DNA from: Diacronema lutheri
Lineage: Eukaryota > Haptophyta > Pavlovophyceae > Pavlovales > Pavlovaceae
NCBI GenBank assembly: GCA_019448385.1
Contig: JAGTXO010000008.1
Coordinates: 682,001 to 746,000 of the forward strand
Length of the DNA stretch: 64,000 nt
Reading direction: 5' to 3'
Part shown: positions 1 to 64,000 of the stretch, piece after piece
How the letters are laid out: the number at the start of each line of letters is the position of its first letter
Numbering within the stretch: the first letter of the stretch is position 1
Program-made: the position numbers and the translations under genes
The notes under the pieces: model-generated
What the model was told of the DNA's origin: nothing
What the model saw: only the letters and a program-made list of their open reading frames with translations
The model's database searches: none

Positions 1-80
1 TCGCGGAGAGGTGACCAGTCAGGGGTTGCGCCCATTGCAGCGCCGCGCGCTTGACGACAGCAGGCGTCAATCAACCCAAT

Positions 81-1233
81 TCAGTCAGCCTGGCAATCAG
101 AGTGGTCAAGCCTCGGCGGCTGCTGCGGCGTCGCGAGCTCGCCGAGCACCGGCCCATCCGCCTGCCGCGCGAAGGCCCCATCGCCCCGCCCATGCGGCGC
201 CACGCCCTTCGGCGCCACGCCCTCCTCCACGGCCATCGCCGCGGCAGCTCGATGGCGGAGCGGCAGCGGACACGGCGGCTCTGCGTCCTCAAAGTCGCGC
301 GGGTCGAAGAACCGCCTGCCAGCCATCTCAGCCGGCAAGAAGCCCTGCGCACAGCCGCGGCTGTAACCATTGGCCGGGTTGTACACGTACCCACGCGAGT
401 AGTCCAGATCCCGCATCAGCCGCGTGGGCGCGTTGCGGATGTGCAGCGGCACGGCGTGGTGCGGCTCGCGCTGCGCGGCGAGCATCGCCCCGTTCCACGC
501 GCGGTACACGGCGCAGCTCTTCGCAGCGCACGCGAGGAACGTGGCGGCCTGCGCGATCGCGACGCCGGCCTCGGGCATTCCAATTGCCGCGACGGCCTGG
601 TCCGCCGCGATCGCCTGCGGCAGCGCGCGCTCGTCAGCAAGGCCCACGTCCTCCGCGGCAAAGCGAATGAGACGCCGCGTGACGTAACGCGGCTCCTCGC
701 CCGCGCTCAGCATGCGCGCGATGTAATATAACGAGGCGTCGACGTCGCCGCCACGTAGCGACTTGTGCATTGCCGAGATCAGGTCGTAATGACCGTCACC
801 ATCGCGGTCGTACAACGCGCGCGCCTGCATCGCGCGCTGCACGTCCGCTCGTCGGATCATGCGCGCGCGCAGGGGCTGGACGGACGCAGCACCGAGCGGC
901 GTGCCGGCGTCGTCCGGCACCTTGCGCGCGTCGGCCTCGCCGCCGTCGGTCGCGCTCGCGCCCGCCGCGGCGAGCTCGAGCGCGTTGAGCGCGACGCGCG
1001 CGTCGCCATCAGCGGCGAGCGCGAGCGCGCGCAAGGTTTCGTCCTCCGCGTCGACTCCAGCGATGGCCGTGTCCGTGTCGAGCGCGCGGCGGAGTGTGGC
1101 GACAAGCGCGTCGGTCGCGAGCTTTGCGAAGACGAGGAGGCGGCAGCGCGAGAGGATCGCGTTGTTGACTGAAAAGGACGGGTTCTCAGTCGTCGCTGAG
1201 TGTGTGGGTGGTGGGTGTGGGTGGTGGGTGTGT

Positions 1234-1264
<31 letters not shown>

Positions 1265-2413
1265 GGGGGGGGAGGGGGGGGGGGGTTTGGGCAGGGGTAG
1301 GTTGGGCGGGGGTGGGTTGGGTGGGGGTGGGTGGGGCAGGCGCGCGTGTGGGGGACCGGCGGCGGAAGGGCGCGCATGGCTCGCGCGGGGCGGCACTTTG
1401 CACCTCCGATGAGCGTGACGATGCCCTTCTCCACGTCGGCAAGCAGAGCGTCTTGCTGCGTCTTTGAAAAGCGGTGGATCTCATCTACGAAGAGGATTGT
1501 GCGTTGATGGCCTGTGTGTGTGGGGAGGGGGGGGGGGGGGAGGGAGCCCATAAGGGGCTTGGCGATGCGCGGCAAGCGGACGGCATGCCCAACGCGGGGG
1601 AGCAAAGGGCGGCAGGCGGCCACGCGCCGACGCGCGCGGCGCACAGAGTTTGAGCGCACTTGCAGCCCTTGCGATCTCCGAGCGCACCGCCTCGACGTTC
1701 GCCTTGGCGGCCGAGATGGCCCGGAAGGCGCAGCGCGTGCGGCAAGAGAGCACGTGCGCAAAGCTCGTCTTGCCTGTGGCGCGTTTTCGTGGCGCGGCGG
1801 GCGGACGCGCGGGCGCGAGAGCGCGTCGGCCCGCGGCTGGTCGGAGCGACGTTCACGCAGCGGCTCCAACAGACGCACCGCAGCCTGGCGGGCCCCAGAG
1901 CAGGAGGGAGGGCAGCTCGTCCGCCTCAATCGCCTTGAGCACCAGCTCGTTGAGCGCCTCGCGCTGCCCGACGAGCTCGTCGAGGTTGCGCGGCCGCATG
2001 CGCTCGGCCAGCGGCATCGACGGTCGCTGCGCGTCAGCCGCGCCCGCGCGCCGCGCAAAGGGCGCGTCGGACGCGGGCTGCGGTGGCGTGTTCTGCGCCA
2101 CAGCCCGCTCGAACGGTGCAGTCACACTCGGCGCATTGCTGAACGGCTGCTTCTTGCCAGCCTCGCGCTGCGCCACGCTCGGCGCCTCGCTGAGCGGCCG
2201 CTTCTTGCCGGCCGAGGGCTGCGCCAGAGCCACTCGTGGCGCCGGCAGCACGGCAAACACGGGGACGGGTGGCGACTCGTAGTGCAGGTTGATCGCGCGC
2301 TGCACGTCGTTCTCTGCCGCCGTGAGCAGCTGCGCGACCGTCTCATCGCTCGGCTCGTCGCCGATCACTCCTCGGAGCTGCGCAGTCAACATCGTATGGG
2401 GGAGCCCCGCCAT
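81..2413 (-). CDS. WRNIP1: WRNIP1/RarA (Mgs1) family AAA+ ATPase
   Basis: Replication-fork maintenance ATPase that acts at stalled forks in the nucleus. I model four exons: 2413-1879, 1773-1660, 1511-1404 and 1195-81 (623 aa). Each junction restores a conserved motif. Walker A GPPGCGKT spans exons 1/2, Walker B FVDEIHRF is in exon 3, and sensor 1 GATTENPSF spans exons 3/4. The N-terminus has a UBA-like segment ([16 protein letters not shown]...DVQRAI) where animal WRNIP1 has a UBZ finger. The C-terminal half carries the RarA tetramerisation signature ([38 protein letters not shown]). All four exons are in phase. The third intron carries a long G/C homopolymer. The 5' end lies about 180 bp from the 3' end of a retroelement on the same strand. 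The family call is firm; the exact ATG is a little less so. Confidence 0.93.
1248..1285. repeat. G-homopolymer tract in a WRNIP1 intron
   Basis: Twenty-five consecutive G, one A, then twelve G on the plus strand. They follow a (TG)n/GGTGGG stretch. The tract lies inside the third WRNIP1 intron, so the transcript carries poly-C near the acceptor side. Run length is prone to sequencing and polymerase slippage. Confidence 0.9.
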
Positions 2414-2590
2414 ACTAAATACAGGAGGAGGGGCGCGCACGGGGCCGAGGCTGGACAAACGGAGCGAGCGAAAGGGCGCACGCAACATCAGGCCGAAATC
2501 AGGGCGTCGACCCTGTGCACGCCGGCAGCGGGAACGGCCGGGACGGCAAGGACGTGGCAGGACGCGTCATGGGCGGACACCCACACACGC

Positions 2591-4255
2591 CTAGCCACCC
2601 CTCGCCGGCCCCCGCCGGCCGCCGCCGCCGTCGCCGCGCCGGAAGCAGAGGCCGTCCACACCGCCGCAGGCGTCCACATCCGCCTGGACGCCGTGAGCCG
2701 CGTGGCGGTGCGGCGGCGCCTGTCCGCGCGCCATCTGCGCGCGCGCGAGCAGGAGCTGCGCGTGCCCACGCACGACGCACGCGGCGAGCTGGAGGCGCAT
2801 GTGGCGCTCGAGGGCCGCGCGGGCGACGTCGCGCGAGGGCGCGCCCATGCGCGCCATCCACGCGTCCGCGCCCATGTGCGAGAAGGTGACGAGCAGGTCG
2901 GCGAGGCCGGCCGACCACTCGCCGAACGAGCCGATGACCAGCGCGCGGATCGGCGGGAACGAGTTGAGGCGCGCCTGCATCGGGCCCACCTGGCCCGGCT
3001 GCATGCCGAAGAGCTCCTCGTCGAGTTGAGCGCACGCACGCCGCCGCTCGCCGCCGACGGCCGCCGCCCGCCGCTCAGCGGCCTGGCAGCGGCGCGTGTC
3101 CGACTGGCCGTAGCGCGTGGGGCAGTACGAGATCGACTTGAGCTCGCACAGTGTCTGCACGAGCTGAGGGGCCGAGCCCGCACCGTTGAGCACTACGACG
3201 AGATCGACGGTGGGCACGCGCCGACGACGCAGGGCCGCGCGCCCGGCCGGCGGCACGCCGGCGAGCACGGAGCCAAAGATGTCCGCGTCCTCGCGCCGCG
3301 CGTAGGTCCCGGCGTATCCGCGAGCCAGCGAGGCGAGCAGGTTGAGAGCGGGGTCGTGGCGAAGCTTCGCGACGTGGTCGTGGGCGACGCCCGGTGCCGC
3401 CGCGAGCGCGTCGCCGAACGCATCGACCGGGATCGGGCGCTGGCTGCCGCTGCGCGCGAGGCGCGCGCCCGCCGCCGCGAGCTGCGCGCACACGGGGCTC
3501 GGCAGACCCAAGTAGCGCGCAACCGCCTCGGCCCACTCCGCCGGAGAGAAAGCGGCATAGGCTCGCGGCAGGGCCTCGAGGAAGAGGCCGCTCTCTTTGC
3601 CGAGGCCAAACCAGAGGCCGCGTGGGCGCGAGCCCGGCGGCATGGCGGCGTGCTCAGCGTTGAGCATGTCGAAGCGGCAGCGCTCGCGGTCGCCAGTGAT
3701 GTCGGCCAAGAGGCTAGGCCGGCGTCCGGCGGCGGGAGCGGCGGGCGCGACGGAGCCGGGCGGCAGGCGGAGGACGCGCACTTCCGTGTCGCCCTGGCCG
3801 CCGCCGAGCTCGGCCTGCATGGCGTGCCAGGCGGAGGCGAGATCGCGCCCCAGGCGCGAGCCCGAGGCGAGGAACGAGCGCCACCCGTGCGCGTCCATGT
3901 CGGCGAAGGCGTCGTGCCCGACGCGCGCCGCGATGGCAGGCCGGTCGAGGACGCCCGCCTCCAGGACCGAGCCGTCCGCGGCGCGCGTGTCGAGCAGGTG
4001 CGGCAGGGCGAGGCTGGCGGCGCTCCAGATCAGGGCGGGAGCGAGGTCGACCTGCTTGCGCAGGCCGGTGCCATGCATCGCAATCGGGAGCGGCAGCCGG
4101 CGGCTCGCGATGGCATCCGTCGAGACGGAGACGCCGAGAGCGACGGTAGCCTGCCGGGCGAGGATGTCGTCGAAGGCAGCCGCGGCCTGCAGGGAGTCTG
4201 ACAGGTACGAGTGGGAGATCAAGTAGGAGAAGCGGAAGATGGCGGGTGAGGACCC
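2591..4255 (-). CDS. Retroelement C-terminal nuclease-like region (frame 2)
   Basis: Continues the retroelement polyprotein after the frame change (IFRFSYLISHSYLSDSLQ...). The last 200 residues contain RRRRVPTVDLVVVLNG followed about 13 residues later by CELKSISYCPTRYG. This D...ExK arrangement is what a PD-(D/E)XK restriction-like fold shows. The downstream block FGEWSAGLADLLVTFSHMG is also conserved in the truncated copy near 50.1 kb (FNEGSAGLYSLIADISAAAG), so this C-terminus is a shared domain and not noise. DNA nicking for integration is inferred. The stop is TAG at 2591. Confidence 0.7.
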   Translation of the reverse strand, partial: GSSPAIFRFSYLISHSYLSDSLQAAAAFDDILARQATVALGVSVSTDAIASRRLPLPIAMHGTGLRKQVDLAPALIWSAASLALPHLLDTRAADGSVLEAGVLDRPAIAARVGHDAFADMDAHGWRSFLASGSRLGRDLASAWHAMQAELGGGQGDTEVRVLRLPPGSVAPAAPAAGRRPSLLADITGDRERCRFDMLNAEHAAMPPGSRPRGLWFGLGKESGLFLEALPRAYAAFSPAEWAEAVARYLGLPSPVCAQLAAAGARLARSGSQRPIPVDAFGDALAAAPGVAHDHVAKLRHDPALNLLASLARGYAGTYARREDADIFGSVLAGVPPAGRAALRRRRVPTVDLVVVLNGAGSAPQLVQTLCELKSISYCPTRYGQSDTRRCQAAERRAAAVGGERRRACAQLDEELFGMQPGQVGPMQARLNSFPPIRALVIGSFGEWSAGLADLLVTFSHMGADAWMARMGAPSRDVARAALERHMRLQLAACVVRGHAQLLLARAQMARGQAPPHRHAAHGVQADVDACGGVDGLCFRRGDGGGGRRGPARGG

Positions 4256-5750
4256 ACAGCGACTGTTTGGCCGACGAGCCGAGCGTTGTGATCAGCTTGT
4301 TCGAGATGCCAGCGATCTCGTCGGTCTTGGTCGCGAGTGTCCTGCCCACGTAGCCAGGTGAGCCCACCGGCACGCCGTAGATGTTGAGGCCGTAGTGGAG
4401 AGCGCCAGTGGCCGGGTCCGCCACCGAGCCGAGGGGAACGGCCCCCCGGCAGCCCTCGAGCGCATCAGCGCTGCGCGGATCGATCCAGCACGCCGACTTG
4501 GCCAGATTGGCGTGAAGGCCGAGGCCGGCGAGCGCAGCCTCGAAGCGCGAGAGCGCAGCGGCGACGAGAGCGGGCGGGCCGACGGCGTAGACGTCGTCAT
4601 GACCTGCGCGCGCGGCCCCACCGACCGCGGCGAGCTCGGCGTCGAGGGCCACGAGCGCGGGCTGGATGGCGACCGCGAAGAAGTAGCTGCCCTCCACCGA
4701 GCCCTGCTGCACGCCTTCCGAGCTTCGGAAGGGAAGCTGCGTGAGGGGCGCGCCGCCGCTACCGCCGCCGGCAAAGACGGGCGCCTGCGGGCCGAGAGTC
4801 GCGTGCGCAAGGCGAGCGAGCGCGCGGATCTCGCCGGGGACGCTGCCGTCGGACAGCTGGCGGAGGACGGCTGCGCGAGAGACGGAGTTGAAGGCGTTGG
4901 AGATGTCGAGGGTGAAGATGCCAAAGCTCAGCTCAGCGTCCAGCAGCTCGCGCAGGCCGATGATGAGTTTGGTGGCGCCCGCCGCGACCGCCACCCCAAG
5001 CTGCTGCGGCGCGAGGTGGCCCGCGAAGGTCTCCTTCAAAGACGCGTTCGCGAAGATCGCCTTCGTCACCGCCCGGCGGAGCGCGCAGGAAATGCCCACC
5101 GGCCTGGCATCCTCAGCCTCGTCAGCAGACGGGGCGCGCTTGCGCAGGGCGAGCAGCCGCACGGACGAGAAGACAAAGTTGAACCAAGCTGGCAGCGCGC
5201 CGTTCGCAAAGCGCGTCGCGAAGTACGCACCGGCGGCCGCCGCATCGGCCGCGACGAGAGAGGGGAAGGGCACGGTCGGCACCAGCGCCGTGAGGTACTC
5301 GTAGCGCCAAGCCGACGCGCCAGCAGCCTTGTCGGTGTCGAGGTGGCGAAAAGCAGTCTCGATGTCGGCGGGCAGGACCCGAAGGTGCGGAGCGTCATCC
5401 ACACCGTCGAGGACAGCGTCGACGCTCTCAACACGCACCGGGTGCTTGGCCACCATCTGCGCGAGCACCTCCGGGCGCGCGATGTCAGCGATGCCGTGGC
5501 TGTCAAGCAGGCGAGACGCATCAGAGATCTTGCCCTTGGCAATGAGAGCGAGCGCCCTGCGGAGAGCGCGGTCCGCGGCATCCTCACGCGCGGGCCAGCG
5601 CCGCGTGGCGTGCACCGCGCAATCACGCTCCCAGCCCGCGACCAGCTCGGCGTAGGCGCGCGTCTCCCACAGCGTAAAACGCTGCGCGAGCGCGGCGCCC
5701 ATGCGGCGTGGGTTAGAGCGGGGGGTGCGGCGCAGGAGCAGCGCCGCCAT
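4237..5750 (-). CDS. Retroelement reverse transcriptase domain (frame 1)
   Basis: About 505 residues from ATG 5750. The N-terminal helical region (RALALIAKGKISDASRLL) precedes RT motifs in order: TDKAAGASAWRYEYL (motif 1-like), FTLDISNAFNSVSR (motif A, catalytic Asp), SEGVQQGSVEGSYFF (motif B), AGHDDVYAVGP (motif C) and LHANLAKSACW (motif D), then YGVPVGSPGYV. Motif C is GHDD instead of the usual Y/F-x-DD: both aspartates are present but the aromatic residue is not. Reading passes into non-coding sequence after SLWVLTRHLP, where the other frame takes over. Reverse transcription by target priming is inferred from the family. Confidence 0.82.
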
Positions 5751-5789
5751 ACTAAATGGCGCGAAAACTACTCTCTCGGCCCGTTCCCT

Positions 5790-5814
5790 GTAAACTTTTT
5801 GGCGTCAAGTTTAC
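5790..5814. other. Small AT-rich inverted repeat between acyltransferase and retroelement
   Basis: GTAAACTT (5790-5797) and AAGTTTAC (5807-5814) form a perfect 8-bp inverted repeat with a 9-nt loop. It lies in an AT-rich 160-bp spacer downstream of the acyltransferase stop (5911) and upstream of the retroelement ATG. It could be a 3'-UTR structure or part of the element's 5' flank. Confidence 0.4.
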
Positions 5815-5910
5815 GAAATTTTGGGTTTCGGCATATGTGACGATACCGAAAATCCATGGCGGCGCAAAATCGAACAGGGGCCATCTGCTGACGAGCCTCA
5901 ACTCTCCAGT

Positions 5911-7683
5911 CTACGCTTCGCTGACGGCTCCGCGCGCGGCGGCGGCGACGAGGAAGAAGAGCAACGAGCGGCCGTGCGGCAGGCGGCGGTACGGCAATCC
6001 CCACAGCCAGTTGAGATAGGTCGGCTCGAAGATGGCGCACGTGAGCGACCGGCACGTCTCGCTCGTCATTGCGAACGTGGCTCCGAGCGAGTACACAGCC
6101 ATTTTGGGCATGTTGAGCGCCGAGGCGCAGCCGGGCACGTGCACGCCGATCGCGTCAAGCCAAGCCAAGAGCAGCATGTCGGCGTGCGGCACGAACGGGA
6201 GGAAGAGGCTCGTCTGCATCAAATACGCGTAGAGCGAGTGGCGGCCGTGGCGTGACCAGCAGGTCTGCCAGTTGGGCATTGCGAGGATGAACGTGCCGCC
6301 GAGCAGCGCGGCGAGCAGCTGCTGCACCGCGCGCTGCGTCCAGAAGAGATAGTACTCGCGCCCGCAGCTGTCGTGCCGCTCGCCGCACGCGCGCTCGAGC
6401 GCGCCCGAGAGCGGCTGGAAGTAGGAGCGCCTCGAGAGCGTGATCGCCCAGACGACGAGCGACGACGCGGTGAGCGGCTCGCCCGTCGACGGCTCGGTGC
6501 ACGGCACGAACGTGCCGTACGCGAGCGCAACGATCGCGATCGCGTACGCGACGTGCACGCACGCGGCCATGCAACGCACGCGGCTCGTCACGCGCGCAAG
6601 CAGGGAATGGGGCAGCACGTGGCCGAGCACAAAGAGCGCGAGCAACGAGATGGTTGAGTCCATGTGGAACGCGCCCTGCGGAACCGCCCAGTACCCGCCC
6701 ATCCACGAGATTGCGACCGCGACTGCGAGCATGCGCGCCTTGCCGGCAGCGCCGCCCGCACGTCCAAAGACGGCGAGCGATGGGAGAAGAAGCTTCCAGA
6801 CGATCCAGCACTGCAGGTACCACGCCACGCTGGGCATCGCGCCAACCATGTTTGGAAACGGCCAGCGGCAGCTCAGCACGAACTCGCCGAGCGTGCTGCC
6901 GTGCTCGTAGGCGCGCTCGACCGCCGCGCGAAGCCTGCCCGTGCTGTCGCTCAACACATGCATGACGACAAACGGCGCCCAAACGGTCGCGACGTGGCGC
7001 TGCGCGCGCTCGGGAGTAAACTCGCCTTTCGTCAAAAAGCCCGACACCAGCGCAAACGTGGGCATCACAAACGACTCGCTCCAGCAGTAATATGCGAGCG
7101 ACCATGGCGAGAAGTTGTGCGCGTGGTGCATCCGATTGAAGCAGTGGTTGGTAAGGATCGCCACGTTGAGGAAGAATTTGGCATGGTCGATCGCGTGCAG
7201 CGGCGTGCGCGGCGCCGCCTCGGGGTTCGCCGCCGCCGCCGCCGCGCCGGCCTTGATCGCGCCGACGTGCTCGTACTCGCGCGCGTCCGACGCGGGCTCG
7301 TCCGTCGCGTGCAGGCGCGCATGCTCCTGCGACTCGAGGTGCCCGTCCGCGCCGCGCGGCGGCGCGGCGCGGCGGGCGTTGCGCCGCGCCGCGATGAGCG
7401 CGCGCACTCTGCGTGCGCCAAACAAGCCCAGCGCGAAAACGACGAGTAGCGCGACGATCGACGCGCTTTGGTCGACCGTGACGAACAGGTAGCCCTCGTG
7501 CAAACGGTGCGTCGGCAGGTGGGACGTCTTGTCGGCGCGCGGGCAGATGTGCTTACACGAGAAGCGCGCGCCAAGCGCATCCGGCCAGCGCTTTGCGGCG
7601 GCGAGCGCGGCGTGCGCCGTAGGTGGCGCCGAAGGCGGCGTAGGAGGCGCCGCCGCCGGCGCGCTCCGCCTTTCGCGCGCCAT
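5911..7683 (-). CDS. Acyltransferase-3 (OafA-like) membrane protein
   Basis: 590 residues from ATG 7683. After a charged Ala/Pro-rich N-terminus there is one TM segment (SASIVALLVVFALGLFG), a basic cytosolic loop, then the multi-TM body. This opens with AIDHAKFFLNVAILTNHCFN, equivalent to the DxxRxxa-H start of acyltransferase-3 proteins. It continues with WSESFVMPTFALVSGFL, WAPFVVMHVLSD, AVAISWMGGYWAVP and LYAYLMQTSLFLPFVPHAD. Family members transfer acyl groups to sugars, lipids or other acceptors at membranes; the substrate here is unknown. It is single-exon. A CAATTAAAGTA stretch lies about 22 nt upstream of the ATG, and the GNAT gene ends 85 bp upstream on the same strand. Confidence 0.72.
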   Translation of the reverse strand: MARERRSAPAAAPPTPPSAPPTAHAALAAAKRWPDALGARFSCKHICPRADKTSHLPTHRLHEGYLFVTVDQSASIVALLVVFALGLFGARRVRALIAARRNARRAAPPRGADGHLESQEHARLHATDEPASDAREYEHVGAIKAGAAAAAANPEAAPRTPLHAIDHAKFFLNVAILTNHCFNRMHHAHNFSPWSLAYYCWSESFVMPTFALVSGFLTKGEFTPERAQRHVATVWAPFVVMHVLSDSTGRLRAAVERAYEHGSTLGEFVLSCRWPFPNMVGAMPSVAWYLQCWIVWKLLLPSLAVFGRAGGAAGKARMLAVAVAISWMGGYWAVPQGAFHMDSTISLLALFVLGHVLPHSLLARVTSRVRCMAACVHVAYAIAIVALAYGTFVPCTEPSTGEPLTASSLVVWAITLSRRSYFQPLSGALERACGERHDSCGREYYLFWTQRAVQQLLAALLGGTFILAMPNWQTCWSRHGRHSLYAYLMQTSLFLPFVPHADMLLLAWLDAIGVHVPGCASALNMPKMAVYSLGATFAMTSETCRSLTCAIFEPTYLNWLWGLPYRRLPHGRSLLFFLVAAAARGAVSEA

Positions 7684-7702
7684 TTGGCCAACCGCCAAGA
7701 AA

Positions 7703-7714
7703 ATACTTTAATTG
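7703..7714 (-). promoter_or_regulatory. TATA-like element of the acyltransferase gene
   Basis: An AT-rich stretch reading CAATTAAAGTAT on the minus strand stands about 20 nt upstream of ATG 7683, in otherwise GC-rich DNA. Its spacing resembles that of the TTTTAAAA elements of other genes in the window. Confidence 0.4.
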
Positions 7715-7768
7715 CGGTTTCTGTGAAATTGACAATGGTGATTCGTCATGGCGCACCGCGCACCCGAG

Positions 7769-8599
7769 TCAACGCTTGGAGTCCGACGTGGGCTCACCGT
7801 CGCGTCCATCGATGCGCAGCCCGGACTTGACCAGGAACGCGTTCGTCGTGGGCACCCATGCGAACGCGCAGCCCAGCTCGAGCCGTCTCTGCTGCCCCCT
7901 GCGCGGCACCGGCTTGTCCGCGCGCAGCGCGCTCACGACCTCGTAGCCGAGCGCCGCGTAGAGCGCCATCGCGGCGTCGTTCTGCGTGTCGACGAAGAGC
8001 GTCTGCTCGACGCACGCCCATTCGCGCACGGCGACACGCTCGCACGCGCGGACAAGTCGAGACGCTATGCCCAACCGGCGCGCCGACGGTGCGACCGCCA
8101 GGTTGGACATGTGCGGCCTGAGTGTCGCGCGCAGCCGCTCGCTCCACGACGACGGCTGGCGGCCGTCGATCGTCATGCTGAGGAGCTCGATGCCCGCGCA
8201 GCCGAGCAGGACGCCCGCGTCGTCGACGGCGACGATCAGCCGGCTCGCGTCCGCCGGGCGTTCGAACGAGTACCGCCTGCGCAAGTCGTCGCCGATCTCG
8301 TCGACGAGCTGCCGCAGTTGCGCGTCCGAGCTCGTCTGGCCGCCAAACCACGCGTCGACAAACATCGACGCGACGCCCTCGAACGACATGCGCTCGACGC
8401 TCGCGTCGTCGAGCTCGCGCACGTGCACCGCACTTGGCCGCACGGCGGACAAGCTCGCGCGCGCCGGCGAGAAGCGCGCCAACGGCGCCCTCGGCGCGAC
8501 GCGCGGCGCGCGCGGGTGCGAGGTCGACGAAGCCGGCGGCGCGGCGGACAGCAGCAGCGCGACGAGCGGCGCGGCGCGGGCGCAGTGCGCTCGCGCCAT
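7769..8599 (-). CDS. GNAT-family N-acetyltransferase, probably plastid-targeted
   Basis: 276 residues from ATG 8599. Residues 1-25 form a hydrophobic signal peptide, followed by a basic Ser/Arg/Pro-rich stretch that fits a bipartite plastid presequence. The GNAT fold follows: RLIVAVDDAGVLLGCAGIELL (beta strands), then MSNLAVAPSARRLGIASRLV, which contains the acetyl-CoA binding signature Q/RxxGxA as RRLGIA, and NDAAMALYAALGYEV (motif B). Substrate is unknown; plastid GNATs acetylate protein amines or metabolites. The gene is divergent from the PELP1-like gene, with 133 bp between ATGs. Confidence 0.78.
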   Translation of the reverse strand: MARAHCARAAPLVALLLSAAPPASSTSHPRAPRVAPRAPLARFSPARASLSAVRPSAVHVRELDDASVERMSFEGVASMFVDAWFGGQTSSDAQLRQLVDEIGDDLRRRYSFERPADASRLIVAVDDAGVLLGCAGIELLSMTIDGRQPSSWSERLRATLRPHMSNLAVAPSARRLGIASRLVRACERVAVREWACVEQTLFVDTQNDAAMALYAALGYEVVSALRADKPVPRRGQQRRLELGCAFAWVPTTNAFLVKSGLRIDGRDGEPTSDSKR

Positions 8600-8732
8600 T
8601 TGGGACGTTTAATAAGTAACCTCCAAATGGCTCCTTAAAAGCTCAGAATCGCGTGGGCGCGTGCACACGTCGTAGCGCACGCAGCGCCGTCGGTCGCGCC
8701 GCACCCCCTTCTCGGGCCTCCGGCTGGCGGGA
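8600..8732. promoter_or_regulatory. Divergent promoter region, GNAT / PELP1-like
   Basis: 133 bp separate two divergent ATGs (8599 minus, 8733 plus). AT-rich spots are GTTTAATAAG at 8608-8617, beside the GNAT start, and CTTAAAAG near 8634, about 100 bp before the PELP1-like start. The rest is GC-rich. Confidence 0.5.
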
Positions 8733-11525
8733 ATGTCGGCGCACGTGGTTGCGGCGCTGCACTCCAAGCTCTCATCTGAGCGGCGCGACGGCGCGCTGCT
8801 TCTCCGCCACCTCGTCGCCGAATCGAGCGACGGCGCGTTCCGTCGCGAGCACGGCCGCTGGCTGACGGGCCTGATGCACGCGCTCCGCTCCGACGACGAG
8901 CTCGCGCCTGCGCGCACCGCGGCGCTGCTCGCGCTGGCTGTGCTGGTCGAGCGCTCCGCGCCCTTTGCGCAGGAGCAGCGCGCGATGGCGAGCGCGCTAC
9001 AGCGCGTGATGCCCGCGCAGGTGCGCGCGCTCGTGAACAGCGGCTGCGGCCGCGCGCCCGTCGCGCGGGCGCTGATCGCGGTTCTCGACGCAGCGGGCTC
9101 CAACCTCAAGCCGTTTGGCGCGCGCCTCGAGGCGGCCGCGCTCCCGCTCCTCGCGCACGACGACGCCGAGCTCCGCGCCGCCGGCGCTCTGCTGCTCGCT
9201 CGCGTCCCGTTCTTGTGCCTCGGCTCGGCGGCGGGGTTCGCCGACGCGTGGATGCAGCTCATTTACCGCGTGCTCGGCTCGCTCGACGCGCTCGTGTGTG
9301 CGGTGGTGGGCGGATGCGATGGCGCGGGCCCGACCCTGCCCGTCGACCGCATGCCCGCGCTCGAGCTGCGCATGCCGACGGCAGCAAGCATCGACGAGCA
9401 CCTCGACGCGACCGCGACCGTGGACGCCACCGCAGACGACGCCGGCGCCGGCCACTGGAGCGGCGAGGATCGGCACGACGCGGGCGCGCTCGCCGCGGCT
9501 GTGCTTGCCGCCGTCGAGGCGGGCGACAACACGCCGACCCTTCCGCGCGCAAGCGCGTCTGCGCGCGCGGAGTGCGCCGTCGGCGAACACGCGCGCAGGC
9601 TCGCAACTGCGCTGTGCGCATGCCTGTGCGAGGCGTTACAACCGACGCCATCGGCGAGTGGGCGGCTGTGTGGCATGGCTAGCCCAGCCGCGGCGATCCC
9701 GCCCGTCCCCGTACCCGTCCGCGCCCTCGTCCGCCTCGCCGGCCGCGCGTTGCACGCGAGCGGGCTGCCGCGTCAAGCTATACCCCCCGAAGGCGCCTTG
9801 CCCGACGCTGCGGCCGCCGCCGCACTGCCCGCGTTGCAGGCGGGCATGGCGGAGGTGCTCGCCGCGCTCTGCGCCACGGTGGGCTCCGCCGCGCTTGCGC
9901 ACGCCGCCGAGATTGGAGCCGCGCTCGCTGCGCCGCTCAGCCCGCTCGCGCTCGCCGCCGCGCCGCCCGCGCGCGGCTCGGAGCTTGGCTGGGTGGAGCA
10001 CGCCGGCCGGCTGCTGGCAGCGTCGAGCGACGTCGCGCTACGCCTCGGCTCGGGCGGTGCGACCGTCATTGGCGCGCACACGCTCGAGCTGTGCGTCGAC
10101 GTGCTCGCCGCCGCGCTGCACGCGCAGGCCGCAGCCGCGGCCGACGCGGCCGACCGCGGCGCCGGCGCGGGCTCCGGCGGCAACGCCGGCGGCAAGCACA
10201 AGCGCAGGCGGAGCGGTGGCGCGAGCGAGGCTCTTGCGCCCGCGCCCGCGCCGTCGCGGCCCGCATTGATCGCCGCCCTCGCGCCGGGCCACCTCGCCGC
10301 GCTGCTGCGTGTGGCGCTGCGCGCGCTGCCGCCGATGCTGAGCGGCAGCGGCGCGCTTTCGCCGCCGGGCAGCAGGCTCGCGCTCGAGCAGCTCTTGGTC
10401 GGCCTGCTTGGCCTCGCGATGAGCCCGCTCGCGCTCAGCGCCGACAGCCTTGCGGGCGGCGGCGGCATGCGCGCCGCAGCAGAGCATGGCAGCGCGACGA
10501 CCGGCGGCTCGCGTGCGCGAGCGCAACGCGGCGCGGGCGTCGCAGGCACGCACGGCGCGGCGTGGCGGCAATGCGGCGCGGTGCACGAAGCGCTCGTGCA
10601 CGCGCTTGGTGCGTCGCTGTGCACGCCCTACGCGCTGCACCCGCCGATGCTTGCCGTCTCGCTCCCACTCCTCGCAGCCGCGCGCCGTGCGCCCGACGTG
10701 CGCGTCGCGAGCGCCGCTGCGCGCGCGCTCGCCGCCGCCGAGTGCTTCTTGCACCCGAGGCTTGCTCCGTGCGCCGCTCCGCGCCTGGCGGTGGAGGCAT
10801 GGGCGACGGCCGCCGCGCAGGTGGCCACCCACTTTGCGGCGGCGACCGGCGGCGTGGACGGCGGGGCGCGCGGCACGCTGCCCATTGGCGTGGCGGACGA
10901 CGGCATGGCCCAGACGGCCAGCTTCGCCCTGTCCGCCGTGCGAGGCGCAGCTGCCATCGCCGGCGGTGATGTCGTTGGACCGGACGCGCCTCCCGCGCGC
11001 GCGCACGAGCCCGCCGACCTTGCTGCTTCGAGCTTGGCTCTTGGCCGCGCAGCACCGGCCGGCCGCCCTGCCCCGGCGTGCAGCGCGCTCACCGAACGCG
11101 ACACGCAGCGCGTGCAGCCGCTGCCCGTGCCGGGCGGCGCATCGCACGACGGCGCAGCACGCGCTGGTGCGCCTGCAGACTCTGCCGGGCGGCCGCCATT
11201 ATGGGCAACGGTCGGCGGACAGCAGCGGCCGCCTTTGGACGAGGACGCGCCGGCGGCAGACGGCGCGGGCGAGGCAGGTGCATGCGCCACGCCCGACGCG
11301 CCAATGGGCGGCGTGAAGCTCGACGCCCGGCTCGACCAGGCGCGCGTGGACGGCGACACGGCCGGCGCGGACGATGTGCCGGGGGCCATGGGCTATGGCA
11401 ATGGCGATGATGGCGGCGAGGGCGAGGAGGACCTCGCGCCCACGCGCGGTTGGGACGACAGCGACGACGACATGGCGCCAATTCCGCCAATCGTGTTTGC
11501 GCCTCCCGACGAGCCCGTGCTCTGA
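8733..11525 (+). CDS. PELP1/RIX1-like ribosome biogenesis protein
   Basis: 930 residues in one exon. The first 250 residues are alpha-helical repeats; AAGALLLARVPFLCLGSAAG and ADAWMQLIYRVLGSLDALV match the RIX1/PELP1 N-terminal pattern. In animals and yeast that protein scaffolds the Rix1-TEX10-WDR18 complex acting on pre-60S ribosomes. The middle is Ala-rich with a basic KHKRRRSG patch near 490 (possible NLS). The last 80 residues are acidic (GDDGGEGEEDL, DDSDDD), as in PELP1, and end FAPPDEPVL. Family assignment rests on pattern and layout, not on a catalytic motif. Confidence 0.6.
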   Translation: MSAHVVAALHSKLSSERRDGALLLRHLVAESSDGAFRREHGRWLTGLMHALRSDDELAPARTAALLALAVLVERSAPFAQEQRAMASALQRVMPAQVRALVNSGCGRAPVARALIAVLDAAGSNLKPFGARLEAAALPLLAHDDAELRAAGALLLARVPFLCLGSAAGFADAWMQLIYRVLGSLDALVCAVVGGCDGAGPTLPVDRMPALELRMPTAASIDEHLDATATVDATADDAGAGHWSGEDRHDAGALAAAVLAAVEAGDNTPTLPRASASARAECAVGEHARRLATALCACLCEALQPTPSASGRLCGMASPAAAIPPVPVPVRALVRLAGRALHASGLPRQAIPPEGALPDAAAAAALPALQAGMAEVLAALCATVGSAALAHAAEIGAALAAPLSPLALAAAPPARGSELGWVEHAGRLLAASSDVALRLGSGGATVIGAHTLELCVDVLAAALHAQAAAAADAADRGAGAGSGGNAGGKHKRRRSGGASEALAPAPAPSRPALIAALAPGHLAALLRVALRALPPMLSGSGALSPPGSRLALEQLLVGLLGLAMSPLALSADSLAGGGGMRAAAEHGSATTGGSRARAQRGAGVAGTHGAAWRQCGAVHEALVHALGASLCTPYALHPPMLAVSLPLLAAARRAPDVRVASAAARALAAAECFLHPRLAPCAAPRLAVEAWATAAAQVATHFAAATGGVDGGARGTLPIGVADDGMAQTASFALSAVRGAAAIAGGDVVGPDAPPARAHEPADLAASSLALGRAAPAGRPAPACSALTERDTQRVQPLPVPGGASHDGAARAGAPADSAGRPPLWATVGGQQRPPLDEDAPAADGAGEAGACATPDAPMGGVKLDARLDQARVDGDTAGADDVPGAMGYGNGDDGGEGEEDLAPTRGWDDSDDDMAPIPPIVFAPPDEPVL

Positions 11526-11615
11526 AATCTGAAGCCAGTCAGCCAGCGCACAGGGCCAGTCGACATGAGATTGCGCCTTGGCCACACGTGACACGGACTC
11601 GTGGACTTCACAAAC

Positions 11616-12908
11616 TCACAGCATGGCCGCAGCAGCCGGCTGCGGCAGGTGCGGCGTGCACCTCGCGTCGTCCGCGAGCGTAGCGCGCAGCTGGCGCGGC
11701 GCGGCGAGGCATTGACGCAACCGGCGCACCGATGGCGCGAGCACGAGCACGCCGAGGACGCTCGCCGTGGCCCAGAGCCCTGCGCCGGTGCACGGGGACG
11801 CGCGCACGCGCGCGGGTGCGTCCGTCGGGCGTGCGGCGCGCGAGCGGTGCCTCGACGCGCGCGCGCGCGCATTACCTGCAGCACGCGCGCGGGAAAGCGT
11901 GCGCGCCGCGGTCGAGTCGGCGGCGAGCTTTGGCGCGCGGCAGCCGTTGCGCATGACGGAACGTAACTGCTCGGAATGGTCGACAAAGTTGGCCGCGTTG
12001 GATGTGTCGCACGGCGCACAGAGGACAAAGTAGCCGTTTTGGTCGACGCACGCGTACGACTCCTCGCCCTCGCTCGCCGATGGCGGGCGCAGCTGCGAGC
12101 AGCAGACGAACTGCGACCAGAAGCGGCGCGAGAGCGAGCCGGGAATCGCCTCGTCGCAAATGGCGTCCATCGCGTCCTGCATACACGAGCCCAGGATCTC
12201 GCCGCGCGAGACGGCGGCGTCGCGGCGGTGCTTCGCCTCCTCCTTATCGCGCTTCAGCCGCTCCTGCTCCTCCTTGGAGATGCACCCTTCGCGCAGGATG
12301 TGCCCGATTCGATCGCCGTGCGTGCCCGCATCGGCGCTCGCGCCCAGCCCAACGGCGCAGCGCGTGTAGCGGCCCGAAATGTCGACGCACGCGTCCTCGC
12401 GTTGAAGCTGGCCAACGCTGGCGTAACAGTTCCACGCGAGCCCGTCCTTGCGCGCCACCGCGCCCCCGCCCGACGCGAGGCAGTATTGGTCAATGCGCGC
12501 CTGCAGGCAGCCGCCTCGCCCGCGTCCGCACGCGCAGCACTGCTTCTCAGGGCCCGGCACGTCGTTGGCGGCGTTGGCCTTGGACTCAAAGCCTGGCCGA
12601 AAGTAGGCGCCCTCGCACCATCCCTCCGCCGTGTACTCCGCGCAGCCGTTGCCGTCCGCGTCGCGCCAGCCCGCGACGTCGACGCAGCCGATCCCGGACG
12701 CGCTCGCCGCGCCGACCTCGCTCGGGCGCGGGGCGGTCGTGGGCAGTGCCACGGGCGCGGGCGCAGGCACGGGCGCGGGCACGGGCACCGCTGTTGGCAT
12801 TGCCGCCGGCGTCGGCGCGCGCTCCGCCTGCCGCCGGCCCTCGTGCGCGCCAGCGGCGATCGGCGCGAGCAACGCGACACAAAGCGCGCGCATTTTGTGG
12901 CCGCCCAT
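11616..12908 (-). CDS. Secreted or membrane Cys-rich protein
   Basis: About 430 residues from ATG 12908. A signal peptide (MGGHKMRALCVALLAPIAAG) is followed by an Ala/Pro-rich linker with VPAP repeats. Three Cys-rich segments follow: CVDVAGWRDADGNGCAEY ending in CCACG; DGLAWNCYASVGQLQREDAC with DISGRYTRC; and SQFVCCSQLRP with CVDQNGYFVLCAPC. A charged KEEQERLKRDKEEAKHRRD helix lies between them. A likely TM segment near the C-terminus (GLWATASVLGVLVLAP) would anchor it. CxDxxGWxDxxGxxC segments are common in secreted proteins of algae; their role is unknown to me. It is divergent from the plastid uL24 gene. Confidence 0.65.
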   Translation of the reverse strand: MGGHKMRALCVALLAPIAAGAHEGRRQAERAPTPAAMPTAVPVPAPVPAPAPVALPTTAPRPSEVGAASASGIGCVDVAGWRDADGNGCAEYTAEGWCEGAYFRPGFESKANAANDVPGPEKQCCACGRGRGGCLQARIDQYCLASGGGAVARKDGLAWNCYASVGQLQREDACVDISGRYTRCAVGLGASADAGTHGDRIGHILREGCISKEEQERLKRDKEEAKHRRDAAVSRGEILGSCMQDAMDAICDEAIPGSLSRRFWSQFVCCSQLRPPSASEGEESYACVDQNGYFVLCAPCDTSNAANFVDHSEQLRSVMRNGCRAPKLAADSTAARTLSRARAAGNARARASRHRSRAARPTDAPARVRASPCTGAGLWATASVLGVLVLAPSVRRLRQCLAAPRQLRATLADDARCTPHLPQPAAAAML

Positions 12909-13024
12909 TTCTTTCAACCGCGGCGCCGGACTGGCGCGCTGTGGGAGATCGCCGGACTGAGAGACCTTTTAAAACCCTCACCTCGAAGGGAGTGCCAGAA
13001 CGTGGCGGCCTTCATCAGGCAGGC
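12909..13024. promoter_or_regulatory. Divergent promoter with TTTTAAAA
   Basis: 116 bp between the Cys-rich protein ATG (12908, minus) and the plastid uL24 ATG (13025, plus). The self-complementary octamer TTTTAAAA at 12967-12974 sits almost midway, about 50-58 bp from each ATG, so it could serve both directions. Confidence 0.55.
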
Positions 13025-13417
13025 ATGCTTCGCCTCGCTCTGCTCGTGCTGCTCGCGCTGGCGTCGGGCGCGTCGGCGTTCGGCGGCACGGGCGCGTGCT
13101 CGCGCGTGTCGAGGACGTCGGCCGTCGCGATGAAATTCTCGCCCATCAAGGCGGGCGTGCAGGTGAAGGTGATCTCGGGCGACGACAAGGGTAAGACTGG
13201 CAAGGTGCTCAGCGTCGATAAGAAGGACGTGAAAAAGAAGACGGGCATCAACTACGGCCCGTTCGTCGTTGTGGAGGGCATCAACGTCGTCACGAAGCAC
13301 GTGAAGCCCCGCGCGCGCGGCGAGACCGGCAAGCGCATCCAAAAAGAGGCGCCGATCCACATCTCAAACGTCAAGGCGATCGACACGCCCGCGAGCGCCG
13401 CGCCGGCGGCCGCCTAG
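13025..13417 (+). CDS. rpl24: Plastid ribosomal protein uL24c (nucleus-encoded)
   Basis: 130 residues. The presequence MLRLALLVLLALASGASAF ends in the ASA-F motif that marks signal-peptide cleavage before the transit peptide in red-lineage secondary plastids. The mature part begins near MKFSPIKAGVQVKVISGDDKG, a KOW motif, and continues KTGKVLSVDKKDV, INVVTKHVKP and KEAPIHISNVKAID. These are the conserved uL24 blocks. The protein binds the 5' end of 23S rRNA early in large-subunit assembly. The start is fixed by the signal peptide. Single exon. Confidence 0.92.
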   Translation: MLRLALLVLLALASGASAFGGTGACSRVSRTSAVAMKFSPIKAGVQVKVISGDDKGKTGKVLSVDKKDVKKKTGINYGPFVVVEGINVVTKHVKPRARGETGKRIQKEAPIHISNVKAIDTPASAAPAAA

Positions 13418-13841
13418 GCGCGCCGGGCACATGGGGAGAGCGGGGGCTGTGCGCGCACAAGGAGCTTCATCTCTCCACGGCGCCCCATGGACCGCGCGGC
13501 CGCCTGCGCCCAGCTGCTTGCTCGAGGCCTAGGAGCCGCTCGGGCGGCTTGCTCGACAGGCTGCGGATCACGGCGCGTAGGTGCACGCGAGGATGGCGCA
13601 CACGTCGCTCGGCTCTGCTTGTCCCACCGGCATTGCGCGTGCAAAAGCGTGGCGTGCGCTCGCGATTTCGCAGATGCTCGCGTGCACGGTGGTTTGCTCC
13701 GCCCGGGAGGATCGGAGCGCGTCGTGTGAATAGACCGGCTGCGCGTGAATGCTGATCGACCGGCCGGCTCATTTCATGTCGGTCGTGACCGTCTGACCCA
13801 CAACCAACAGCTGGCCCACGACGACCGACCGGCTGGACAAC
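13418..13841. other. Convergent intergenic region
   Basis: 424 bp between the uL24c stop and the FIG4-like stop. It contains several short GACCGGC/GCCGGTC-type words (about 13,735-13,840) that could pair locally. I see no convincing ORF or RNA gene. Confidence 0.5.
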
Positions 13842-16800
13842 TCAAGATGCTGACGAGCTGCGCGCACGCCGAGCAGCGTCGCCGCCCGCCGCCTTCCACC
13901 GGGCAAGCTCCGGCCGAGCGGGCGTGCCGCAGCCCGCGCCGCGCTTGGCCGCGCGCGCCGCACCGACCACCGTCGCGGAGGCGGCGTTCGAGGCGCCGCG
14001 CGACGGCCGGCCGGTCGATGCAGCCGCTGCCGTGCGCGACGGCAGGTCGAGCGGCAGCGGCGCGGTCCGCTCGTGAAACTCGCGCAGGATCGCGGGCCAG
14101 TTAGAGTCGTCGAGCAGCTCGGCGGTTGCGCACAGCCGATGTGTGCGCAGCGAGTCCGGCGCGTCCGGTGCCTCGCCGTGGCGAGCGTTGGCGCCACGCG
14201 CGCGCGCGGGTGCGAGCGGGACGGGTGTTGTGATCGCGCGCTCCTGCGCGCGCAAAATGGCCTCGTACTGCGCCCACGCGCTCGCCGTCGAAGCGTCTTC
14301 GTCCCCAAGGCCGCCGAGCGCACCGCGCGCGCCGCGTGCGCTTGCCTGCGCCGAAAAGTCGGGCGTCACGTACCCGGCGGCGCGAACGAGGGACAGACCG
14401 CACGGAAGGTGGACGAGCTCGTACGGCGCGTGCTCGGCGTCCGCGGGGCCGTGCACGACGCCACCGCCGACGAAAGTCGAGCGAGGGACAGGCATGGCTG
14501 CATGACAGGCGTCCGTCCGCGGCGGATTTGATGGCGGCGTGGCTGGCGCGGCGGGGCGCGAGGCACGCGGCGCGGCGCGCGGCACGCTCTCGTGGGCGGG
14601 CACGGGCGAGCTCGCGCGGCGCGCGCTGGCGCCCGGAGCGCGCGGCTCTTGAGCCTCGTCGCCGTCGTCGCCGTCGTCACCAGCTGCGCCGTCGCCATCG
14701 TCGCCTGTTGCGCCGCCGTCAGGCCGCGCCGAGCCCGCCGCGCGTCCGCCGTCGGTGGACGCGCACGAGTCCGCGCGCGGGCGCGGCACCGACGCGCGCG
14801 GGAGGGCGGCGCGCGCGTCGTCCGCCTCGGTCGCCACGGGCGGTGCATCGGCGTCCGCGCCGAGCGGCGGCTGCAGGAAGACTACGCGCGTGAAGGCGCG
14901 GCGTGAGAGCAATTCGTCAAATGACGTGGCGTGCCACGGCTCGTAAAGCGCGTCGAGCTCAAATCGGCGGCGTTCGCGCCACGCCGCGCGCGCGCATGGC
15001 GTCGCCGCAGGGAGCGTGCCCTCCGCGCGCGCGTCGCCCAAGTCGCCGGCCGTGGCGCGCGCGGCGTCCGTGGTGCGCGCATCGCCGCCACCATCGGCCG
15101 TAGCATCGTCCTCGCGCGCGCACGCGGGCTCGAGCGCGGGCGGCGGGCCTCCAATGTGCAGGTAGTGATCGGTTGGCAGCTCCCAGATGTTGAGCGCGCC
15201 CCTGCTCGGTCGGAACTTTCCGAGAAAGATGTTGAAAATCGATTGCTTCTCAACATCCGTAAACGTGTTCGAGTAGAAGCGCGAGACGGAGTGGAGCATG
15301 TCGCGCGCCTTGTTGGACGAGATCGCGTGCACCATGTGCGAACCGCCGTATTGCAGCGCGATCTGCGTGCCCATCTCCTCGAAGAGCTCGCACAGCAGCT
15401 CCTGCGCGAGCGCCGCGAGCGGTGAGGACGCCGCCGCACGAGCCGCGAGGTGCTCGTGCGAACCGTCGGGCTCGTCGTGCTCGGCCACCTCGGCCGAGGC
15501 AAGTGTGCCCGCTGCGGCGCGGTCGCCGCCACCGTCGTCAGCGCGCGCGGCGGGCGCACCGCCGCGCGACCGCCGCGCGGCGCGCCACGCGGGCGCGAGC
15601 TGTGCGTCCTCTGCGGCGGCAATGGCCGACGAGGCGCGGCCGCCCTCGGGCAGTGCCGTGGTCGGCCGTGCAACGCCGTCGGCCACGAGTGCGGTCGCCG
15701 CGCCAACCGCGACGCACGCGGCGGCGCGCCCGGGCGGCGCGTGCGCGCCAGCGCCGCCCGCCACGGCGGCAGCGGCGCTCGCCGCCGCGCGCCGCTGCTC
15801 GTCGCGCGCGGGCAACTGGCGCGGCTGCCCGTGCGGCGCGGCGGCCGGAGGCTGCGTCGAGAGCGGCGGGATCAGCCCGAGACTCGCGAGCTGGTGCGAG
15901 AGGAGCGTGAGGCCAAGTGAGTACTGCGCAACGTTTGTCCTGTCAAGACAATCAATGCAATTCGTGCGCACGATGCCTGACTGCAGCCGGCGCGCGGGCA
16001 GCTTGGGCGCGCGCGCGGCGCGCGGCGCGCTCGCGCTCGCGCCAACGCTGCCCGCGTTGGCGCTGCCCGCGTCAGCGTCGTCGTCGCCGTCGTCGCCATC
16101 AAGCTCGTCCGCACGCCCGCCGGGCGCGAAAAAGCCTGTCCGCTCTGCCATCGGCTCAGTGTATTGCGAGACGAGCGCGAGGATGTCCGCGCCCCGGCGC
16201 GAGCGCTCGCGCGAATAGTCGAGAGCGACGTACCGCACATCGCACGGCGCGCGAGCCCGCGGCCGGGGGGGTGGCGGCGACAGCGGTGCACCCCGCGCGA
16301 GCACGCCGCTGCCCGCAGCGCCGGCGTCGGCGTCGGCGCCCTCACGCCCTTCGGGCGCGCCACGTGCGGCACGGCGCCCCTGCTCGCGCGCGTCTTGCTG
16401 CTCGTGCTGCTCGTGCTCGCGCGCCGCGCGCGCCTGCAAATACGTGACGGCCTCCTCAAAGCAGACGCCGAGAAACGTCTCTCGAGGCCTCCGCTCGAAT
16501 CGCTTAATCAAATTGAAGAGGACGAGGGGCGCGCCGTACTCTGCGCACAGCCGCGTCACGTGCTGCCACGTGAGCTCGAATGCCGGGTCCGAGCGCAGCA
16601 GCCTGATGTCGTGCCGCGGGCCCATCGATGGCATCTCGCCATGCCACCACAAGATCGGAATCGAGCCGCGCAGCTGCACGGCCGACGACGCGCGCCGGCG
16701 CGAGAGCGCGCCGGCAGCCTCGTCCCAGACGAGCTGCTCGGTCTCGACCTCGTTGGCGACGTGGCCCTCCAAGCTGATCCCGCGCTTGAGCAGCCTCACG

Positions 16801-18116
16801 CCCGCGTAGTGCCGCGAGCGCCGCGCGACGAGCGTGAGGCGTACGGCGTTGCCTACCGAGCGCAGTACGACCTGCGTGAAGAAGCCGTGTACGATCGGCG
16901 TGAGCCACGCGCGCGCGCGCGCGCCGCCGAGCACGCGCTCGACCTCCTCGATCAGAAAGCGATTCCACACGAATCGCTCCTTGGGGCTCGGGTCGAAGTC
17001 GCGCGCGCCGCGCGCACGCGCGCGCTCGCGCGCGCAGTTGGCCTGCAGCGTGCGAGTAAGGTCGTAATGGTGCGAGTAGAAGCAGTCCTTGCTCAGGTCC
17101 ATCGAAGAAAAGAGCGTGCGGTACCGGATCTCGAGCAGCGCGCGGCACGCCGCTGAGCCCGCCCAACCCGCGTGCAGTTCCGTCGCGAGCCGCCCAAACT
17201 GGGCCACCGCCGCCGATGGCATGCGCAGCCACGCCGGAGCCGACGTCGGCGTTGGCGGCGCGCGCGCGCCGCCGGTGGCGCGGCTCGGCGCGCGCGGCGG
17301 CGGCGCCGCGGCCGGTGGCGCGAGCGCCGTGCAGCTGCCGCCCGCAAGCCCCGCCTCGCCGGCCGCGCCGAAGAGCGCGGAGGCCTCGCGCGACCGGACA
17401 GCTCCGTTCACGCCCGCCGGCCCAACTCCTCGTCCAAGCTGCTCGGCGAAACGCTCAAAGGGCCACGAGGGCCAGCGGGGCGGCGGCGCGACGCGCCGGC
17501 CCTCTCGCCACTCGGCCGCCGGGCGCGCCGTCGCGTCGGGCGCGCCGGGCGCGCTGGGCGCACTCACCGCCACGCCCTCGTCGCTCGCCGGCCGCGGCGG
17601 CGCGGCGGCGGGCTGGGGCGATGCAGGCTGGGCGGCCGCGTCACGCGCGTGCGATGTGCGCGCGCGTGCTGTCGGCGCGAGCGCCGCGCCGATCCGCAGC
17701 CCGGGCTGCGCGACTGGCGCAGTCGAGACGAGCACAGTCGCGTCGATCCGATAGACGGCGTGCGGCCCGATCAATCCAACGTGCTCGCGGCGCGTGACGA
17801 AGAGCATGTAGTGGGACTCGAGAAAGCGAACCATCCCAAGGAAGGCGCACGCGCGCAGCGCGTGCACCAGGCCCTGCGCGTGCCCCTTCGCCTTGGTCGC
17901 GAGGTGGAGCCGCTGGACGAGCGCGCGCATCTCCGCGGACGAATACTCGCCCGCGTCCTCCTCAATGGGCGGCGGGACGCCATCGGGCTCGTCGGGTGGC
18001 TCCTCGCGACGCACCTTGAGCAGCGACCACGCGCTCGACCGCGCGCGAGAGCGCCCGAACAGGTAGAAGGCCGAGGGCGACTCGTAAAGCTCGAGCTCCG
18101 AATGGCCTTCCGCCAT
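13842..18116 (-). CDS. FIG4: FIG4-type SAC-domain phosphoinositide phosphatase
   Basis: 1424 residues from ATG 18116. The SAC N-domain begins near residue 10 (ESPSAFYLFGRSRA) and includes FLESHYMLFVTRREHVGLIG. The core has FYSHHYDLTRTLQ, RFVWNRFLIEEV, GHVANEVETEQLVWDE and IPILWWHGEMPSM. The catalytic loop is RTNCIDCLDRTNVAQ, the CX5R motif with its Cys nucleophile. Downstream MGTQIALQYGGSHMVHAI and FRPSRGALNIWELPTDHYLH are typical of FIG4/Sac3, the PI(3,5)P2 5-phosphatase of endolysosomal membranes. Long Ala/Gly/Asp-rich insertions and a disordered 350-residue C-terminus make it much longer than animal FIG4 (about 900). The window shows no intron signal inside. Confidence 0.88.
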   Translation of the reverse strand: MAEGHSELELYESPSAFYLFGRSRARSSAWSLLKVRREEPPDEPDGVPPPIEEDAGEYSSAEMRALVQRLHLATKAKGHAQGLVHALRACAFLGMVRFLESHYMLFVTRREHVGLIGPHAVYRIDATVLVSTAPVAQPGLRIGAALAPTARARTSHARDAAAQPASPQPAAAPPRPASDEGVAVSAPSAPGAPDATARPAAEWREGRRVAPPPRWPSWPFERFAEQLGRGVGPAGVNGAVRSREASALFGAAGEAGLAGGSCTALAPPAAAPPPRAPSRATGGARAPPTPTSAPAWLRMPSAAVAQFGRLATELHAGWAGSAACRALLEIRYRTLFSSMDLSKDCFYSHHYDLTRTLQANCARERARARGARDFDPSPKERFVWNRFLIEEVERVLGGARARAWLTPIVHGFFTQVVLRSVGNAVRLTLVARRSRHYAGVRLLKRGISLEGHVANEVETEQLVWDEAAGALSRRRASSAVQLRGSIPILWWHGEMPSMGPRHDIRLLRSDPAFELTWQHVTRLCAEYGAPLVLFNLIKRFERRPRETFLGVCFEEAVTYLQARAAREHEQHEQQDAREQGRRAARGAPEGREGADADAGAAGSGVLARGAPLSPPPPRPRARAPCDVRYVALDYSRERSRRGADILALVSQYTEPMAERTGFFAPGGRADELDGDDGDDDADAGSANAGSVGASASAPRAARAPKLPARRLQSGIVRTNCIDCLDRTNVAQYSLGLTLLSHQLASLGLIPPLSTQPPAAAPHGQPRQLPARDEQRRAAASAAAAVAGGAGAHAPPGRAAACVAVGAATALVADGVARPTTALPEGGRASSAIAAAEDAQLAPAWRAARRSRGGAPAARADDGGGDRAAAGTLASAEVAEHDEPDGSHEHLAARAAASSPLAALAQELLCELFEEMGTQIALQYGGSHMVHAISSNKARDMLHSVSRFYSNTFTDVEKQSIFNIFLGKFRPSRGALNIWELPTDHYLHIGGPPPALEPACAREDDATADGGGDARTTDAARATAGDLGDARAEGTLPAATPCARAAWRERRRFELDALYEPWHATSFDELLSRRAFTRVVFLQPPLGADADAPPVATEADDARAALPRASVPRPRADSCASTDGGRAAGSARPDGGATGDDGDGAAGDDGDDGDEAQEPRAPGASARRASSPVPAHESVPRAAPRASRPAAPATPPSNPPRTDACHAAMPVPRSTFVGGGVVHGPADAEHAPYELVHLPCGLSLVRAAGYVTPDFSAQASARGARGALGGLGDEDASTASAWAQYEAILRAQERAITTPVPLAPARARGANARHGEAPDAPDSLRTHRLCATAELLDDSNWPAILREFHERTAPLPLDLPSRTAAAASTGRPSRGASNAASATVVGAARAAKRGAGCGTPARPELARWKAAGGDAARRARSSSAS

Positions 18117-18135
18117 CGCTTGAGAGCCCTGCGAC

Positions 18136-18145
18136 TTTTTAAAAA
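18136..18145 (-). promoter_or_regulatory. TATA-like TTTTTAAAAA of FIG4 gene
   Basis: Perfect palindrome TTTTTAAAAA, 20 nt upstream of the FIG4-like ATG (18116). It is isolated in GC-rich DNA. The spacing equals that seen at the rubredoxin gene. Confidence 0.55.
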
Positions 18146-18205
18146 GCCCTCGGTGACGGGAGGGCGAATCGTTCTCGCACGGCGAGGGGCGCGAGGCCCG
18201 GGCGG

Positions 18206-18225
18206 CCCCCCCCCCCCCCCCCCCC
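18206..18225. repeat. C-homopolymer tract between FIG4 and rubredoxin genes
   Basis: About 20 consecutive C on the plus strand, between the FIG4-like start and the rubredoxin stop. It is non-coding and of uncertain exact length. Confidence 0.85.
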
Positions 18226-18291
18226 GGCCCGTCGTGCGCCCCCCGCAGGGCGCTGCTACAGTCAGAGCCTGAAACATTCTCATGCACGCGC

Positions 18292-19055
18292 TCATTCGGC
18301 GTCGGCTCCGTTCTCGTCGTCCTCCTCCCAATTGCGCGGGTCATTCGCGTCGTTCATGTCGTAGAAGGACTCCTTGGGCGATTTGCACATGGGGCACTTG
18401 AACGTGTCAGGGAAGAACTTACCCTCGCGGCCACGCGCCGGGTACAGCTCGTACCCACAGTTCTCGCACTTGAAAGCCTTCAGCTCGGCCTTGGCCCCAT
18501 CGTCGAGCGCCGTGTACCGCGACGACTTTGCCTCCGCCGCGCCGGGCTTGGGCTTGGCGCGCCCGAAGCCCTGGGCGAGGCGGTTCACGAGCATGACGCC
18601 GATGAAGCCCGCCACGCTTTTGTACTTGACCATGTCCGACTCGCTCATCCCCTGGTGCGCGCGCGCACGCGCAAGGGCGAGAGCGCGAGCGAGCAGGCGG
18701 CACTCGCCGCGTGGGTCGGTGAGTGATCGGCGCGTGAGCGAGGCGTGCGCGCGCACGCGCGCGCCCGATGAACAGAGGCGGTAAGGCGCACCTCGATCCG
18801 CACGTCCACGAGACGCTGCCCGGTCGACTCCTTCTTTTTCGCGTCGCGCCGCGTCGCGATCGCGGCGAGCTGCGGATGGTTGGGCACGCCGAGCTCACGC
18901 TTCAAAGCGGTGCGGGCCTCCCGGTCGCCGAGCATGCGCACGCTCTGCGCGGCACACGTCTGGCGTCCGGAGCCGAGCGCCGCGTGCCGCGCCATCGGTG
19001 GCGCGCCCCCGAACGCGAGCACTGCCGCTGTAAGCGTCGCGCTCAGCGGCGACAT
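18292..19055 (-). CDS. Plastid rubredoxin-domain protein
   Basis: Two exons, 19055-18792 and 18651-18292 (207 aa), phase-0 intron with GTGCGC donor and ACCAG acceptor. The N-terminus MSPLSATLTAAVLAFGGAP has a signal-like segment with an AFGG ASAF-type site. A linker with ALKRELGVPNHPQLAAI follows, then a hydrophobic segment (YKSVAGFIGVMLVNRL). The rubredoxin domain has FKCENCGYELYPARG and FKCPMCKSPKESF, so four Cys in two CxxC knuckles bind one iron. Membrane-linked plastid rubredoxins such as RBD1 assist photosystem assembly; that role is inferred here. It is divergent from the RPE gene, with 55 bp between ATGs. Confidence 0.85.
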
Positions 19056-19110
19056 CGTGGCACTGCTCGGCGGCTTTTAAAAGTTCGGGATTCCGATCGC
19101 AGCAATCAGC
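19056..19110. promoter_or_regulatory. 55-bp bidirectional promoter with TTTTAAAA
   Basis: Only 55 bp separate the ATGs of the rubredoxin (19055, minus) and RPE (19111, plus) genes. TTTTAAAA at 19075-19082 lies 20 nt from the first and 28 nt from the second. Both encode plastid proteins, so co-regulation is plausible. The spacing leaves room only for extremely short 5' UTRs. Confidence 0.65.
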
Positions 19111-20048
19111 ATGTTTACGCTGCTGTCGACTTCGCTCGCCTTCTCGCCGGCGGCGCGCTCGGCGATGGCGGGCCGCGGCCACGCGGCGTCGGCGGTGTCC
19201 ATGGCGTCGGACTTTTTGATCGCGCCGTCGATCCTCTCTGCGGACTTTGCGCGCCTTGGCGACGAGGTCACAAACGTGCTCGCGTCGGGCGCCGACGTCG
19301 TCCACTTTGACGTGATGGACAACCACTACGTGCCCAACCTCACGATCGGGCCGATGGTTTGCAAGGCGCTGCGCAAACACGGCGTGACGGCCCCTATTGA
19401 CGTGCACCTCATGGTCTCGCCCGTCGACCGCATTATCGGCGACTTTGCCGAGGCGGGCGCGTCGTACATCACGTTCCACCCGGAGGCGACTGGCCATATC
19501 GACCGCTCGCTGCAGCTCGTCAAGTCGCTCGGCTGCAAGTCGGGCCTCGTCTTCAACCCGGCCACGCCACTCGACTGCCTCGAGTACGTGATGGACAAGG
19601 TATGCGCCGCGCGCGCGCGCGCGCGCGCGGTCGGCACGCGCTCGGTCGGCGCGCGCACCGGGGACGTGCGCTCGCGGCGCCCGTCCGTCCACGCCGCGGC
19701 GGTGATTCACGCGGCTCGGTCCTGCGCGCGATGGCGGCGCGGCGCGGCGGGGTCGCGCGCGTGTGCGCGCAGGTCGACATCATCCTGCTGATGAGCGTCA
19801 ACCCTGGCTTTGGCGGCCAGGCGTTCATCCCGGCGACGCTCGACAAGTTGAGGCAGGCGCGCGCGCTCATTGACAAGTCGGGCCGCGACATCCGCCTCGA
19901 GATTGACGGTGGCGTGACGCCCAAGAACATTGGCGAGATCGCCGCCGCCGGTGCCGACATGTTCGTCGCGGGCTCCGCAATCTTCAACACGCCCGACTAC
20001 AAGGCGACGATCGACGTGATGCGCGCCGAGCTCGCAAAGGCCAAGTAA
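19111..20048 (+). CDS. RPE: Plastid ribulose-phosphate 3-epimerase
   Basis: Two exons, 19111-19599 and 19773-20048 (254 aa), intron GTATGC...GCGCAG in phase 0. It interconverts ribulose-5-phosphate and xylulose-5-phosphate in the Calvin cycle and pentose phosphate pathway. The presequence [13 protein letters not shown] carries an ASAF-like LAFSP. TIM-barrel signatures follow: [33 protein letters not shown] (metal-binding His/Asp), [24 protein letters not shown] and [10 protein letters not shown]. The residues expected for metal and phosphate binding are visible. The intron is strongly GC-rich with (CG)n runs. Confidence 0.96.
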
Positions 20049-20373
20049 GCAGGCGCCGCCCAAATAGGTGCGCCGCCCGGTCAACCATCGCCATTGTCTG
20101 GTCGTCGGTGCTGCATGGCTGGGGTGCTCAACGTGCCGCATGCCACGTGCCCTCGTGGCGGCGACGTGGCCTGTGGCGCGAGCACAGTCACACGCACTCT
20201 CGCGCTTGACAAAAGTTAGCCTGGCGGTCGCGCCGCGTAGGTCGACAGCCGACCGGCCGGGGCGCCGCTGGCGCTAGCGGAGATGTGACTCCCCTCTGTC
20301 TCACAATTCCCGCGCTTTTCTCGCGCCCGGGGCGTGGGTTCGGCCGAGAGGAGGCGCGGCGCGCACGACGACG
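20049..20373. other. Intergenic region
   Basis: 325 bp between the RPE stop and the next ATG. GC-rich, with short imperfect inverted words (for example CATGCCACGTG near 20,149). No ORF or recognisable RNA. Confidence 0.5.
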
Positions 20374-21042
20374 ATGAGCGAGATGAGCGAGTACGAGAGA
20401 GCGCGACTGGCGAACATCGCGCAGAACTGCGCCATGCTCACCCAGCTTGGTCTAGCACGCGGCAACAAGCCGGAGCGCATGCCTGTCGCGCCGCGCAAGC
20501 GCGAGCGCAATCCCGAGGACGCGACGCTGCGGCGCGCCTCACCGCGGCTGGCCGCCGCCTCGCCGCGTCGCCCGCTTGCTGGCAACGACGGCACATTTTC
20601 GACGCCACCGCCAGTTTTGGCCATGTCCAAGCCGCGCCGTGCGCCGACCGCGCGACCCGCGCTCCTCAGCGAAGCGGGCTCGGCCCGTTGGCTGGTCGAT
20701 ATGGAGGCGTTCTTGCACGACGCGGACGCCTACCTCAGGTTCTGGAGTTCCATGCCCTCGAAGCAGAACGTGCGCGCGGTCATGCGCCAGCTCACTACGA
20801 TGGCGAGCGGCGTGGGCATCGAGCACCCTTGGCAGAAGGGCGCGCCGTCCTTCATGGCTGGCGAGCCGCTCACGCTGGACCGCGACGCAGGAGAGCTCCT
20901 CACCGCGGCGAGCGCCTGGCTCGCCACGCACGGTGAGGACACGAGTCACGGCTGGTTGCTCACGCACCCGCTCAAGAAGCTGCAGGCCTTCCAGCTCTTC
21001 CTGTGCGATGGCCACCGCAACCTCGGCGCCCACCTCGAGTGA
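20374..21042 (+). CDS. Small protein with YxRxxNIxxN motif
   Basis: 222 residues from ATG 20374. The N-terminus SEYERARLANIAQNCAMLTQ matches a short motif (SxYExxRxxNIxxNxxxLxxLGL) found at the N-termini of several nuclear proteins, such as WDR76-like and CDCA7-like ones. A basic Arg/Pro-rich linker (VAPRKRERNPED) follows. The C-terminal half is predicted helical: WLVDMEAFLHDADAYLRFWS, HPWQKGAPSFMAG, LKKLQAFQLFLCDGHRNLG. A nuclear or chromatin role is only a suggestion from the motif. Single exon; the product is unnamed. Confidence 0.6.
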   Translation: MSEMSEYERARLANIAQNCAMLTQLGLARGNKPERMPVAPRKRERNPEDATLRRASPRLAAASPRRPLAGNDGTFSTPPPVLAMSKPRRAPTARPALLSEAGSARWLVDMEAFLHDADAYLRFWSSMPSKQNVRAVMRQLTTMASGVGIEHPWQKGAPSFMAGEPLTLDRDAGELLTAASAWLATHGEDTSHGWLLTHPLKKLQAFQLFLCDGHRNLGAHLE

Positions 21043-21109
21043 GCGGGCGTGCGCGCGCGCGCGCTAGCCGACTGTGTGAGCCAATGAAACGAGCTGGCTC
21101 AGCTCGTTG

Positions 21110-21580
21110 TCACCACGCCCAGAGGCGAAGCAACGGGGTCATGCACTCCTTCAGCACCCACGTGTACGTCAGCACCCACCACTTCGCCACCGCGTACCCG
21201 CATCCAGCGCCCTCCTCAAGCGCTTGCCTGTCCTTTGCGAGCGCGGCCATGGCCATGAGCTGCACGAAAAGCGGGCCGATGCAGGGGAGGAGGAGGACGC
21301 GGACAAGATTCAAGACGAGCCAGACGAGGAGACCGTACGCCCAGACGAGGAGTGCGAGCGGAATGAGCACGAGCTTCATCGCAAACTTTTGGCACGGCTC
21401 CACGCGTGGCTCGTCCTCCGGCGTCTGCGCGGGCGTGCGCTTGAGGGTGATGCAGCCAAAGACGATTGGCGGTGGTGGGGGCGTGTTGACCTTCACAGAG
21501 AGCTCCTTGGCCTTCGTCACGATCTCGCCCGCCTTTACCCGCGCCGCGGTGATCGGGTTGACCGAGCCCACCGGTGCCAT
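21110..21580 (-). CDS. Unknown integral membrane protein
   Basis: 156 residues from the first in-frame ATG (21580); upstream codons in this frame reach back only to non-ATG starts. After a soluble N-terminus with a five-Pro run there is a long hydrophobic hairpin (KLVLIPLALLVWAYG, WLVLNLVRVLLLPCIGPLF) and a third amphipathic segment (AVAKWWVLTYTWVL). I do not recognise the family. It is divergent from the PDK1-like kinase, with 57 bp between ATGs, and converges on the gene ending at 21042. Confidence 0.55.
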   Translation of the reverse strand: MAPVGSVNPITAARVKAGEIVTKAKELSVKVNTPPPPPIVFGCITLKRTPAQTPEDEPRVEPCQKFAMKLVLIPLALLVWAYGLLVWLVLNLVRVLLLPCIGPLFVQLMAMAALAKDRQALEEGAGCGYAVAKWWVLTYTWVLKECMTPLLRLWAW

Positions 21581-21637
21581 GTTGTCGGACCACCCACCGA
21601 AAGTCACCGAAACGACCGCGAAACCGTGCTGTGCGCG
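21581..21637. promoter_or_regulatory. 57-bp divergent promoter, membrane protein / PDK1-like kinase
   Basis: Two divergent ATGs are 57 bp apart. Unlike other divergent promoters in the window it lacks a TTTTAAAA or other AT-rich block; it contains GAAACGACCGCGAAACCG. Confidence 0.45.
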
Positions 21638-23654
21638 ATGGCGGAGGCTGTTGCGAAATACGGGCTCAGCGTGACGGTGCAGCGCGCCGCGCGCGCTCAG
21701 TCGGCGCGCGCCTGCGGCTCACGCGGCGTGGCCGCCTGGTGCTTACGCACGCGCACGCTGGCGCGGCGCGCAGGTCCTGCTCGCTGAGCGTGGCTGCGAG
21801 CGGACGCACTGGCAGACGCTCGCGTCGGAGGACGTGCGCGCCAAGCTGCAGCCGACGCCCTCCGCGGCGGATGGGAGCGTCGCGCCGGCCAAGCCGCAGG
21901 CGCGGAGGCCCGACGCAATTCGCGTGCAACTCTCCGATTTTGAGCTCGGCCGCGTGCTCGGCGAAGGCAACTACTCGCGCGTCTTCCTGGCGACGTGGCG
22001 CTCGACCGGCGAGAAGGTCGCCGTCAAGCTGATCGAGAAGAAGAAGGTAGAGCGGTTCAAGAAGCAGGCGGAGCCGCTGATGGAGAAGCACGTGCTCTCA
22101 ATTACCTCGCACCCTTCTATCGTCCGCCTTCTCCACACATTCCACGACAGCGCTTGCCTATACATTGTCACCGAGTACGTGCCCGGCGGTGAGCTCTGGA
22201 ATCTCACGCACCGCACCGGCGTGCGCCATTCACTCGGCGCCTTCTACGCGGCGGAGCTGCTCGACGTGCTCGAGTATTTGCACGCGAACAGCGTGCGCGC
22301 GTCGCCGCCGCCGCCACCGCCGCGCGCTGCCCGCCTCGCGCGTGCGTGCCGCCGCCGCCTCAACCTCGCTATTTTTCGCGCCTCTCTCCGTGCGCGCAGA
22401 TCGTCCACCGCGACGTTAAGCCCGAAAACGTGCTCATTGGTGCGAACGGGCACATCAAGCTGATTGATTTTGGCACCGCCAAGACGCTCGGCGACGACGC
22501 GCGCGACACGGCCGGCAACTTCAAGTTTGGGCGGGTAGGCGCGCGTACGTCTGCATGCCCGGGAGCGAGGGCCCAGGAGAGGCGCGAGGGCTGAGGGGAG
22601 GCGCGAGGGCTGAGGGGAGGCGCGAGGGCTGAGGGTAGGCGCGGCGCTCAGCCGTCGCTGCGCGCGCAAGCTTCCCCGCGCAGAACTTCAAGGAGTTCGT
22701 GGGCACGGCTGAGTACATGCCGCCCGAGGCGATCAACAACAAGCCCGCTGACTTTCGCGCCGATTTGTGGTCGTTTGGCGGCACGCTCTACCATCTTGTC
22801 ACCGGCCATCCGCCATTTAAGGGCCCGTCAGAATACCTCACGTTCAAGCGCGTGCTCGAGCTGAAGTACAGGTGCCCCGTCGGCATGCCGGACGACGCGC
22901 GCGACCTCATCCACCGCCTGCTCCGCCTCGAGCCGCGCGAGCGCCTGGGCGGAGGCGACGGCCGCGCCGACAGGCACGCGGCAATCAAGGCGCACGCCTA
23001 CTTCCGCGAGATCGATTGGAGCGTGCCGCTCCACGCGCAGCGGCTGCCATCGCCGACGCTCGTCGAGCTCGCGACGCCGGGTGCGGCCAAACGGCTCCGC
23101 GAGTTCGGTGGCGCGGCGCTGCCCGCACCCGTCGAGCCGCCGCCGCTGCCACCGCCGGCCGCGCGCAAACGGCGCCGCGGACCGACCGACGCTGAGCTCG
23201 CGCAGCACGCCGCCGCGTGCGCCGAGCGCGAGCAGCGCGTCGCCGACCGCGCGTCCGCGGTCCTGCGGATCGTCGGTGCGGGCGCGGTAGCCGCTGCGGT
23301 GCGCGGCGCGCCCTACGACGTACGCAGGCGCATCGCGCTCCACCTCGACGTGCGCGAGCAGCTGAGCGAAGAGGTGCGCAAGCGCGCGCTTCCGCGCGCG
23401 CGCGCCATTTGGGTGGGTGAAAAAGCGCACCCCGTCGCGCGAGCGGCGCCAGGCTGCGCGCACGCGAAGGGGCGCGCGCTGAGACGATCGTGCCGCGCGC
23501 GTGCGCGCGCACGCGCCGCCCCCCGCAGCTGCGCGTCGCGCTGCAGATGCCCGAGCCCGAGCCCGAGATTGTCGACGAGATCGAGCCGCTGCCGGACAGC
23601 GGCGACGAGGGGTCTGCGTCCGAGTCGGAGGAAGTGAGCGAGCCGTGCAAGTGA
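21638..23654 (+). CDS. PDK1-like AGC protein kinase
   Basis: Five exons: 21638-21670, 21774-22292, 22400-22534, 22684-23373, 23529-23654 (500 aa), all phase 0. Kinase landmarks: GEGNYSRVFLA (Gly loop), VAVKLIEKKK (Lys), IVHRDVKPENVLI (catalytic loop), LIDFGTAKTLG (DFG) and EFVGTAEYMPPEA, where PPE replaces APE. DFGTAK and FVGTAEY are characteristic of 3-phosphoinositide-dependent kinase 1, the activator of other AGC kinases. No PH domain is seen; the C-terminus is acidic (MPEPEPEIVDEIEPLPDSGDE). Exons 3 and 4 both contain AACTTCAAG next to the intron, so that junction is the least certain. Confidence 0.85.
22581..22637 (+). repeat. 19-bp tandem repeat in kinase intron
   Basis: Three consecutive copies of GGCGCGAGGGCTGAGGGGA (the last with T for the penultimate G) fill much of the third intron of the PDK1-like gene. 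Confidence 0.85.
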
Positions 23655-24259
23655 GCTCTGCACACCCTGTTCTCACAGAGCTTAGGGTCTTGTACGGCTG
23701 TGCATGGTTTGCCCGTGGTGGCCACCACGTTCATCATGTGCGTGCGCACAGTTGGCATGCCCACGCCTGCTCATTGGCAAGGCGAGAAAGTCGCCGCCGG
23801 CGCGCCGATGGGCGCCGCGGCGCTGTCGAACACGCCGCCCATCGGCGCGCGGCGCCGCGCGCTCGGCTGTGCGTTCCGGCGGCCTTGTGCATGATGCACA
23901 TCACGGCCGACGCGCGCCACAGATCGCTGCACCGAGCGGATGTGGCACCGATCGCCACGCCTCGCAGCGCTGCACATCGCAAGACCGCTCCGCGCACAGG
24001 ACGACATCGTCGTCCATCGCGCGGCGAAGCCCCACAAAGTGACATCGCGTCCCTTTCGACCATCGGAGAGGACGCCGTGCGGCGGATGGGCGAAGGCGCC
24101 GACCTAGTTTGCGGTCATTGTCAAGGACAATCATGTGAACACGCTGTGCGGCGCTGAGGCAACGCGCCAGCTGCGCGAGCTCGGCTGCCCTGCGCCCGCG
24201 TGGTGGAGTGTTGCTTGGTCGATGTGGTGCGACATCCTTGGCCGTTGCCGCGAATAAAT
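23655..24259. other. Intergenic region with 14-bp inverted repeat
   Basis: 605 bp between the kinase stop and the prolyl hydroxylase ATG. CGCGCCGATGGGCG (23801-23814) and CGCCCATCGGCGCG (23836-23849) form a perfect 14-bp inverted repeat with a 21-nt spacer. AATAAAT directly precedes the next ATG. No ORF with coding character was seen. Confidence 0.6.
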
Positions 24260-25618
24260 ATGAAGGCCAAGGCGCCGAGCGGCGGCGCCTCGCGGGCGCG
24301 GCACGTGGGCGCACTGTGCGCGGCGGCGTGCGCGCTGCTCGCGGCGAGGCACTACGGCCTCGGCTTGAGCGGCGTGCAAACCCTGCCGCTCGAGGCGTCC
24401 GGGGAGAGCGGCGGCGCGCGCGACGTGGAACCCGGCGCGATCGCGGCGCACGTGCGCCAGGTGCGCGTGGACGCGGCGTCGGCGCTGCCGTGCGATGACA
24501 CGTCAACCGATTGCGTTGCGTGGGCGCGCAGCGGCGAGTGCTCTGCCAACCCGGCGTTCATGCTCGAGGGGTGCAAAGCCTCGTGCGGCCTATGCGGCGC
24601 CGAGCGCGACGCGCGCACGCCCAGCGGCTCGTCCGCCCCACCGGCCGACGAGTGCAAGGACCTGCACGACATGTGCGCCACCTGGGCATCGATCGGCGAG
24701 TGCAACAGCAATCCGTCCTTCATGACCGCGCAGTGCCGTGTCGCGTGCCGCCTCTGCCAGTCCGCAGACTGCCGCGACTCACGCGACGACTGCGCCGAGC
24801 TCGCGCGCGATGGCGGGTGCTACTCACGCGCGTCGATGCGGCGCGAGTGCGCGTGGACGTGCGTGAGCTGCGCGGCGCGCGACGTGCCCAAGTGCGCGCG
24901 CGACCGCTCCATCCCGCCCGCCGCCGTGCGCGGCTCGGTCGAAACGCTCTTCTCGCGGCTCGCGGCCATGCCCTCGACCGACGGCAGCGCGGCCAGCGCG
25001 GTGCGCGTGCACTCGGCGTCGCCGTGGGTCGTAACAATCGACAACTTCCTCTCACCCGCCGAGGCTGACGCGCTGCTCGCCGCGGGCGGCACTGACTGGA
25101 CCCGCTCGCTCGCGGGCGACGGCGTGCAGCAAGTGCGCACGTCGTCGACGTCGTGGTGCCGCGCGCGGTGCCTCGAGGACGAGACCGTGCAGGCGGTGCA
25201 ACGGCGGGTTGAGGCGCTCACCGGCGTGCCCGTCGAGAACGCCGAGTACATGCAGGTGCTCAGGTACGAGCCCGGCCAGTTCTACAAGGTGCACCACGAC
25301 CAGAACAGCCCGCGCGCATCGGCGTGGGGTCCAAGGCTGTACACTTTTTTTATGTATCTCTCCGACGTGGAGGCGGGCGGCGGCACACACTTCCCGCGGC
25401 TCAACATCACGGTCGAGCCGGCGAAAGGGCGCGCTCTGCTCTGGACGTCCGTGCTCGACGAGGATCCGTACGAGCGCGACGACCGCACTGACCACGAGGC
25501 GCTCGACGTCATCGCGGGCGTCAAGTACGCGGCCAATTATTGGCTGCACATGTTCCCGTTCCGCTCGATCTCGGACCTCGGCTGCGACAACGCGCCGTAC
25601 ATGAACAACTGGGTGTGA
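24260..25618 (+). CDS. Prolyl 4-hydroxylase with three ShKT domains
   Basis: 452 residues. An N-terminal signal anchor (VGALCAAACALLAARHYGLG) is followed by three six-Cys ShKT modules at about residues 75-190 (DDTSTDCVAWARSGEC ... CKASCGLC; CKDLHDMCATW...CRLC; CRDSRDDCAELARDGGC...CVSC). The 2-oxoglutarate/Fe(II) dioxygenase domain follows. Iron ligands are visible in FYKVHHDQN (HxD) and the His of RTDHEALDV; the Lys of GVKYAANYWLH binds 2-oxoglutarate. It hydroxylates peptidyl proline in the secretory pathway, for cell-wall or scale glycoproteins in algae. Single exon. A 124-bp dispersed repeat starts at its stop codon. Confidence 0.9.
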   Translation: MKAKAPSGGASRARHVGALCAAACALLAARHYGLGLSGVQTLPLEASGESGGARDVEPGAIAAHVRQVRVDAASALPCDDTSTDCVAWARSGECSANPAFMLEGCKASCGLCGAERDARTPSGSSAPPADECKDLHDMCATWASIGECNSNPSFMTAQCRVACRLCQSADCRDSRDDCAELARDGGCYSRASMRRECAWTCVSCAARDVPKCARDRSIPPAAVRGSVETLFSRLAAMPSTDGSAASAVRVHSASPWVVTIDNFLSPAEADALLAAGGTDWTRSLAGDGVQQVRTSSTSWCRARCLEDETVQAVQRRVEALTGVPVENAEYMQVLRYEPGQFYKVHHDQNSPRASAWGPRLYTFFMYLSDVEAGGGTHFPRLNITVEPAKGRALLWTSVLDEDPYERDDRTDHEALDVIAGVKYAANYWLHMFPFRSISDLGCDNAPYMNNWV

Positions 25619-25740
25619 CGCTGCCATGCCTGTGACGCACCGGGGCGCAAAGAGGGTCGAGCACACGCGTGCGAGCGGGTCAAAGTTCGCGTTCCAGCAC
25701 GTTGCCACGTCAGCCGGCGGCAACCGTGCCGACTCCTCAT
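25617..25740 (+). repeat. 124-bp dispersed repeat, left copy
   Basis: Starts GACGCTGCCATGCCTGTGAC within the prolyl hydroxylase stop codon and ends CGACTCCTCAT. The same 124 bp occurs inverted at 32751-32874 with only about 4 differences by eye. The outer ends show no evident target-site duplication. Confidence 0.88.
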
Positions 25741-25845
25741 CGATCTTGATCCCGTCAACTCGCAGACTGAACACAGTTCTCGCTGAGTTCTGAGTTCTGA
25801 AGTGCGGACGCGTGGCTATGCCGCCACGGAGCGGAGAAGGACGAA

Positions 25846-27339
25846 ATGGCGATCGGCGCACTCATCTGCCTCGCGTCGGGCTTCGTCCGGCCGGCGCTGC
25901 CAACTGCGCGCGGCGCGCCGGCGGTGAGGCCGGTGCACCCTGTCGCTGCGGCGCACGCAATTTCGATGACGGCCACGGCGCAGAAAGTAGGCATTGTCGG
26001 CGCGACCGGCGCGGTCGGCAAGGAGGTCATCGGCGTGCTCGAGAAGCGCGGCTACCCGATGTCGTCGGTCCGACTCTTCGGCTCGGAGCGTTCGGCGGGC
26101 ACGGTGGTGAGCACGTCGCTTGGCGACGTGTCCATTGAGGCTTTCAGCGTCGACGCCGCGCGCCAGACCGACGTCCTCTTCCTGTGCGTGGACGGCTCGT
26201 TTGCGCTCGAGCACGGCGAGAAGCTCGCCGCGCCCGGCGGGCCGCTCGTGATCGACAACTCGTCGGCGTTCCGGCGGGACCCTAAGGTGCCGCTGCTCGT
26301 GCCCGAGATCAACGCGGCGAGCGGCAAGGGCCACCGCCTCATCGCCAACCCCAACTGCACGACCGCGATCCTGCTGATGGCGCTCGCGCCGCTCGTCGCC
26401 CTCTTCGGCGTCAAGCGCGTGATCGTCTCGACGTACCAGGCGGCGAGCGGGGCGGGCGCCGAGGGGATGGCCGAGCTGCAGGAAGGCCTTGCCGCCGGTG
26501 TCGCGGGCAAGCCCTTCACCAACAAGGTGCACCCTCGTGCGCCCTCGCATTGCGCGGCCGCTCGTAGCGCGCGCTGTCGCGCGAGGGCTGCGCGCATCAT
26601 CGCTGCGCAACGCGAGGCGCGCCTGCCGCGCCGCGACGGCCTGTCCGCCACGGTTTCCTTGCCCTTTGCGTCAGCGCCACGCCCCCTTACATGCGCGACC
26701 AGCGTCGCCGCCTTGCATACACCTGATATAGGTGTTTGCACACCCGCTCCCGTACAACGTGATTCCGCACATCGACGTCTTCCAGCCCAACGGCTACACG
26801 AAGGAGGAGATGAAGGTCGCGTGGGAGACGCGCAAGATCCTCGACATGCCGGACCTGCCCGTCTCATGCACGGCCGTGCGCATCCCGACGCTCCGCGCGC
26901 ACTCCGAGGTCTGCGCGACCCTGCGCGCACCCGCGCGCACCCGCGCGCACCCGCGCGCACCCGCGCGCCCCCGCGCGCCCACGAGAGAGGCGCGTGCCCG
27001 TGCCCTCACTTGCCGCGACCTCGCGCGCGCGCGCGCACGTACGCATGCGCCCGGCTCGCGGCGCAGTCGGTGACTATTGAGACTGTGCGGCCGGTCGACC
27101 TGGCCATGGTGCGCGAGATCTTGAGCGCCGCGCCGGGCGTCCGCCTTGTCGACGACCCCGCCGCGAAGAAGTACCCGATGCCGATCACCGCAACCGGCTC
27201 GTACGACGTCGAGGTCGGCCGCTTGCGCAAGAACGAGGTCTTCGGCGAGTGCGGCCTCGACATGTTCGTGTGCGGCGACCAGCTGCTGCGCGGCGCGGCG
27301 CTCAACGCGGTGCTCATCGCCGAGGCCCTCGTCATATAA
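25846..27339 (+). CDS. asd: Aspartate-semialdehyde dehydrogenase, plastid
   Basis: Three exons: 25846-26526, 26732-26908, 27067-27339 (376 aa), all phase 0. It reduces aspartyl phosphate to the semialdehyde on the route to Lys, Thr, Met and Ile. The presequence [16 protein letters not shown] ends in an ASAF-like SGF. Then [18 protein letters not shown] (NADP binding), [21 protein letters not shown] (active-site Cys), [23 protein letters not shown] spanning the first junction, and [14 protein letters not shown] (substrate Arg, His). Introns begin GTGCAC and GTCTGC; the second contains CCCGCGCGCA repeats. The family is certain. Confidence 0.96.
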
Positions 27340-27461
27340 AGGGCGCCTGTGCGCCCTATACATGATCGCAACCCTGGCCCCTGCGGTCGGCGCGCGCACG
27401 CGCGCTCTCCTTAGGGGCAGGGGCGCGCTCTCTGGGGCCGCCGCATCCAGAAAGCAACGCT
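27340..27461. other. Spacer downstream of aspartate-semialdehyde dehydrogenase
   Basis: 122 bp after the stop. Starts with GGGCGCCTGTGCGCCC (27339 onward), a short perfect hairpin that may end or stabilise the mRNA. It is followed by structured sequence leading into the hairpin array. Confidence 0.4.
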
Positions 27462-27987
27462 CCCCCGACCAGCTCGGTCGGGGGCCCACAGCTGGGCTCG
27501 CCCAAACTGGGCTCGCCCAAACTGCGGCAGACGATGTGACCTCGTTTGCGTGACGCCGGCGGCCTGTGCCATCGGCGCAAACTCCGAGCAGAGGGGACCG
27601 CACACCTAGTAGCGGCCTGTGCGCGAACGCAGCCGCGCGCGCCTGTGCGCGCGCGATCCGCGGACGCGGTAACCCAAGTGCCCGACCGCCCCGTGCACAC
27701 GCACGGGGCGGATCGGCCCGACGGCCTGCTGCTGGAGGCAAGCAACTTGCCTCCGACAGCAGCGCCGCCGTACGGAGCGTGCAGGTCTGTGCGCCTTGCG
27801 GCGTGGTGGTGGTGCTTGCGCGAGCGCGCGTCGGCAACCGCGGTGCGTGGCGAGCGGAGGAGCTCGCCACGCACCGCGGCCGCGCGCGTCAGCTCGGGCG
27901 CGAGCGAGCGGCGAGGGGGCTGCGCCGCCGGACACGAGCGCGCGGTGCGCGCGCGCGCGCGCTCGTGTCCGGCGGCAGCCCCGTCGC
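27462..27987 (-). ncRNA. Hairpin array 3' of Fanzor: candidate omega/fRNA locus
   Basis: Read from the Fanzor stop codon on the minus strand, five strong hairpins follow. (1) 27987-27911: 20 bp perfect core (27924-27943 with 27957-27976), extended by 6 and 4 bp, starting at the first base after the stop. (2) 27879-27838: 18 bp perfect, 6-nt loop. (3) 27763-27728: 15 bp with a 3-nt bulge. (4) 27716-27682: 11 bp perfect plus 4 bp beyond a 1-nt bulge. (5) 27484-27462: 9 bp, 5-nt loop. In known TnpB/Fanzor loci the guide RNA scaffold is encoded at the 3' end of, and just past, the nuclease gene. Position and structure fit that; transcription is not shown, and transposon-end or mRNA 3'-end structures are alternatives. 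Confidence 0.45.
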
Positions 27988-30650
27988 TCACGGCCCGCGC
28001 AGCTCGAGCGCCTTCTTGTAGATGTTGCGCGCGGCGTTGAAGTCACGGTCAAAGATGGTTCGGCACCACGCGCAGCGCACGAGCGTCTTGACGACGCGGT
28101 TGGTCATCGGGCTCGACGGGTCGTGCTTGCGCACGCGGACCTGCCGGCGCGTCTTGGTGAAGAAGTCGCAGCAGCTCTTGCCGTCGCACTTGCTGCAGTC
28201 CTGCGACGTGTTGCTCTCGTCGATGAAGCCGATGGTGTAGCCGCGCGCGCGGAAGGCGTCGACGATGCCCATCGTCTGCGACGGCATCTTGCCGCGCTCG
28301 TGCCACTTGCCAAACTTGGGGTAGTGCAGCTGCAGACTCCAGTCGCCGACCGCGATCACGACCTCGCCCGGCCCGCCGTACGTCGCCGCGAACGCGTCGA
28401 CCATCCTGCTGTGCGCGCGCTGGTGGTTGGAGTAGGCGTGCATGCGGTGCGTGCGGAACCACTCGTGCCCGTACGCGCCTCGCAGCAGCTCGCGCGCCTC
28501 GTGGCGCTCGTCCTCGTTGAGCAGCGGCGCGCCGTGGCCGTCGCGGCCCGCGAGCGCCTCCTCGAGCTGCGCGATCGAGCGGCGCTGCGGGTCGCCGCGC
28601 ACGACCGTCATCTTCTTGCGCCGCAGCATCCGCTCCGTCGCGCGGCGCTCGCCGGCGAGCCGCCGGTGCCGCGCCGCCGACCAGCTGAGCGTGCGCGGAC
28701 GCGTCGCGCCGAACAGCGCGCACGCCCACGCGAAGAAGAGCTTGTTCTTGCCCGGGTCGAACACGACGATCTGCTCGGGCGTGTAGCGGCGCAGCGTCTC
28801 GCGGTAGAGGTAGTCGGTGCGCCCGAGCTCGTCGCGCCCGCCAAGGCGACTCGCGAGCGGCGCGTCGCACGTGCGCAGGACGGACGCGGCCTTGCCGTCC
28901 GTCTGGATCGACGAGACGTGGCCACCCGCGCGGTTGGCGCGCCGGAGCGCGCAGGACACGTCCATCTTGAACACCACGTTGAAGATGCGCGTGCGGTTGT
29001 TGCCTGCGGTGATCGGCCGCCCCGCGTCGTAGCCTCTGCCAAACGCCCGCACAAAGTCCTCGGTGCAGCGCAGCCACTGCTGGAGAAATTCGGCGTCGAT
29101 GCGGAGGAAGTGGCCGACGATGAGGCTCTTCTTGCCCGGAAGGCGCTTCGGGCCGATCGGCTTGTCGCCGTTGGCCTGCCGCGCGGCGTCGAGCACGCGG
29201 AGCATCGCCCTGTACCCGTCGCCCACGTTGTTGCTCTCGCCCGGCGGGCGATTGAGGTACCAACCCATGTTGTGGTCGCCATCGTAGTCGGCGTCAAAGA
29301 GCTCCCAAGCGGGCAGCACTTCGCGCAGCAGGTCGTCGTCGTCGCGCAGCGCCGCGGGCAGCGACGCGTCGTCGATCTGGCCGCGCCAGATGAGCCGCGT
29401 GCAGCGGCGGCGCGCGTGCCGCATCGTCTGTGCGGACAGCGCGCCGTTGCCGGCCGGCGGCGCGGCGAGCCCAGCCGCAGCAACCTGCTCGGCGCGCGTG
29501 GCCCTCGCGAGGTGCACCTTGACGAGCGCCTCGAGCGCGCCGTACAGGCCCGACGTGCGCACGTGGTTCACGTAGTTGGTCGTGAGCTGCGCGGCGAGGA
29601 AGTTAAGCGGCGGTTTCATGTACGCGACCTCGATCGGCCCGCCCGCCGCGAGCACGGCGTGGTGCGCGCCGGCAAAGTCCGCGAGGTCAGCGCCGAGCTG
29701 CCCGTGCTGCGGAGGCGCGCCTGTCGCGTTTGCCCTCCGCGTCACGGCCCAGATGACCGCCCTCCAGTAGGACTCCGTCCACACGGCGGGCAGCTCCTCG
29801 CCGGAGCGCAGCGCGCGCTCGGCAAAGTCGACGCCGACCTCGATCGCGAGCGCGGCGATGCGGTCAAATTTGACCGCAAAGTCCTGCAGGCGCTGTAGGT
29901 AGGCGGGGCGCACGATGGTCTTCAGCTGCAGCTTGATGGACTGGGCGCGGTCCGCGTCGTCGAGCGCGTTCGTCCGCTGCGTGGCGCGCACGTGCCGCCG
30001 CCGCTTCCGCGGTGGCCCGCCATCGCCACGCCCGCCACCGCCGCCGCCGGCGCCGCCACCGCCGCCACCGGCGCCGCGTCCGCCGCGTCCGCCACGCCCG
30101 CCACGCCCGCCGCGCCCGCCGCCGCGCCCGCCACGCCCGCCACGCCCGCCGCGCCCGCCGCCGCGCCCGCCGCCGCGCCCGCCGCCGCGCCCGCCACCGC
30201 CGTCGCCGCTGTCGGAGTCAGAGTCCGAGCCCGCGTAGAGGGATTCGCCCGAGGAGGAGGCGTCAGAGGAGGCGTCAGCGCAGCTGGTCGCACCGGTGGC
30301 TGCACGGCTCGCGCGCTCATCGCCGCCCGTGGCAGCGCAGCCGTGCGCGCAGCGCGCACCGCACGCGCGGCGCGACGGCATGCGCGGCGCACGCGCGCCC
30401 GCCGTTGCGCGTGCGTCGGCAGCAGCGGCGGGCGGCAGCGGCGAGCGGTCGGCGCGAGCTGCGCCGGCGCGCGCCTCCGCCTCGCCGCCATCGGCGCACG
30501 CTCGTGGCGCGCCCGGCTCGCACTCGCCACACACTTCGGCCTCGGCGTGCGGCGCGGGCTCGGCGGCAGGCGGCGCGGCGGCCGGCAGCGGCGCGGCGGG
30601 CGCGGGCAGCGCGGCGGCGGCGCTGCGCGCAGCGTCGGAAGCGCGCGCGC
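27988..30650 (-). CDS. Fanzor (eukaryotic TnpB-like RNA-guided endonuclease)
   Basis: About 885 residues to the TGA at 27988; the conserved core is the last 670. RuvC-I is IVVFDPGKNKLFFAW (Asp codon 28756-28758). VVIAVGDWSLQLHYPKF leads to YTIGFIDESNTSQDCSKC, whose IDES Glu (28216-28218) matches the rearranged catalytic Glu of Fanzors. A zinc ribbon has CSKC and CAWC. RuvC-III is IFDRDFNAARNI (Asp codons near 28042-28050). Upstream: acidic SDSDSDSGD, a long GGR/GRGG tract, and PPRKRRRHVR, a likely nuclear localisation signal. All catalytic residues appear intact. The 5' boundary is unsettled because the plausible upstream coding continues in another frame. A hairpin array abuts the stop codon. 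Confidence 0.88.
30018..30200 (-). repeat. GGR/GRGG low-complexity tract in Fanzor
   Basis: Imperfect tandem CGGGCGGGCGTGG/CGGCGGG units encode about 60 residues of Gly with periodic Arg, then Gly-Ala-Gly, between an acidic patch and the PPRKRRR basic motif. RGG-like tracts often bind RNA; that role here is inference. Such DNA is prone to slippage. Confidence 0.75.
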
Positions 30651-31793
30651 AGCTGCCGCCGCCGCGAGCTGCACGGCAGTGCGCATGCGTGGCTGGCCCA
30701 TCTCGTCGCAGTTCTTGGCGTACAACTTGTCCTGCTCGGCGAGGTGGGCCATCACCATGTCGGTCCTGTGCGCGCCGACGTAATGCTCCAGCCGCTCGAT
30801 CCCGCCTTGGTAGAGGTAGCGCCGAAAGTCGCATCGCGGCTCGGAGAGGAGGAACGGCGGCCAAACGCGCGGCGGTTGCTCGCGCGGCGGCACGCGCGAG
30901 CGCGAATCGCAGCGCGACCCGCGTCCGCCGGCGGCGTGTCGAGGCTCGCACGCGCCGTACTGCGCGCACGGCTCGGGCGCGGGCGCGGACGCCTCGTCGC
31001 TCGCTCGCGCGCAAGCGTCCGCGCCGCGCGCAGGCTCGTGGCGGCGGCGGCCGCCGCCGAGCATCGCGAGGGCGGCGGTGTGCAGCCGCGTCGTCGCCCA
31101 CACCTGCGCCAACGCGCTGGCAGCCGCGATCGCGCCGTCGCGTAAAACGCCTCCAGCGAGCGCCCACTCGCACGCGGCGCGCGCGCTCAGCTTGGCAAGC
31201 ACGGCGAGCTCGGCGGCGATGGGCGGGAGCGCGACGGTCGCGCAGCGGCCGGCCATGCACGCGGCTGAGCACGCCAGCCCTGCGCGGCACAGCGCGAGCG
31301 CAGCGGCGCGCGCGCCGCGCGCCGCTCGCGCGCGCAGCGGCACGCGCGCGCTCGTGCAGAGCCGGCGGCGGCAGAGCCGCCTCGGCCACCGCCGCGCTGC
31401 GAGCGCCTCCTGCCGGCGCTCCCGCCGGCTGCGTCGGCGCTCGTGCACGATCGACGCGAACGGCGACGGCGGCGGCCGCGACGCCTGCGCCGTGCGGCGC
31501 GCGCCGCCGTCGGGCGGCGCGTACGTGCGGCCGTCCTTGGCGTCGGCGAGCAGAGCGGAGGATGCGGAGCGCGCCACGATGCCGCCGACGTTGCGCAGGC
31601 TCGGAACGACGGTGCCGCCGGCGAACATGTCGGCGGGCCGCAGCGCGACGACTGAGACGGCGTCGGCGAGAGGCGAGGCCGAAGACGAAGACGCGGAGAG
31701 GGCGAGCGGCGCGGTGTCGAGCAGCCCTGTGCCGCGCGCCGCGCCAAAGCAGGCGGCGATGGCGAGCGTGATGGGCACGAGCCGCGCCGTCAT
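30600..31793 (-). CDS. Upstream reading frame, 5' part of Fanzor transcript or separate gene
   Basis: From ATG 31793 a frame with natural amino-acid usage begins with a signal-peptide-like segment (MTARLVPITLAIAACFGAA). It passes through Ala-rich helices (LPPIAAELAVLAKLSARAAC, GAIAAASALAQVWATTRLH) and ends with FLLSEPRCDFRRYLYQGGIE and MVMAHLAEQDKLYAKNCDEM near 30,680. Past about 30,650 this frame degenerates to Pro/Arg repeats while the Fanzor frame becomes coherent. A short intron, a frameshift, or two separate genes would explain this. I found no family for the segment. A secretory start on a nuclear nuclease would be odd, so a separate or captured gene is possible. Confidence 0.4.
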
Positions 31794-31870
31794 GGTCGAG
31801 CGCCGCCGAACTGGGTGGATGGCGGCGGCGGCGGGTCGAACACACAGCGCGCCGCAAGTCCGGACGGTTT

Positions 31871-32198
31871 GAGTGTGCGTCCGGCGAATGTACGAGGCCG
31901 GTTCGAGTGTGCGTCGAGTAGGAACAGTGGAGCGTGCCGCTGCCCCGCTTGCCGAAAGCGCGTCCGCGCGGTGATACTCACGATGCGGTCGACCGCGCAC
32001 GCGCGCCGAGCGCCCGGGCATGGTCTCTGTGCTGCCTACCGACTCGGGCGTGGACGCACACTCGTACGAGTATGCGGCCGCGCCCGAGTCGTACGTTAGC
32101 CGGACGGGGCAATGTCCGGGCCCAGACGCAGGCCGAACATTGCGTCTGGGCCCAGGAGTTTGGACGGGGCAATGTCCGGGCCCAGACGCAGGCCGAAC
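31871..32198. repeat. Palindrome and repeat cluster 5' of Fanzor
   Basis: GAGTGTGCGTC occurs at 31871-31881 and 31905-31915; its inverse GACGCACACTCG is at 32053-32064. ACTCGTACGAGT (32060-32071) is a perfect palindrome inside a 10-bp stem GACTCGGGCG/CGCCCGAGTC (32041-32050, 32081-32090). A 37-bp unit beginning GGACGGGGCAATGTCC is repeated exactly 60 bp apart (32102-32138, 32162-32198). Part of it, GGGCCCAGACGC, pairs with GCGTCTGGGCCC at 32142-32153. This is dense symmetry of a kind common in subterminal transposon DNA. Confidence 0.75.
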
Positions 32199-32204
32199 TC
32201 GTGG

Positions 32205-32573
32205 GCACCGGTGTATGTGCTTTGCGACGCGCCCATTGGTGTGCCTGCCGGTGAGGAGCGAGACGCCCAGCTTGATGAGCTTCATCTCACCCGTCCGAGG
32301 GTGGTGCATGGCCTGGATGGTCGCCGTGCTGAGCTGGCAATGCTTCGGGCTGAGGCCGCACGCGACGCTGTGCAAGCTCGGGACCTCGGCGGAACTACAC
32401 GGAACGTGGCCGGATCGGCCAGCGCCATCCCGACCCCACCACCGTCCTCCCTGCTCGGCGGTGTGTAGACGTTGAGGAGGCGGCACGCCCTCAAGCGTGC
32501 CACGGTGTCGCAGCGCGTACGCCCGCACTTCATGCCCCGCGTCGTCTTGGCCTCCGGCGCCGGCGGCCGCCAT
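32205..32573 (-). other. Degenerate coding fragment
   Basis: The minus strand reads SLHSVACGLSPKHCQLSTAT then IQAMHHPRTGEMKLIKLGVS and LLTGRHTNGRVAKHIHRC. This has balanced composition unlike shadow frames, but there is no proper start and no known motif. It is probably a remnant of a mobile-element or host gene. Confidence 0.3.
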
Positions 32574-32750
32574 CCTCGTGGCCTTTCCCGCCCAGAAACA
32601 TCAGCTCCTGAACGCAGGCGCAGATTGACGGCGAGATAGCAGACGAGGAACGCGCACCTCAACGCCGAGGGTCGCAAGCGGATCCACATGGTGCGCGCGC
32701 ACATCGGCAAGCTCATGCTCTCGTCAAATTACGGCAGGCAGCTGTACGGC

Positions 32751-32874
32751 ATGAGAAGTCGGCACGGTTGCCGCCGGCTGACGTGGCAACGTGCTGGAAC
32801 GCGAACTTTGACCCGCTCGCGCACGTGTGCTCGACCCTCTTTGCGCCCCGGTGCGTCACAGGCGTGGCAGCGTC
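32751..32874 (-). repeat. 124-bp dispersed repeat, right copy (inverted)
   Basis: Reverse complement of 25617-25740, about 97% identical by eye. Together the copies form inverted ends around 7,258 bp that include aspartate-semialdehyde dehydrogenase and the Fanzor locus. Confidence 0.88.
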
Positions 32875-33316
32875 GCTGGCACGCCACCCTCCCGCCACTC
32901 GCACGGCGAGTGGGTTGGGGTAGGTCCTCGCCAGGCGCGACGGACAAGAGCAGCTTTCGCGACGCCGTAGCCCGGCGTCGTCCGCTGAACCGCATCGCAG
33001 GGCTCGGCGTTGACGCCTTCGGCATCCACCCCTCCCACGCGAGGGCTTGCTATCGGCTGACTCGCCACGCGAAGGCTTGCTATCGCCGAGCGCGATGGCG
33101 AGCCCTCGCGCGCGCCCCGCCGGCGCGGCGGCCCACGATGTGCGCGGTCGCATCGCGTGTGCTGCAACTTCCGCGTCGAGTGCGTCGATGTGCGCCTCCA
33201 CGGCCGCCGATTCCGATTTGAGCGCCCGGCACCGACCACACGCCGGCCGCTTACGTCGTCATAGCAGGCGAGCGCCCGGCCTTTACGAATTCCGCGGGCC
33301 ACCCCCCCCCTTCCAG

Positions 33317-33317
33317 C

Positions 33318-33346
<29 letters not shown>
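33317..33346. repeat. C-homopolymer tract
   Basis: About 30 consecutive C on the plus strand, preceded by a shorter C run (33302-33310). It lies in a region without a supported gene. Confidence 0.9.
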
Positions 33347-33348
<2 letters not shown>

Positions 33349-33391
33349 TTCCTTGCGCGCGCGCTTCTCCGGTCGAGACGCACCGAGCTCC

Positions 33392-35323
33392 TCATCGCTC
33401 GGCCGCGCGCTGCCAAGCGCCGCGACACCACCGTCCTTGATCTGGTCGAGCGAGCGAGCTTGCGCGTGTTTGCCTTATTGAGCCCCCGCACATGCACAGC
33501 TCCGCCCTCTTTCGCAAGCTGCAGCAGCTCGTCGGTTCGTGCGCTGACGGTGGGAGCGCGGGCTGCTGCAGCTGGCACCGCAGCGGTAGGCAGCGCGGAG
33601 ACGCCGTGCATGGCTCCTGGAAAGAGCCGGGGCGCGGAAGCGTAGTAGGGCGGCTGCGCAAAGGCACATGCGTGTGCGCAGCCTGCACTCGTTTCGCGAC
33701 GGGAGGGGATTGGGGCGGCGCGGTCAGGGCAAGGCCCCCTCGCGCTCGAGGCGCAAAAGGCGCGCGTGAACTGGAGAAGCGACGGCGTTCGAGCGTACCT
33801 GCTGTGGGAGGACGCACAGAGCGCGCGAGGACAGGCGTCAGGTGCTGGCGCTGAAACTCGAGCGCGAGTAGCGACGCGGGCCCGGCCGCGGCCGGCGCGC
33901 CCTCCTCTGATTCTGCACACGGCAAACGCGGGAGCACAAGGCGAGGGGGCGCGCTGGTGAGCAGCGTGTGGCAGGAGTGCTCGCAGCGGCGTGTGCCCGC
34001 ACCTGCCCGCGCCGCTTCGCGTGATGACCTGCCCGTCACGGCCGCGTCGATGGACGCAGCAGCATGCTGCTCCGAGGCCGCGCGCGAGATGCTGCGGAAG
34101 GCACCGGCCGACGGGATGCTGATTTCCGGCGGCACGCCAGCGCCAGCGGGCTGTGAGTAACGCTGCAACAACGCGGAGGTGTAGTGCGCCTGCGCCGCCT
34201 TGAACACGGCGCCCTCGTTCGTCGATCCACAGGTGTAGATTGCGGTCGCCAGGCATTCCACCGCAAGCGCGCGCTCCGCTCGCGACGGATATCGCGGCTC
34301 GACAGCGTTGGTACTGGATTGGAAGAGGTGGCCCTGCGCGGCTTTTGCGTGCAGGCTCTGCTTGCCGGCGCGCGGCTGCTGCGAGGGCGGCGGCGACTGC
34401 TGCGAGAACGGGCTCTGCTGCTGCGAGGGCGGCTGCGGCGATTCGGATGAGAGCGGCGATGCCTGCAACGCCGCAAGCCTCATGTGCGCCCGCGCCTCCA
34501 CGAGCTCGTCAAACTCGCGCCGCGCCGCACGATTGTCCGGCTCGTACTTCCAGCCCATCGGCTCGTAGTGGGCGTGGTCCGCGCCAATGCCACCCGCAGG
34601 ATCGGCAAAAGACGCCACTTAAAGCTCATTGAAGGCGTACGCGAGGCCGTCCATTGCCATGACCGCAGGCGGCGGGAACGGGTCGTGCAAGCAGCTGCGC
34701 GAGACGCATGACCTCAAAGAGGCGAGCGACTCGAAGGTGTCGAGAACACGGCCAGACCCCTTTCCCTTGGAGGGGCGCACAGGCGACAAAGTGGGCTGCT
34801 CCTCCGTGAAGATCGTCCACTTGAGCTCGAGCGCGTCCAGCTGCGCCGCAGCCTCAGTCGGCATCCGGACCGCACCATTCCTTCTGTACTTGCAAAGGTT
34901 GGACAGCACAGACGCCTTCGCCGTTGCCACGTCGCTGCGCGCCTGCAGAGCCACGTGCTGCGCGACGGCATCGACGTCCGGCATCTGCGCTTCGAATAGC
35001 GCGGCGGCGAGGTCCCGCTTGAAGGCGGTCGCGTACTCTTGGTTGGCGACGTGGAGCGTGTCACCGGTGCGCTTGCAAGCGTGGAAGGGGTGGAGCAAAG
35101 GGCGCCGCGTGACGTTGTCGAAGAGGTCGACCAGGACGTGCTGGCTCAGCTGCGCCTGCGTGCACCTAAGGCAGCACAAGTCTGGGTACCACACCGTGAC
35201 GCCCGCCAACGTCCCGTGTAGTTCTGTCGGCCAGCCGGAAATCAGTATCGTCTGTCTGCCGGTCCGACACACTCTGCTCTGAACGAACGGACGGCACGCC
35301 CGACGAGATCTCGTCGCGTGCAC
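33392..35323 (-). pseudogene. Long frame interrupted by one in-frame TAA
   Basis: One minus-strand frame runs from about 35,300 to 33,392, broken only by TAA at 34621-34619. Before the stop: TELHGTLAGVTVWYPDLCCL, LVDLFDNVTRRPLLHPFHAC, GDTLHVANQEYATAFKRDLA, LDALELKWTIFTEEQPTLSP. After it, in the same frame: DHAHYEPMGWKYEPDNRAAR, REFDELVEARAHMRLAALQ and a Gln/Ser/Pro-rich tract. Both halves look like real coding. No start ATG is obvious and no family is recognised. It is either a decayed gene, perhaps from a mobile element, or a spliced gene whose intron hides the stop. Confidence 0.4.
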
Positions 35324-35334
35324 GCTCGCACAGC

Positions 35335-36167
35335 ATGTACCCCCAGAACGTCTCCGAGCTGCTGCCCGACGAGATCTTCGGCGACGAGCTGCTCGTCGAC
35401 CGGCACTACCGCGTGCGCATCCTTCAGCGCGTCGCCCGCCGCCGCGATGCGGCCGAGGCCCACTTTTGGCTCGACGGCGGGCCCGCCGACTCGGTCGTCG
35501 GCGCGTGCATGTGCGGCCGAATCTACGCGCTCAAGTGCATGGGCCGGCTCGTCCGCGGCGCCCGGATCCTCGCGCTGCTGCGCAAGAATGTCACGCTCGC
35601 CACGTGCCGCGCGCACCTCATGGGCCACATGCTCCAGCGCATCGTCGGCGACAGCGGCGTCGCGCGGCTGCTGCAGCTGGTTGCAGCTCGTTCGCGTGGA
35701 TCACGACACGCTCAACGCCGAGCACCAGGCCTTGGAAGCACAGCATGACACCGGCCAAATCATGCGACGGCATGTGCGCGCGCGCCGATGCGCTCTCCAA
35801 GGACCTCGCACGGGCGCACGAGCACGCTCACAAGCTCGATGGCTATCTGGTGTGGTGCAGCGAGCGCCTCGGTGAGAGTGACTCTTTCAACGGAGCGCTC
35901 GAGAACCTGAACACGCGGTGCAGCATGAGATGTGCTGGCTCCACGCCGAGATGTCGTCGCTCGTTGCGAGTTCGCCCGAGGTTTACGCGAACGACAGCGA
36001 GGCCACCGACTACAAGGACCACGGCGTGTGCGTCGAGTTCGATGTCTTCAACCGCGACGGGGTCGAGGGCGCGCCCGTGCCCGCGACCGCGCCCACGAAG
36101 GCAGAGCCGGGCATCGAGTCCGAGTGCATCGCGCCCGCACAGGCAGAGCCGGGCAGCGAGTCCGAAG

Positions 36168-36200
<33 letters not shown>

Positions 36201-36231
36201 GGCAGAGCCGCGCACCGAGCCCAAGTGAGCC
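35335..36231 (+). pseudogene. Coiled-coil protein gene in shifting frames
   Basis: ATG 35335 opens MYPQNVSELLPDEIFGDELL, followed by AEAHFWLDGGPADSVVGACM and LALLRKNVTLATCRAHLMGH. Around 35,685 the coherent frame changes to VDHDTLNAEHQALEAQHDTG, then near 35,770 to ADALSKDLARAHEHAHKLDG, and near 35,920 to VYANDSEATDYKDHGVCVEF with a Pro/Glu/Arg-rich tail. At least three frame changes within 600 bp imply decay or several tiny introns; I could not place convincing splice sites. It diverges from the interrupted frame on the minus strand. Family unknown. Confidence 0.4.
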
Positions 36232-36889
36232 AACGTGCCGCCGAGCTCGCCCAAGCTCTCGTCGGTCGACGGCCAGGCCACCGAGTACAAGACCTCCTAC
36301 GCGAACTCACGTGCTCGCCACCTGCAACGCCTCGAGTTCACGCACGCGCACTCGGCGCGGTCCGGTCAGTCAGAGGGCCTCAGCTTGCGCGATGCCAGTT
36401 GCGATCCCCCCCGGAATCCGCCATTCTATTCGACTGGGCGTCAATCACCCAAGCCCTTCCGGTCGCCCGCGTTCCGGGGTCGGACCCTCCGTCGGCCCGG
36501 CTCGGGCCCTCCTTCCGCCGCGCCCGCTCGACCCCGAATTCTACGCAAAATCGGCCGGTCAGGAGGGGGGTGTCGGTCCTAGGCTCGTCATAAGCCTCGC
36601 CCCGACTTCTCGAGCGCTCATTGGCTGGCTTTTAACCCTTGATTGTACGACCCGGGTCGTACTCTCAGCCCCCTACTGGCCGGACCAGCCCGGACCGCGC
36701 CGTATATAGCGCGCGCCACGGCCGCGTGCGTTCAGGTGCGCGGCATGCCACGGCACTAGATTCATGGCGACGGGAGGTCCGGGGATTTGAGTCCCGACTT
36801 GCCGTGCCAGCGGGTTCGCGCGTGCGCGCGAGGCAACGACAGGCCTCGTGACTGACTCTCGAGTTACGACCTGTCATTCAGCGTCCGCC
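36232..36889. other. Intergenic region with TATA-like GTATATAGC
   Basis: 658 bp before the APH-fold kinase. GTATATAGC near 36,700 is the most classical TATA-like word in the window, but it is about 190 bp from the next ATG (36890). Near 36,770 a T-arm-like stretch (GGGGATTTGAGTCCC) recalls a tRNA, but no complete cloverleaf could be built. Confidence 0.4.
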
Positions 36890-38314
36890 ATGCCCAAGGC
36901 CGCCATCTCGTCCGACCTCGCGTCCGCCGAGCTCGCAAGGCTGAGCGGCCTGTTCGGGTTCGGCGACGGCACGCCAGACAGCATCCGCGCCACGCAGCTT
37001 TTTGGCGGCTACAGCGGCGAGACGTTCAGGATCGACGAGCTGCACGGCGCGCGGCGCGTGGCGGCGCTCAAGGTGTGCCGCGGTTACCCGCAGGAGGAGG
37101 TGCGCGCGCAAGCGGCAGTGCAGGGCCTGATCGGCGCACGCGGCTTTACGGGCGCGTGCGCGGCACTGCCACTCGTCAGCCCGCCCGGCTCGGCGCCGGC
37201 CTACGTGGCGCAGAGCGCGCGCGGCGAGCCGGTGTGCATGCTCTCGTTTGTGGATGGCGTTCCAGCTGACGCGGCAATCGACGCGGGCGCGGACGCGGTG
37301 GGCGTACTTCGCGCGGTGGGCGAGCGGCTCGCATCGTTGCACGCCGTTCCTGTCGACGCGCGCGCTGACGGTCTCCGCACCTTCCGCGACGGCGGCGTGT
37401 GCCTGCTCGCGCGGCACGCGGCGGGCGCGATCGGTGAGGAGATGCGAAAGTCCGAGCACACACGCGGCCACCCCTTCGTCGCGCGGTACGGCGCGCTGCT
37501 CGCCGAGCTGCGCGCCGCGGTGGCGGTCGCCGACGTGCTCCCCAACGGCATCCTTCACGGCGACCCCTTCCTCGACAACGTGCTTGTCGTGACGGATCCG
37601 CCGCTGCTTCAGAGCGCGGCACCGGCGGACGGCGGCACGATGGCTGCGCAGCCGGGGCTCACGCCCGTCGGCTCGGTAAGCGGCGCGGTATCGGGGCTCG
37701 CGCATTCGCCGTCCATCGTGCACTGCGCATTCGTCGATTTTGAGGACGCGGCCGTTGGTCCGCTCGTGTTTGATGTCGCGTGCTGTGCGGCAAGCAGCTG
37801 CTTCGTGCGCGCTGCCGCCGGCGCGGACGGCGCCGGCGCGTCGGCCGAGGAGCTCGGCGGCGTGCTCGACGCCGGCCGGCTGGCCGCGCTGCTCATCGGC
37901 TACTGTACCGTGCGCCCGCTCACGGCCGCCGAGAAGCGCGCTTTTGGCGCGTGGCTGCGTGTCTCGATCGCGTGCAACGCGACTTGGCGTTTCGTCAATT
38001 TCCACATTGCGCACCGCGAGGCGATCGAAGCGCGCGAGTCGTACCGCGAGCTCGAGGCGCGGCTCGAGCAGCTGCGCGCGCCCGACTGCGTCGCGATGGT
38101 GCACGCCATCCTCAACGCGCTGCCGCAGGCGTCCGAGGATCGCGCGGCCGAGGCGCCGGGCGGCGGCGTGGCCGCGGCCGCCGGCGCGGCCGCCGAGCCG
38201 CCGGGCGCGCGCGCATGGCTCGATGCCAACCTGCCGACGGTGGCCGCGGCGACGGCCGCCGCCGGCTTTGTCGTCGGCGCGCTGCTGCGCGCGGGCGCGC
38301 GCCGCAAGCGCTGA
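36890..38314 (+). CDS. APH-fold small-molecule kinase (homoserine/hydroxylysine-kinase-like)
   Basis: 474 residues from ATG 36890. N-lobe: LFGGYSGETFRI (nucleotide loop) and RVAALKVCRGYP (Lys). Catalytic loop: NGILHGDPFLDNVLV, the HGDxxxxN signature. Metal site: CAFVDFEDAAVGPLVFDVAC, the DFE equivalent of DFG. These place it in the phosphotransferase (APH/ChoK) family, near homoserine kinase type II and hydroxylysine kinase. The substrate cannot be told. A hydrophobic C-terminus (TVAAATAAAGFVVGALL) followed by RRKR resembles a tail anchor, which is unusual for this family. Single exon. Confidence 0.72.
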   Translation: MPKAAISSDLASAELARLSGLFGFGDGTPDSIRATQLFGGYSGETFRIDELHGARRVAALKVCRGYPQEEVRAQAAVQGLIGARGFTGACAALPLVSPPGSAPAYVAQSARGEPVCMLSFVDGVPADAAIDAGADAVGVLRAVGERLASLHAVPVDARADGLRTFRDGGVCLLARHAAGAIGEEMRKSEHTRGHPFVARYGALLAELRAAVAVADVLPNGILHGDPFLDNVLVVTDPPLLQSAAPADGGTMAAQPGLTPVGSVSGAVSGLAHSPSIVHCAFVDFEDAAVGPLVFDVACCAASSCFVRAAAGADGAGASAEELGGVLDAGRLAALLIGYCTVRPLTAAEKRAFGAWLRVSIACNATWRFVNFHIAHREAIEARESYRELEARLEQLRAPDCVAMVHAILNALPQASEDRAAEAPGGGVAAAAGAAAEPPGARAWLDANLPTVAAATAAAGFVVGALLRAGARRKR

Positions 38315-38351
38315 ACCACTCTGTCTTGTCTCTGTCTGTCTGGCACTGGTC

Positions 38352-40133
38352 ATGCGGTCTTTTGACTTTTTTGACTTTCTGACAGGCGACGGAAGGTTGA
38401 TCATGATCATCATCAAAGGTTGGAAGTTTTTCCGAATCGGCGTCCGCGTTGACGTCGACGCTCGCCGCGGACCGCTCGTGACTAACGGTGATCGCCGCGT
38501 TTTGAGTCGGCGGTCGCTCATGCTGCGCTCGCCGGCCTCGTCGTCGTCCAACTCCGACTCGCCAACTTCGCGCCGCCCAGTGCGCAAGTCGGACTCGACG
38601 CTGCTCGCGCAGCGCGTGCGCAGCTTCCTCACGCGCTCGCCGAAGCGCGAGCGCAGCAGGTCGCCGCAAAACGCAACCGAGGCAATTGTGCCGCCGCGCG
38701 TCTTGCTCAGCAAGCGCAGCGAGCGCCTGGTACGCCCGCCGCCCTCGCCCGGCGCGCCGCCACGCGCTGCCGCGGCCGCGGCCGCGCCGGCCGCGCCCCG
38801 CGCTCGCTCGTCGCCATTCTGGGAGAGCCGCGCGACCGACGCTCCGTGGTTGCACGCCGATGCCTCCGAGACGCTCGCCGAGTCGATCCAGCGCGCGCAT
38901 GCGGTCGCAAGCTCGATGGCTACGCCGTCCGGCGTGGCCTGGCCGTCAGGCGACGCGTGGCTGCGCGCGGCGCGCACCGAGCGCGCCGAGCTCGACGCGG
39001 CGGCGGCCGCAGGCATTGCGCTCCGCGCGATGCGCGGCGTGCGCCGTACGCAGAGTTGGCGCGCGCGCGCGGCGGGCGCGCGCGCGCTCGAGGGAGCGAA
39101 CCCCGCGCCGGCCGAGCCCCAGCCACTCGACCTCGGGCTCGAGGCGTTTCACAGCATGTCGCTAACCGGTTTTGACTCGCTCGCGCGCATCGCGCACGAA
39201 GGCGGCGGCGCCGGCGCCGTCGCCGGTTCGAACGAGACGGAGGCACCGCCGCCGGGCTTCTTCGATAACGAGACCGAGCCGCGCGCCGAGTCGCCTCCGC
39301 CGCCCCCGACTGCTGCTGTGGGCGGCGCGCACGTCGCGCGCCTCTCGCAGGCCAACCTGCGCGTTCACACGCTCACGCACATGCCGGGCCTCGCGGGCGG
39401 GCAGCGCGAGTCGCTCGACGCGCCGGCGACGAGCACGGCGATCGCGCAGCAGCCGCCAGCCGGCGCGCCGCTGCTCGCGTTGAGTTCAGTCGGCGCGCTC
39501 ACCCTCGCTTCGGCGATGCTCGGGCGCAGCCATCGTGAGCAGCTCGGCGGCAGCGGCGACGCGACGCCGGCGCGCGAGACGGCCGAGCAGAAGAGCGCGC
39601 GCTACCGCGCTGACTACGAGAAGGCCGTGCGCAGCCGGTCGGTCGCACCATATCACGCGCCGCACCCGGCACACCCACGCGGCGTGACGCCTGGCGAGCT
39701 CAACGTGCACGCGCGCCGGCTTACGCCCGCGACGGAGCACGCGCCCGCACCAGCCGCTCAGTCGCCCGCGCCAGACGCGCCCACTGGCGCGAAGGAAGCG
39801 GCGCATGCGGCGGACGCGGCCACTGCGCCCGCCGCCGCGCCCGCCGCTGCACCCGCCGCCACCGCCGCGCGCCCCGCGCTCCCCGGCTCGGCGCACTACA
39901 TGCCGCGCCAGCCGGTGCCAGCGCCGTTCTACGCCAAGGCCCTCGTGCCGGGCTCATGGTCGGCGGGCATGGACTCGGAGCGACTCGCGCTCGCGCTCTG
40001 GCGCGCGCCGGGCGTCGCAACCGGCGCGCCGGCAGCCGCAGCCGCGGTCGCGGTGCCCAAGCGCCGCCTGCCCTTCTCGCGGCATGGCTCGGCATTGACC
40101 GACATGTCGATGCCTGTGCCCGTGTGGCCGTGA
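38352..40133 (+). CDS. Long disordered protein, function unknown
   Basis: 593 residues if ATG 38352 is used; ATG 38520 (MLRSPASSSSNSD) is a good alternative because 38352-38440 is T-rich (TTTTGACTTTTTTGACTTT) and resembles a promoter or UTR. A Ser/Arg-rich basic N-terminus (SRRPVRKSD, RSFLTRSPKRERSRS) is followed by Ala/Pro-rich disorder. Islands of order are FWESRATDAPWLHADASETL, ARLSQANLRVHTLTHMP and EQKSARYRADYEKAV. I do not recognise it. The same TTTTTGACTTTTT word occurs upstream of the gene at 46881. Confidence 0.55.
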   Translation: MRSFDFFDFLTGDGRLIMIIIKGWKFFRIGVRVDVDARRGPLVTNGDRRVLSRRSLMLRSPASSSSNSDSPTSRRPVRKSDSTLLAQRVRSFLTRSPKRERSRSPQNATEAIVPPRVLLSKRSERLVRPPPSPGAPPRAAAAAAAPAAPRARSSPFWESRATDAPWLHADASETLAESIQRAHAVASSMATPSGVAWPSGDAWLRAARTERAELDAAAAAGIALRAMRGVRRTQSWRARAAGARALEGANPAPAEPQPLDLGLEAFHSMSLTGFDSLARIAHEGGGAGAVAGSNETEAPPPGFFDNETEPRAESPPPPPTAAVGGAHVARLSQANLRVHTLTHMPGLAGGQRESLDAPATSTAIAQQPPAGAPLLALSSVGALTLASAMLGRSHREQLGGSGDATPARETAEQKSARYRADYEKAVRSRSVAPYHAPHPAHPRGVTPGELNVHARRLTPATEHAPAPAAQSPAPDAPTGAKEAAHAADAATAPAAAPAAAPAATAARPALPGSAHYMPRQPVPAPFYAKALVPGSWSAGMDSERLALALWRAPGVATGAPAAAAAVAVPKRRLPFSRHGSALTDMSMPVPVWP

Positions 40134-40232
40134 GACGTGATTCATTTTCAAAAGCGAGTGCACCGCCATCGTGCTGCGCGTGTCGGCGGCTCGGCTGAAG
40201 AAGCGGACGAGCCGCCGCGGCGAACGCGCGCC

Positions 40233-40950
40233 ATGGCGAAGCATCACCCAGACCTGATCATGTGCCGGAAGCAGCCGGGCATCGCGATCGGGCGCTTGTG
40301 TGAGAAATGTGCGGCGCCAAGAGGGCACGCGCGGCGCGCGCGCGCGCGCCGCGGTGTCTCACCGCGAGGTCGCCGCGCCTTTCCGCGCGCGCACGCACGC
40401 CCGCGCCGCGTGGAGGTGACGGCAAGTGCGTGATTTGCGACAGCTACGTGCGCCCGTGCACGCTCGTGCGCATTTGCGACGAGTGCAACTACGGTTCCTT
40501 CCAGGGCCGATGCGTGATCTGCGGCGGCATCGGGATCTCGGACGCTTACTATTGCAAGGAGTGCACGCAGCTCGAGAAAGACGTGAGGCGCGCGTGGCGA
40601 GGCGGGCCTTGTATGCCTCGCTTCCCGCGCTGCGCGGGCCCTGCCTGATGACCCGATCGCGCGCCACTGCGCGCACCGCCTCGCGGCACGCGCCCTTGCG
40701 CGCGCGCGCACGCGCGCCAGCGAGACGGATGCCCCAAAATCGTCAACCTGGGGAGCTCGAAGACCGACTTGTTCTACGAGCGTAAAAAGTGCGGCGGCCG
40801 CAACGCACGGCCGCGCCGGCGCGCCCGCCCATTGGCTGCCCAAGGCTTGCGCGCGTGTGCTCGCGCGACCAAGCTGACGGCCGTGCTGACGGCCGTGCGC
40901 GTGTGCTGCCGTCCGCCGCGCTGTGCAGGTATGGCTTCAAAAAAAGGTAG
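40233..40950 (+). CDS. PHF5A: PHF5A / SF3b14b splicing factor
   Basis: Four exons: 40233-40308, 40416-40582, 40721-40788, 40929-40950, giving 110 residues, the usual length of the family. It is a zinc-knotted subunit of SF3b in U2 snRNP and helps recognise the branch-point adenosine. Visible: [85 protein letters not shown]. All Cys pairs of the trefoil knot are present. Introns 1 and 3 split codons (TGT, AAG), so junctions are fixed by frame. The last exon is only 22 nt. Donors are GTGCGG, GTGAGG, GTGCGG. Confidence 0.97.
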
Positions 40951-41253
40951 TAAAGGCCGCACGACGCCGTGCTCGTCCAGACAGCGCCTCCCGCGCAGGC
41001 GTCCGTAGCAGCGCGGGTCGACGGCCACAGACACCGGGTACAGCGTCGTTGTGTAGACACCAGACTTGATGAGGGTGTGTTTCGTCCAAAAAATGCGCCG
41101 GCGGCGCGCAGAGGCGCAGGGGCGCACGCACTTTCAGTTGCCGCGCGCGCGTCTCGCCAACTCGCTGTGAACACTTGGCTCCGTCAGTCGTCATCCTCAG
41201 ACGGCAGGAGGCGTGCTCACTGCACGGTGGACTCAGGCACGATCGGCGTCCAG
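40951..41253. other. Convergent spacer between PHF5A and C2CD3-like gene
   Basis: 303 bp. The minus strand contains a stretch with natural composition (IKSGVYTTTLYPVSVAVDPR), but it runs antisense through the last PHF5A exon and has no good start. I leave it unannotated. Confidence 0.4.
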
Positions 41254-44200
41254 CTAGTCATCGCTGCTCTCATCCTCCTCCCAGAGGCGCGCGCCCGACC
41301 TGCTCGCACGCAAGATCCGCCGGATGCGCGCGAGCCGCGCGGGCGACCCGATCGCGCGCCCGCCGCCATGCGGCGAATCGCCACCCAATGCCGACTCGCG
41401 CGCGGGCGGTGGCGTCGGTGCCTCGGACGGCGTTTGCTGGTCCGGGTCGCGCGAGGGCGACGGGAGAAGGACTGGAACGTCCGGCGGCGTCTGCGCGCGC
41501 GCCACGTCGCCGTCAGCCGCGTGCGCGACGCTGAAGCTCTCGGCCACCGCCGCCCTTCTCTCGTCCTCGACCTCGGCGCGCGCGAGGTGCACCGTCAACG
41601 CGCGCGGCGCGCTGCGCGCCTCATCGTCCGCTCGCAAAATGTCAAGCTCGGACGGGCGCACGGGGCTGCCTTCGTCAGGACCCGTGCGCGCGAGGTGGCG
41701 TTGTAGCCTCGCGTGCACGCCGTCGAGCTCGCGCAGCTGCGAGCGGAGCGCGCTGAGGAGCTCCGAGCTCTCGAGCGACTTGCGCTCGTCCAGCTCGTCC
41801 GCGCCGGGCGCGCGCGCGGGCGAAGCCGTCGGCGCACCTTGGGCGGTGGCCGTGAATGGGCGCGTTGCGCCCGCCACGTCACACTCGTCGGCGCGGGCGC
41901 CGTCGCCATCGTTCGACAGGTCGAGTGTTCCCGCGAGCGTCGGCGCGAAGTGCGCGCTCGAGCCCGCGGAGAGCAAGGCCGGCTCCCACCCGCCCGTCGA
42001 CGCGCTGTCTCGAACGCCGCTCTCGAGTTGCAAGCTACGACCTGCGCGCACATTTCGCGCGCGCGCGGCGTACACGAGGTGCGGCAGGGCGCGGTTGGCG
42101 GGATGGGCACGCGGCGCGGCGAGGCGCGTGCGCGCATCTTGAGGACGGCATGGGAGGCGCGCGGGCGGCGGGCGCGGCGCCGCGCCTTTTCGCTCGACGG
42201 AGACGTGCAGCTGGCCGCATTCGACGCCGCTCGGCGCGTGCACATGATACCTGACACCGGCGGCGCGGCGCGGCGAGGCGGCAGAGAATGGAAAGGTGGG
42301 CGAAAGCGGCGGAGCGGTGAGGGCAGAGGGGCGGGGTGGAACGGAGGTGTGTGCGCGCGCTTGAGCGCGCGCGCCAGGCAAGCGATGGTGGCAGTTGGCC
42401 GCAGCGCGCGTGGCAAGGCAACGGCACGAGGCGCGCGGCGGGCGGCGTGCGGCGCGAGGCAGCTGACCAGCCGTCAAGCGCCTTCAACCCAAAGGCCAGG
42501 TGGGCGAGCTCGACGGTACACCAGCCAACGCACTGCGCGCGCGCGTCGACCTCGTCCGTGCAGTGCCACACGACAAACGTCAGCGACGCCTCGGACCACG
42601 AGAAGGGCTGTCCGGCTGCTGCTGCGCACAAAGCGCACTCCGAAGCCAAATTCCACTCGGGCGAGCGCGCCGCGGAAGCGATGTGCGTGCGCGCGATGGC
42701 AGGCGGCAGGCCCGCGCGTCGCGCCGCGCTCGCAACCTCTGGCTCTACCGCCGCGCCCGCCGCGCCCGCCGCGCCCGCCGCGCCCGCGAGAGCTACGGAG
42801 CTCGCCGTGAGCGCGTGCCGCACGCCGAGGACGTGCGCGCTGACCGCCGCGCGCGGCACGATCTCGCCGCGAGCGCCCGCGTGCGCGCCGCCGGGTGCGC
42901 CGTCGGCGCCGCCAAAGCGCGCGAGCGGCGTGCGGCTCGGAGGTAGGCGCAAGTTCGCCGCCGACTTGATCTGGAGCAAGATGAGCTCGCCGACGAGGCC
43001 TGGCGCGCTGGATGTGCCGCGCGTCGCCGCCGCATCTGAAAAGGCGTCGCGCGAGGCCGCACGCGGCTCGCTCTTCGCGTGCGGCGTCGCGTCGTCGTGC
43101 GCGGGTAGGTCGCGCGCGAGCTCGCCGAGGCGGGCCGGGCTTGCCCCGACCGGAGGTCTGGGAGGCGGGCTGGGCAGCGCGTCCGGCACCGCGGCGCGCT
43201 CGTCGTCGCGGCGGCCGTCCGTGGCGGCCAACGCGGCGTCGTCCTTGTCGTCCGCTGGGCCCGCCTGCCTGCCAATGTGCCATCGATGCCCGCTCGCAAG
43301 CGAAGCGGCGGGTACGGGCAGTCGAGACGCGCGCTGCGCGCTCGTCGGCGTTCGCGGCGCGCTTTCGCGCTCCGGACTCGGCGGCGAATCCTGCGCGAGC
43401 TGCAGGCGACGCGGCGGGCGCGCTGCGCGCGCGTCGGCCGCATGCTCGGGCGTGCGCTTCTTCTCGTGCTCCGCCGAGCGCGCGGCGCGCGCCGCCGCCG
43501 ACGACGATGGGCGCGGCAGCCGCGAGGGCGGGAGCGACGTGCACACCGCGCGTGGGCTAGCGTGCTCGGAGAGGGTGACGAAACCTGCCGGGCCGCCGCA
43601 CGCGCCCGCCACGTGATCGCCGGACCTCACAGCTTCTGCCGGCGCACCGCCCGCGCACGCCGCACGGGCCCCCTCGCCACGTGCACGCGGCGCGAGCGCG
43701 TCGACGCTCTCGGCAGATCGCTCGCGCTGTACGGCGCCGCGGACGTGCAGCTCGCGCAGGTTGGCCCGCCGCACGCGCAGGACCACCATCGCCTCCTCCG
43801 CGTCCGCGTCCGTCACGTCGTGCGCGCGTGCGCTGCCGTCGCCAGTGGCGCGCGGCGAGCGCTCGCGCTCGGCGGCGGCGGCGGTCGATTCGTGCGCGGC
43901 GACAACACTTTCCGCGGCCGGTCGCTGCGCGTCGCGCGTCGCCGCGCCCGCGCCGTGCGCGTCGCGCGGCGGTGCGTCGAGCGCGCGCGTGCGGCGCGCG
44001 CGCGCCTCCGCCTCCGCGTCGAGCGCGCGCGGCGCGCCGAGCGCGAGCTCGAGCTCGAGAGTGCACACGGCCACGCCACTCAGCGGGTCGACCACACCGT
44101 ACGCGCCGCGCGCGAGCACCTCCGTCGCGCCGTCAGCGCGCGCGAGCGCGCCGACCGGGCCCGGCCACGGGATGTGCGCGCCGATATTGAAAACGCCCAC

Positions 44201-46687
44201 CAGCTCGTCGTCAGCGGACGGCGCGAGGTGCGCGCCGCCGCCGTCGGGCGTGCCGTCGCCATCTGCGCGCGTGCGACGCCACACCTCGCACGCGACACTC
44301 GCGCTGAGCACCGCCGAGGCCGGCACGCAGGCGACTGCAGCATCCGCCGGCGCGCGCGCACCGTGGAACGCGCGCGCATCGGCGAGTGCGTGCGACACGG
44401 CGTGCGGCGAGAGCGCCTCCCACCGGACAGTCGAGCGCACCGTCGCGTCGAAGACGGCGCTCGGCAGGTCGGCGGGCGCATGCGCGGGCGGCAGCGGCGG
44501 CGAAAATCCGCCATCAATCGATAATCCGCCATCGATCGAAAGTCCGCCATCGATCGACGCGCCAGCCGCGCCGCTCTCCGCGCGCGCGCGCCGCAGCTCC
44601 ACGTCCGCCGATCGAAACACCATTCGGAGCGGCGCGGCGACGCTTTGAAACGGCGCGCGCGCGCGCGCGCCGCCGGCATCGGCGCTGCCGCCGCCGTCCG
44701 GTAGCTCCGGACCGGCGGCGGACGGCAGCCATGCGTCTCGCGCCGCCGCGCTGCCCGAAGGGCCGACGGGCACGAGCCCGCCCGCGCGGCTGCAGACGAA
44801 GAGGCGATCGCCCTCACGCACGCCATGCGCGCCGTCCGCGCTGGCGAGCGCGCGCACGTGCAGCAGTCGCAGCTCGAGCAGGAGAGGGTCGGGCGCGAGC
44901 GACGCCGGCGCGGCCGCGGCAGCCGCCTCGCGAAACGCGCTCGCCATAGGGAAGCGTGCGCCGACGCACGACGCGTCGAAGCCGGCGCCGACGCACGCGC
45001 TCGCCGCGAGCGACGCGATGCGCGCGCGCGCGTCCGAGGTGGTGGCGTTGCGCTGGAGCCCAACAACGCCGAGCGCCCCCCCCAGGCTTGGCCACTCCGG
45101 TCCGGACGCGTCACCGAGGCGCAGCCCCGGACCGGGCGCATCGCCAAGGCGGAGCCCGTCCTGCAACGGCGCGCCGGGCGCGTACGTGCGCTCGCGCGCG
45201 GAGACCTCGGCCCTTGCATCGAGCGCCGCGCGCGCCGCTGCGTCGCTCGCGCCGCCGACGCCGCCCAACCCGCCCGGCCGACCAAGCGCCAGCGCGGCCG
45301 CGTCCACAGTCGCGTCGGATGCCACGTGCGCAGCGGCGAGCGCGTGCGCGCTCGGCTCGCCGCGGCTCGCGTCGACGGCGGACTGCATGCGCGCGCGCAG
45401 CTCGTGCGCACGGCGGAGCAGCTCGTGCACCGCCGTCGCCGCCGCCGCCCCGTCGTGGCCGCCGTCGTCGGCGGGCTGCGCGGCCGACGCGCGTTGCGCA
45501 CGGCTGGCGGCGAGCTTGGCGGCCTGTACGCGCTGTGCGCGTGCGCGCGAGCCGCCCTCCGAGGCGCGGCGCGCTGCGAGCGCGGCTGGCGCGCCGTCGG
45601 CTGCGAGCGAAGGTGGCGCCCGCTCTAGCGGCAGGCTGACGCGCTCGTTCGACGCGAGCGCGGGCGCCCCACGTGCCGCGACGACGCGGCGCTGTGCGCT
45701 GCTCGCCACGTTCTCCTCGCCTGCGATCTCCACGGTTGGCGCGACGCCAAGCGAGCCATCATTTCGAAAAGCGGCGGCGCGAAGCACCGCTTTCTCCTCG
45801 TCCGCGCCCTCAACGGCGACAGGCGATGGCCGATCGGCCCCATAGGCCTCGCCGCGCACGGCGCCGGCTCGCTCGGCGTCGCTCCCGCCGTCGTCGTCAC
45901 CGTCCGTCTCCGTCTGGCCCTCGGCGCCACGGTCGGCTCGGTGCGAGCCGGCCGGCGCCGACCGGTCGAACCTCCGTTGCATCGGCGCTCGAGCGTGCGC
46001 GCGGCGGCCGAGCGCGCCGTGCGGCACTGCTCGCCCGAGCGTGGGCCACGCCATCGCCTCGTCCTCCTCCGTCGACCCGCTATCGTCGTCGACATCGCCG
46101 TCGCTGATCGCGCCGGCGCGCGCGTGCTGGGCCGCGCCCACGCGGCGCGCGCCCAGCCTCGCCGCTCGCGATGGCTGATCGACCGCGCGCGGCGCATGGA
46201 GTGCGATGGCGAGCCTGACGTCGAGCTGTCCGATCTCGCGCTCCGCGTCGTCGTACACCACAAGGCTTCCCTCGTACCCGTGCGCCTCGTCGACGAGGCC
46301 GAGGTGCAAGAAAGCGTGGCCGAGGATCTTATGCGTCCGGCCGTCCGTCACGTCGAGAACGAGCATCCGCATGTCGTCAAAGTAGCGGAGGAGCGTGCGC
46401 ACGTCGCAGCAGAACGGGTAGAAGACAATCGTGAGCGGGTTTGCGTCGCCGGCCGCGGCGCGCGCGCCACGCGCGCGCGGCGCGTCGTCGTCGTCGTCGT
46501 CGTCGCGCAGCATGGCCTCGGGCGGGCGGAAGAGCGTGCCGGCCCCGCGCTCGCCCCACCATTTGACACGGACATGCGCGTTGCGCGGGCCATCCGCGGG
46601 CGGCCAGCGGAGCTCATCCACCTGCAGGCGCACCTCGCCCTGCTCCTCGCCGTCCACATTTGGCGGTAGGCTCACCGGCTGGAACAT
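41254..46687 (-). CDS. C2CD3: C2CD3-like centriole/basal-body protein
   Basis: Two exons, 46687-42468 and 42250-41254 (1738 aa); the junction restores DGWYHVHAPSGVECGQLHVS, a typical C2 strand ending. The N-terminal C2 domain (residues 1-150) has LQVDELRWPPADG, VRVKWWGERGAGTLFRPP and MLVLDVTDGRTHKILGHAFL, which follow the C2CD3 N-terminal domain closely. Long Ala/Asp-rich linkers separate further C2-like blocks (LLELRLLHVRALASADGAHG; VGELILLQIKSAANLRLPPS; FSWSEASLTFVVWHCTD). C2CD3 elongates centrioles and builds distal appendages, implying a flagellated cell. The open frame extends upstream to 46774 but only with a GTG, so ATG 46687 is preferred. Confidence 0.75.
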
Positions 46688-46880
46688 GGGCGGCGCCCAA
46701 GCGCACTTCAGACGCTCATCGCCATCTTGGCTCCCGCCTTCGCGCAAACCGTCGCGAACTTCGAACGTTTCCACTAGTCTTTTTGATCACACTAGTCTTT
46801 TTGACTTTTTAGTTTTCCAATTTTCTTGCTTTTTTTCGCATTTCCGGTTTTTGGCCGACGCGGTTTCGCACGCTAGTTTC
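46688..46880. promoter_or_regulatory. AT-rich divergent promoter
   Basis: Between the C2CD3-like ATG and ATG 46881. The block 46772-46860 is the most AT-rich stretch of the window: ACTAGTCTTTTTG occurs twice (46772 and 46791), then TTTTTGACTTTTTAGTTTTCC and TTGCTTTTTTTCGC. TTTTTGACTTTTT is shared with 38358-38385. Confidence 0.5.
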
Positions 46881-47225
46881 ATGTCAGACGCGCGCGTGCT
46901 CGCGGAGGCCGCGCGCAAGGAGCGGGAAGCGCGGAAGAGGCATTCGCTCGGCAAGTCTGCGACGATCCTGCGTCCCGAGAAATTGAGCCCGTTTGAGCGC
47001 CACCCCACCTTTGGCTTCAGCCAGCTCACGCCCATGGCCCTCGGCGTGCACGACGACGCGCTGCACGCCAAGCGTGCACCCGGCGCGGCGGTGCGACGCA
47101 CCGAGTACGCGGAACAATTCGACATGGCGCGAATAAGCGCGCTCGTGCACGAGGAACAGCAGATGCTGCGCACGTGCGGGCTCGACGAGAGAGGGCACTA
47201 CAACCCCAAGAGACCTGCGGACTGA
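46881..47225 (+). CDS. Small conserved-looking protein of unknown function
   Basis: 114 residues, MSDARVLAEAARKEREARKR start, then ILRPEKLSPFERHPTFGFSQ, LTPMALGVHDDALHAKRAPG and FDMARISALVHEEQQMLRTC. Helical charged N-terminus, no signal or TM segment. It shares a promoter region with the C2CD3-like gene, so a flagellar role is a guess from context. It converges with CDKAL1, whose stop is 17 bp away. Confidence 0.6.
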   Translation: MSDARVLAEAARKEREARKRHSLGKSATILRPEKLSPFERHPTFGFSQLTPMALGVHDDALHAKRAPGAAVRRTEYAEQFDMARISALVHEEQQMLRTCGLDERGHYNPKRPAD

Positions 47226-47242
47226 CGTCGCCGCGGAGCCAC

Positions 47243-49455
47243 CTAGTGTTTGACCCGGCGCAGGCGCGCGACTTCGCGGTGGACGTGGCCTGTGCGCACG
47301 GCCACGAGCAGCGTAGCTGCAGCCGCGCCAACGAGCACGACCGCGCCCACCAAGCGCGTCGTGGCGCTGCCGCCAGAGGGCGCGGCACGCCCGGTCGCGA
47401 GCGCCCAGCAGCGTGCGACCGCCATGCGAGCACTTCGCATGGCTGAGGTCGCCGTCGTTCCATTCGATTCGGCCGCGCAGCACTCGCCACTCTCCCCTCC
47501 GCCGCAGCACTCGCCGGCTTGGCTGCGCCCAGTGCGCGCAACATCCTCGCTCGGCTCGCGCGCCCCGACCTCGCGCGCACCACCGCTGCCCGCCGCCGCG
47601 CGCTCCGCGCGCGGCACGCGCGGAGCCACGGAGACGCCAATTGCAGGCCTTGGTGCGGGCCTGCGCGAGATCACGCGCACCACCTCGCCCTTGACCCAAA
47701 ACTTGCCCGACGAGAGGATGCGCGCGAGCACGCGACAGCCCATCAGCGGCGACTCGGCGGGTGCGCACGCCGGCGCGTCGCCGTCGCGCTCGCCGTCGCC
47801 ACCAGCTGCGCGCTGCTTGGCGGGCTTGCGCAGACGTGGCCATTCGGGCGGGAGCAAAAACTGCGCATAGCCGCGCGTGTGCGCAACGACATATCGCCCG
47901 TCGGAAGACACGTCAGTGACGAGCACGTCGACTTCGCGCCCGACAAGCGCGGTCCATGTTAAATACGAGTTGAAGAGGGCTGACATCTCGCGGCTGCGCG
48001 CCTTGACGATGTGCGTCGGCACGCGCGCGCCCATCCGCGCGGCGGGCGTGCCTGGCCGCGGGTAGAACTGCGAGATGTTGACGACGGGGAACCTGCGCCA
48101 GGCGCCGCGGCCGCGCGCGCGTGTCGGAAAGGGCAGAGCGCACGTCGGGAGGCCGCGGCGTTATGTGGCTGCCATTTTGCTCGCGCACCGAGCGCAGGCG
48201 TCAGCTGCGGTGACCGCACGGCCGACGGCCGCGCACTCCGCGCGTGGCGCGGCAGCGGCCGTCGGCTCCTTCGCGTGCCGGCGTGCGCGCCCCGCCTGCG
48301 CGCTCAACGCGCACACCGGTACTCGCGCAGGAGGGCGAGCGTCTGCTCGTGGTCGTCGTCTGTCTCGCCGGGGAAGCCGCAGATCACGTCGGTTGCGAGC
48401 GTGAGCTCGGGCACGCGCGCGAGGAGCGCGTCGGCGACGTGACGAAACTCGTCGACCGTGTACTCGCGGTTCATCGCGCCGAGCACCGCGTCTGAGCCCG
48501 ACTGGACAGGGACGTGCAGAAACGCGTAACAGCCGGGCATGCGGAGAACATCGGCAATGGCGTCGAGGTGCTCGAGCATGTACGGCGGGTTGGCCATGCC
48601 GACGCGCACGCGCACCTCGCCCGCGGCCGCGCCGATGCCCTGCTCGACGAGCGCGCGCACCATCGTCGGGAAGTCGACGCCCAGGTCGCGCCCGTACGCG
48701 CCGGTGTCCTCGGATGTCAACCACAATTCACGCACGCCGTCGGCGACCGCCGCGCGCGCGCGCTCGACGAGCGCGCCGAGCGGGTACGAGGTGAGACGGC
48801 CGCGCGCGTGGACGGTCTTGCAGTACGTGCACGCGCCGAGGCAGCCCACATTCACCGGCACCACCTCGACCAGCGCATTGCGCCGCACCTTTGGCAGCGC
48901 GAGCGAAGGAAGACCCAACGGTACCCCCGCGCGCGACGCGGCGGCGCCAGTCCGGCGCGCGAGGAGGCGGACGGCGTGGCCTTGCAGCGCAAAGCCGACC
49001 ACCTCGACCACGCGGTCGATCTGCTCGACGCCGACGATCGACAGGCCCTGCAGCGCCTCGAGCTCGGGGTGCGCCTGCGATACGCAGCCCGCGACGACGA
49101 TCGGCACGCGCGCGGCGCGCGCTGCGCGCACGTCGTTGAGCAGATGATCTTGCGACGGGCCCTTGACCGTGCACGAGTTGACCAGCCAGAGCTGCGCGCC
49201 CAACGGGTTGGCCGACAGCTCATACCCAAACTCGGCGAGCAGGCCCGCCATGTACTCGGAGTCGGACTGGTTGTGTGAGCAGCCGTATGTCTTGATGTAG
49301 ATGCGCTGCGTGCCGGGCACGCCGGTCGAAGCGGCCTCGGCCGCGCCTTCGGCGCACGCGCGCGCGCGCAGGCGCACGGCCGGCGCGCGCGTGGGCCGCC
49401 GCGTCTCGGAGATCGGCGCGTCCTCGACGTCCGGCACGTCGTCGACGACTGCCAT
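47243..49455 (-). CDS. CDKAL1: CDKAL1 tRNA methylthiotransferase
   Basis: Two exons, 49455-48317 and 48092-47243 (662 aa); the GTGTGC...GCGCAG intron splits the codon of REYR and restores [18 protein letters not shown]. It converts t6A37 to ms2t6A37 in tRNA-Lys using two 4Fe-4S clusters and SAM. N-terminal MTTase domain: [45 protein letters not shown]. Radical [21 protein letters not shown] (CxxxCxxC), [35 protein letters not shown]-like region follows, then a C-terminal TM anchor ([18 protein letters not shown]) as in the ER-anchored eukaryotic enzyme. A second in-frame ATG at 49506 is possible. Confidence 0.95.
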
Positions 49456-49514
49456 CGTCAATTGTGCGCTTTGCTGCGGAGACGCCGTCCGCTTCACGGA
49501 GCTCATGACCGGCG

Positions 49515-50311
49515 TAACTTTGCAGTCGCGCGCGCGCGCCGCCATCCTTGCCGCTGACCCGCTGTCGCGTGCGTTCCTCTCGTGCCTGCCCGCGCACGAG
49601 CGGCTGCGCCCGCAGGACTTTCGCGAGTGCTTTGCGCGGTATATGGCCGCGCCGAGCCCCGCGTGCGCACCGTTTGTCGGCCAGCGCCTCCACGTCGCCG
49701 GTCGCGCGGGAGACGGCACGGTGGATCGGCACGGCGACAACATCGTCACGGCGTCAGCGTGCGGCGACCACGAGGCCCGCTACCGGCATGATCCGCTCGT
49801 CGAACAGCTCACGACGGCCGCGCGCAACGCTGGCTGCTACGCGCGGCAGGAGGACAGCTCGTTCTACCGCTCAGCCATCCCGCAGGACGCGCTCGACGCC
49901 ATGGGCGCGCGCGCGGAGACGGCGCGACGCTCGCGCGTCCCGGTGCCGGACATTACACGCCAGCACGATGCCGCGCGTGGCCTCGAGCTCGTCGAGGTGA
50001 AGACGATCAGCTTCTGCGAATCGTGGTACCCGTCCGGCGCGCACGACGGTGTCGCCCGACGCGAGCGCGCCATCGCCCCGGAGTACCTGCGCAAGGCGCG
50101 CGTGCTTGACCGCGCGTGTGGTGCGGTCGTGGGCGGCTTTAACGAGGGCAGTGCCGGCCTCTACAGCCTCATCGCTGATATCTCTGCGGCGGCGGGGCGC
50201 AAAGTGCATTCGCATTTGGGCCTTAGCGCGGCGGCCGCCGCGGCGACCGCGCGGCGGATGCTCATCTCCCCACGATCTCGGTTTTCACATCCCCCCCCTC
50301 GTATATACTAA
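49515..50311 (+). mobile_element. 5'-truncated retroelement fragment (nuclease end)
   Basis: An open frame with coherent sequence from about 49,515 to a TAA at 50309-50311. It parallels the C-terminus of the retroelement at 2.6-4.2 kb block by block: [14 protein letters not shown] versus YLGLPSPVCAQLAA; ARRSRVPVPDITRQHD with LELVEVKTISFCESWYPSG versus RRRRVPTVDLVVV with CELKSISYCPTRYG; FNEGSAGLYSLIADISAAAG versus FGEWSAGLADLLVTFSHMG. The D...ExK residues are kept. Only the 3' part is present, as expected of truncated target-primed insertions. It lies head-to-head with CDKAL1, starting within about 60 bp of its ATG. Not joined to any RT. Confidence 0.75.
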
Positions 50312-50689
50312 CGACGCTTCCGACGGGTCAGGAAGTGCGGGGTCAGGAAGTGCGCAGCGAGGCGCCAGGCGAAGCAGGCCCAAAGGCCCACACGCGCCTA
50401 GCCACCGCGCGCCGCCGCCCGCGCGCCGCCGCACCGGTGGCCGCCGTCAACCACACCACCGGCCGACGCGCACGCGCACGCCGAGGCCCGAAGATCGTCG
50501 ACGACGACCGCCACCCCCGAGCCGCCGCCTGCCACGTCGCCAAGCCGCCCACCGCCGCTGCAGAGCGCGACGCCCGCCGCTAGCGAGCCGCCGCCCTCCC
50601 CGCCGCGTCGCGGCCCCCTGCCGCCGCCGCGAAGCGCACCGCCACCCGCCGCCAGCGTGGCAAGCGCCGCGATGCTGGCCGCGTGGCCG

Positions 50690-51389
50690 CGCACGCGCGC
50701 CCCGCCACCCCCAAGCCCACCGACCGGGGCGAAAAGTACGTTGTTCGCGGTGCCGGCGCAGTCGATGGGCAGGGGCGGCGGGGCGCGCGGAGCGCGGCCA
50801 TCAGAGCGCGAGGGCGCAGCCGTCGCAAGCGAAGGTTTCGTCGTAGAGAAGGCCACGCCGCCGTCGCTCGTGCGGCCGTGCGCGCGCGCCCCGCCACCCC
50901 CAAACCCACCGACCGGGGCGAAAAGTACGTTGTTCGCGGTGCCGGCGCAGTCGATGGGCAGGGGCGGCGGGGCGCGCGGAGCGCGGCCATCAGAGCGCGA
51001 GGGCGCAGCCGTCGCAAGCGAAGGTTTCGTCGTAGAGAAGGCCACGCCGCCGTCGCTCGTGCGGCCGTGCGCGCGCGCCCCGCCACCCCCAAACCCACCG
51101 ACCGGGGCGAAAAGTACGTTGTTCGCGGTGCCGGCGCAGTCGATGGGCAGGGGCGGCGGGGCGCGCGGAGCGCGGCCATCAGAGCGCGAGGGCGCAGCCG
51201 TCGCAAGCGAAGGTTTCGTCGTAGAGAAGGCCACGCCGCCGTCGCTCGTGCGGCCGTGCGCACGCGCCCCGCCACCCCCAAACCCACCGACCGGGGCGAA
51301 AAGTACGTTGTTCGCGGTGCCGGCGCAGTCGATGGGCAGGGGCGGCGGGGCGCGCGGAGCGCTGCCAGCAGAGCGCGAGGGCGCAGCCT
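50690..51389. repeat. 189-bp tandem repeat, about 3.7 copies
   Basis: GACCGGGGCGAAAAGTACG recurs at 50722, 50911, 51100 and 51289, exactly 189 bp apart. The copies are nearly identical. Because 189 is a multiple of 3, both strands keep an open frame. On the plus strand the 63-residue unit contains RAPPPPNPPTGAKSTLFAVP; on the minus strand it contains NNVLFAPVGGFGGGGARAHG. I cannot tell whether either is translated. The repeat ends about 95 bp beyond the GT8 gene stop. The flanks 50,312-50,690 and 51,390-51,483 hold no supported gene. Confidence 0.9.
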
Positions 51390-51483
51390 GGATGGCAAAG
51401 GCAGGCGTTGTCAAGGCAGCCAGCGTTCCGAAGCTGCCGGCCGGCACGCTCTCACGTCTGCGGCGAGTATGGCTTGAGAGCGT

Positions 51484-53127
51484 TCATGCCAAACTCGCCC
51501 TCAATTTGGCCGGCGGCAGCGGACGCATCGACTCGAGCGTGCGCACGTGCACGTCGAGGAGCGGTTGGCCGCCGCCGCCCGCCGCGCACGGGCGCGCTGC
51601 GGTGCACAACGCCGCGATATGCGCCGCCCACGCGCGCGCGAGCACCGCGCTCTGCGCGTCCGTCAGCCCGGCCGAGAAGAGGCCGAGCGGCCGCACCGCG
51701 TCCAAGCATACGGCGAGTGGCTGCGGCGCCATTGCGACCAGCTCGCACGACGCGTTGCGTCCGTCGGCGTGGCGCTCGGCGCCGCCGCGAGCGCGCTCTT
51801 GCATCTTGCCCGACAGCGCACTTCCGTTCGGCTCAACGGTGGGCGCGGGCGCGAGCAGGCGCGCGCTGTGCTCAAACTGGTCGAGCAGCCATGGCTCGTC
51901 TGTGCCGGCCTCGCGCGGCGCGGCGCCTACAACAACCATGCGCGCCCTGCCAAAGTGCCACCACCAGAGTGCGTCTAGCGCACCGCGCCCCTTGCGCCGC
52001 CGCCGCCAGGGCTTGTCGCCAACGAAGTGCAGAAGGACCGTGTCCTGCAACCGTGGCTGGGCGTCGGGTCCGGCAACCTTGTCGGACCAAAGGCTCCACT
52101 CGACATTGAAGCGCTTTGGCAGCTCGTGGAAAACCGACCCGCCCCCCGCGCCTCTGCGCTTCGACGCACGTGCAGGCACAAGGGCGCGACGCGGGCGGGC
52201 ACCGGCAAGGCGTCGGCGCAGGTGGCATGGCGGGCGCATGCGGCGCGCGCCCACGCCACACCTGAGCCACTTGCGCAGCAGCCATTGCTCGCGATAATTG
52301 TCCCTCGACCGGCCGACGCGTACGAGCGCGTCAAGCGTCGCGTTTGTCAGCGTGCCCCGCTGAAAGACCGCAAGGCCGCCGTTGACATTGTGCGCGTACA
52401 CGAGCGCGCGCGCCATGAGCACATGGCCGGTGGAGTTGGTCGCGAATGCGAGCAGAGCGCTCGGGTCACGGAGCACGAGCATGTCGCCCGTATCAATCTT
52501 GACGAGCGCTGCGCAGCGCGCGCGCAGCTCGAAGAGCGCGAACAGCTTGCGCAGGTTTGATGCCCACTTTGCGCCGCGGTCGAGCGGGATGCCAGGCGGC
52601 ACGCGCGCGGCGAGCGGCCGGAGGACGGTGTGCGGGTACAGCGCGCAGACCCGCGAGCGCTCGGCGAGCGAAAGGCCATCCTCGAGCACGTACAGCACGA
52701 GCGGCCCCTCGAGCTCGCGCGGCTGCCGGTACAGCGCGCCGAACGAGCGCATAAACGTCTCGTGCCCATCGAGGTACTCGCGCGAGAGCGACGTGACGAG
52801 GCACACGTCGCGCGGACCGCCGGACGGCTCGCGCTCCTCGAAGCAGTCGGCCACGCGAAAGACCGGAGCGCGCGTCAGCGATGCTTCGCTTCGGGCGCGC
52901 GCGCGCATGTGGAGCGCGTCCGTGGACGAGTTGGCGGGCGACGACCGCGCGGCCGCAGGCAAATCGTGCGCGCGCGGCACAGGCCGCGTGCGCGCGGCGC
53001 ACGCCCAGGCACGCGGGTCATACGGTTCGGAACCAGCCGCGCACGTGCGCACGACAACGACCACCGCGATCGACAGCGCGACCAGCGATGCGACGCTCAC
53101 CGTCAACGTCTGCCGCCAGCTCGCCAT
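51484..53127 (-). CDS. GT8-like Golgi glycosyltransferase
   Basis: 547 residues from ATG 53127. Type II membrane topology: a short N-terminus and a TM segment (VSVASLVALSIAVVVVV). The catalytic domain follows: VCLVTSLSREYLDGHETFM, GPLVLYVLEDGLSLAERSRV, KWASNLRKLFALFEL, ALVKIDTGDMLVLRDPSALL and TVLLHFVGDKPW. The last is the HFxGxxKPW-type motif of GT8. The metal-binding DxD appears as DTGD, a spaced variant. NVNGGLAVFQRGT is also typical. Probable transfer of a sugar to glycans in the Golgi; the acceptor is unknown. Single exon, 64 bp downstream of the methyltransferase stop on the same strand. Confidence 0.68.
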   Translation of the reverse strand: MASWRQTLTVSVASLVALSIAVVVVVRTCAAGSEPYDPRAWACAARTRPVPRAHDLPAAARSSPANSSTDALHMRARARSEASLTRAPVFRVADCFEEREPSGGPRDVCLVTSLSREYLDGHETFMRSFGALYRQPRELEGPLVLYVLEDGLSLAERSRVCALYPHTVLRPLAARVPPGIPLDRGAKWASNLRKLFALFELRARCAALVKIDTGDMLVLRDPSALLAFATNSTGHVLMARALVYAHNVNGGLAVFQRGTLTNATLDALVRVGRSRDNYREQWLLRKWLRCGVGARRMRPPCHLRRRLAGARPRRALVPARASKRRGAGGGSVFHELPKRFNVEWSLWSDKVAGPDAQPRLQDTVLLHFVGDKPWRRRRKGRGALDALWWWHFGRARMVVVGAAPREAGTDEPWLLDQFEHSARLLAPAPTVEPNGSALSGKMQERARGGAERHADGRNASCELVAMAPQPLAVCLDAVRPLGLFSAGLTDAQSAVLARAWAAHIAALCTAARPCAAGGGGQPLLDVHVRTLESMRPLPPAKLRASLA

Positions 53128-53191
53128 CCTTTTCCCGCCCGCATCGTGGGGGTCCGCGCAAATTTCAAGTTCGGCCCCACATCGCTACAGA

Positions 53192-54391
53192 CTACCGTCG
53201 GTCTTCAAGCTGGAGGAAGTGGGCGGGCGCGCCCCCAACCCGGCAGCGCACCAGCGCGCGCCAGGAGCACCCGCTCCGTTGAACGAAGCGCTCGTTACCG
53301 CTCAGCACGAACACGCGCGCGCCGACGCGCGCGCGTGCGCGGAGCACGGCGCCGAGCCGCGCGTACAGGCGCGCTTCGGCGTCGGCGGGCCCGTGAACGC
53401 GCCACGGGATGTTGGCAAGGACGAGCGCGTTGTCGGGGACGAGCGCCGCGGCGCGCTCAAAATCGAGCGCGCCAAGCACTGTCACGCCCTGCTCGCCGAG
53501 CGCATGCTGAGCGTTGTGCGCGCACGCGCGGGCAGCGCGCTCGCTCGCGTCGCTCGCGTAGAGGCGGCAGCGCGGGACGGCCGGGTCGGCTGGCGCCTCC
53601 GCGGACGCGACGGCCTGCCGCAAGAAGGCCGCGTAGCCCTCACCGTCATGCGCGGCGAAGCGCGCGAGCGGCAGCCTCTCGGCGGTGAGCAGCCGAGCGC
53701 CGACGAGCGCAGAGCCCGTTCGCCTGCGCGCGAACAGCAGCGCCGCCTCGAGCAGCAAGGTGCCCGAGCCGCAGAACGGATCCCAGATAGCCGGCGGCAC
53801 ATCTGGCACGCTCTCGAGCGCCGCGCGCACGCACGCCGCCGCGACGGTCTCGTTCAACTGCGAGTCTGTCGCGTGCGGCTTGCAGCCGCGCACATGCAGC
53901 GTCGACGCCGCCTCGATGCTCGCCTCGACCTCATCGCGCAGCAGGCGCATGCTCAGCACGAGCGGCGGCGGGTCCTCTTCTCCACGCGCGGCCAATCGTT
54001 CACGCGCGCCGAGCGAGAGGGTCTCGGCCACGCGCTGCGCGACGGCGTCGGTGTGCCACAGGCGCGACCGCTTGCAGCGCACGCGGAGGTCGAGCGCGCT
54101 CGGCTCGCGCGCGAACGCGCGCAGCGCGGGCGCGACGGAGCGGCGCGTCCCGTTGATCAGCTGCTCGAAGTTGGTCGCCCGGAACGTGCCGCCCACGCGC
54201 ACGCGGATCGCGTCGGCGATGAGCGTCTGCGTGGCGAGCGTCCACAGCTCGCGCTGCCCGGCGGCCCACAGGGACACGCCACCCGCCTCAGCGCGCACAC
54301 GGCGTCCGACGCCCAGTTCGGCGAGTTCACGGAGAAGGAGGCCCTCCACTCCGGGGACACACTGCACGAAGGCGCGCAACGCAGACGCCAT
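53192..54391 (-). CDS. RlmL/THUMP-type guanine-N2 RNA methyltransferase
   Basis: 399 residues from ATG 54391. The N-terminal third matches the THUMP-like region of RlmL/RlmK proteins (FVQCVPGVEGLLLRELAELG; FRATNFEQLINGTRR; LRVRCKRSRLWHTDAVAQRV; SIEAASTLHVRGCKPHATDS). The Rossmann methyltransferase follows: PAIWDPFCGSGTLLLEAALL (SAM-binding motif I), RLYASDASERAARACAHNA and LVLANIPWRVHG. Motif IV reads NIPW, where N/DPPY/F/W is usual. It methylates guanine N2 of rRNA or tRNA. The short leader fits an organelle or cytosol; no clear presequence. An AT-rich block lies 22 nt upstream of the ATG. Confidence 0.82.
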   Translation of the reverse strand: MASALRAFVQCVPGVEGLLLRELAELGVGRRVRAEAGGVSLWAAGQRELWTLATQTLIADAIRVRVGGTFRATNFEQLINGTRRSVAPALRAFAREPSALDLRVRCKRSRLWHTDAVAQRVAETLSLGARERLAARGEEDPPPLVLSMRLLRDEVEASIEAASTLHVRGCKPHATDSQLNETVAAACVRAALESVPDVPPAIWDPFCGSGTLLLEAALLFARRRTGSALVGARLLTAERLPLARFAAHDGEGYAAFLRQAVASAEAPADPAVPRCRLYASDASERAARACAHNAQHALGEQGVTVLGALDFERAAALVPDNALVLANIPWRVHGPADAEARLYARLGAVLRARARVGARVFVLSGNERFVQRSGCSWRALVRCRVGGAPAHFLQLEDRR

Positions 54392-54412
54392 GCCTCCGTC
54401 CTCACCTTCCAC

Positions 54413-54429
54413 ATTTAAATTTTTAAATA
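54413..54429 (-). promoter_or_regulatory. TATA-like ATTTAAATTTTTAAATA
   Basis: Seventeen-base AT-only block, 22 nt upstream of the methyltransferase ATG and 31 nt after the stop of the upstream flagellar gene. Promoter and 3' end of the neighbour thus share less than 70 bp. Confidence 0.55.
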
Positions 54430-54459
54430 CTCAAGGAGGGCGGTCCGCTGACGTCATCG

Positions 54460-55198
54460 TCATCGATATGTCGACCCGAATCGGTAGGTGTTGCCGTCGC
54501 GATGACTCGTCGAAAAGTAGTCGCGAGCGGTGATCTTCGTTGGCCGCTTGCCGGGGTGTGCATACGTCTGCGAAGCGAGCACGAGAGGCAACACGAAAGC
54601 ACACAGGGAAAAGGGGAAGGGGGAGGGGGAAAGGTGGGGAACGGGGTTGCGGAGCTGGGCGCAAACGCACAGGCGACATTGTTCCGCGGAATGGCCAACG
54701 AACGCCGAGTCTCGGAGATGTGATCTCGCAGCACACCTCAAAGCGCTCGAGACCCTTGTAAAAATCGGGCGAAGGTCGCCCCGGCTGGCGGACGTGGATG
54801 GACGCCAGCGGTTTGGTCACACCAAGCGACTCTGAGAGCAGCCCGTGCGTGCGACCGCTGAGGAGCGTCGTTTTGGGATGGTATATCGGCCCAGGGGTAA
54901 AGCCGGTGTCGTACGGAAGCATCTGCGGCGTCCGCGACATGAGCGCCGAGTGATACGTCTTCATCCTGCGCAAAGCGCGGCGTTGCACAGCCCGGCCTCG
55001 GGGCCGTCAGTGCGGCGAGCGCGCGTGCGCGCGGGAGCGGTGCGCGGTTGCCTCGAATGGCTCGTACGTGGTCTTGGTACCCTCCGCAATTGTGTGCCGC
55101 GTCACAGCACCGTCGTAGAAGCGGTCGAACCCCGGATCGTCCTCGTATCTCGTGCGCGGGCGGTTGTTCCGCTTGGGTGTGGGATCCATTGCCGACAT
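54460..55198 (-). CDS. PG-rich (STPGR-like) flagellar protein
   Basis: Three exons, 55198-55068, 54965-54737, 54567-54460 (155 aa), all consistent in frame; donors GTACGA and GTGTGC. Exon 1: MDPTPKRNNRPRTRYEDDPG and FDRFYDGAVTRHTIAEGTK. Exon 2: MLPYDTGFTPGPIYHPKTTL, with a PGPxY core as in sperm-tail PG-rich repeats, then HVRQPGRPSPDFYKGLERFE. Exon 3: TYAHPGKRPTKITARDYF and HRDGNTYRFGSTYR. Such short repeat proteins line flagellar microtubules. The last intron has a clear polypyrimidine tract (CCCTCCCCCTTCCCC). It is divergent from the coiled-coil gene, with 92 bp between ATGs. Confidence 0.62.
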
Positions 55199-55290
55199 CA
55201 CGCCAAAGTCGTAACCGTCTTCACGACCTTTTTCCCATCCCAACCTGTTTTCAGACTTTGCCCATCCCCCGCCCGACCGAGAGACCGTCA

Positions 55291-55869
55291 ATGAGCCCGA
55301 TTCACCGCGCGTGCGCCGTTGCCGCCGCCGGGACCGCCGCTGCGGCGATGGCCTACCAGCTTTGGAAGCGAGCGTCGTCAGAAGAACACGCGACCTCCGA
55401 GCTCGAGCTACTCCGCGCCGAGCTCGAGGCGGTGCGCGTCGGCCACGAGACATCGCGGCTCCAGCTCGCGCAGCTCGAGGCGCAGCTCAAGGCGACGGCG
55501 GCTAGCGCGGAGAGGGCGCGCGCGCAGCTGGAGAGGGCCACGGCGGGCGAGGAGGCCGCGCGCACCGAGCTCGAGCGGAAGGATCTTGAGCTGCTCGAGT
55601 TCAAGGTCATGTACGAGCAGAGCGTCGTGTGCGCACGACCCGAGGCCACCCCGGCCTCCCCGCCACCGCCCCGCAAGAGCACCTTTTACGCGGCTCCGTC
55701 AATCGACGGCGACCTGCGCTCGGTGCGCAGCGAGTACTCCACGCCCGACGGCGTCGCTTTCGCCAAGAAGCGCGGTAGCCTCGCTCGCACCGAGAAGCAG
55801 TGGGGCGACGTGATGCTCCGCAGCTCGCTTTTCGACCCGCCCACCACGCGCAGGCAGCTCGCGCTCTGA
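55291..55869 (+). CDS. N-terminally anchored coiled-coil protein
   Basis: 192 residues from ATG 55291. A short Ala-rich hydrophobic N-terminus (HRACAVAAAGTAAAAMAYQLW) could anchor it in a membrane. It is followed by a regular heptad coiled coil of about 75 residues (ELELLRAELEAVRVGHETSR, LQLAQLEAQLKATAASAERA, EAARTELERKDLELLEFKV). The C-terminus is Ser-rich with FYAAPSIDGDLRSVRSEYST. Function unknown. Shared promoter region with the flagellar protein gene. Confidence 0.65.
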   Translation: MSPIHRACAVAAAGTAAAAMAYQLWKRASSEEHATSELELLRAELEAVRVGHETSRLQLAQLEAQLKATAASAERARAQLERATAGEEAARTELERKDLELLEFKVMYEQSVVCARPEATPASPPPPRKSTFYAAPSIDGDLRSVRSEYSTPDGVAFAKKRGSLARTEKQWGDVMLRSSLFDPPTTRRQLAL

Positions 55870-56139
55870 GGTTTGTATGCGGCATACACGCCGCGCACGC
55901 ACGCGCGCGTGCCGCGCACGTCGTGCTTCGCCGTCCGAGCGCGGCCGTGAACGTGCCACTTTGGATGTGCGCGCCGGCCCCGCGGTGCCCCAAACTATCG
56001 AGCCTGTATGTCAGGACAGCGGGGTCAGCACCAGCTGCGGGGGGATCGAGTAGCCACCAATGTCGTCGATCAGGCTTGTACCGCGACAAGGAGAGACCGA
56101 GAAAAGAGACTCACCGGCGGCGCTCACCCGACTGGTTGA

Positions 56140-56868
56140 TCAGTCGGTGAGCATGCCCTGCCTCTGCGCGCGCACAAGCTCCATCGCCTCGCCTGCAGCA
56201 CGCCTGTTTGAGCCGGCGTCTGCGTCGACACCCGCGAGCGAGTATAGACGGTAGCCCGCGCGCTCCGCGGGCGCACACCTTTCGACAGCCGCGGCTGCGC
56301 CGTCAAACGTCACGGTCCGCACCTTGGGGTTGCGCTCGCGTTGCTCCTCGCCATCCGCAGGAAGCGGTCGTGGCTCGGCATGAGGGCGCTTGCGCGTCAC
56401 GGAACCGAGGTGGACCCGCCGCGATGCCTCCCCTTCCTCTCCCTCGAGCTGCGACAGGTCCTCCTCGCTGTCCAGCGCGTCGAGGTCGTCCAGCGGCCGC
56501 CACTCTTCCGCGGCCGCGCTCGCGCTGCCAGCAGCAGCTGGCGCGTCGAGCGGCGGGCGTGCGCTCGCATGCATCGACGTCCAGAAGCGCAGGCTCACCG
56601 CATCCGCCGACTGCGCTCCGCCCAAACCGCCAAAGATGCCGCTCGCGCGCGCGTTGAACTCGGTTGAGTGCGAGCCGACCTGGGCGGGGTTGCCCGTCGC
56701 GCTTTCGCGCCGCATCCGATCTGCGGCCGCGCGAAGCAGATCGTCGCGCTCCGGTGCGACAACGTCTTCCTCATCCGTACTGAGTTCGCGCTCCTCTTCG
56801 TCCATGACATCCTTCACCTCCCGAAATTGGGACCATTCCGTCGGTGTGGGGTCCGACGCGGACACCAT
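56140..56868 (-). CDS. Acidic nuclear-type protein, possibly TSSC4-like
   Basis: 242 residues from ATG 56868. Acidic N-terminus (VKDVMDEEERELSTDEEDVV), then EFNARASGIFGGLGGAQSA and, near the C-terminus, PAERAGYRLYSLAGVD. The pair FxxRSxxIFxxL ... WxxYSLxxV resembles TSSC4, a U5 snRNP assembly chaperone, but the match is short and from memory of the pattern. An upstream open stretch on the same strand (to about 57,090) lies in another frame and might be a 5' exon; no good splice pair was found. Confidence 0.5.
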   Translation of the reverse strand: MVSASDPTPTEWSQFREVKDVMDEEERELSTDEEDVVAPERDDLLRAAADRMRRESATGNPAQVGSHSTEFNARASGIFGGLGGAQSADAVSLRFWTSMHASARPPLDAPAAAGSASAAAEEWRPLDDLDALDSEEDLSQLEGEEGEASRRVHLGSVTRKRPHAEPRPLPADGEEQRERNPKVRTVTFDGAAAAVERCAPAERAGYRLYSLAGVDADAGSNRRAAGEAMELVRAQRQGMLTD

Positions 56869-57096
56869 CGTCCACAGCCAGTCCTCGACAATAATCGCGA
56901 GTCGACCCGAGCGAAGAAGCCGACAAGACTGACAACGTCATCCGCGCGTGTGCTGCGTCTTTGCCTTCGGCGCCCAAATCCGTTTGGACTTGGGACACAA
57001 GCTCGCCGATCCACGCGCGCACGGCCGCCACATTTGCGGATGGTCGGCAGCTCCTCAACACCGCCGACGGCCGACCATCAGGCGCCTTTGCAGCGC

Positions 57097-57576
57097 TCAC
57101 TCGTCCTCCTCTTTCACATAGTAGAAGAATTGGGCCATCGGCGCGACGAATGAGATGACGAGCAGGCCGACGACGACGGTCGAGTACTTGAACTTGCCCT
57201 TCTCCGTCACGTCCTTGTCCTTGAAGGTGCCCTTGACCTGCGTCTCGTACTGGGTCTGCTGCGGCGCTGCGGCGCGCTCCTCGAGGAACTTCTTCTGCTG
57301 CGGGCGCAGCTCCGAAAGCTGGCTCGGGTCGAGCCCGTCGCTCTCCGCGGCCATGAGCGCCGTGGGAGCGCTCAGCGCCACGGAATCGGCCATGGCGTTC
57401 GCCGAGCCAGTTGCGACGGCGAGCGCGAGCGTCGCGCCAGCCAGCGCGTGGCGGCCGGCGGCCGGGCCCCAGGCCATCGCGGGCTCGGCGCGCTTCACGA
57501 GCGGTACGCGCGAGTGTGCCACGACGGAGCGCGGCGCACGCACCGCGCCCGCGATCGCAAGCAGTACGACGAGCAT
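57097..57576 (-). CDS. Thylakoid-targeted single-TM protein
   Basis: 159 residues from ATG 57576. Presequence with signal peptide (MLVVLLAIAGAVRAPR), transit-like basic part, then a second hydrophobic stretch ALAGATLALAVATGSANAMA ending in an A-x-A type thylakoid-processing site. Mature part: LDPSQLSELRPQQKKFLEER, YETQVKGTFKDKDVTEKGKF, then one TM helix (STVVVGLLVISFVAPMAQFF) and an acidic tail YVKEEDE. This suggests a small thylakoid membrane protein with a lumenal N-terminus. I cannot name it. It is divergent from the YGGT gene, with 66 bp between ATGs. Confidence 0.7.
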   Translation of the reverse strand: MLVVLLAIAGAVRAPRSVVAHSRVPLVKRAEPAMAWGPAAGRHALAGATLALAVATGSANAMADSVALSAPTALMAAESDGLDPSQLSELRPQQKKFLEERAAAPQQTQYETQVKGTFKDKDVTEKGKFKYSTVVVGLLVISFVAPMAQFFYYVKEEDE

Positions 57577-57642
57577 GGCGCAGAGCGGCCTGGAATTATT
57601 ACAGCAGCTCGCTTTTCAATTCGTCTGCCGAGCACCCTCTCG
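57577..57642. promoter_or_regulatory. 66-bp divergent promoter of two plastid genes
   Basis: Separates ATG 57576 (minus) and ATG 57643 (plus). Contains GGAATTATTACAGC and GCTTTTCAATTC as the only AT-rich words. Both products are plastid membrane proteins. Confidence 0.5.
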
Positions 57643-58167
57643 ATGACGACGCGCGGTGCGACGTTCGCGCTGGTCGCGTGCCTGCCGGCCCTAGCGGCGG
57701 CGCTGCGCGCACCCGCGGTCGTGCAGGCCACTCAACGCGTCGGCCAACGGCCCGTGTCCACTCCCGCCGCCATTCAGCCCGTGGACCTGCGCGCCACGAG
57801 CGCGTTCGCGTCGAGCGCCGTGCTCCTCCTCGCGCCGCTCGCCGCGGCTGCAGCTGAGATGGACAGCAGCGCCAGCAACGCGGCGCTGGCGCGGTCGGTG
57901 GTCGACCCCATGCTCAGCATTTTCTCGCTCCTCTTCCTCGTCCGCATCGTCCTCAGCTGGTACCCGCAGCTGCTGCAGAAGATGCCGTACAAGGCACTCG
58001 CCGTGCCCGTCGAGCCCTTCCTCCGCCTCCTCCGCACGGTCGTCGAACCGATCGGCGGAGTGGACATCACGCCGATCGTGTGGCTCGCCCTTTGCACTTT
58101 CCTGCGCGAGATCCTCGTCGGGCCGCAGGGTATCCTCAGCCTCATGGCGCAGCAAAGGCTGGGATGA
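57643..58167 (+). CDS. YGGT-family plastid membrane protein (CCB3/YlmG-like)
   Basis: 174 residues. Presequence MTTRGATFALVACLPALAAA with LRAP at the cleavage region, then a second hydrophobic stretch. The YGGT domain shows VVDPMLSIFSLLFLVRIVLS, WYPQLLQKMP, VPVEPFLRLLRTVVEPIGGV and DITPIVWLALCTFLREIL, the two-helix layout of the family. Plastid YGGT proteins act in haem attachment to cytochrome b6 (CCB3) or in nucleoid distribution (YlmG1). Which applies cannot be decided. Confidence 0.85.
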   Translation: MTTRGATFALVACLPALAAALRAPAVVQATQRVGQRPVSTPAAIQPVDLRATSAFASSAVLLLAPLAAAAAEMDSSASNAALARSVVDPMLSIFSLLFLVRIVLSWYPQLLQKMPYKALAVPVEPFLRLLRTVVEPIGGVDITPIVWLALCTFLREILVGPQGILSLMAQQRLG

Positions 58168-58470
58168 GCTGGCGGCACGGCAGCGCAGCGGGTGGCGAGA
58201 TGTCACGGGCGTCGCTTGAGCGGCGAAAAGGGTGAAGGAGCAGCGCGCAGTGCGGCTCAAGGCGACAAGCGTCTGGCCGCACGGCACACTCGCGGTCGTC
58301 GTTCAGTCTGCGGCGTGACTCCGACTCGGACCGCGCACAGTGGCGGTCACGCTCGACTGGTGCACGATTTCGCTGACTGACGTGCGAGCACCACGTCGCC
58401 GCACGTTGTGCCGTGACGCGCCGCACGGTGGCCAAGCTCACGCCGTGCACGCTCATGCGAGCTGAAGGCG
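58168..58470. other. Intergenic region
   Basis: 303 bp before the P5A ATPase ATG. GC-rich; GACTCCGACTCGGACC and GTGACTCCGAC words only. Nothing recognisable. Confidence 0.5.
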
Positions 58471-61400
58471 ATGGCATGCGTGGCTCTCATTGGCCTCGTG
58501 GCGTTCGCCGCCTCGCGCGACGCGCACCTCGGCCGGCGGCCGGCCGGTGACGCGCCGTGCGCGTCGACGTCGATCGAATCGATCCGGCTCGTGCGGCGCC
58601 GGCCACTCTCGCGCGCGCTGCAGCACGTGCCCTTCTGCGCCGTGCACGCGGCCACGCTGCGCGGCGTGCGCGCCGCGCCCGCCGAGTCCGTCGCGCCCGC
58701 CGTGCGCGCTACTGTCGGCGTGCTGCTCCACGCGCTCTTTGTCCTCGCGCAGTTTTGGCTGCCAGCGCTCGGCTGGCGGCTGCACTATGCGCCCGAGGCG
58801 TGCAGCGCGCTCGCGACGCACGCGCTCGTGCGCCCTCGGCCCAGTTGCGGGCCGCTGTCTCTCGTCGAGCTGTACCGCACGCGCTCGCGGCTGCAGATCA
58901 GCGCCCACCACGTGCGGCTCGCCGCCGCAACGCCGGCTCGCGCCGGCCGCCTGCCCACGTCCGCGTCGCTCCACTTTCGCGAGCCTCGGCTGCCGACCGC
59001 CCGGCCGCTGCGCTGGTACCACGCGCGCGCGGTCACCGGCCTCGCCTCGCGCGAGCACGCGCGGCTGCTTGACGTGCACGGCCCCAACGAGTGCAGCTTG
59101 CCGCCACCGAGCGCGCGGCGGCTTCTCGTCGCGCAGCTGCTCGCGCCGCTCACTATCGTCCAGCTCGCGACTGCGCTGCTGTGGTGTCTGGACGCGGACG
59201 TGGGCCGCGCGCTGATGGGCATGTTCTCAGCCCTCTCCTTTGAAGCCACCACCGCGCTCGCGAGTTACCGCTCCGCGCTTGCCGTGCACCGGCTGCACCA
59301 ACCGCCTCCGCCTGTTCTCGCGCTCCGCGACGGCGATTGGGCTGCCGTCCCAGCGCGCACGCTCTGCCCCGGCGACGTCTTCTCGCTGCGCGCGGGCGCG
59401 CGCGTGCCGTGCGACGCGGTACTGATGCACGGCAGCGCGCTCATTGACGAAGCCTCGCTCACCGGGGAGGCCGTGCCGCAGCCCAAGGAGGGGTTGCCGC
59501 ACGCACCGCCCCGCCGCACCGCGCCGACGCCGCCGAATGCGCCGAGCGCGTCCTCGCCCGGCCAGGGCCGCACGCCGGACGGACTGGAGCGCCTCGACGA
59601 TGCGCCTGGCGGACGGCATGCGGGCAGCGCGCTGCGCGGCGGCACGCGCGCGCTGCTCGTGGACGTGGTCTCGCTGCGGCCGTCAAACGCGGCGACACCC
59701 TCTCCGCGCGCGAGCGCAGCGCGGCACGTGGCGTTCCCGCCGGACGGCGGCGTGCCCTGCGTCGCCGTGCGCACGGGGCATCGCGCGGCGCACGGCGTGG
59801 CGCTGCGCGCGGCCGCGCGCACCGCCGCGCCGCACGCGAGCGTTGCGAGCGGCGCAGCTGAGACGCGCGAATCGCTTATCGTGGTCGCGCTGATGCTCAC
59901 GGCCGGCGCATGCGCGTGTGCGTACGTCGCCCGGCACGCGCGCGCGAGCTCGGAGCGCGCGCTCTACGTGCACTGCGCGCTGATCCTGCTGTCGGTGGTG
60001 CCCGCCGACCTCCCGTCGCAGGCCGCGCTCTCCGTCGGCGCGGCGCTGCGTTCGTTGCGCGCGCACGGCGTGCTGTGCGTCGATCCGGCCGCGCTGCCGG
60101 CCGCCGGCCGCGTGTCGTGCGTCGCCTTTGACAAGACCGGCACGCTCATCGACGACGAGCCCACGCTGCGCGGCGTGATTCCCGCGTCGGCCTTGCACCA
60201 GCCGCCCGCGCCGTCCGCCAAGCGGCGCGACGGCGCGGCAGCCGCCGTGGTGGACGCACGCGACGCGCCATGGGCGGCAAGGCTGGCGCTAGCAAGCTGC
60301 CACGCCCTTATGCCGCTTGCTGGCGCGGCTGGAGCGGCGGAGGCCGAGGCTTTGGATGGGCGCACGGAGGGAACGGCACGGGCCGCGCAGCCCGACGGCT
60401 CGTCCGATGCGGAGCTGTCGGACGCGTCCGACTCGGAGCTGTCGGACCCTTCCGACGCGCTCGGCGATCCGATAGAGCGCGCGGCGCTCTGCGCGCTCGG
60501 CTGCGCGCTCTCCGCGGACGGGCACGCCACGCTGCTGCCGCAGCCGGCCGCGCAATCCGCGCGACACATGCCGAACGCGGCCGGCACGGAGGCGGCGCGC
60601 GGCGCGCGCCAGGCGCGCGTCAGTGCTCGCGCGCCTGGTGCTCTCATCGAACTCGTAGCACGCGAGCCCTTCTCGCCAGATCGCCGCAGGATGTCGGTGG
60701 TCGTGCGCGTCTCGGCGCAGCCGCGCGACGCGCACCTGCCTGCCGGCGCGCGCGGCACGTGGGTTTTCGTCAAGGGCGCCGCCGAGGCGATCGCCGCGCT
60801 GTCCGGTATCGTGCCGCCGGGCTATGCGGCCGCGCACGAGCGCGCGGCCGCGCGCGGTGAGCGCGTGCTCGCAATCGCAGCGCGGCAGCTCACGCGCTCG
60901 GAGGAGCATGGCGTCGCGAGCGGCCGGCTACGCCCCGCTGACGTCGAGCGTGGCGCGACGGTGTGCGGCCTCGCGCTCTTCCGCGCGGCGCCGCACGTCG
61001 ACTCCGTTGAAACGGTGCGGCGGTTACGTGACGCGGGGTTACGTACGTGCGTCATCACCGGTGACGCGCTCGGCACGGCGCTGTGGGCTGCGAGGGCTTG
61101 CGGCGTGCTCGTGCCCAGCGCGCGCGTCGCGTGCCTCGCGCCCGCACCCGCAACCAGTGCGAAGGGACGCGACGACGACGACGACGACGCTCGCGCCGGC
61201 GCGCCTGCTGGCAAGGAGCGTCCAACGCTCCGTTTCGTCGAGCTTTCACCACGCACGTGGCAACCGCGGCCCGGGCGCGCGCACCGCGTGCCGCCGACGG
61301 CCGCGGGCGTGCGCGTCTTCGCGCGCACCTACGCGCTCGCCGCGACGGGCGACGCGCTCGACGCGCTCGCCGCGACTCTGCCCGAGGCGCACGCGGCCGT

Positions 61401-63148
61401 GTGCGCGCGCGCGAGCGTCCTTGCGCGGATCGCGCCGCAGGCGAAGGCGACGGCCGTGAGGGCGATCGAGGTGCGCCGTGCGCTGCGCGGAGTGACCGCG
61501 CCTGCAGTGGCCGCCCGCCGTCGTTTTTTTTTTAAAAAAAAACCCAACCCAACCCGCGCGCCGACTGCTTGCCCCCGCACCGTCGCATATGCTCGTGCCG
61601 CGCCGCCCGTGCCGGCTTCGAGTCTACTAACGGCTGCCAGAGCGAAGCCCTGCGCCCCAACCATCCGACCGGGCCGCTTTTGATGGCCCGGCGCGGCTGA
61701 TGGGCGCACGACATGCGCACGCCAACCAACCTCCCCCTCCCCGCGCGCGCGCGCGCGCGCGTCTCGCACCCAATGCCGTCGACCCTGCCGTGCCCACTCC
61801 CCCCCCCCCCCCCCCCCCCCCCCCTGGCCCCCCTCCCCACCCCCCGGGCGCGTGCGCGCCTCCGCCGTCGCTCGAGCTGCAGGCCGGCGGCGAGCGCTGC
61901 CTGATGGTCGGCGATGGGGCCAACGACGCGGCCGCGCTGCAGGCCGCCACGTGCGGCGTGGCCCTCCTCTCCGCGCGCCCACCCGCGGGCGCGCGCACGC
62001 GCGCGTCCGCGCAGGCGCGCGCGCGCGCCGAGGCGGCCTCTGCGGAGGAGGCGGCGATTCGCGCGCTGGACGCCGAGGCGCAGCGGCGCGTGGAGGCGCG
62101 CGATTTTGCTGGCGCGCTTGACGTGATGCGCCGCCGCGCGGCCGTGCAGGCCAGCGCGCGCGCGGCCAAGCTCGCGCGGCGCGCGGCCGAGCGCGCGGCG
62201 AGCGTTGCGCGAGGCGAGGAGGTGGGCGGCCCGTTCGGCGAGGTGATGGAGCGCGTCGACGCGCTGCTCGGCCATGCGTCGGCGGACGGCGGCGGCGCGG
62301 ACGGCGAGAGCGCGCTGGCGAGCGCCGGCGAGGCGTCCATGGCCGCGCCCTTCTCCGCCCGGCCAGGCACGCCGCTCGCCGCGCTCGCCATTCTTCGGCA
62401 CGCGCGCGCCGCGGCGGGCCACGCGGTGCAGATGCGCGCGCTCATCTGCCTCCACGGCCTCTCCGCGGCGGGCGCGCTCTCCGCGCTGCACCTGCGCGGC
62501 GTGCGCTACGGCCGCGCGCATCTCCTCGCGGCCAACGCGATCAGCACGTTGTGCGGCATTGCGACCGCCTTCCCGCAGCTTCGCGCTGCCCTCTCGCGCG
62601 CACCACCTTTGTCGAGTCTCCTCGCGCCGCGCCTCGCGGCCAGCCTCGTGCTGCAGGCGGCGACGCACTGCGCGACCATGGCGGGCGCGCTGCTGATTGG
62701 CGAGGCCGAAGACGGCGCACGCGCGGCCATGCGTGCCGCCGGTGCGAGCGCGGGTGTCGCGACGGTCGCCGGGCCGGCGGCCATCGTGCTCGGCGCGCCC
62801 GAGCGGCAGTTCACGCCGTCCGCAGTCAACACGGCGGTGGTCTGCGTCGAGCTCGCGCAGACCGTCGCAATCACCGCGGCGAGCGCGCGCCTCGCGCACC
62901 CGCCCAAAGCGCGGCGCCTCGCGTTCGCGCGCGCGTTCCGCACGGCCGATGCCGCCATCGTTCTCGCAGCGAGTGGGCTGGTGCCGGCGCTCGGCCAGCT
63001 GCTCCAGCTGCAGCCGGCGAGCGCGCGCTTCCGTGCGCAGCTCGTCGCGCTCGTCCTTGCCGATCGTGTCGTGTCGGCGGCGTGCGATCGAATGATTGCC
63101 GCACTCGCGGGCGCGCTGGGGCCTCGGGAGGGCCACAGTGGCTTCTGA
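58471..63148 (+). CDS. P5A-type P-type ATPase (ATP13A1/Spf1-like)
   Basis: Two exons, 58471-61470 and 61883-63148 (1421 aa); the junction gives AIEAGGERCLMVGDGANDAA. P5A ATPases dislocate mislocalised helices from the ER membrane. Visible: N-terminal TM pair, VTGLASREHARLLDVHGPNE, actuator loop SALIDEASLTGEAVPQPKEG, phosphorylation site VAFDKTGTLIDDEPTLRG, nucleotide domain REPFSPDRRRMSVVVRV and WVFVKGAAEAIAALS, and hinge LMVGDGANDAAALQA. Two departures from consensus: TGEA instead of TGES, and DKTGTLI instead of DKTGTLT. Six C-terminal TM helices follow. An alternative donor at 61491 is possible. Confidence 0.85.
61799..61824. repeat. C-homopolymer in P5A ATPase intron
   Basis: About 26 consecutive C within the 412-bp intron. 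The same intron has a T10/A9 block near 61,525-61,545 followed by CCCAACCCAACCC. Confidence 0.9.
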
Positions 63149-63160
63149 TTTTCTAGATTT

Positions 63161-64000
63161 CTAAGGCCGTGACGGCAAGGGCGTGCTCGTGCAAAAGCCC
63201 GAGCGCGCGCAGCGCAAGCACCCGCTGATGCTCGCGCACTGCGCGTCGTCCGCGCACGGAGGACCATGCACATTCGGCACGCACCTGCTGGGGCCATCTG
63301 GTGAGGGCGCGGGGCCGGGCGCAGGCGTCGGCCCACTGCCGCCCGACCCACACACTGCGTCAAACTGGTTGGTGGCGGCGAGCTTCCACGAAAGCGTGCC
63401 GTTGGAGTTGCGCGCACCGCACGCGGAGAGCATCAGCTGCGAGTTGTGCGTGTCGACGCTGAAGACCTCAAAGCCAGCGGTTGCGACGGCGTTGGCGATC
63501 GCCGCTAGGTCGCCGCCCGCGCGCCTCACGTCTGCCATCACGTGCAGGGGCGCGGCGGCGAGCGCGCAGACCTGCGCGAAAAAGTCGGCCTGCGAGGCCA
63601 CCCCTGCGCACTTCCCGTGCTTGTCCCACTCGTGCGTGACGAACACCTCCTGGTGGTCCGGGTTGACCGACGGGAAGTTGTAGCACGCCGGCAGGCCAGG
63701 CTTGGGCGGCGCGAGGCTCGCGGGCGCGAGGCACGGCGAATTACCGTACGGCGGCAACTCGGGCCAAAGGCCGTGCACGCTCGGCATGTCGTGGTGGTAG
63801 TAGCTCGGCCCATACCCCGTCTCGAGCGCGAGGACGCCGCACGCGGGCGCGCGTCCGCAGTGCATCCCGTCGCTTGTTTGGTGCGCGCGGCTGGCGGCGG
63901 GCGACGGCGGCGACGGTGACGTGTGGCGCACGAGCGGGCGGCCGAATAAAGGCGATGACACCCAGCCAAGGAGCACGCACCCGGCGAGCGTCACGACCGC
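63161..64000 (-). CDS. Secreted RNase T2 family ribonuclease (5' end outside window)
   Basis: At least 277 residues; the frame is open to the window edge and no ATG is seen, so the start lies beyond 64000. A hydrophobic signal peptide (TLAGCVLLGWVSSPLFG) precedes the T2 fold. Catalytic segments: SVHGLWPELPPYG (CAS-1, HGLWP) and FVTHEWDKHGKCAG (CAS-2, HEWxKHG), with all three catalytic His/Glu/Lys-His residues present. A Pro-rich linker leads to a Cys-rich tail (CVPNVHGPPCADDAQCASIS GCLRC). T2 enzymes cleave single-stranded RNA in secretory compartments, vacuoles or outside the cell. It converges with the P5A gene, 12 bp between stops. Confidence 0.9.
   Translation of the reverse strand, partial: AVVTLAGCVLLGWVSSPLFGRPLVRHTSPSPPSPAASRAHQTSDGMHCGRAPACGVLALETGYGPSYYHHDMPSVHGLWPELPPYGNSPCLAPASLAPPKPGLPACYNFPSVNPDHQEVFVTHEWDKHGKCAGVASQADFFAQVCALAAAPLHVMADVRRAGGDLAAIANAVATAGFEVFSVDTHNSQLMLSACGARNSNGTLSWKLAATNQFDAVCGSGGSGPTPAPGPAPSPDGPSRCVPNVHGPPCADDAQCASISGCLRCARSGFCTSTPLPSRP

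What the first reader, a model, noticed from the sequence alone, without database searches (positions are those of the whole stretch)
27988..30650. Intact-looking Fanzor nuclease in a plastid-bearing alga
The minus-strand gene keeps the RuvC aspartates (VFDPGK, DRDFNAARN), the zinc-ribbon CxxC pairs and the relocated Glu in IDESNTS that distinguishes Fanzor from bacterial TnpB. A PPRKRRR nuclear signal is present. No frameshift or stop occurs in the 670-residue core. Fanzor RNA-guided DNA cleavage is established for other homologues; activity here is inferred.
Basis: partly seen in the sequence, partly recalled or inferred. Interest (0 to 1): 0.9.

Follow-up and report, generated by a model that had tools for sequence, protein, structure and literature searches.

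The report
Alga's mobile RNA-guided DNA cutter
A marine alga's nuclear genome carries a family of jumping DNA elements that encode a Fanzor-type nuclease, the eukaryotic cousin of CRISPR enzymes; the copy seen here keeps its cutting core but shows signs of damage just in front of it.

Summary
In detail: a minus-strand ORF (core 27991-29952) is a Fanzor1-type RNA-guided nuclease gene. A family profile matches only SpuFz1 significantly in the PDB (E 9.9e-6); Asp399 and Glu579 fall on SpuFz1's catalytic D383 and E541. DPG, TDG, relocated Glu, zinc ribbon and PPRKRRR are present.

The genome matches Diacronema lutheri NIVA-4/92 in size and contigs. It holds at least 13 full-length copies (11 stop-free, at least 98% identical) and a 44% paralogue: a mobile family. 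Copies end in GGCGCCC, followed by target-derived TATATATG (14 of 20 ends); a split tubulin-tyrosine-ligase gene shows that the octamer pre-dates one insertion. The region after the stop codon holds the three most structured windows of 55 scanned and ends in a stem half of which is target sequence, where a guide-RNA scaffold is expected.

'Intact-looking' needs correcting: this copy has a 2-nt insertion near 30649-30650 (absent from nine others), which puts the conserved N-terminal extension out of frame, and Y581N beside the catalytic Glu. Purifying selection among copies is not detectable (p 0.19). The carrier has a PIF1-like helicase but no recognised transposase. RNA, guide and cleavage are inferred, not shown.

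The parts
27341..36702 (-). Fanzor-bearing element, window copy (5' end at 36702, 3' end at 27341); internally shortened relative to the C71:936867-953808 copy (junction near 35215/35247)
   Evidence: Common 3' end in copies with unrelated flanks; 5' end shared with about 30 repeats; junction by comparison with L029-L031
27991..29952 (-). Fanzor1-type nuclease core, 654 aa
29995..30015 (-). PPRKRRR, NLS-like basic run, behind a Gly/Arg-rich repeat
   Evidence: present in 10 of 10 copies aligned
28756..28758 (-). codon of RuvC-I Asp399 (DPG)
   Evidence: maps to SpuFz1 D383
28216..28218 (-). codon of relocated Glu579
   Evidence: maps to SpuFz1 E541
28042..28044 (-). codon of RuvC-III Asp637 (DRDFNAARN)
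   Evidence: invariant in A1, inside the PF07282 match; beyond the SpuFz1 alignment
28210..28212 (-). private Tyr-to-Asn substitution (Y581N), two residues after Glu579
   Evidence: Tyr in the 10 other copies and in the 44% paralogue
30649..30650 (-). 2-nt insertion (place within the GC run arbitrary) that shifts the frame of the N-terminal extension
   Evidence: absent from 9 of 9 other copies aligned
27341..27987 (-). highly structured 3' region: candidate guide-RNA scaffold and/or transposon terminus
   Evidence: z -6.5 over 248 nt, -11.2 over 708 nt; the three 200-nt windows with z below -4 of 55 scanned lie in 27301-28100, while the fourth window there (27501-27700) is at chance, z -0.1
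27341..27366 (-). terminal hairpin with the CATGTAT segment that pairs with the target-derived octamer
27333..27340 (-). target-derived octamer (TTTATATG here; TATATATG in 14 of 20 ends read)
27313..27332 (-). host flank, predicted guide segment (antisense to the 3' end of an aspartate-semialdehyde-dehydrogenase-like gene, named by eye)
   Evidence: inference from position
36703..36708 (-). TATATA at the 5' junction (target duplication or element-owned: unresolved)

Best explanation
The gene is a Fanzor1-family RNA-guided DNA endonuclease carried near the 3' end of a recently mobile, multi-copy DNA element in the nuclear genome of Diacronema lutheri. Shown by sequence: the core, its first two catalytic residues aligned to SpuFz1, the copy family, the exact 3' end, the target octamer and the structured 3' region. 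Inferred: the 3' region is transcribed as a guide RNA whose last stem pairs the element's CAUGUAU with target-derived UAUAUAUG; the host sequence just beyond serves as guide; the nuclease cuts matching unoccupied sites next to a motif within TATATATG, favouring retention or copying of the element, as described for TnpB. The window copy keeps the core but has damage (2-nt insertion upstream, Y581N) that makes its own activity uncertain.
For: PF07282 E 3.6e-9. Profile of 11 copies plus paralogue: SpuFz1 8gkh E 9.9e-6, next best 0.091; offset 394 for both D399/D383 and E579/E541. TDG aligned to SpuFz1's. Own-genome family of at least 13 full-length copies, 11 stop-free. Common 3' end with unrelated flanks; target octamer and its variants; gap-free host TTL reading across a rejoined site. 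Structure concentrated in the 3' region; perfect 14-bp terminal stem in 14 of 15 tails. Published Fanzor1 reRNAs include TIR and TSD in the predicted scaffold and run about 15 nt beyond the TSD (section read); PpFz1's TAM is ATN (passage), compatible with ATG.
Against: No structure model could be made; the third Asp is not covered by the SpuFz1 alignment. Single-sequence phmmer gives SpuFz1 only E 0.07. N/S among copies is not below neutral (35/18, ratio 0.74, p 0.19). Covariation is thin (3 of 59 pairs, covariation term +1.45), and one 200-nt window inside the 3' region folds no better than shuffles, so the RNA reading is not separated from a DNA-level transposon terminus. A filled site keeps the whole octamer beside the guide, so self-avoidance is unexplained. 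No expression data.
Confidence: 0.78

Rival explanations
1. The Fanzor is a decaying passenger: the family spread recently through another element's machinery, the copies now drift, and the window copy is a relic without nuclease function.
For: N/S indistinguishable from neutral; frameshift and Y581N in the window copy; 8 of 48 matches hold stops and many are truncated; one stop-free copy has DPG changed to DPF (L017).
Against: 11 full-length copies are stop-free; the indels between the window's 2-nt insertion and the core are multiples of three in the 10 copies aligned; the 44% paralogue keeps DPG, IDES.TS and DRDF, so selection acted over the longer term.
Confidence: 0.3
2. The structured 3' region is purely a DNA transposition terminus (hairpins read by the transposase) and not a guide RNA.
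For: It ends exactly at the element boundary; the terminal hairpin pairs with the target, as expected if target choice used base pairing; weak RNA covariation.
Against: It begins at the nuclease stop codon and ends at the element end, the place where TnpB and Fanzor guide RNAs are encoded (family knowledge; passages); the paralogue, whose 3' DNA gives no blastn hit to it, also has a strongly structured window (z -5.9, L028:6201-6400 in gene orientation) that overlaps its stop codon at 6243-6245.
Confidence: 0.25
3. The carrier is a Helitron (Helitron2 group), as for the Fanzor1 elements of Chlamydomonas.
For: PIF1-like helicase in the C71 16.9-kb copy and in a related repeat; 3' hairpin; common 3' end with 5'-truncated or internally deleted copies; one 5'-truncated copy (C9) flanked by a 10-bp repeat, as described for CRe-1 to 3.
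Against: No Rep/HUH family in 27 ORFs scanned with Pfam; target CTATATATG rather than TTTT; the 14 other copies tested showed no clean junction-adjacent repeat, though for several the true 5' end was not in the sequence searched.
Confidence: 0.25

Closest known systems
Spizellomyces punctatus Fanzor1 (SpuFz1, PDB 8gkh)
   Same: Catalytic Asp and Glu at aligned positions, TDG, GDWS, E..TS..C..C; multi-copy element (SPu-1, 17 full-length copies, PMC3627910 passage; that SPu-1's protein is SpuFz1 is recalled)
   Different: Only about 266 profile positions align; SPu-1 is about 2.1 kb with 33-bp TIRs and putative TA duplications, here a 9-17 kb element targeting CTATATATG
Chlamydomonas reinhardtii CRe-1, 2, 3 (Fanzor1 in non-autonomous Helitron2)
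   Same: Algal; 3' hairpin; 5' truncation and internal deletions with conserved 3' ends (sections read)
   Different: Different target; no Rep found here; uninterrupted core here, 5 to 10 exons there
SfAV Fanzor1 (ascovirus element)
   Same: Terminal repeat and target-derived bases predicted to lie in the guide-RNA scaffold (section read)
   Different: There the RNA was sequenced; here it is predicted only
Bacterial TnpB (such as ISDra2)
   Same: RuvC nuclease with zinc ribbon beside a transposon end
   Different: Glu relocated next to the zinc ribbon and DPG instead of D-hydrophobic-G (criteria from section read)

Membership tests
Fanzor (1 and 2) | DPG motif in RuvC1 | tested here: met
   VFDPGK; DPG in 10 of 11 copies and in the paralogue (L017 has DPF); criterion from PMC10711439 section read
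Fanzor (1 and 2) | Alternative Glu six residues upstream of the zinc finger | tested here: met
   E579-S-N-T-S-Q-D-C586; aligned to SpuFz1 E541
Fanzor (1 and 2) | Zinc ribbon (TNB) domain | tested here: met
   PF07282 E 3.6e-9; CSKC and CAWC
Fanzor1 | TDG motif in the WED domain | tested here: met
   QTDGKAA aligned to SpuFz1 TTDGASV; TDG invariant in A1; criterion from a passage seen
Fanzor1 | REC2 kinked-helix pair; D-E-D triad meets in the fold | not testable with these tools
   structure prediction switched off
Fanzor1 | Carried by a non-IS607 eukaryotic transposon | tested here: inconclusive
   Mobile multi-copy element shown; no serine recombinase among 27 ORFs scanned, but the transposase is unknown
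Fanzor1 | Guide RNA encoded at the 3' end, reaching into the flank | tested here: inconclusive
   Structure z -6.5 and -11.2, weak covariation, no RNA data; no Rfam match in 24000-40000
Fanzor1 versus Fanzor2 | Position in a phylogenetic tree | not tested
Bacterial TnpB with canonical Glu | Catalytic Glu about 50 residues before the zinc finger | tested here: not met
   Profile alignment puts the Glu next to the zinc ribbon
Helitron | RepHel protein (Rep/HUH plus helicase) | tested here: not met
   PIF1 E 7e-22 and 1.8e-24, but no Rep family in 27 ORFs; the largest elements were not covered completely
Helitron2 | Insertion after T-rich TTTT target (as in the CRe elements) | tested here: not met
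   3' hairpin present, but the target is CTATATATG

The most novel reading that the evidence does not exclude
An unclassified large DNA element with a PIF1-like helicase recognises its target CTATATATG by base pairing with an internal CATGTAT beside its terminal hairpin; the same stem, once transcribed, is the last stem of a Fanzor1 guide RNA, so integration at a proper target completes the guide RNA and links nuclease function to correct insertion.
Probability: 0.15. Interest if true: 0.7.

Novelty: new member of a known kind. Interest (0 to 1): 0.42.

Why it matters
It adds a recently mobile, multi-copy Fanzor1 family in a small haptophyte genome, with 11 near-identical open copies and a rare octamer target, which gives a concrete, testable prediction of guide RNA end, guide and TAM. 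Twenty insertions whose 3' flank was read would allow a direct test of whether Fanzor acts on empty sites in a eukaryote. Earlier mention in print was not found, within limits: Fanzor with Helitron, 4 papers; Fanzor with haptophyte, 1 paper, a CRISPR review not opened; two of Fanzor, Diacronema, Pavlova, Emiliania, Chrysochromulina, only 8 of 324 papers listed, none of the 8 with the word Fanzor. The D. lutheri genome paper's main text has no 'Fanzor' or 'transpos'. Supplementary tables of Fanzor surveys could not be read, so the protein may already be listed there.

Tried and rejected
Relatives in viral contigs: two scans (single protein, then alignment A1), 1 and 10 pattern matches, none a relative by tblastn. 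So descent from a virus is neither supported nor excluded.

Rfam over 24000-40000: no match at gathering thresholds. PHROGs: weak zinc-ribbon match only (E 1e-5). NCBIfam: Cas12f2 and TnpB models far below cut-off.

Element ends: I first took the 5' limit at 35215 as the element end; comparison with three other copies showed that they continue further, so it is an internal junction. I first took TATATATG as part of the element's 3' end; variants in six of 20 ends and the TTL reading frame showed that it is target-derived.

Flanking duplications: of 15 copies tested, only C9 gave a junction-adjacent repeat (10 bp). The matches of 7-11 nt in others lie elsewhere, and two copies gave none; for several copies the sequence searched did not reach the true 5' end.

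Homology of the N-terminal extension: not found in the paralogue, Pfam or PDB.

Selection test among 11 copies: not significant. Helitron as a firm label: rejected for lack of Rep.

Full report
1. Observation. Pfam finds the Cas12f1-like TNB zinc ribbon at E 3.6e-9 over residues 635-710 of the 720-residue stretch; NCBIfam shows only sub-threshold Cas12f2 and TnpB matches.

2. Organism. The window's assembly has 43,492,796 bases in 103 contigs, with contigs of 3,042,068 and 852,258 bases among those fetched. The published Diacronema lutheri NIVA-4/92 assembly has 43,502,671 bp, 103 contigs, a longest contig of 3.042 Mb, a half-assembly contig length of 852.26 kb and 73.25% GC (PMC8379373, passages seen). 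The totals differ by 9,875 bases, which I cannot explain. I take the window to be that haptophyte's nuclear genome.

3. Family. Searching the genome with the core gives 48 matches: 13 full length, of which 11 are stop-free at 98-100% identity and two carry one TAG (96% and 92%), plus fragments, a nearly full-length relative at 43%, and weaker matches. Only 68 of 292 candidates were scored, so these are lower bounds. The relative (C86:1017819-1019780) has its own fragments at C22, C28, C6, C82 and C13, so at least two Fanzor subfamilies exist.

4. Active site. A profile from 11 copies and the relative matches SpuFz1 8gkh at E 9.9e-6 with the next chain at 0.091. Counting along that alignment, core Asp399 falls on chain position 777 and Glu579 on 935. 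SpuFz1's metal-binding residues include D383, E541 and D606 (PMC10432273 passage): both offsets are 394, so the first two catalytic residues coincide. Asp637 lies beyond the aligned part but is invariant. The Fanzor fingerprint, DPG plus a Glu six residues before the zinc finger (PMC10711439 section read), is met, and the TDG that the same paper gives for the Fanzor1 WED domain (passage) aligns with SpuFz1's. No fold could be predicted.

5. Damage in this copy. Against nine other copies, the window copy alone has two extra nucleotides at about 30649-30650, in a GC run; in the nine, the frame runs on into a conserved N-terminal extension. An assembly error there is not excluded. The next in-frame Met downstream lies 143 codons before the core, so a shorter protein with core and basic run remains possible (inference). 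The window copy also has private R334C, D383Y, R484H and Y581N (D383 here is core numbering, not SpuFz1's catalytic residue). Y581 is Tyr in the other ten copies and the relative, but the SpuFz1 residue aligned there is Lys, so its effect is unclear. Among the 11 copies there are 35 non-synonymous and 18 synonymous single changes against a neutral expectation of 38.3 to 14.7 (ratio 0.74, p 0.19): no purifying selection is detectable on this short time scale.

6. Element. Copies share sequence up to one sharp point downstream of the gene and then have unrelated flanks. I read 20 such ends: 14 continue with TATATATG; the others read TTTATATG (window), TATACATG, TACATATG, CATATACG, TGTATATA and ATGCAGGG. 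The octamer is expected 0.01 times per 64 kb. The C71:936867-953808 copy (C71b) interrupts a tubulin-tyrosine-ligase-like gene; joining its flanks over one TATATATG gives a protein that aligns to TTL 3tig at E 1e-21 with no gap at the join, so the octamer belongs to the target there. At the 5' end, 21 of 22 ends read TATATA and 18 of 22 have C before it; whether this is a 6-bp duplication or part of the element is open. The 22 are 19 of the 20 fetched (one 5'-truncated end dropped) plus the window, C71b and C15 ends. A pattern for the terminal hairpin finds 34 places with up to three mismatches, 30 with at most one, and none for the reversed control.

7. Carrier. The window copy is 9.4 kb with an internal junction near 35215/35247, shared by the C9 copy; C71b spans 16.9 kb. 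C71b and a related repeat encode a PIF1-like helicase (E 7e-22 and 1.8e-24), the latter also a ubiquitin hydrolase (E 4.3e-8). A 1.1-kb segment at the 5' side of the window copy is shared at 98-99% with 30 places besides the window and C9 copies (a lower bound: 40 of 507 candidates scored); by the contig lengths seen, or by low coordinates, 13 of the 30 lie about 28-31 kb from a contig end. Twenty-seven ORFs scanned with Pfam, one of them a host gene outside the element, gave no transposase, Rep or recombinase. The C9 copy is 5'-truncated and flanked by a 10-bp direct repeat. The pattern of intact 3' ends, 5' truncation and internal deletion resembles the Chlamydomonas Fanzor1 Helitron2 elements (PMC3627910 sections read), but the lack of Rep and the different target keep me from filing it there.

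8. The 3' region. From the stop codon to the element end the sequence folds far better than shuffles: -150.5 against -115.5 kcal/mol over 248 nt (z -6.5, 200 shuffles; this stretch includes 20 nt of flank) and -473.5 against -386.5 over 708 nt (z -11.2, 20 shuffles). In 55 windows of 200 nt over 26501-37500 three fall below z -4, all within 27301-28100; the fourth window of that stretch, 27501-27700, is at z -0.1, and 32101-32300 reaches -3.9 (20 shuffles each). The last stem pairs CATGTAT of the element with the target-derived octamer, a perfect 14-bp stem in 14 of 15 tails (the window tail has one mismatch; the four ends and L025 were not folded there). Covariation is thin: 3 of 59 pairs show double changes and the covariation term is unfavourable. 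The relative has a structured window (z -5.9, one of 20 scanned) overlapping its stop codon, in DNA without blastn similarity to the first family.

9. Mechanism. Published Fanzor1 reRNAs fold the terminal repeat and target duplication into the predicted scaffold and run about 15 nt beyond the duplication (PMC10711439 section); PpFz1 uses an ATN TAM (PMC11423790 passage). By analogy the window copy's guide would be its flank at 27332-27313, antisense to the 3' end of the neighbouring aspartate-semialdehyde-dehydrogenase-like gene (named by eye from the ORF). Retention by cutting empty sites is described for TnpB (recalled; related titles and abstract starts seen). A difficulty remains: the filled 3' junction keeps the octamer next to the guide, so the motif alone cannot protect the element.

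10. Verdict. A genuine Fanzor1-type gene, ordinary in kind, in a recently mobile family with unusually clean ends; the copy in the window is less intact than it looked.

Noticed in passing
25617-25740 and 32751-32874: A 124-nt segment of the element (97% identical, inverted) also lies just upstream of the aspartate-semialdehyde-dehydrogenase-like gene; 11 element copies (the window's included), C1:126725 and two partial places carry it. It may be a captured host segment or a small dispersed repeat.
   Followed up: partly
27333-27340: The element abuts the stop codon of the neighbouring + strand ORF (25846-27339), whose stop lies within the target octamer.
   Followed up: no
35247-36716 (and L033): Repeat with about 30 further copies; a related element carries a PIF1-like helicase and a ubiquitin hydrolase; 13 of 30 places lie about 28-31 kb from a contig end.
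   Followed up: partly
30680-31400 and L018: The N-terminal frame contains a 294-nt (98-codon) unit present in one to three copies in different insertions, and a Gly/Arg-rich tract of varying length.
   Followed up: partly
L028 (C86:1013800-1023799): Second Fanzor subfamily, 44% identical, with its own repeats in the N-terminal frame and a structured window over its stop codon.
   Followed up: partly
own genome, C36, C74, C82, C75, C7, C86: Further weak Fanzor-like matches at 28-37% identity that may be more divergent lineages.
   Followed up: no
32102-32198: Two exact 37-nt direct repeats next to a palindrome, local fold z -3.9.
   Followed up: no
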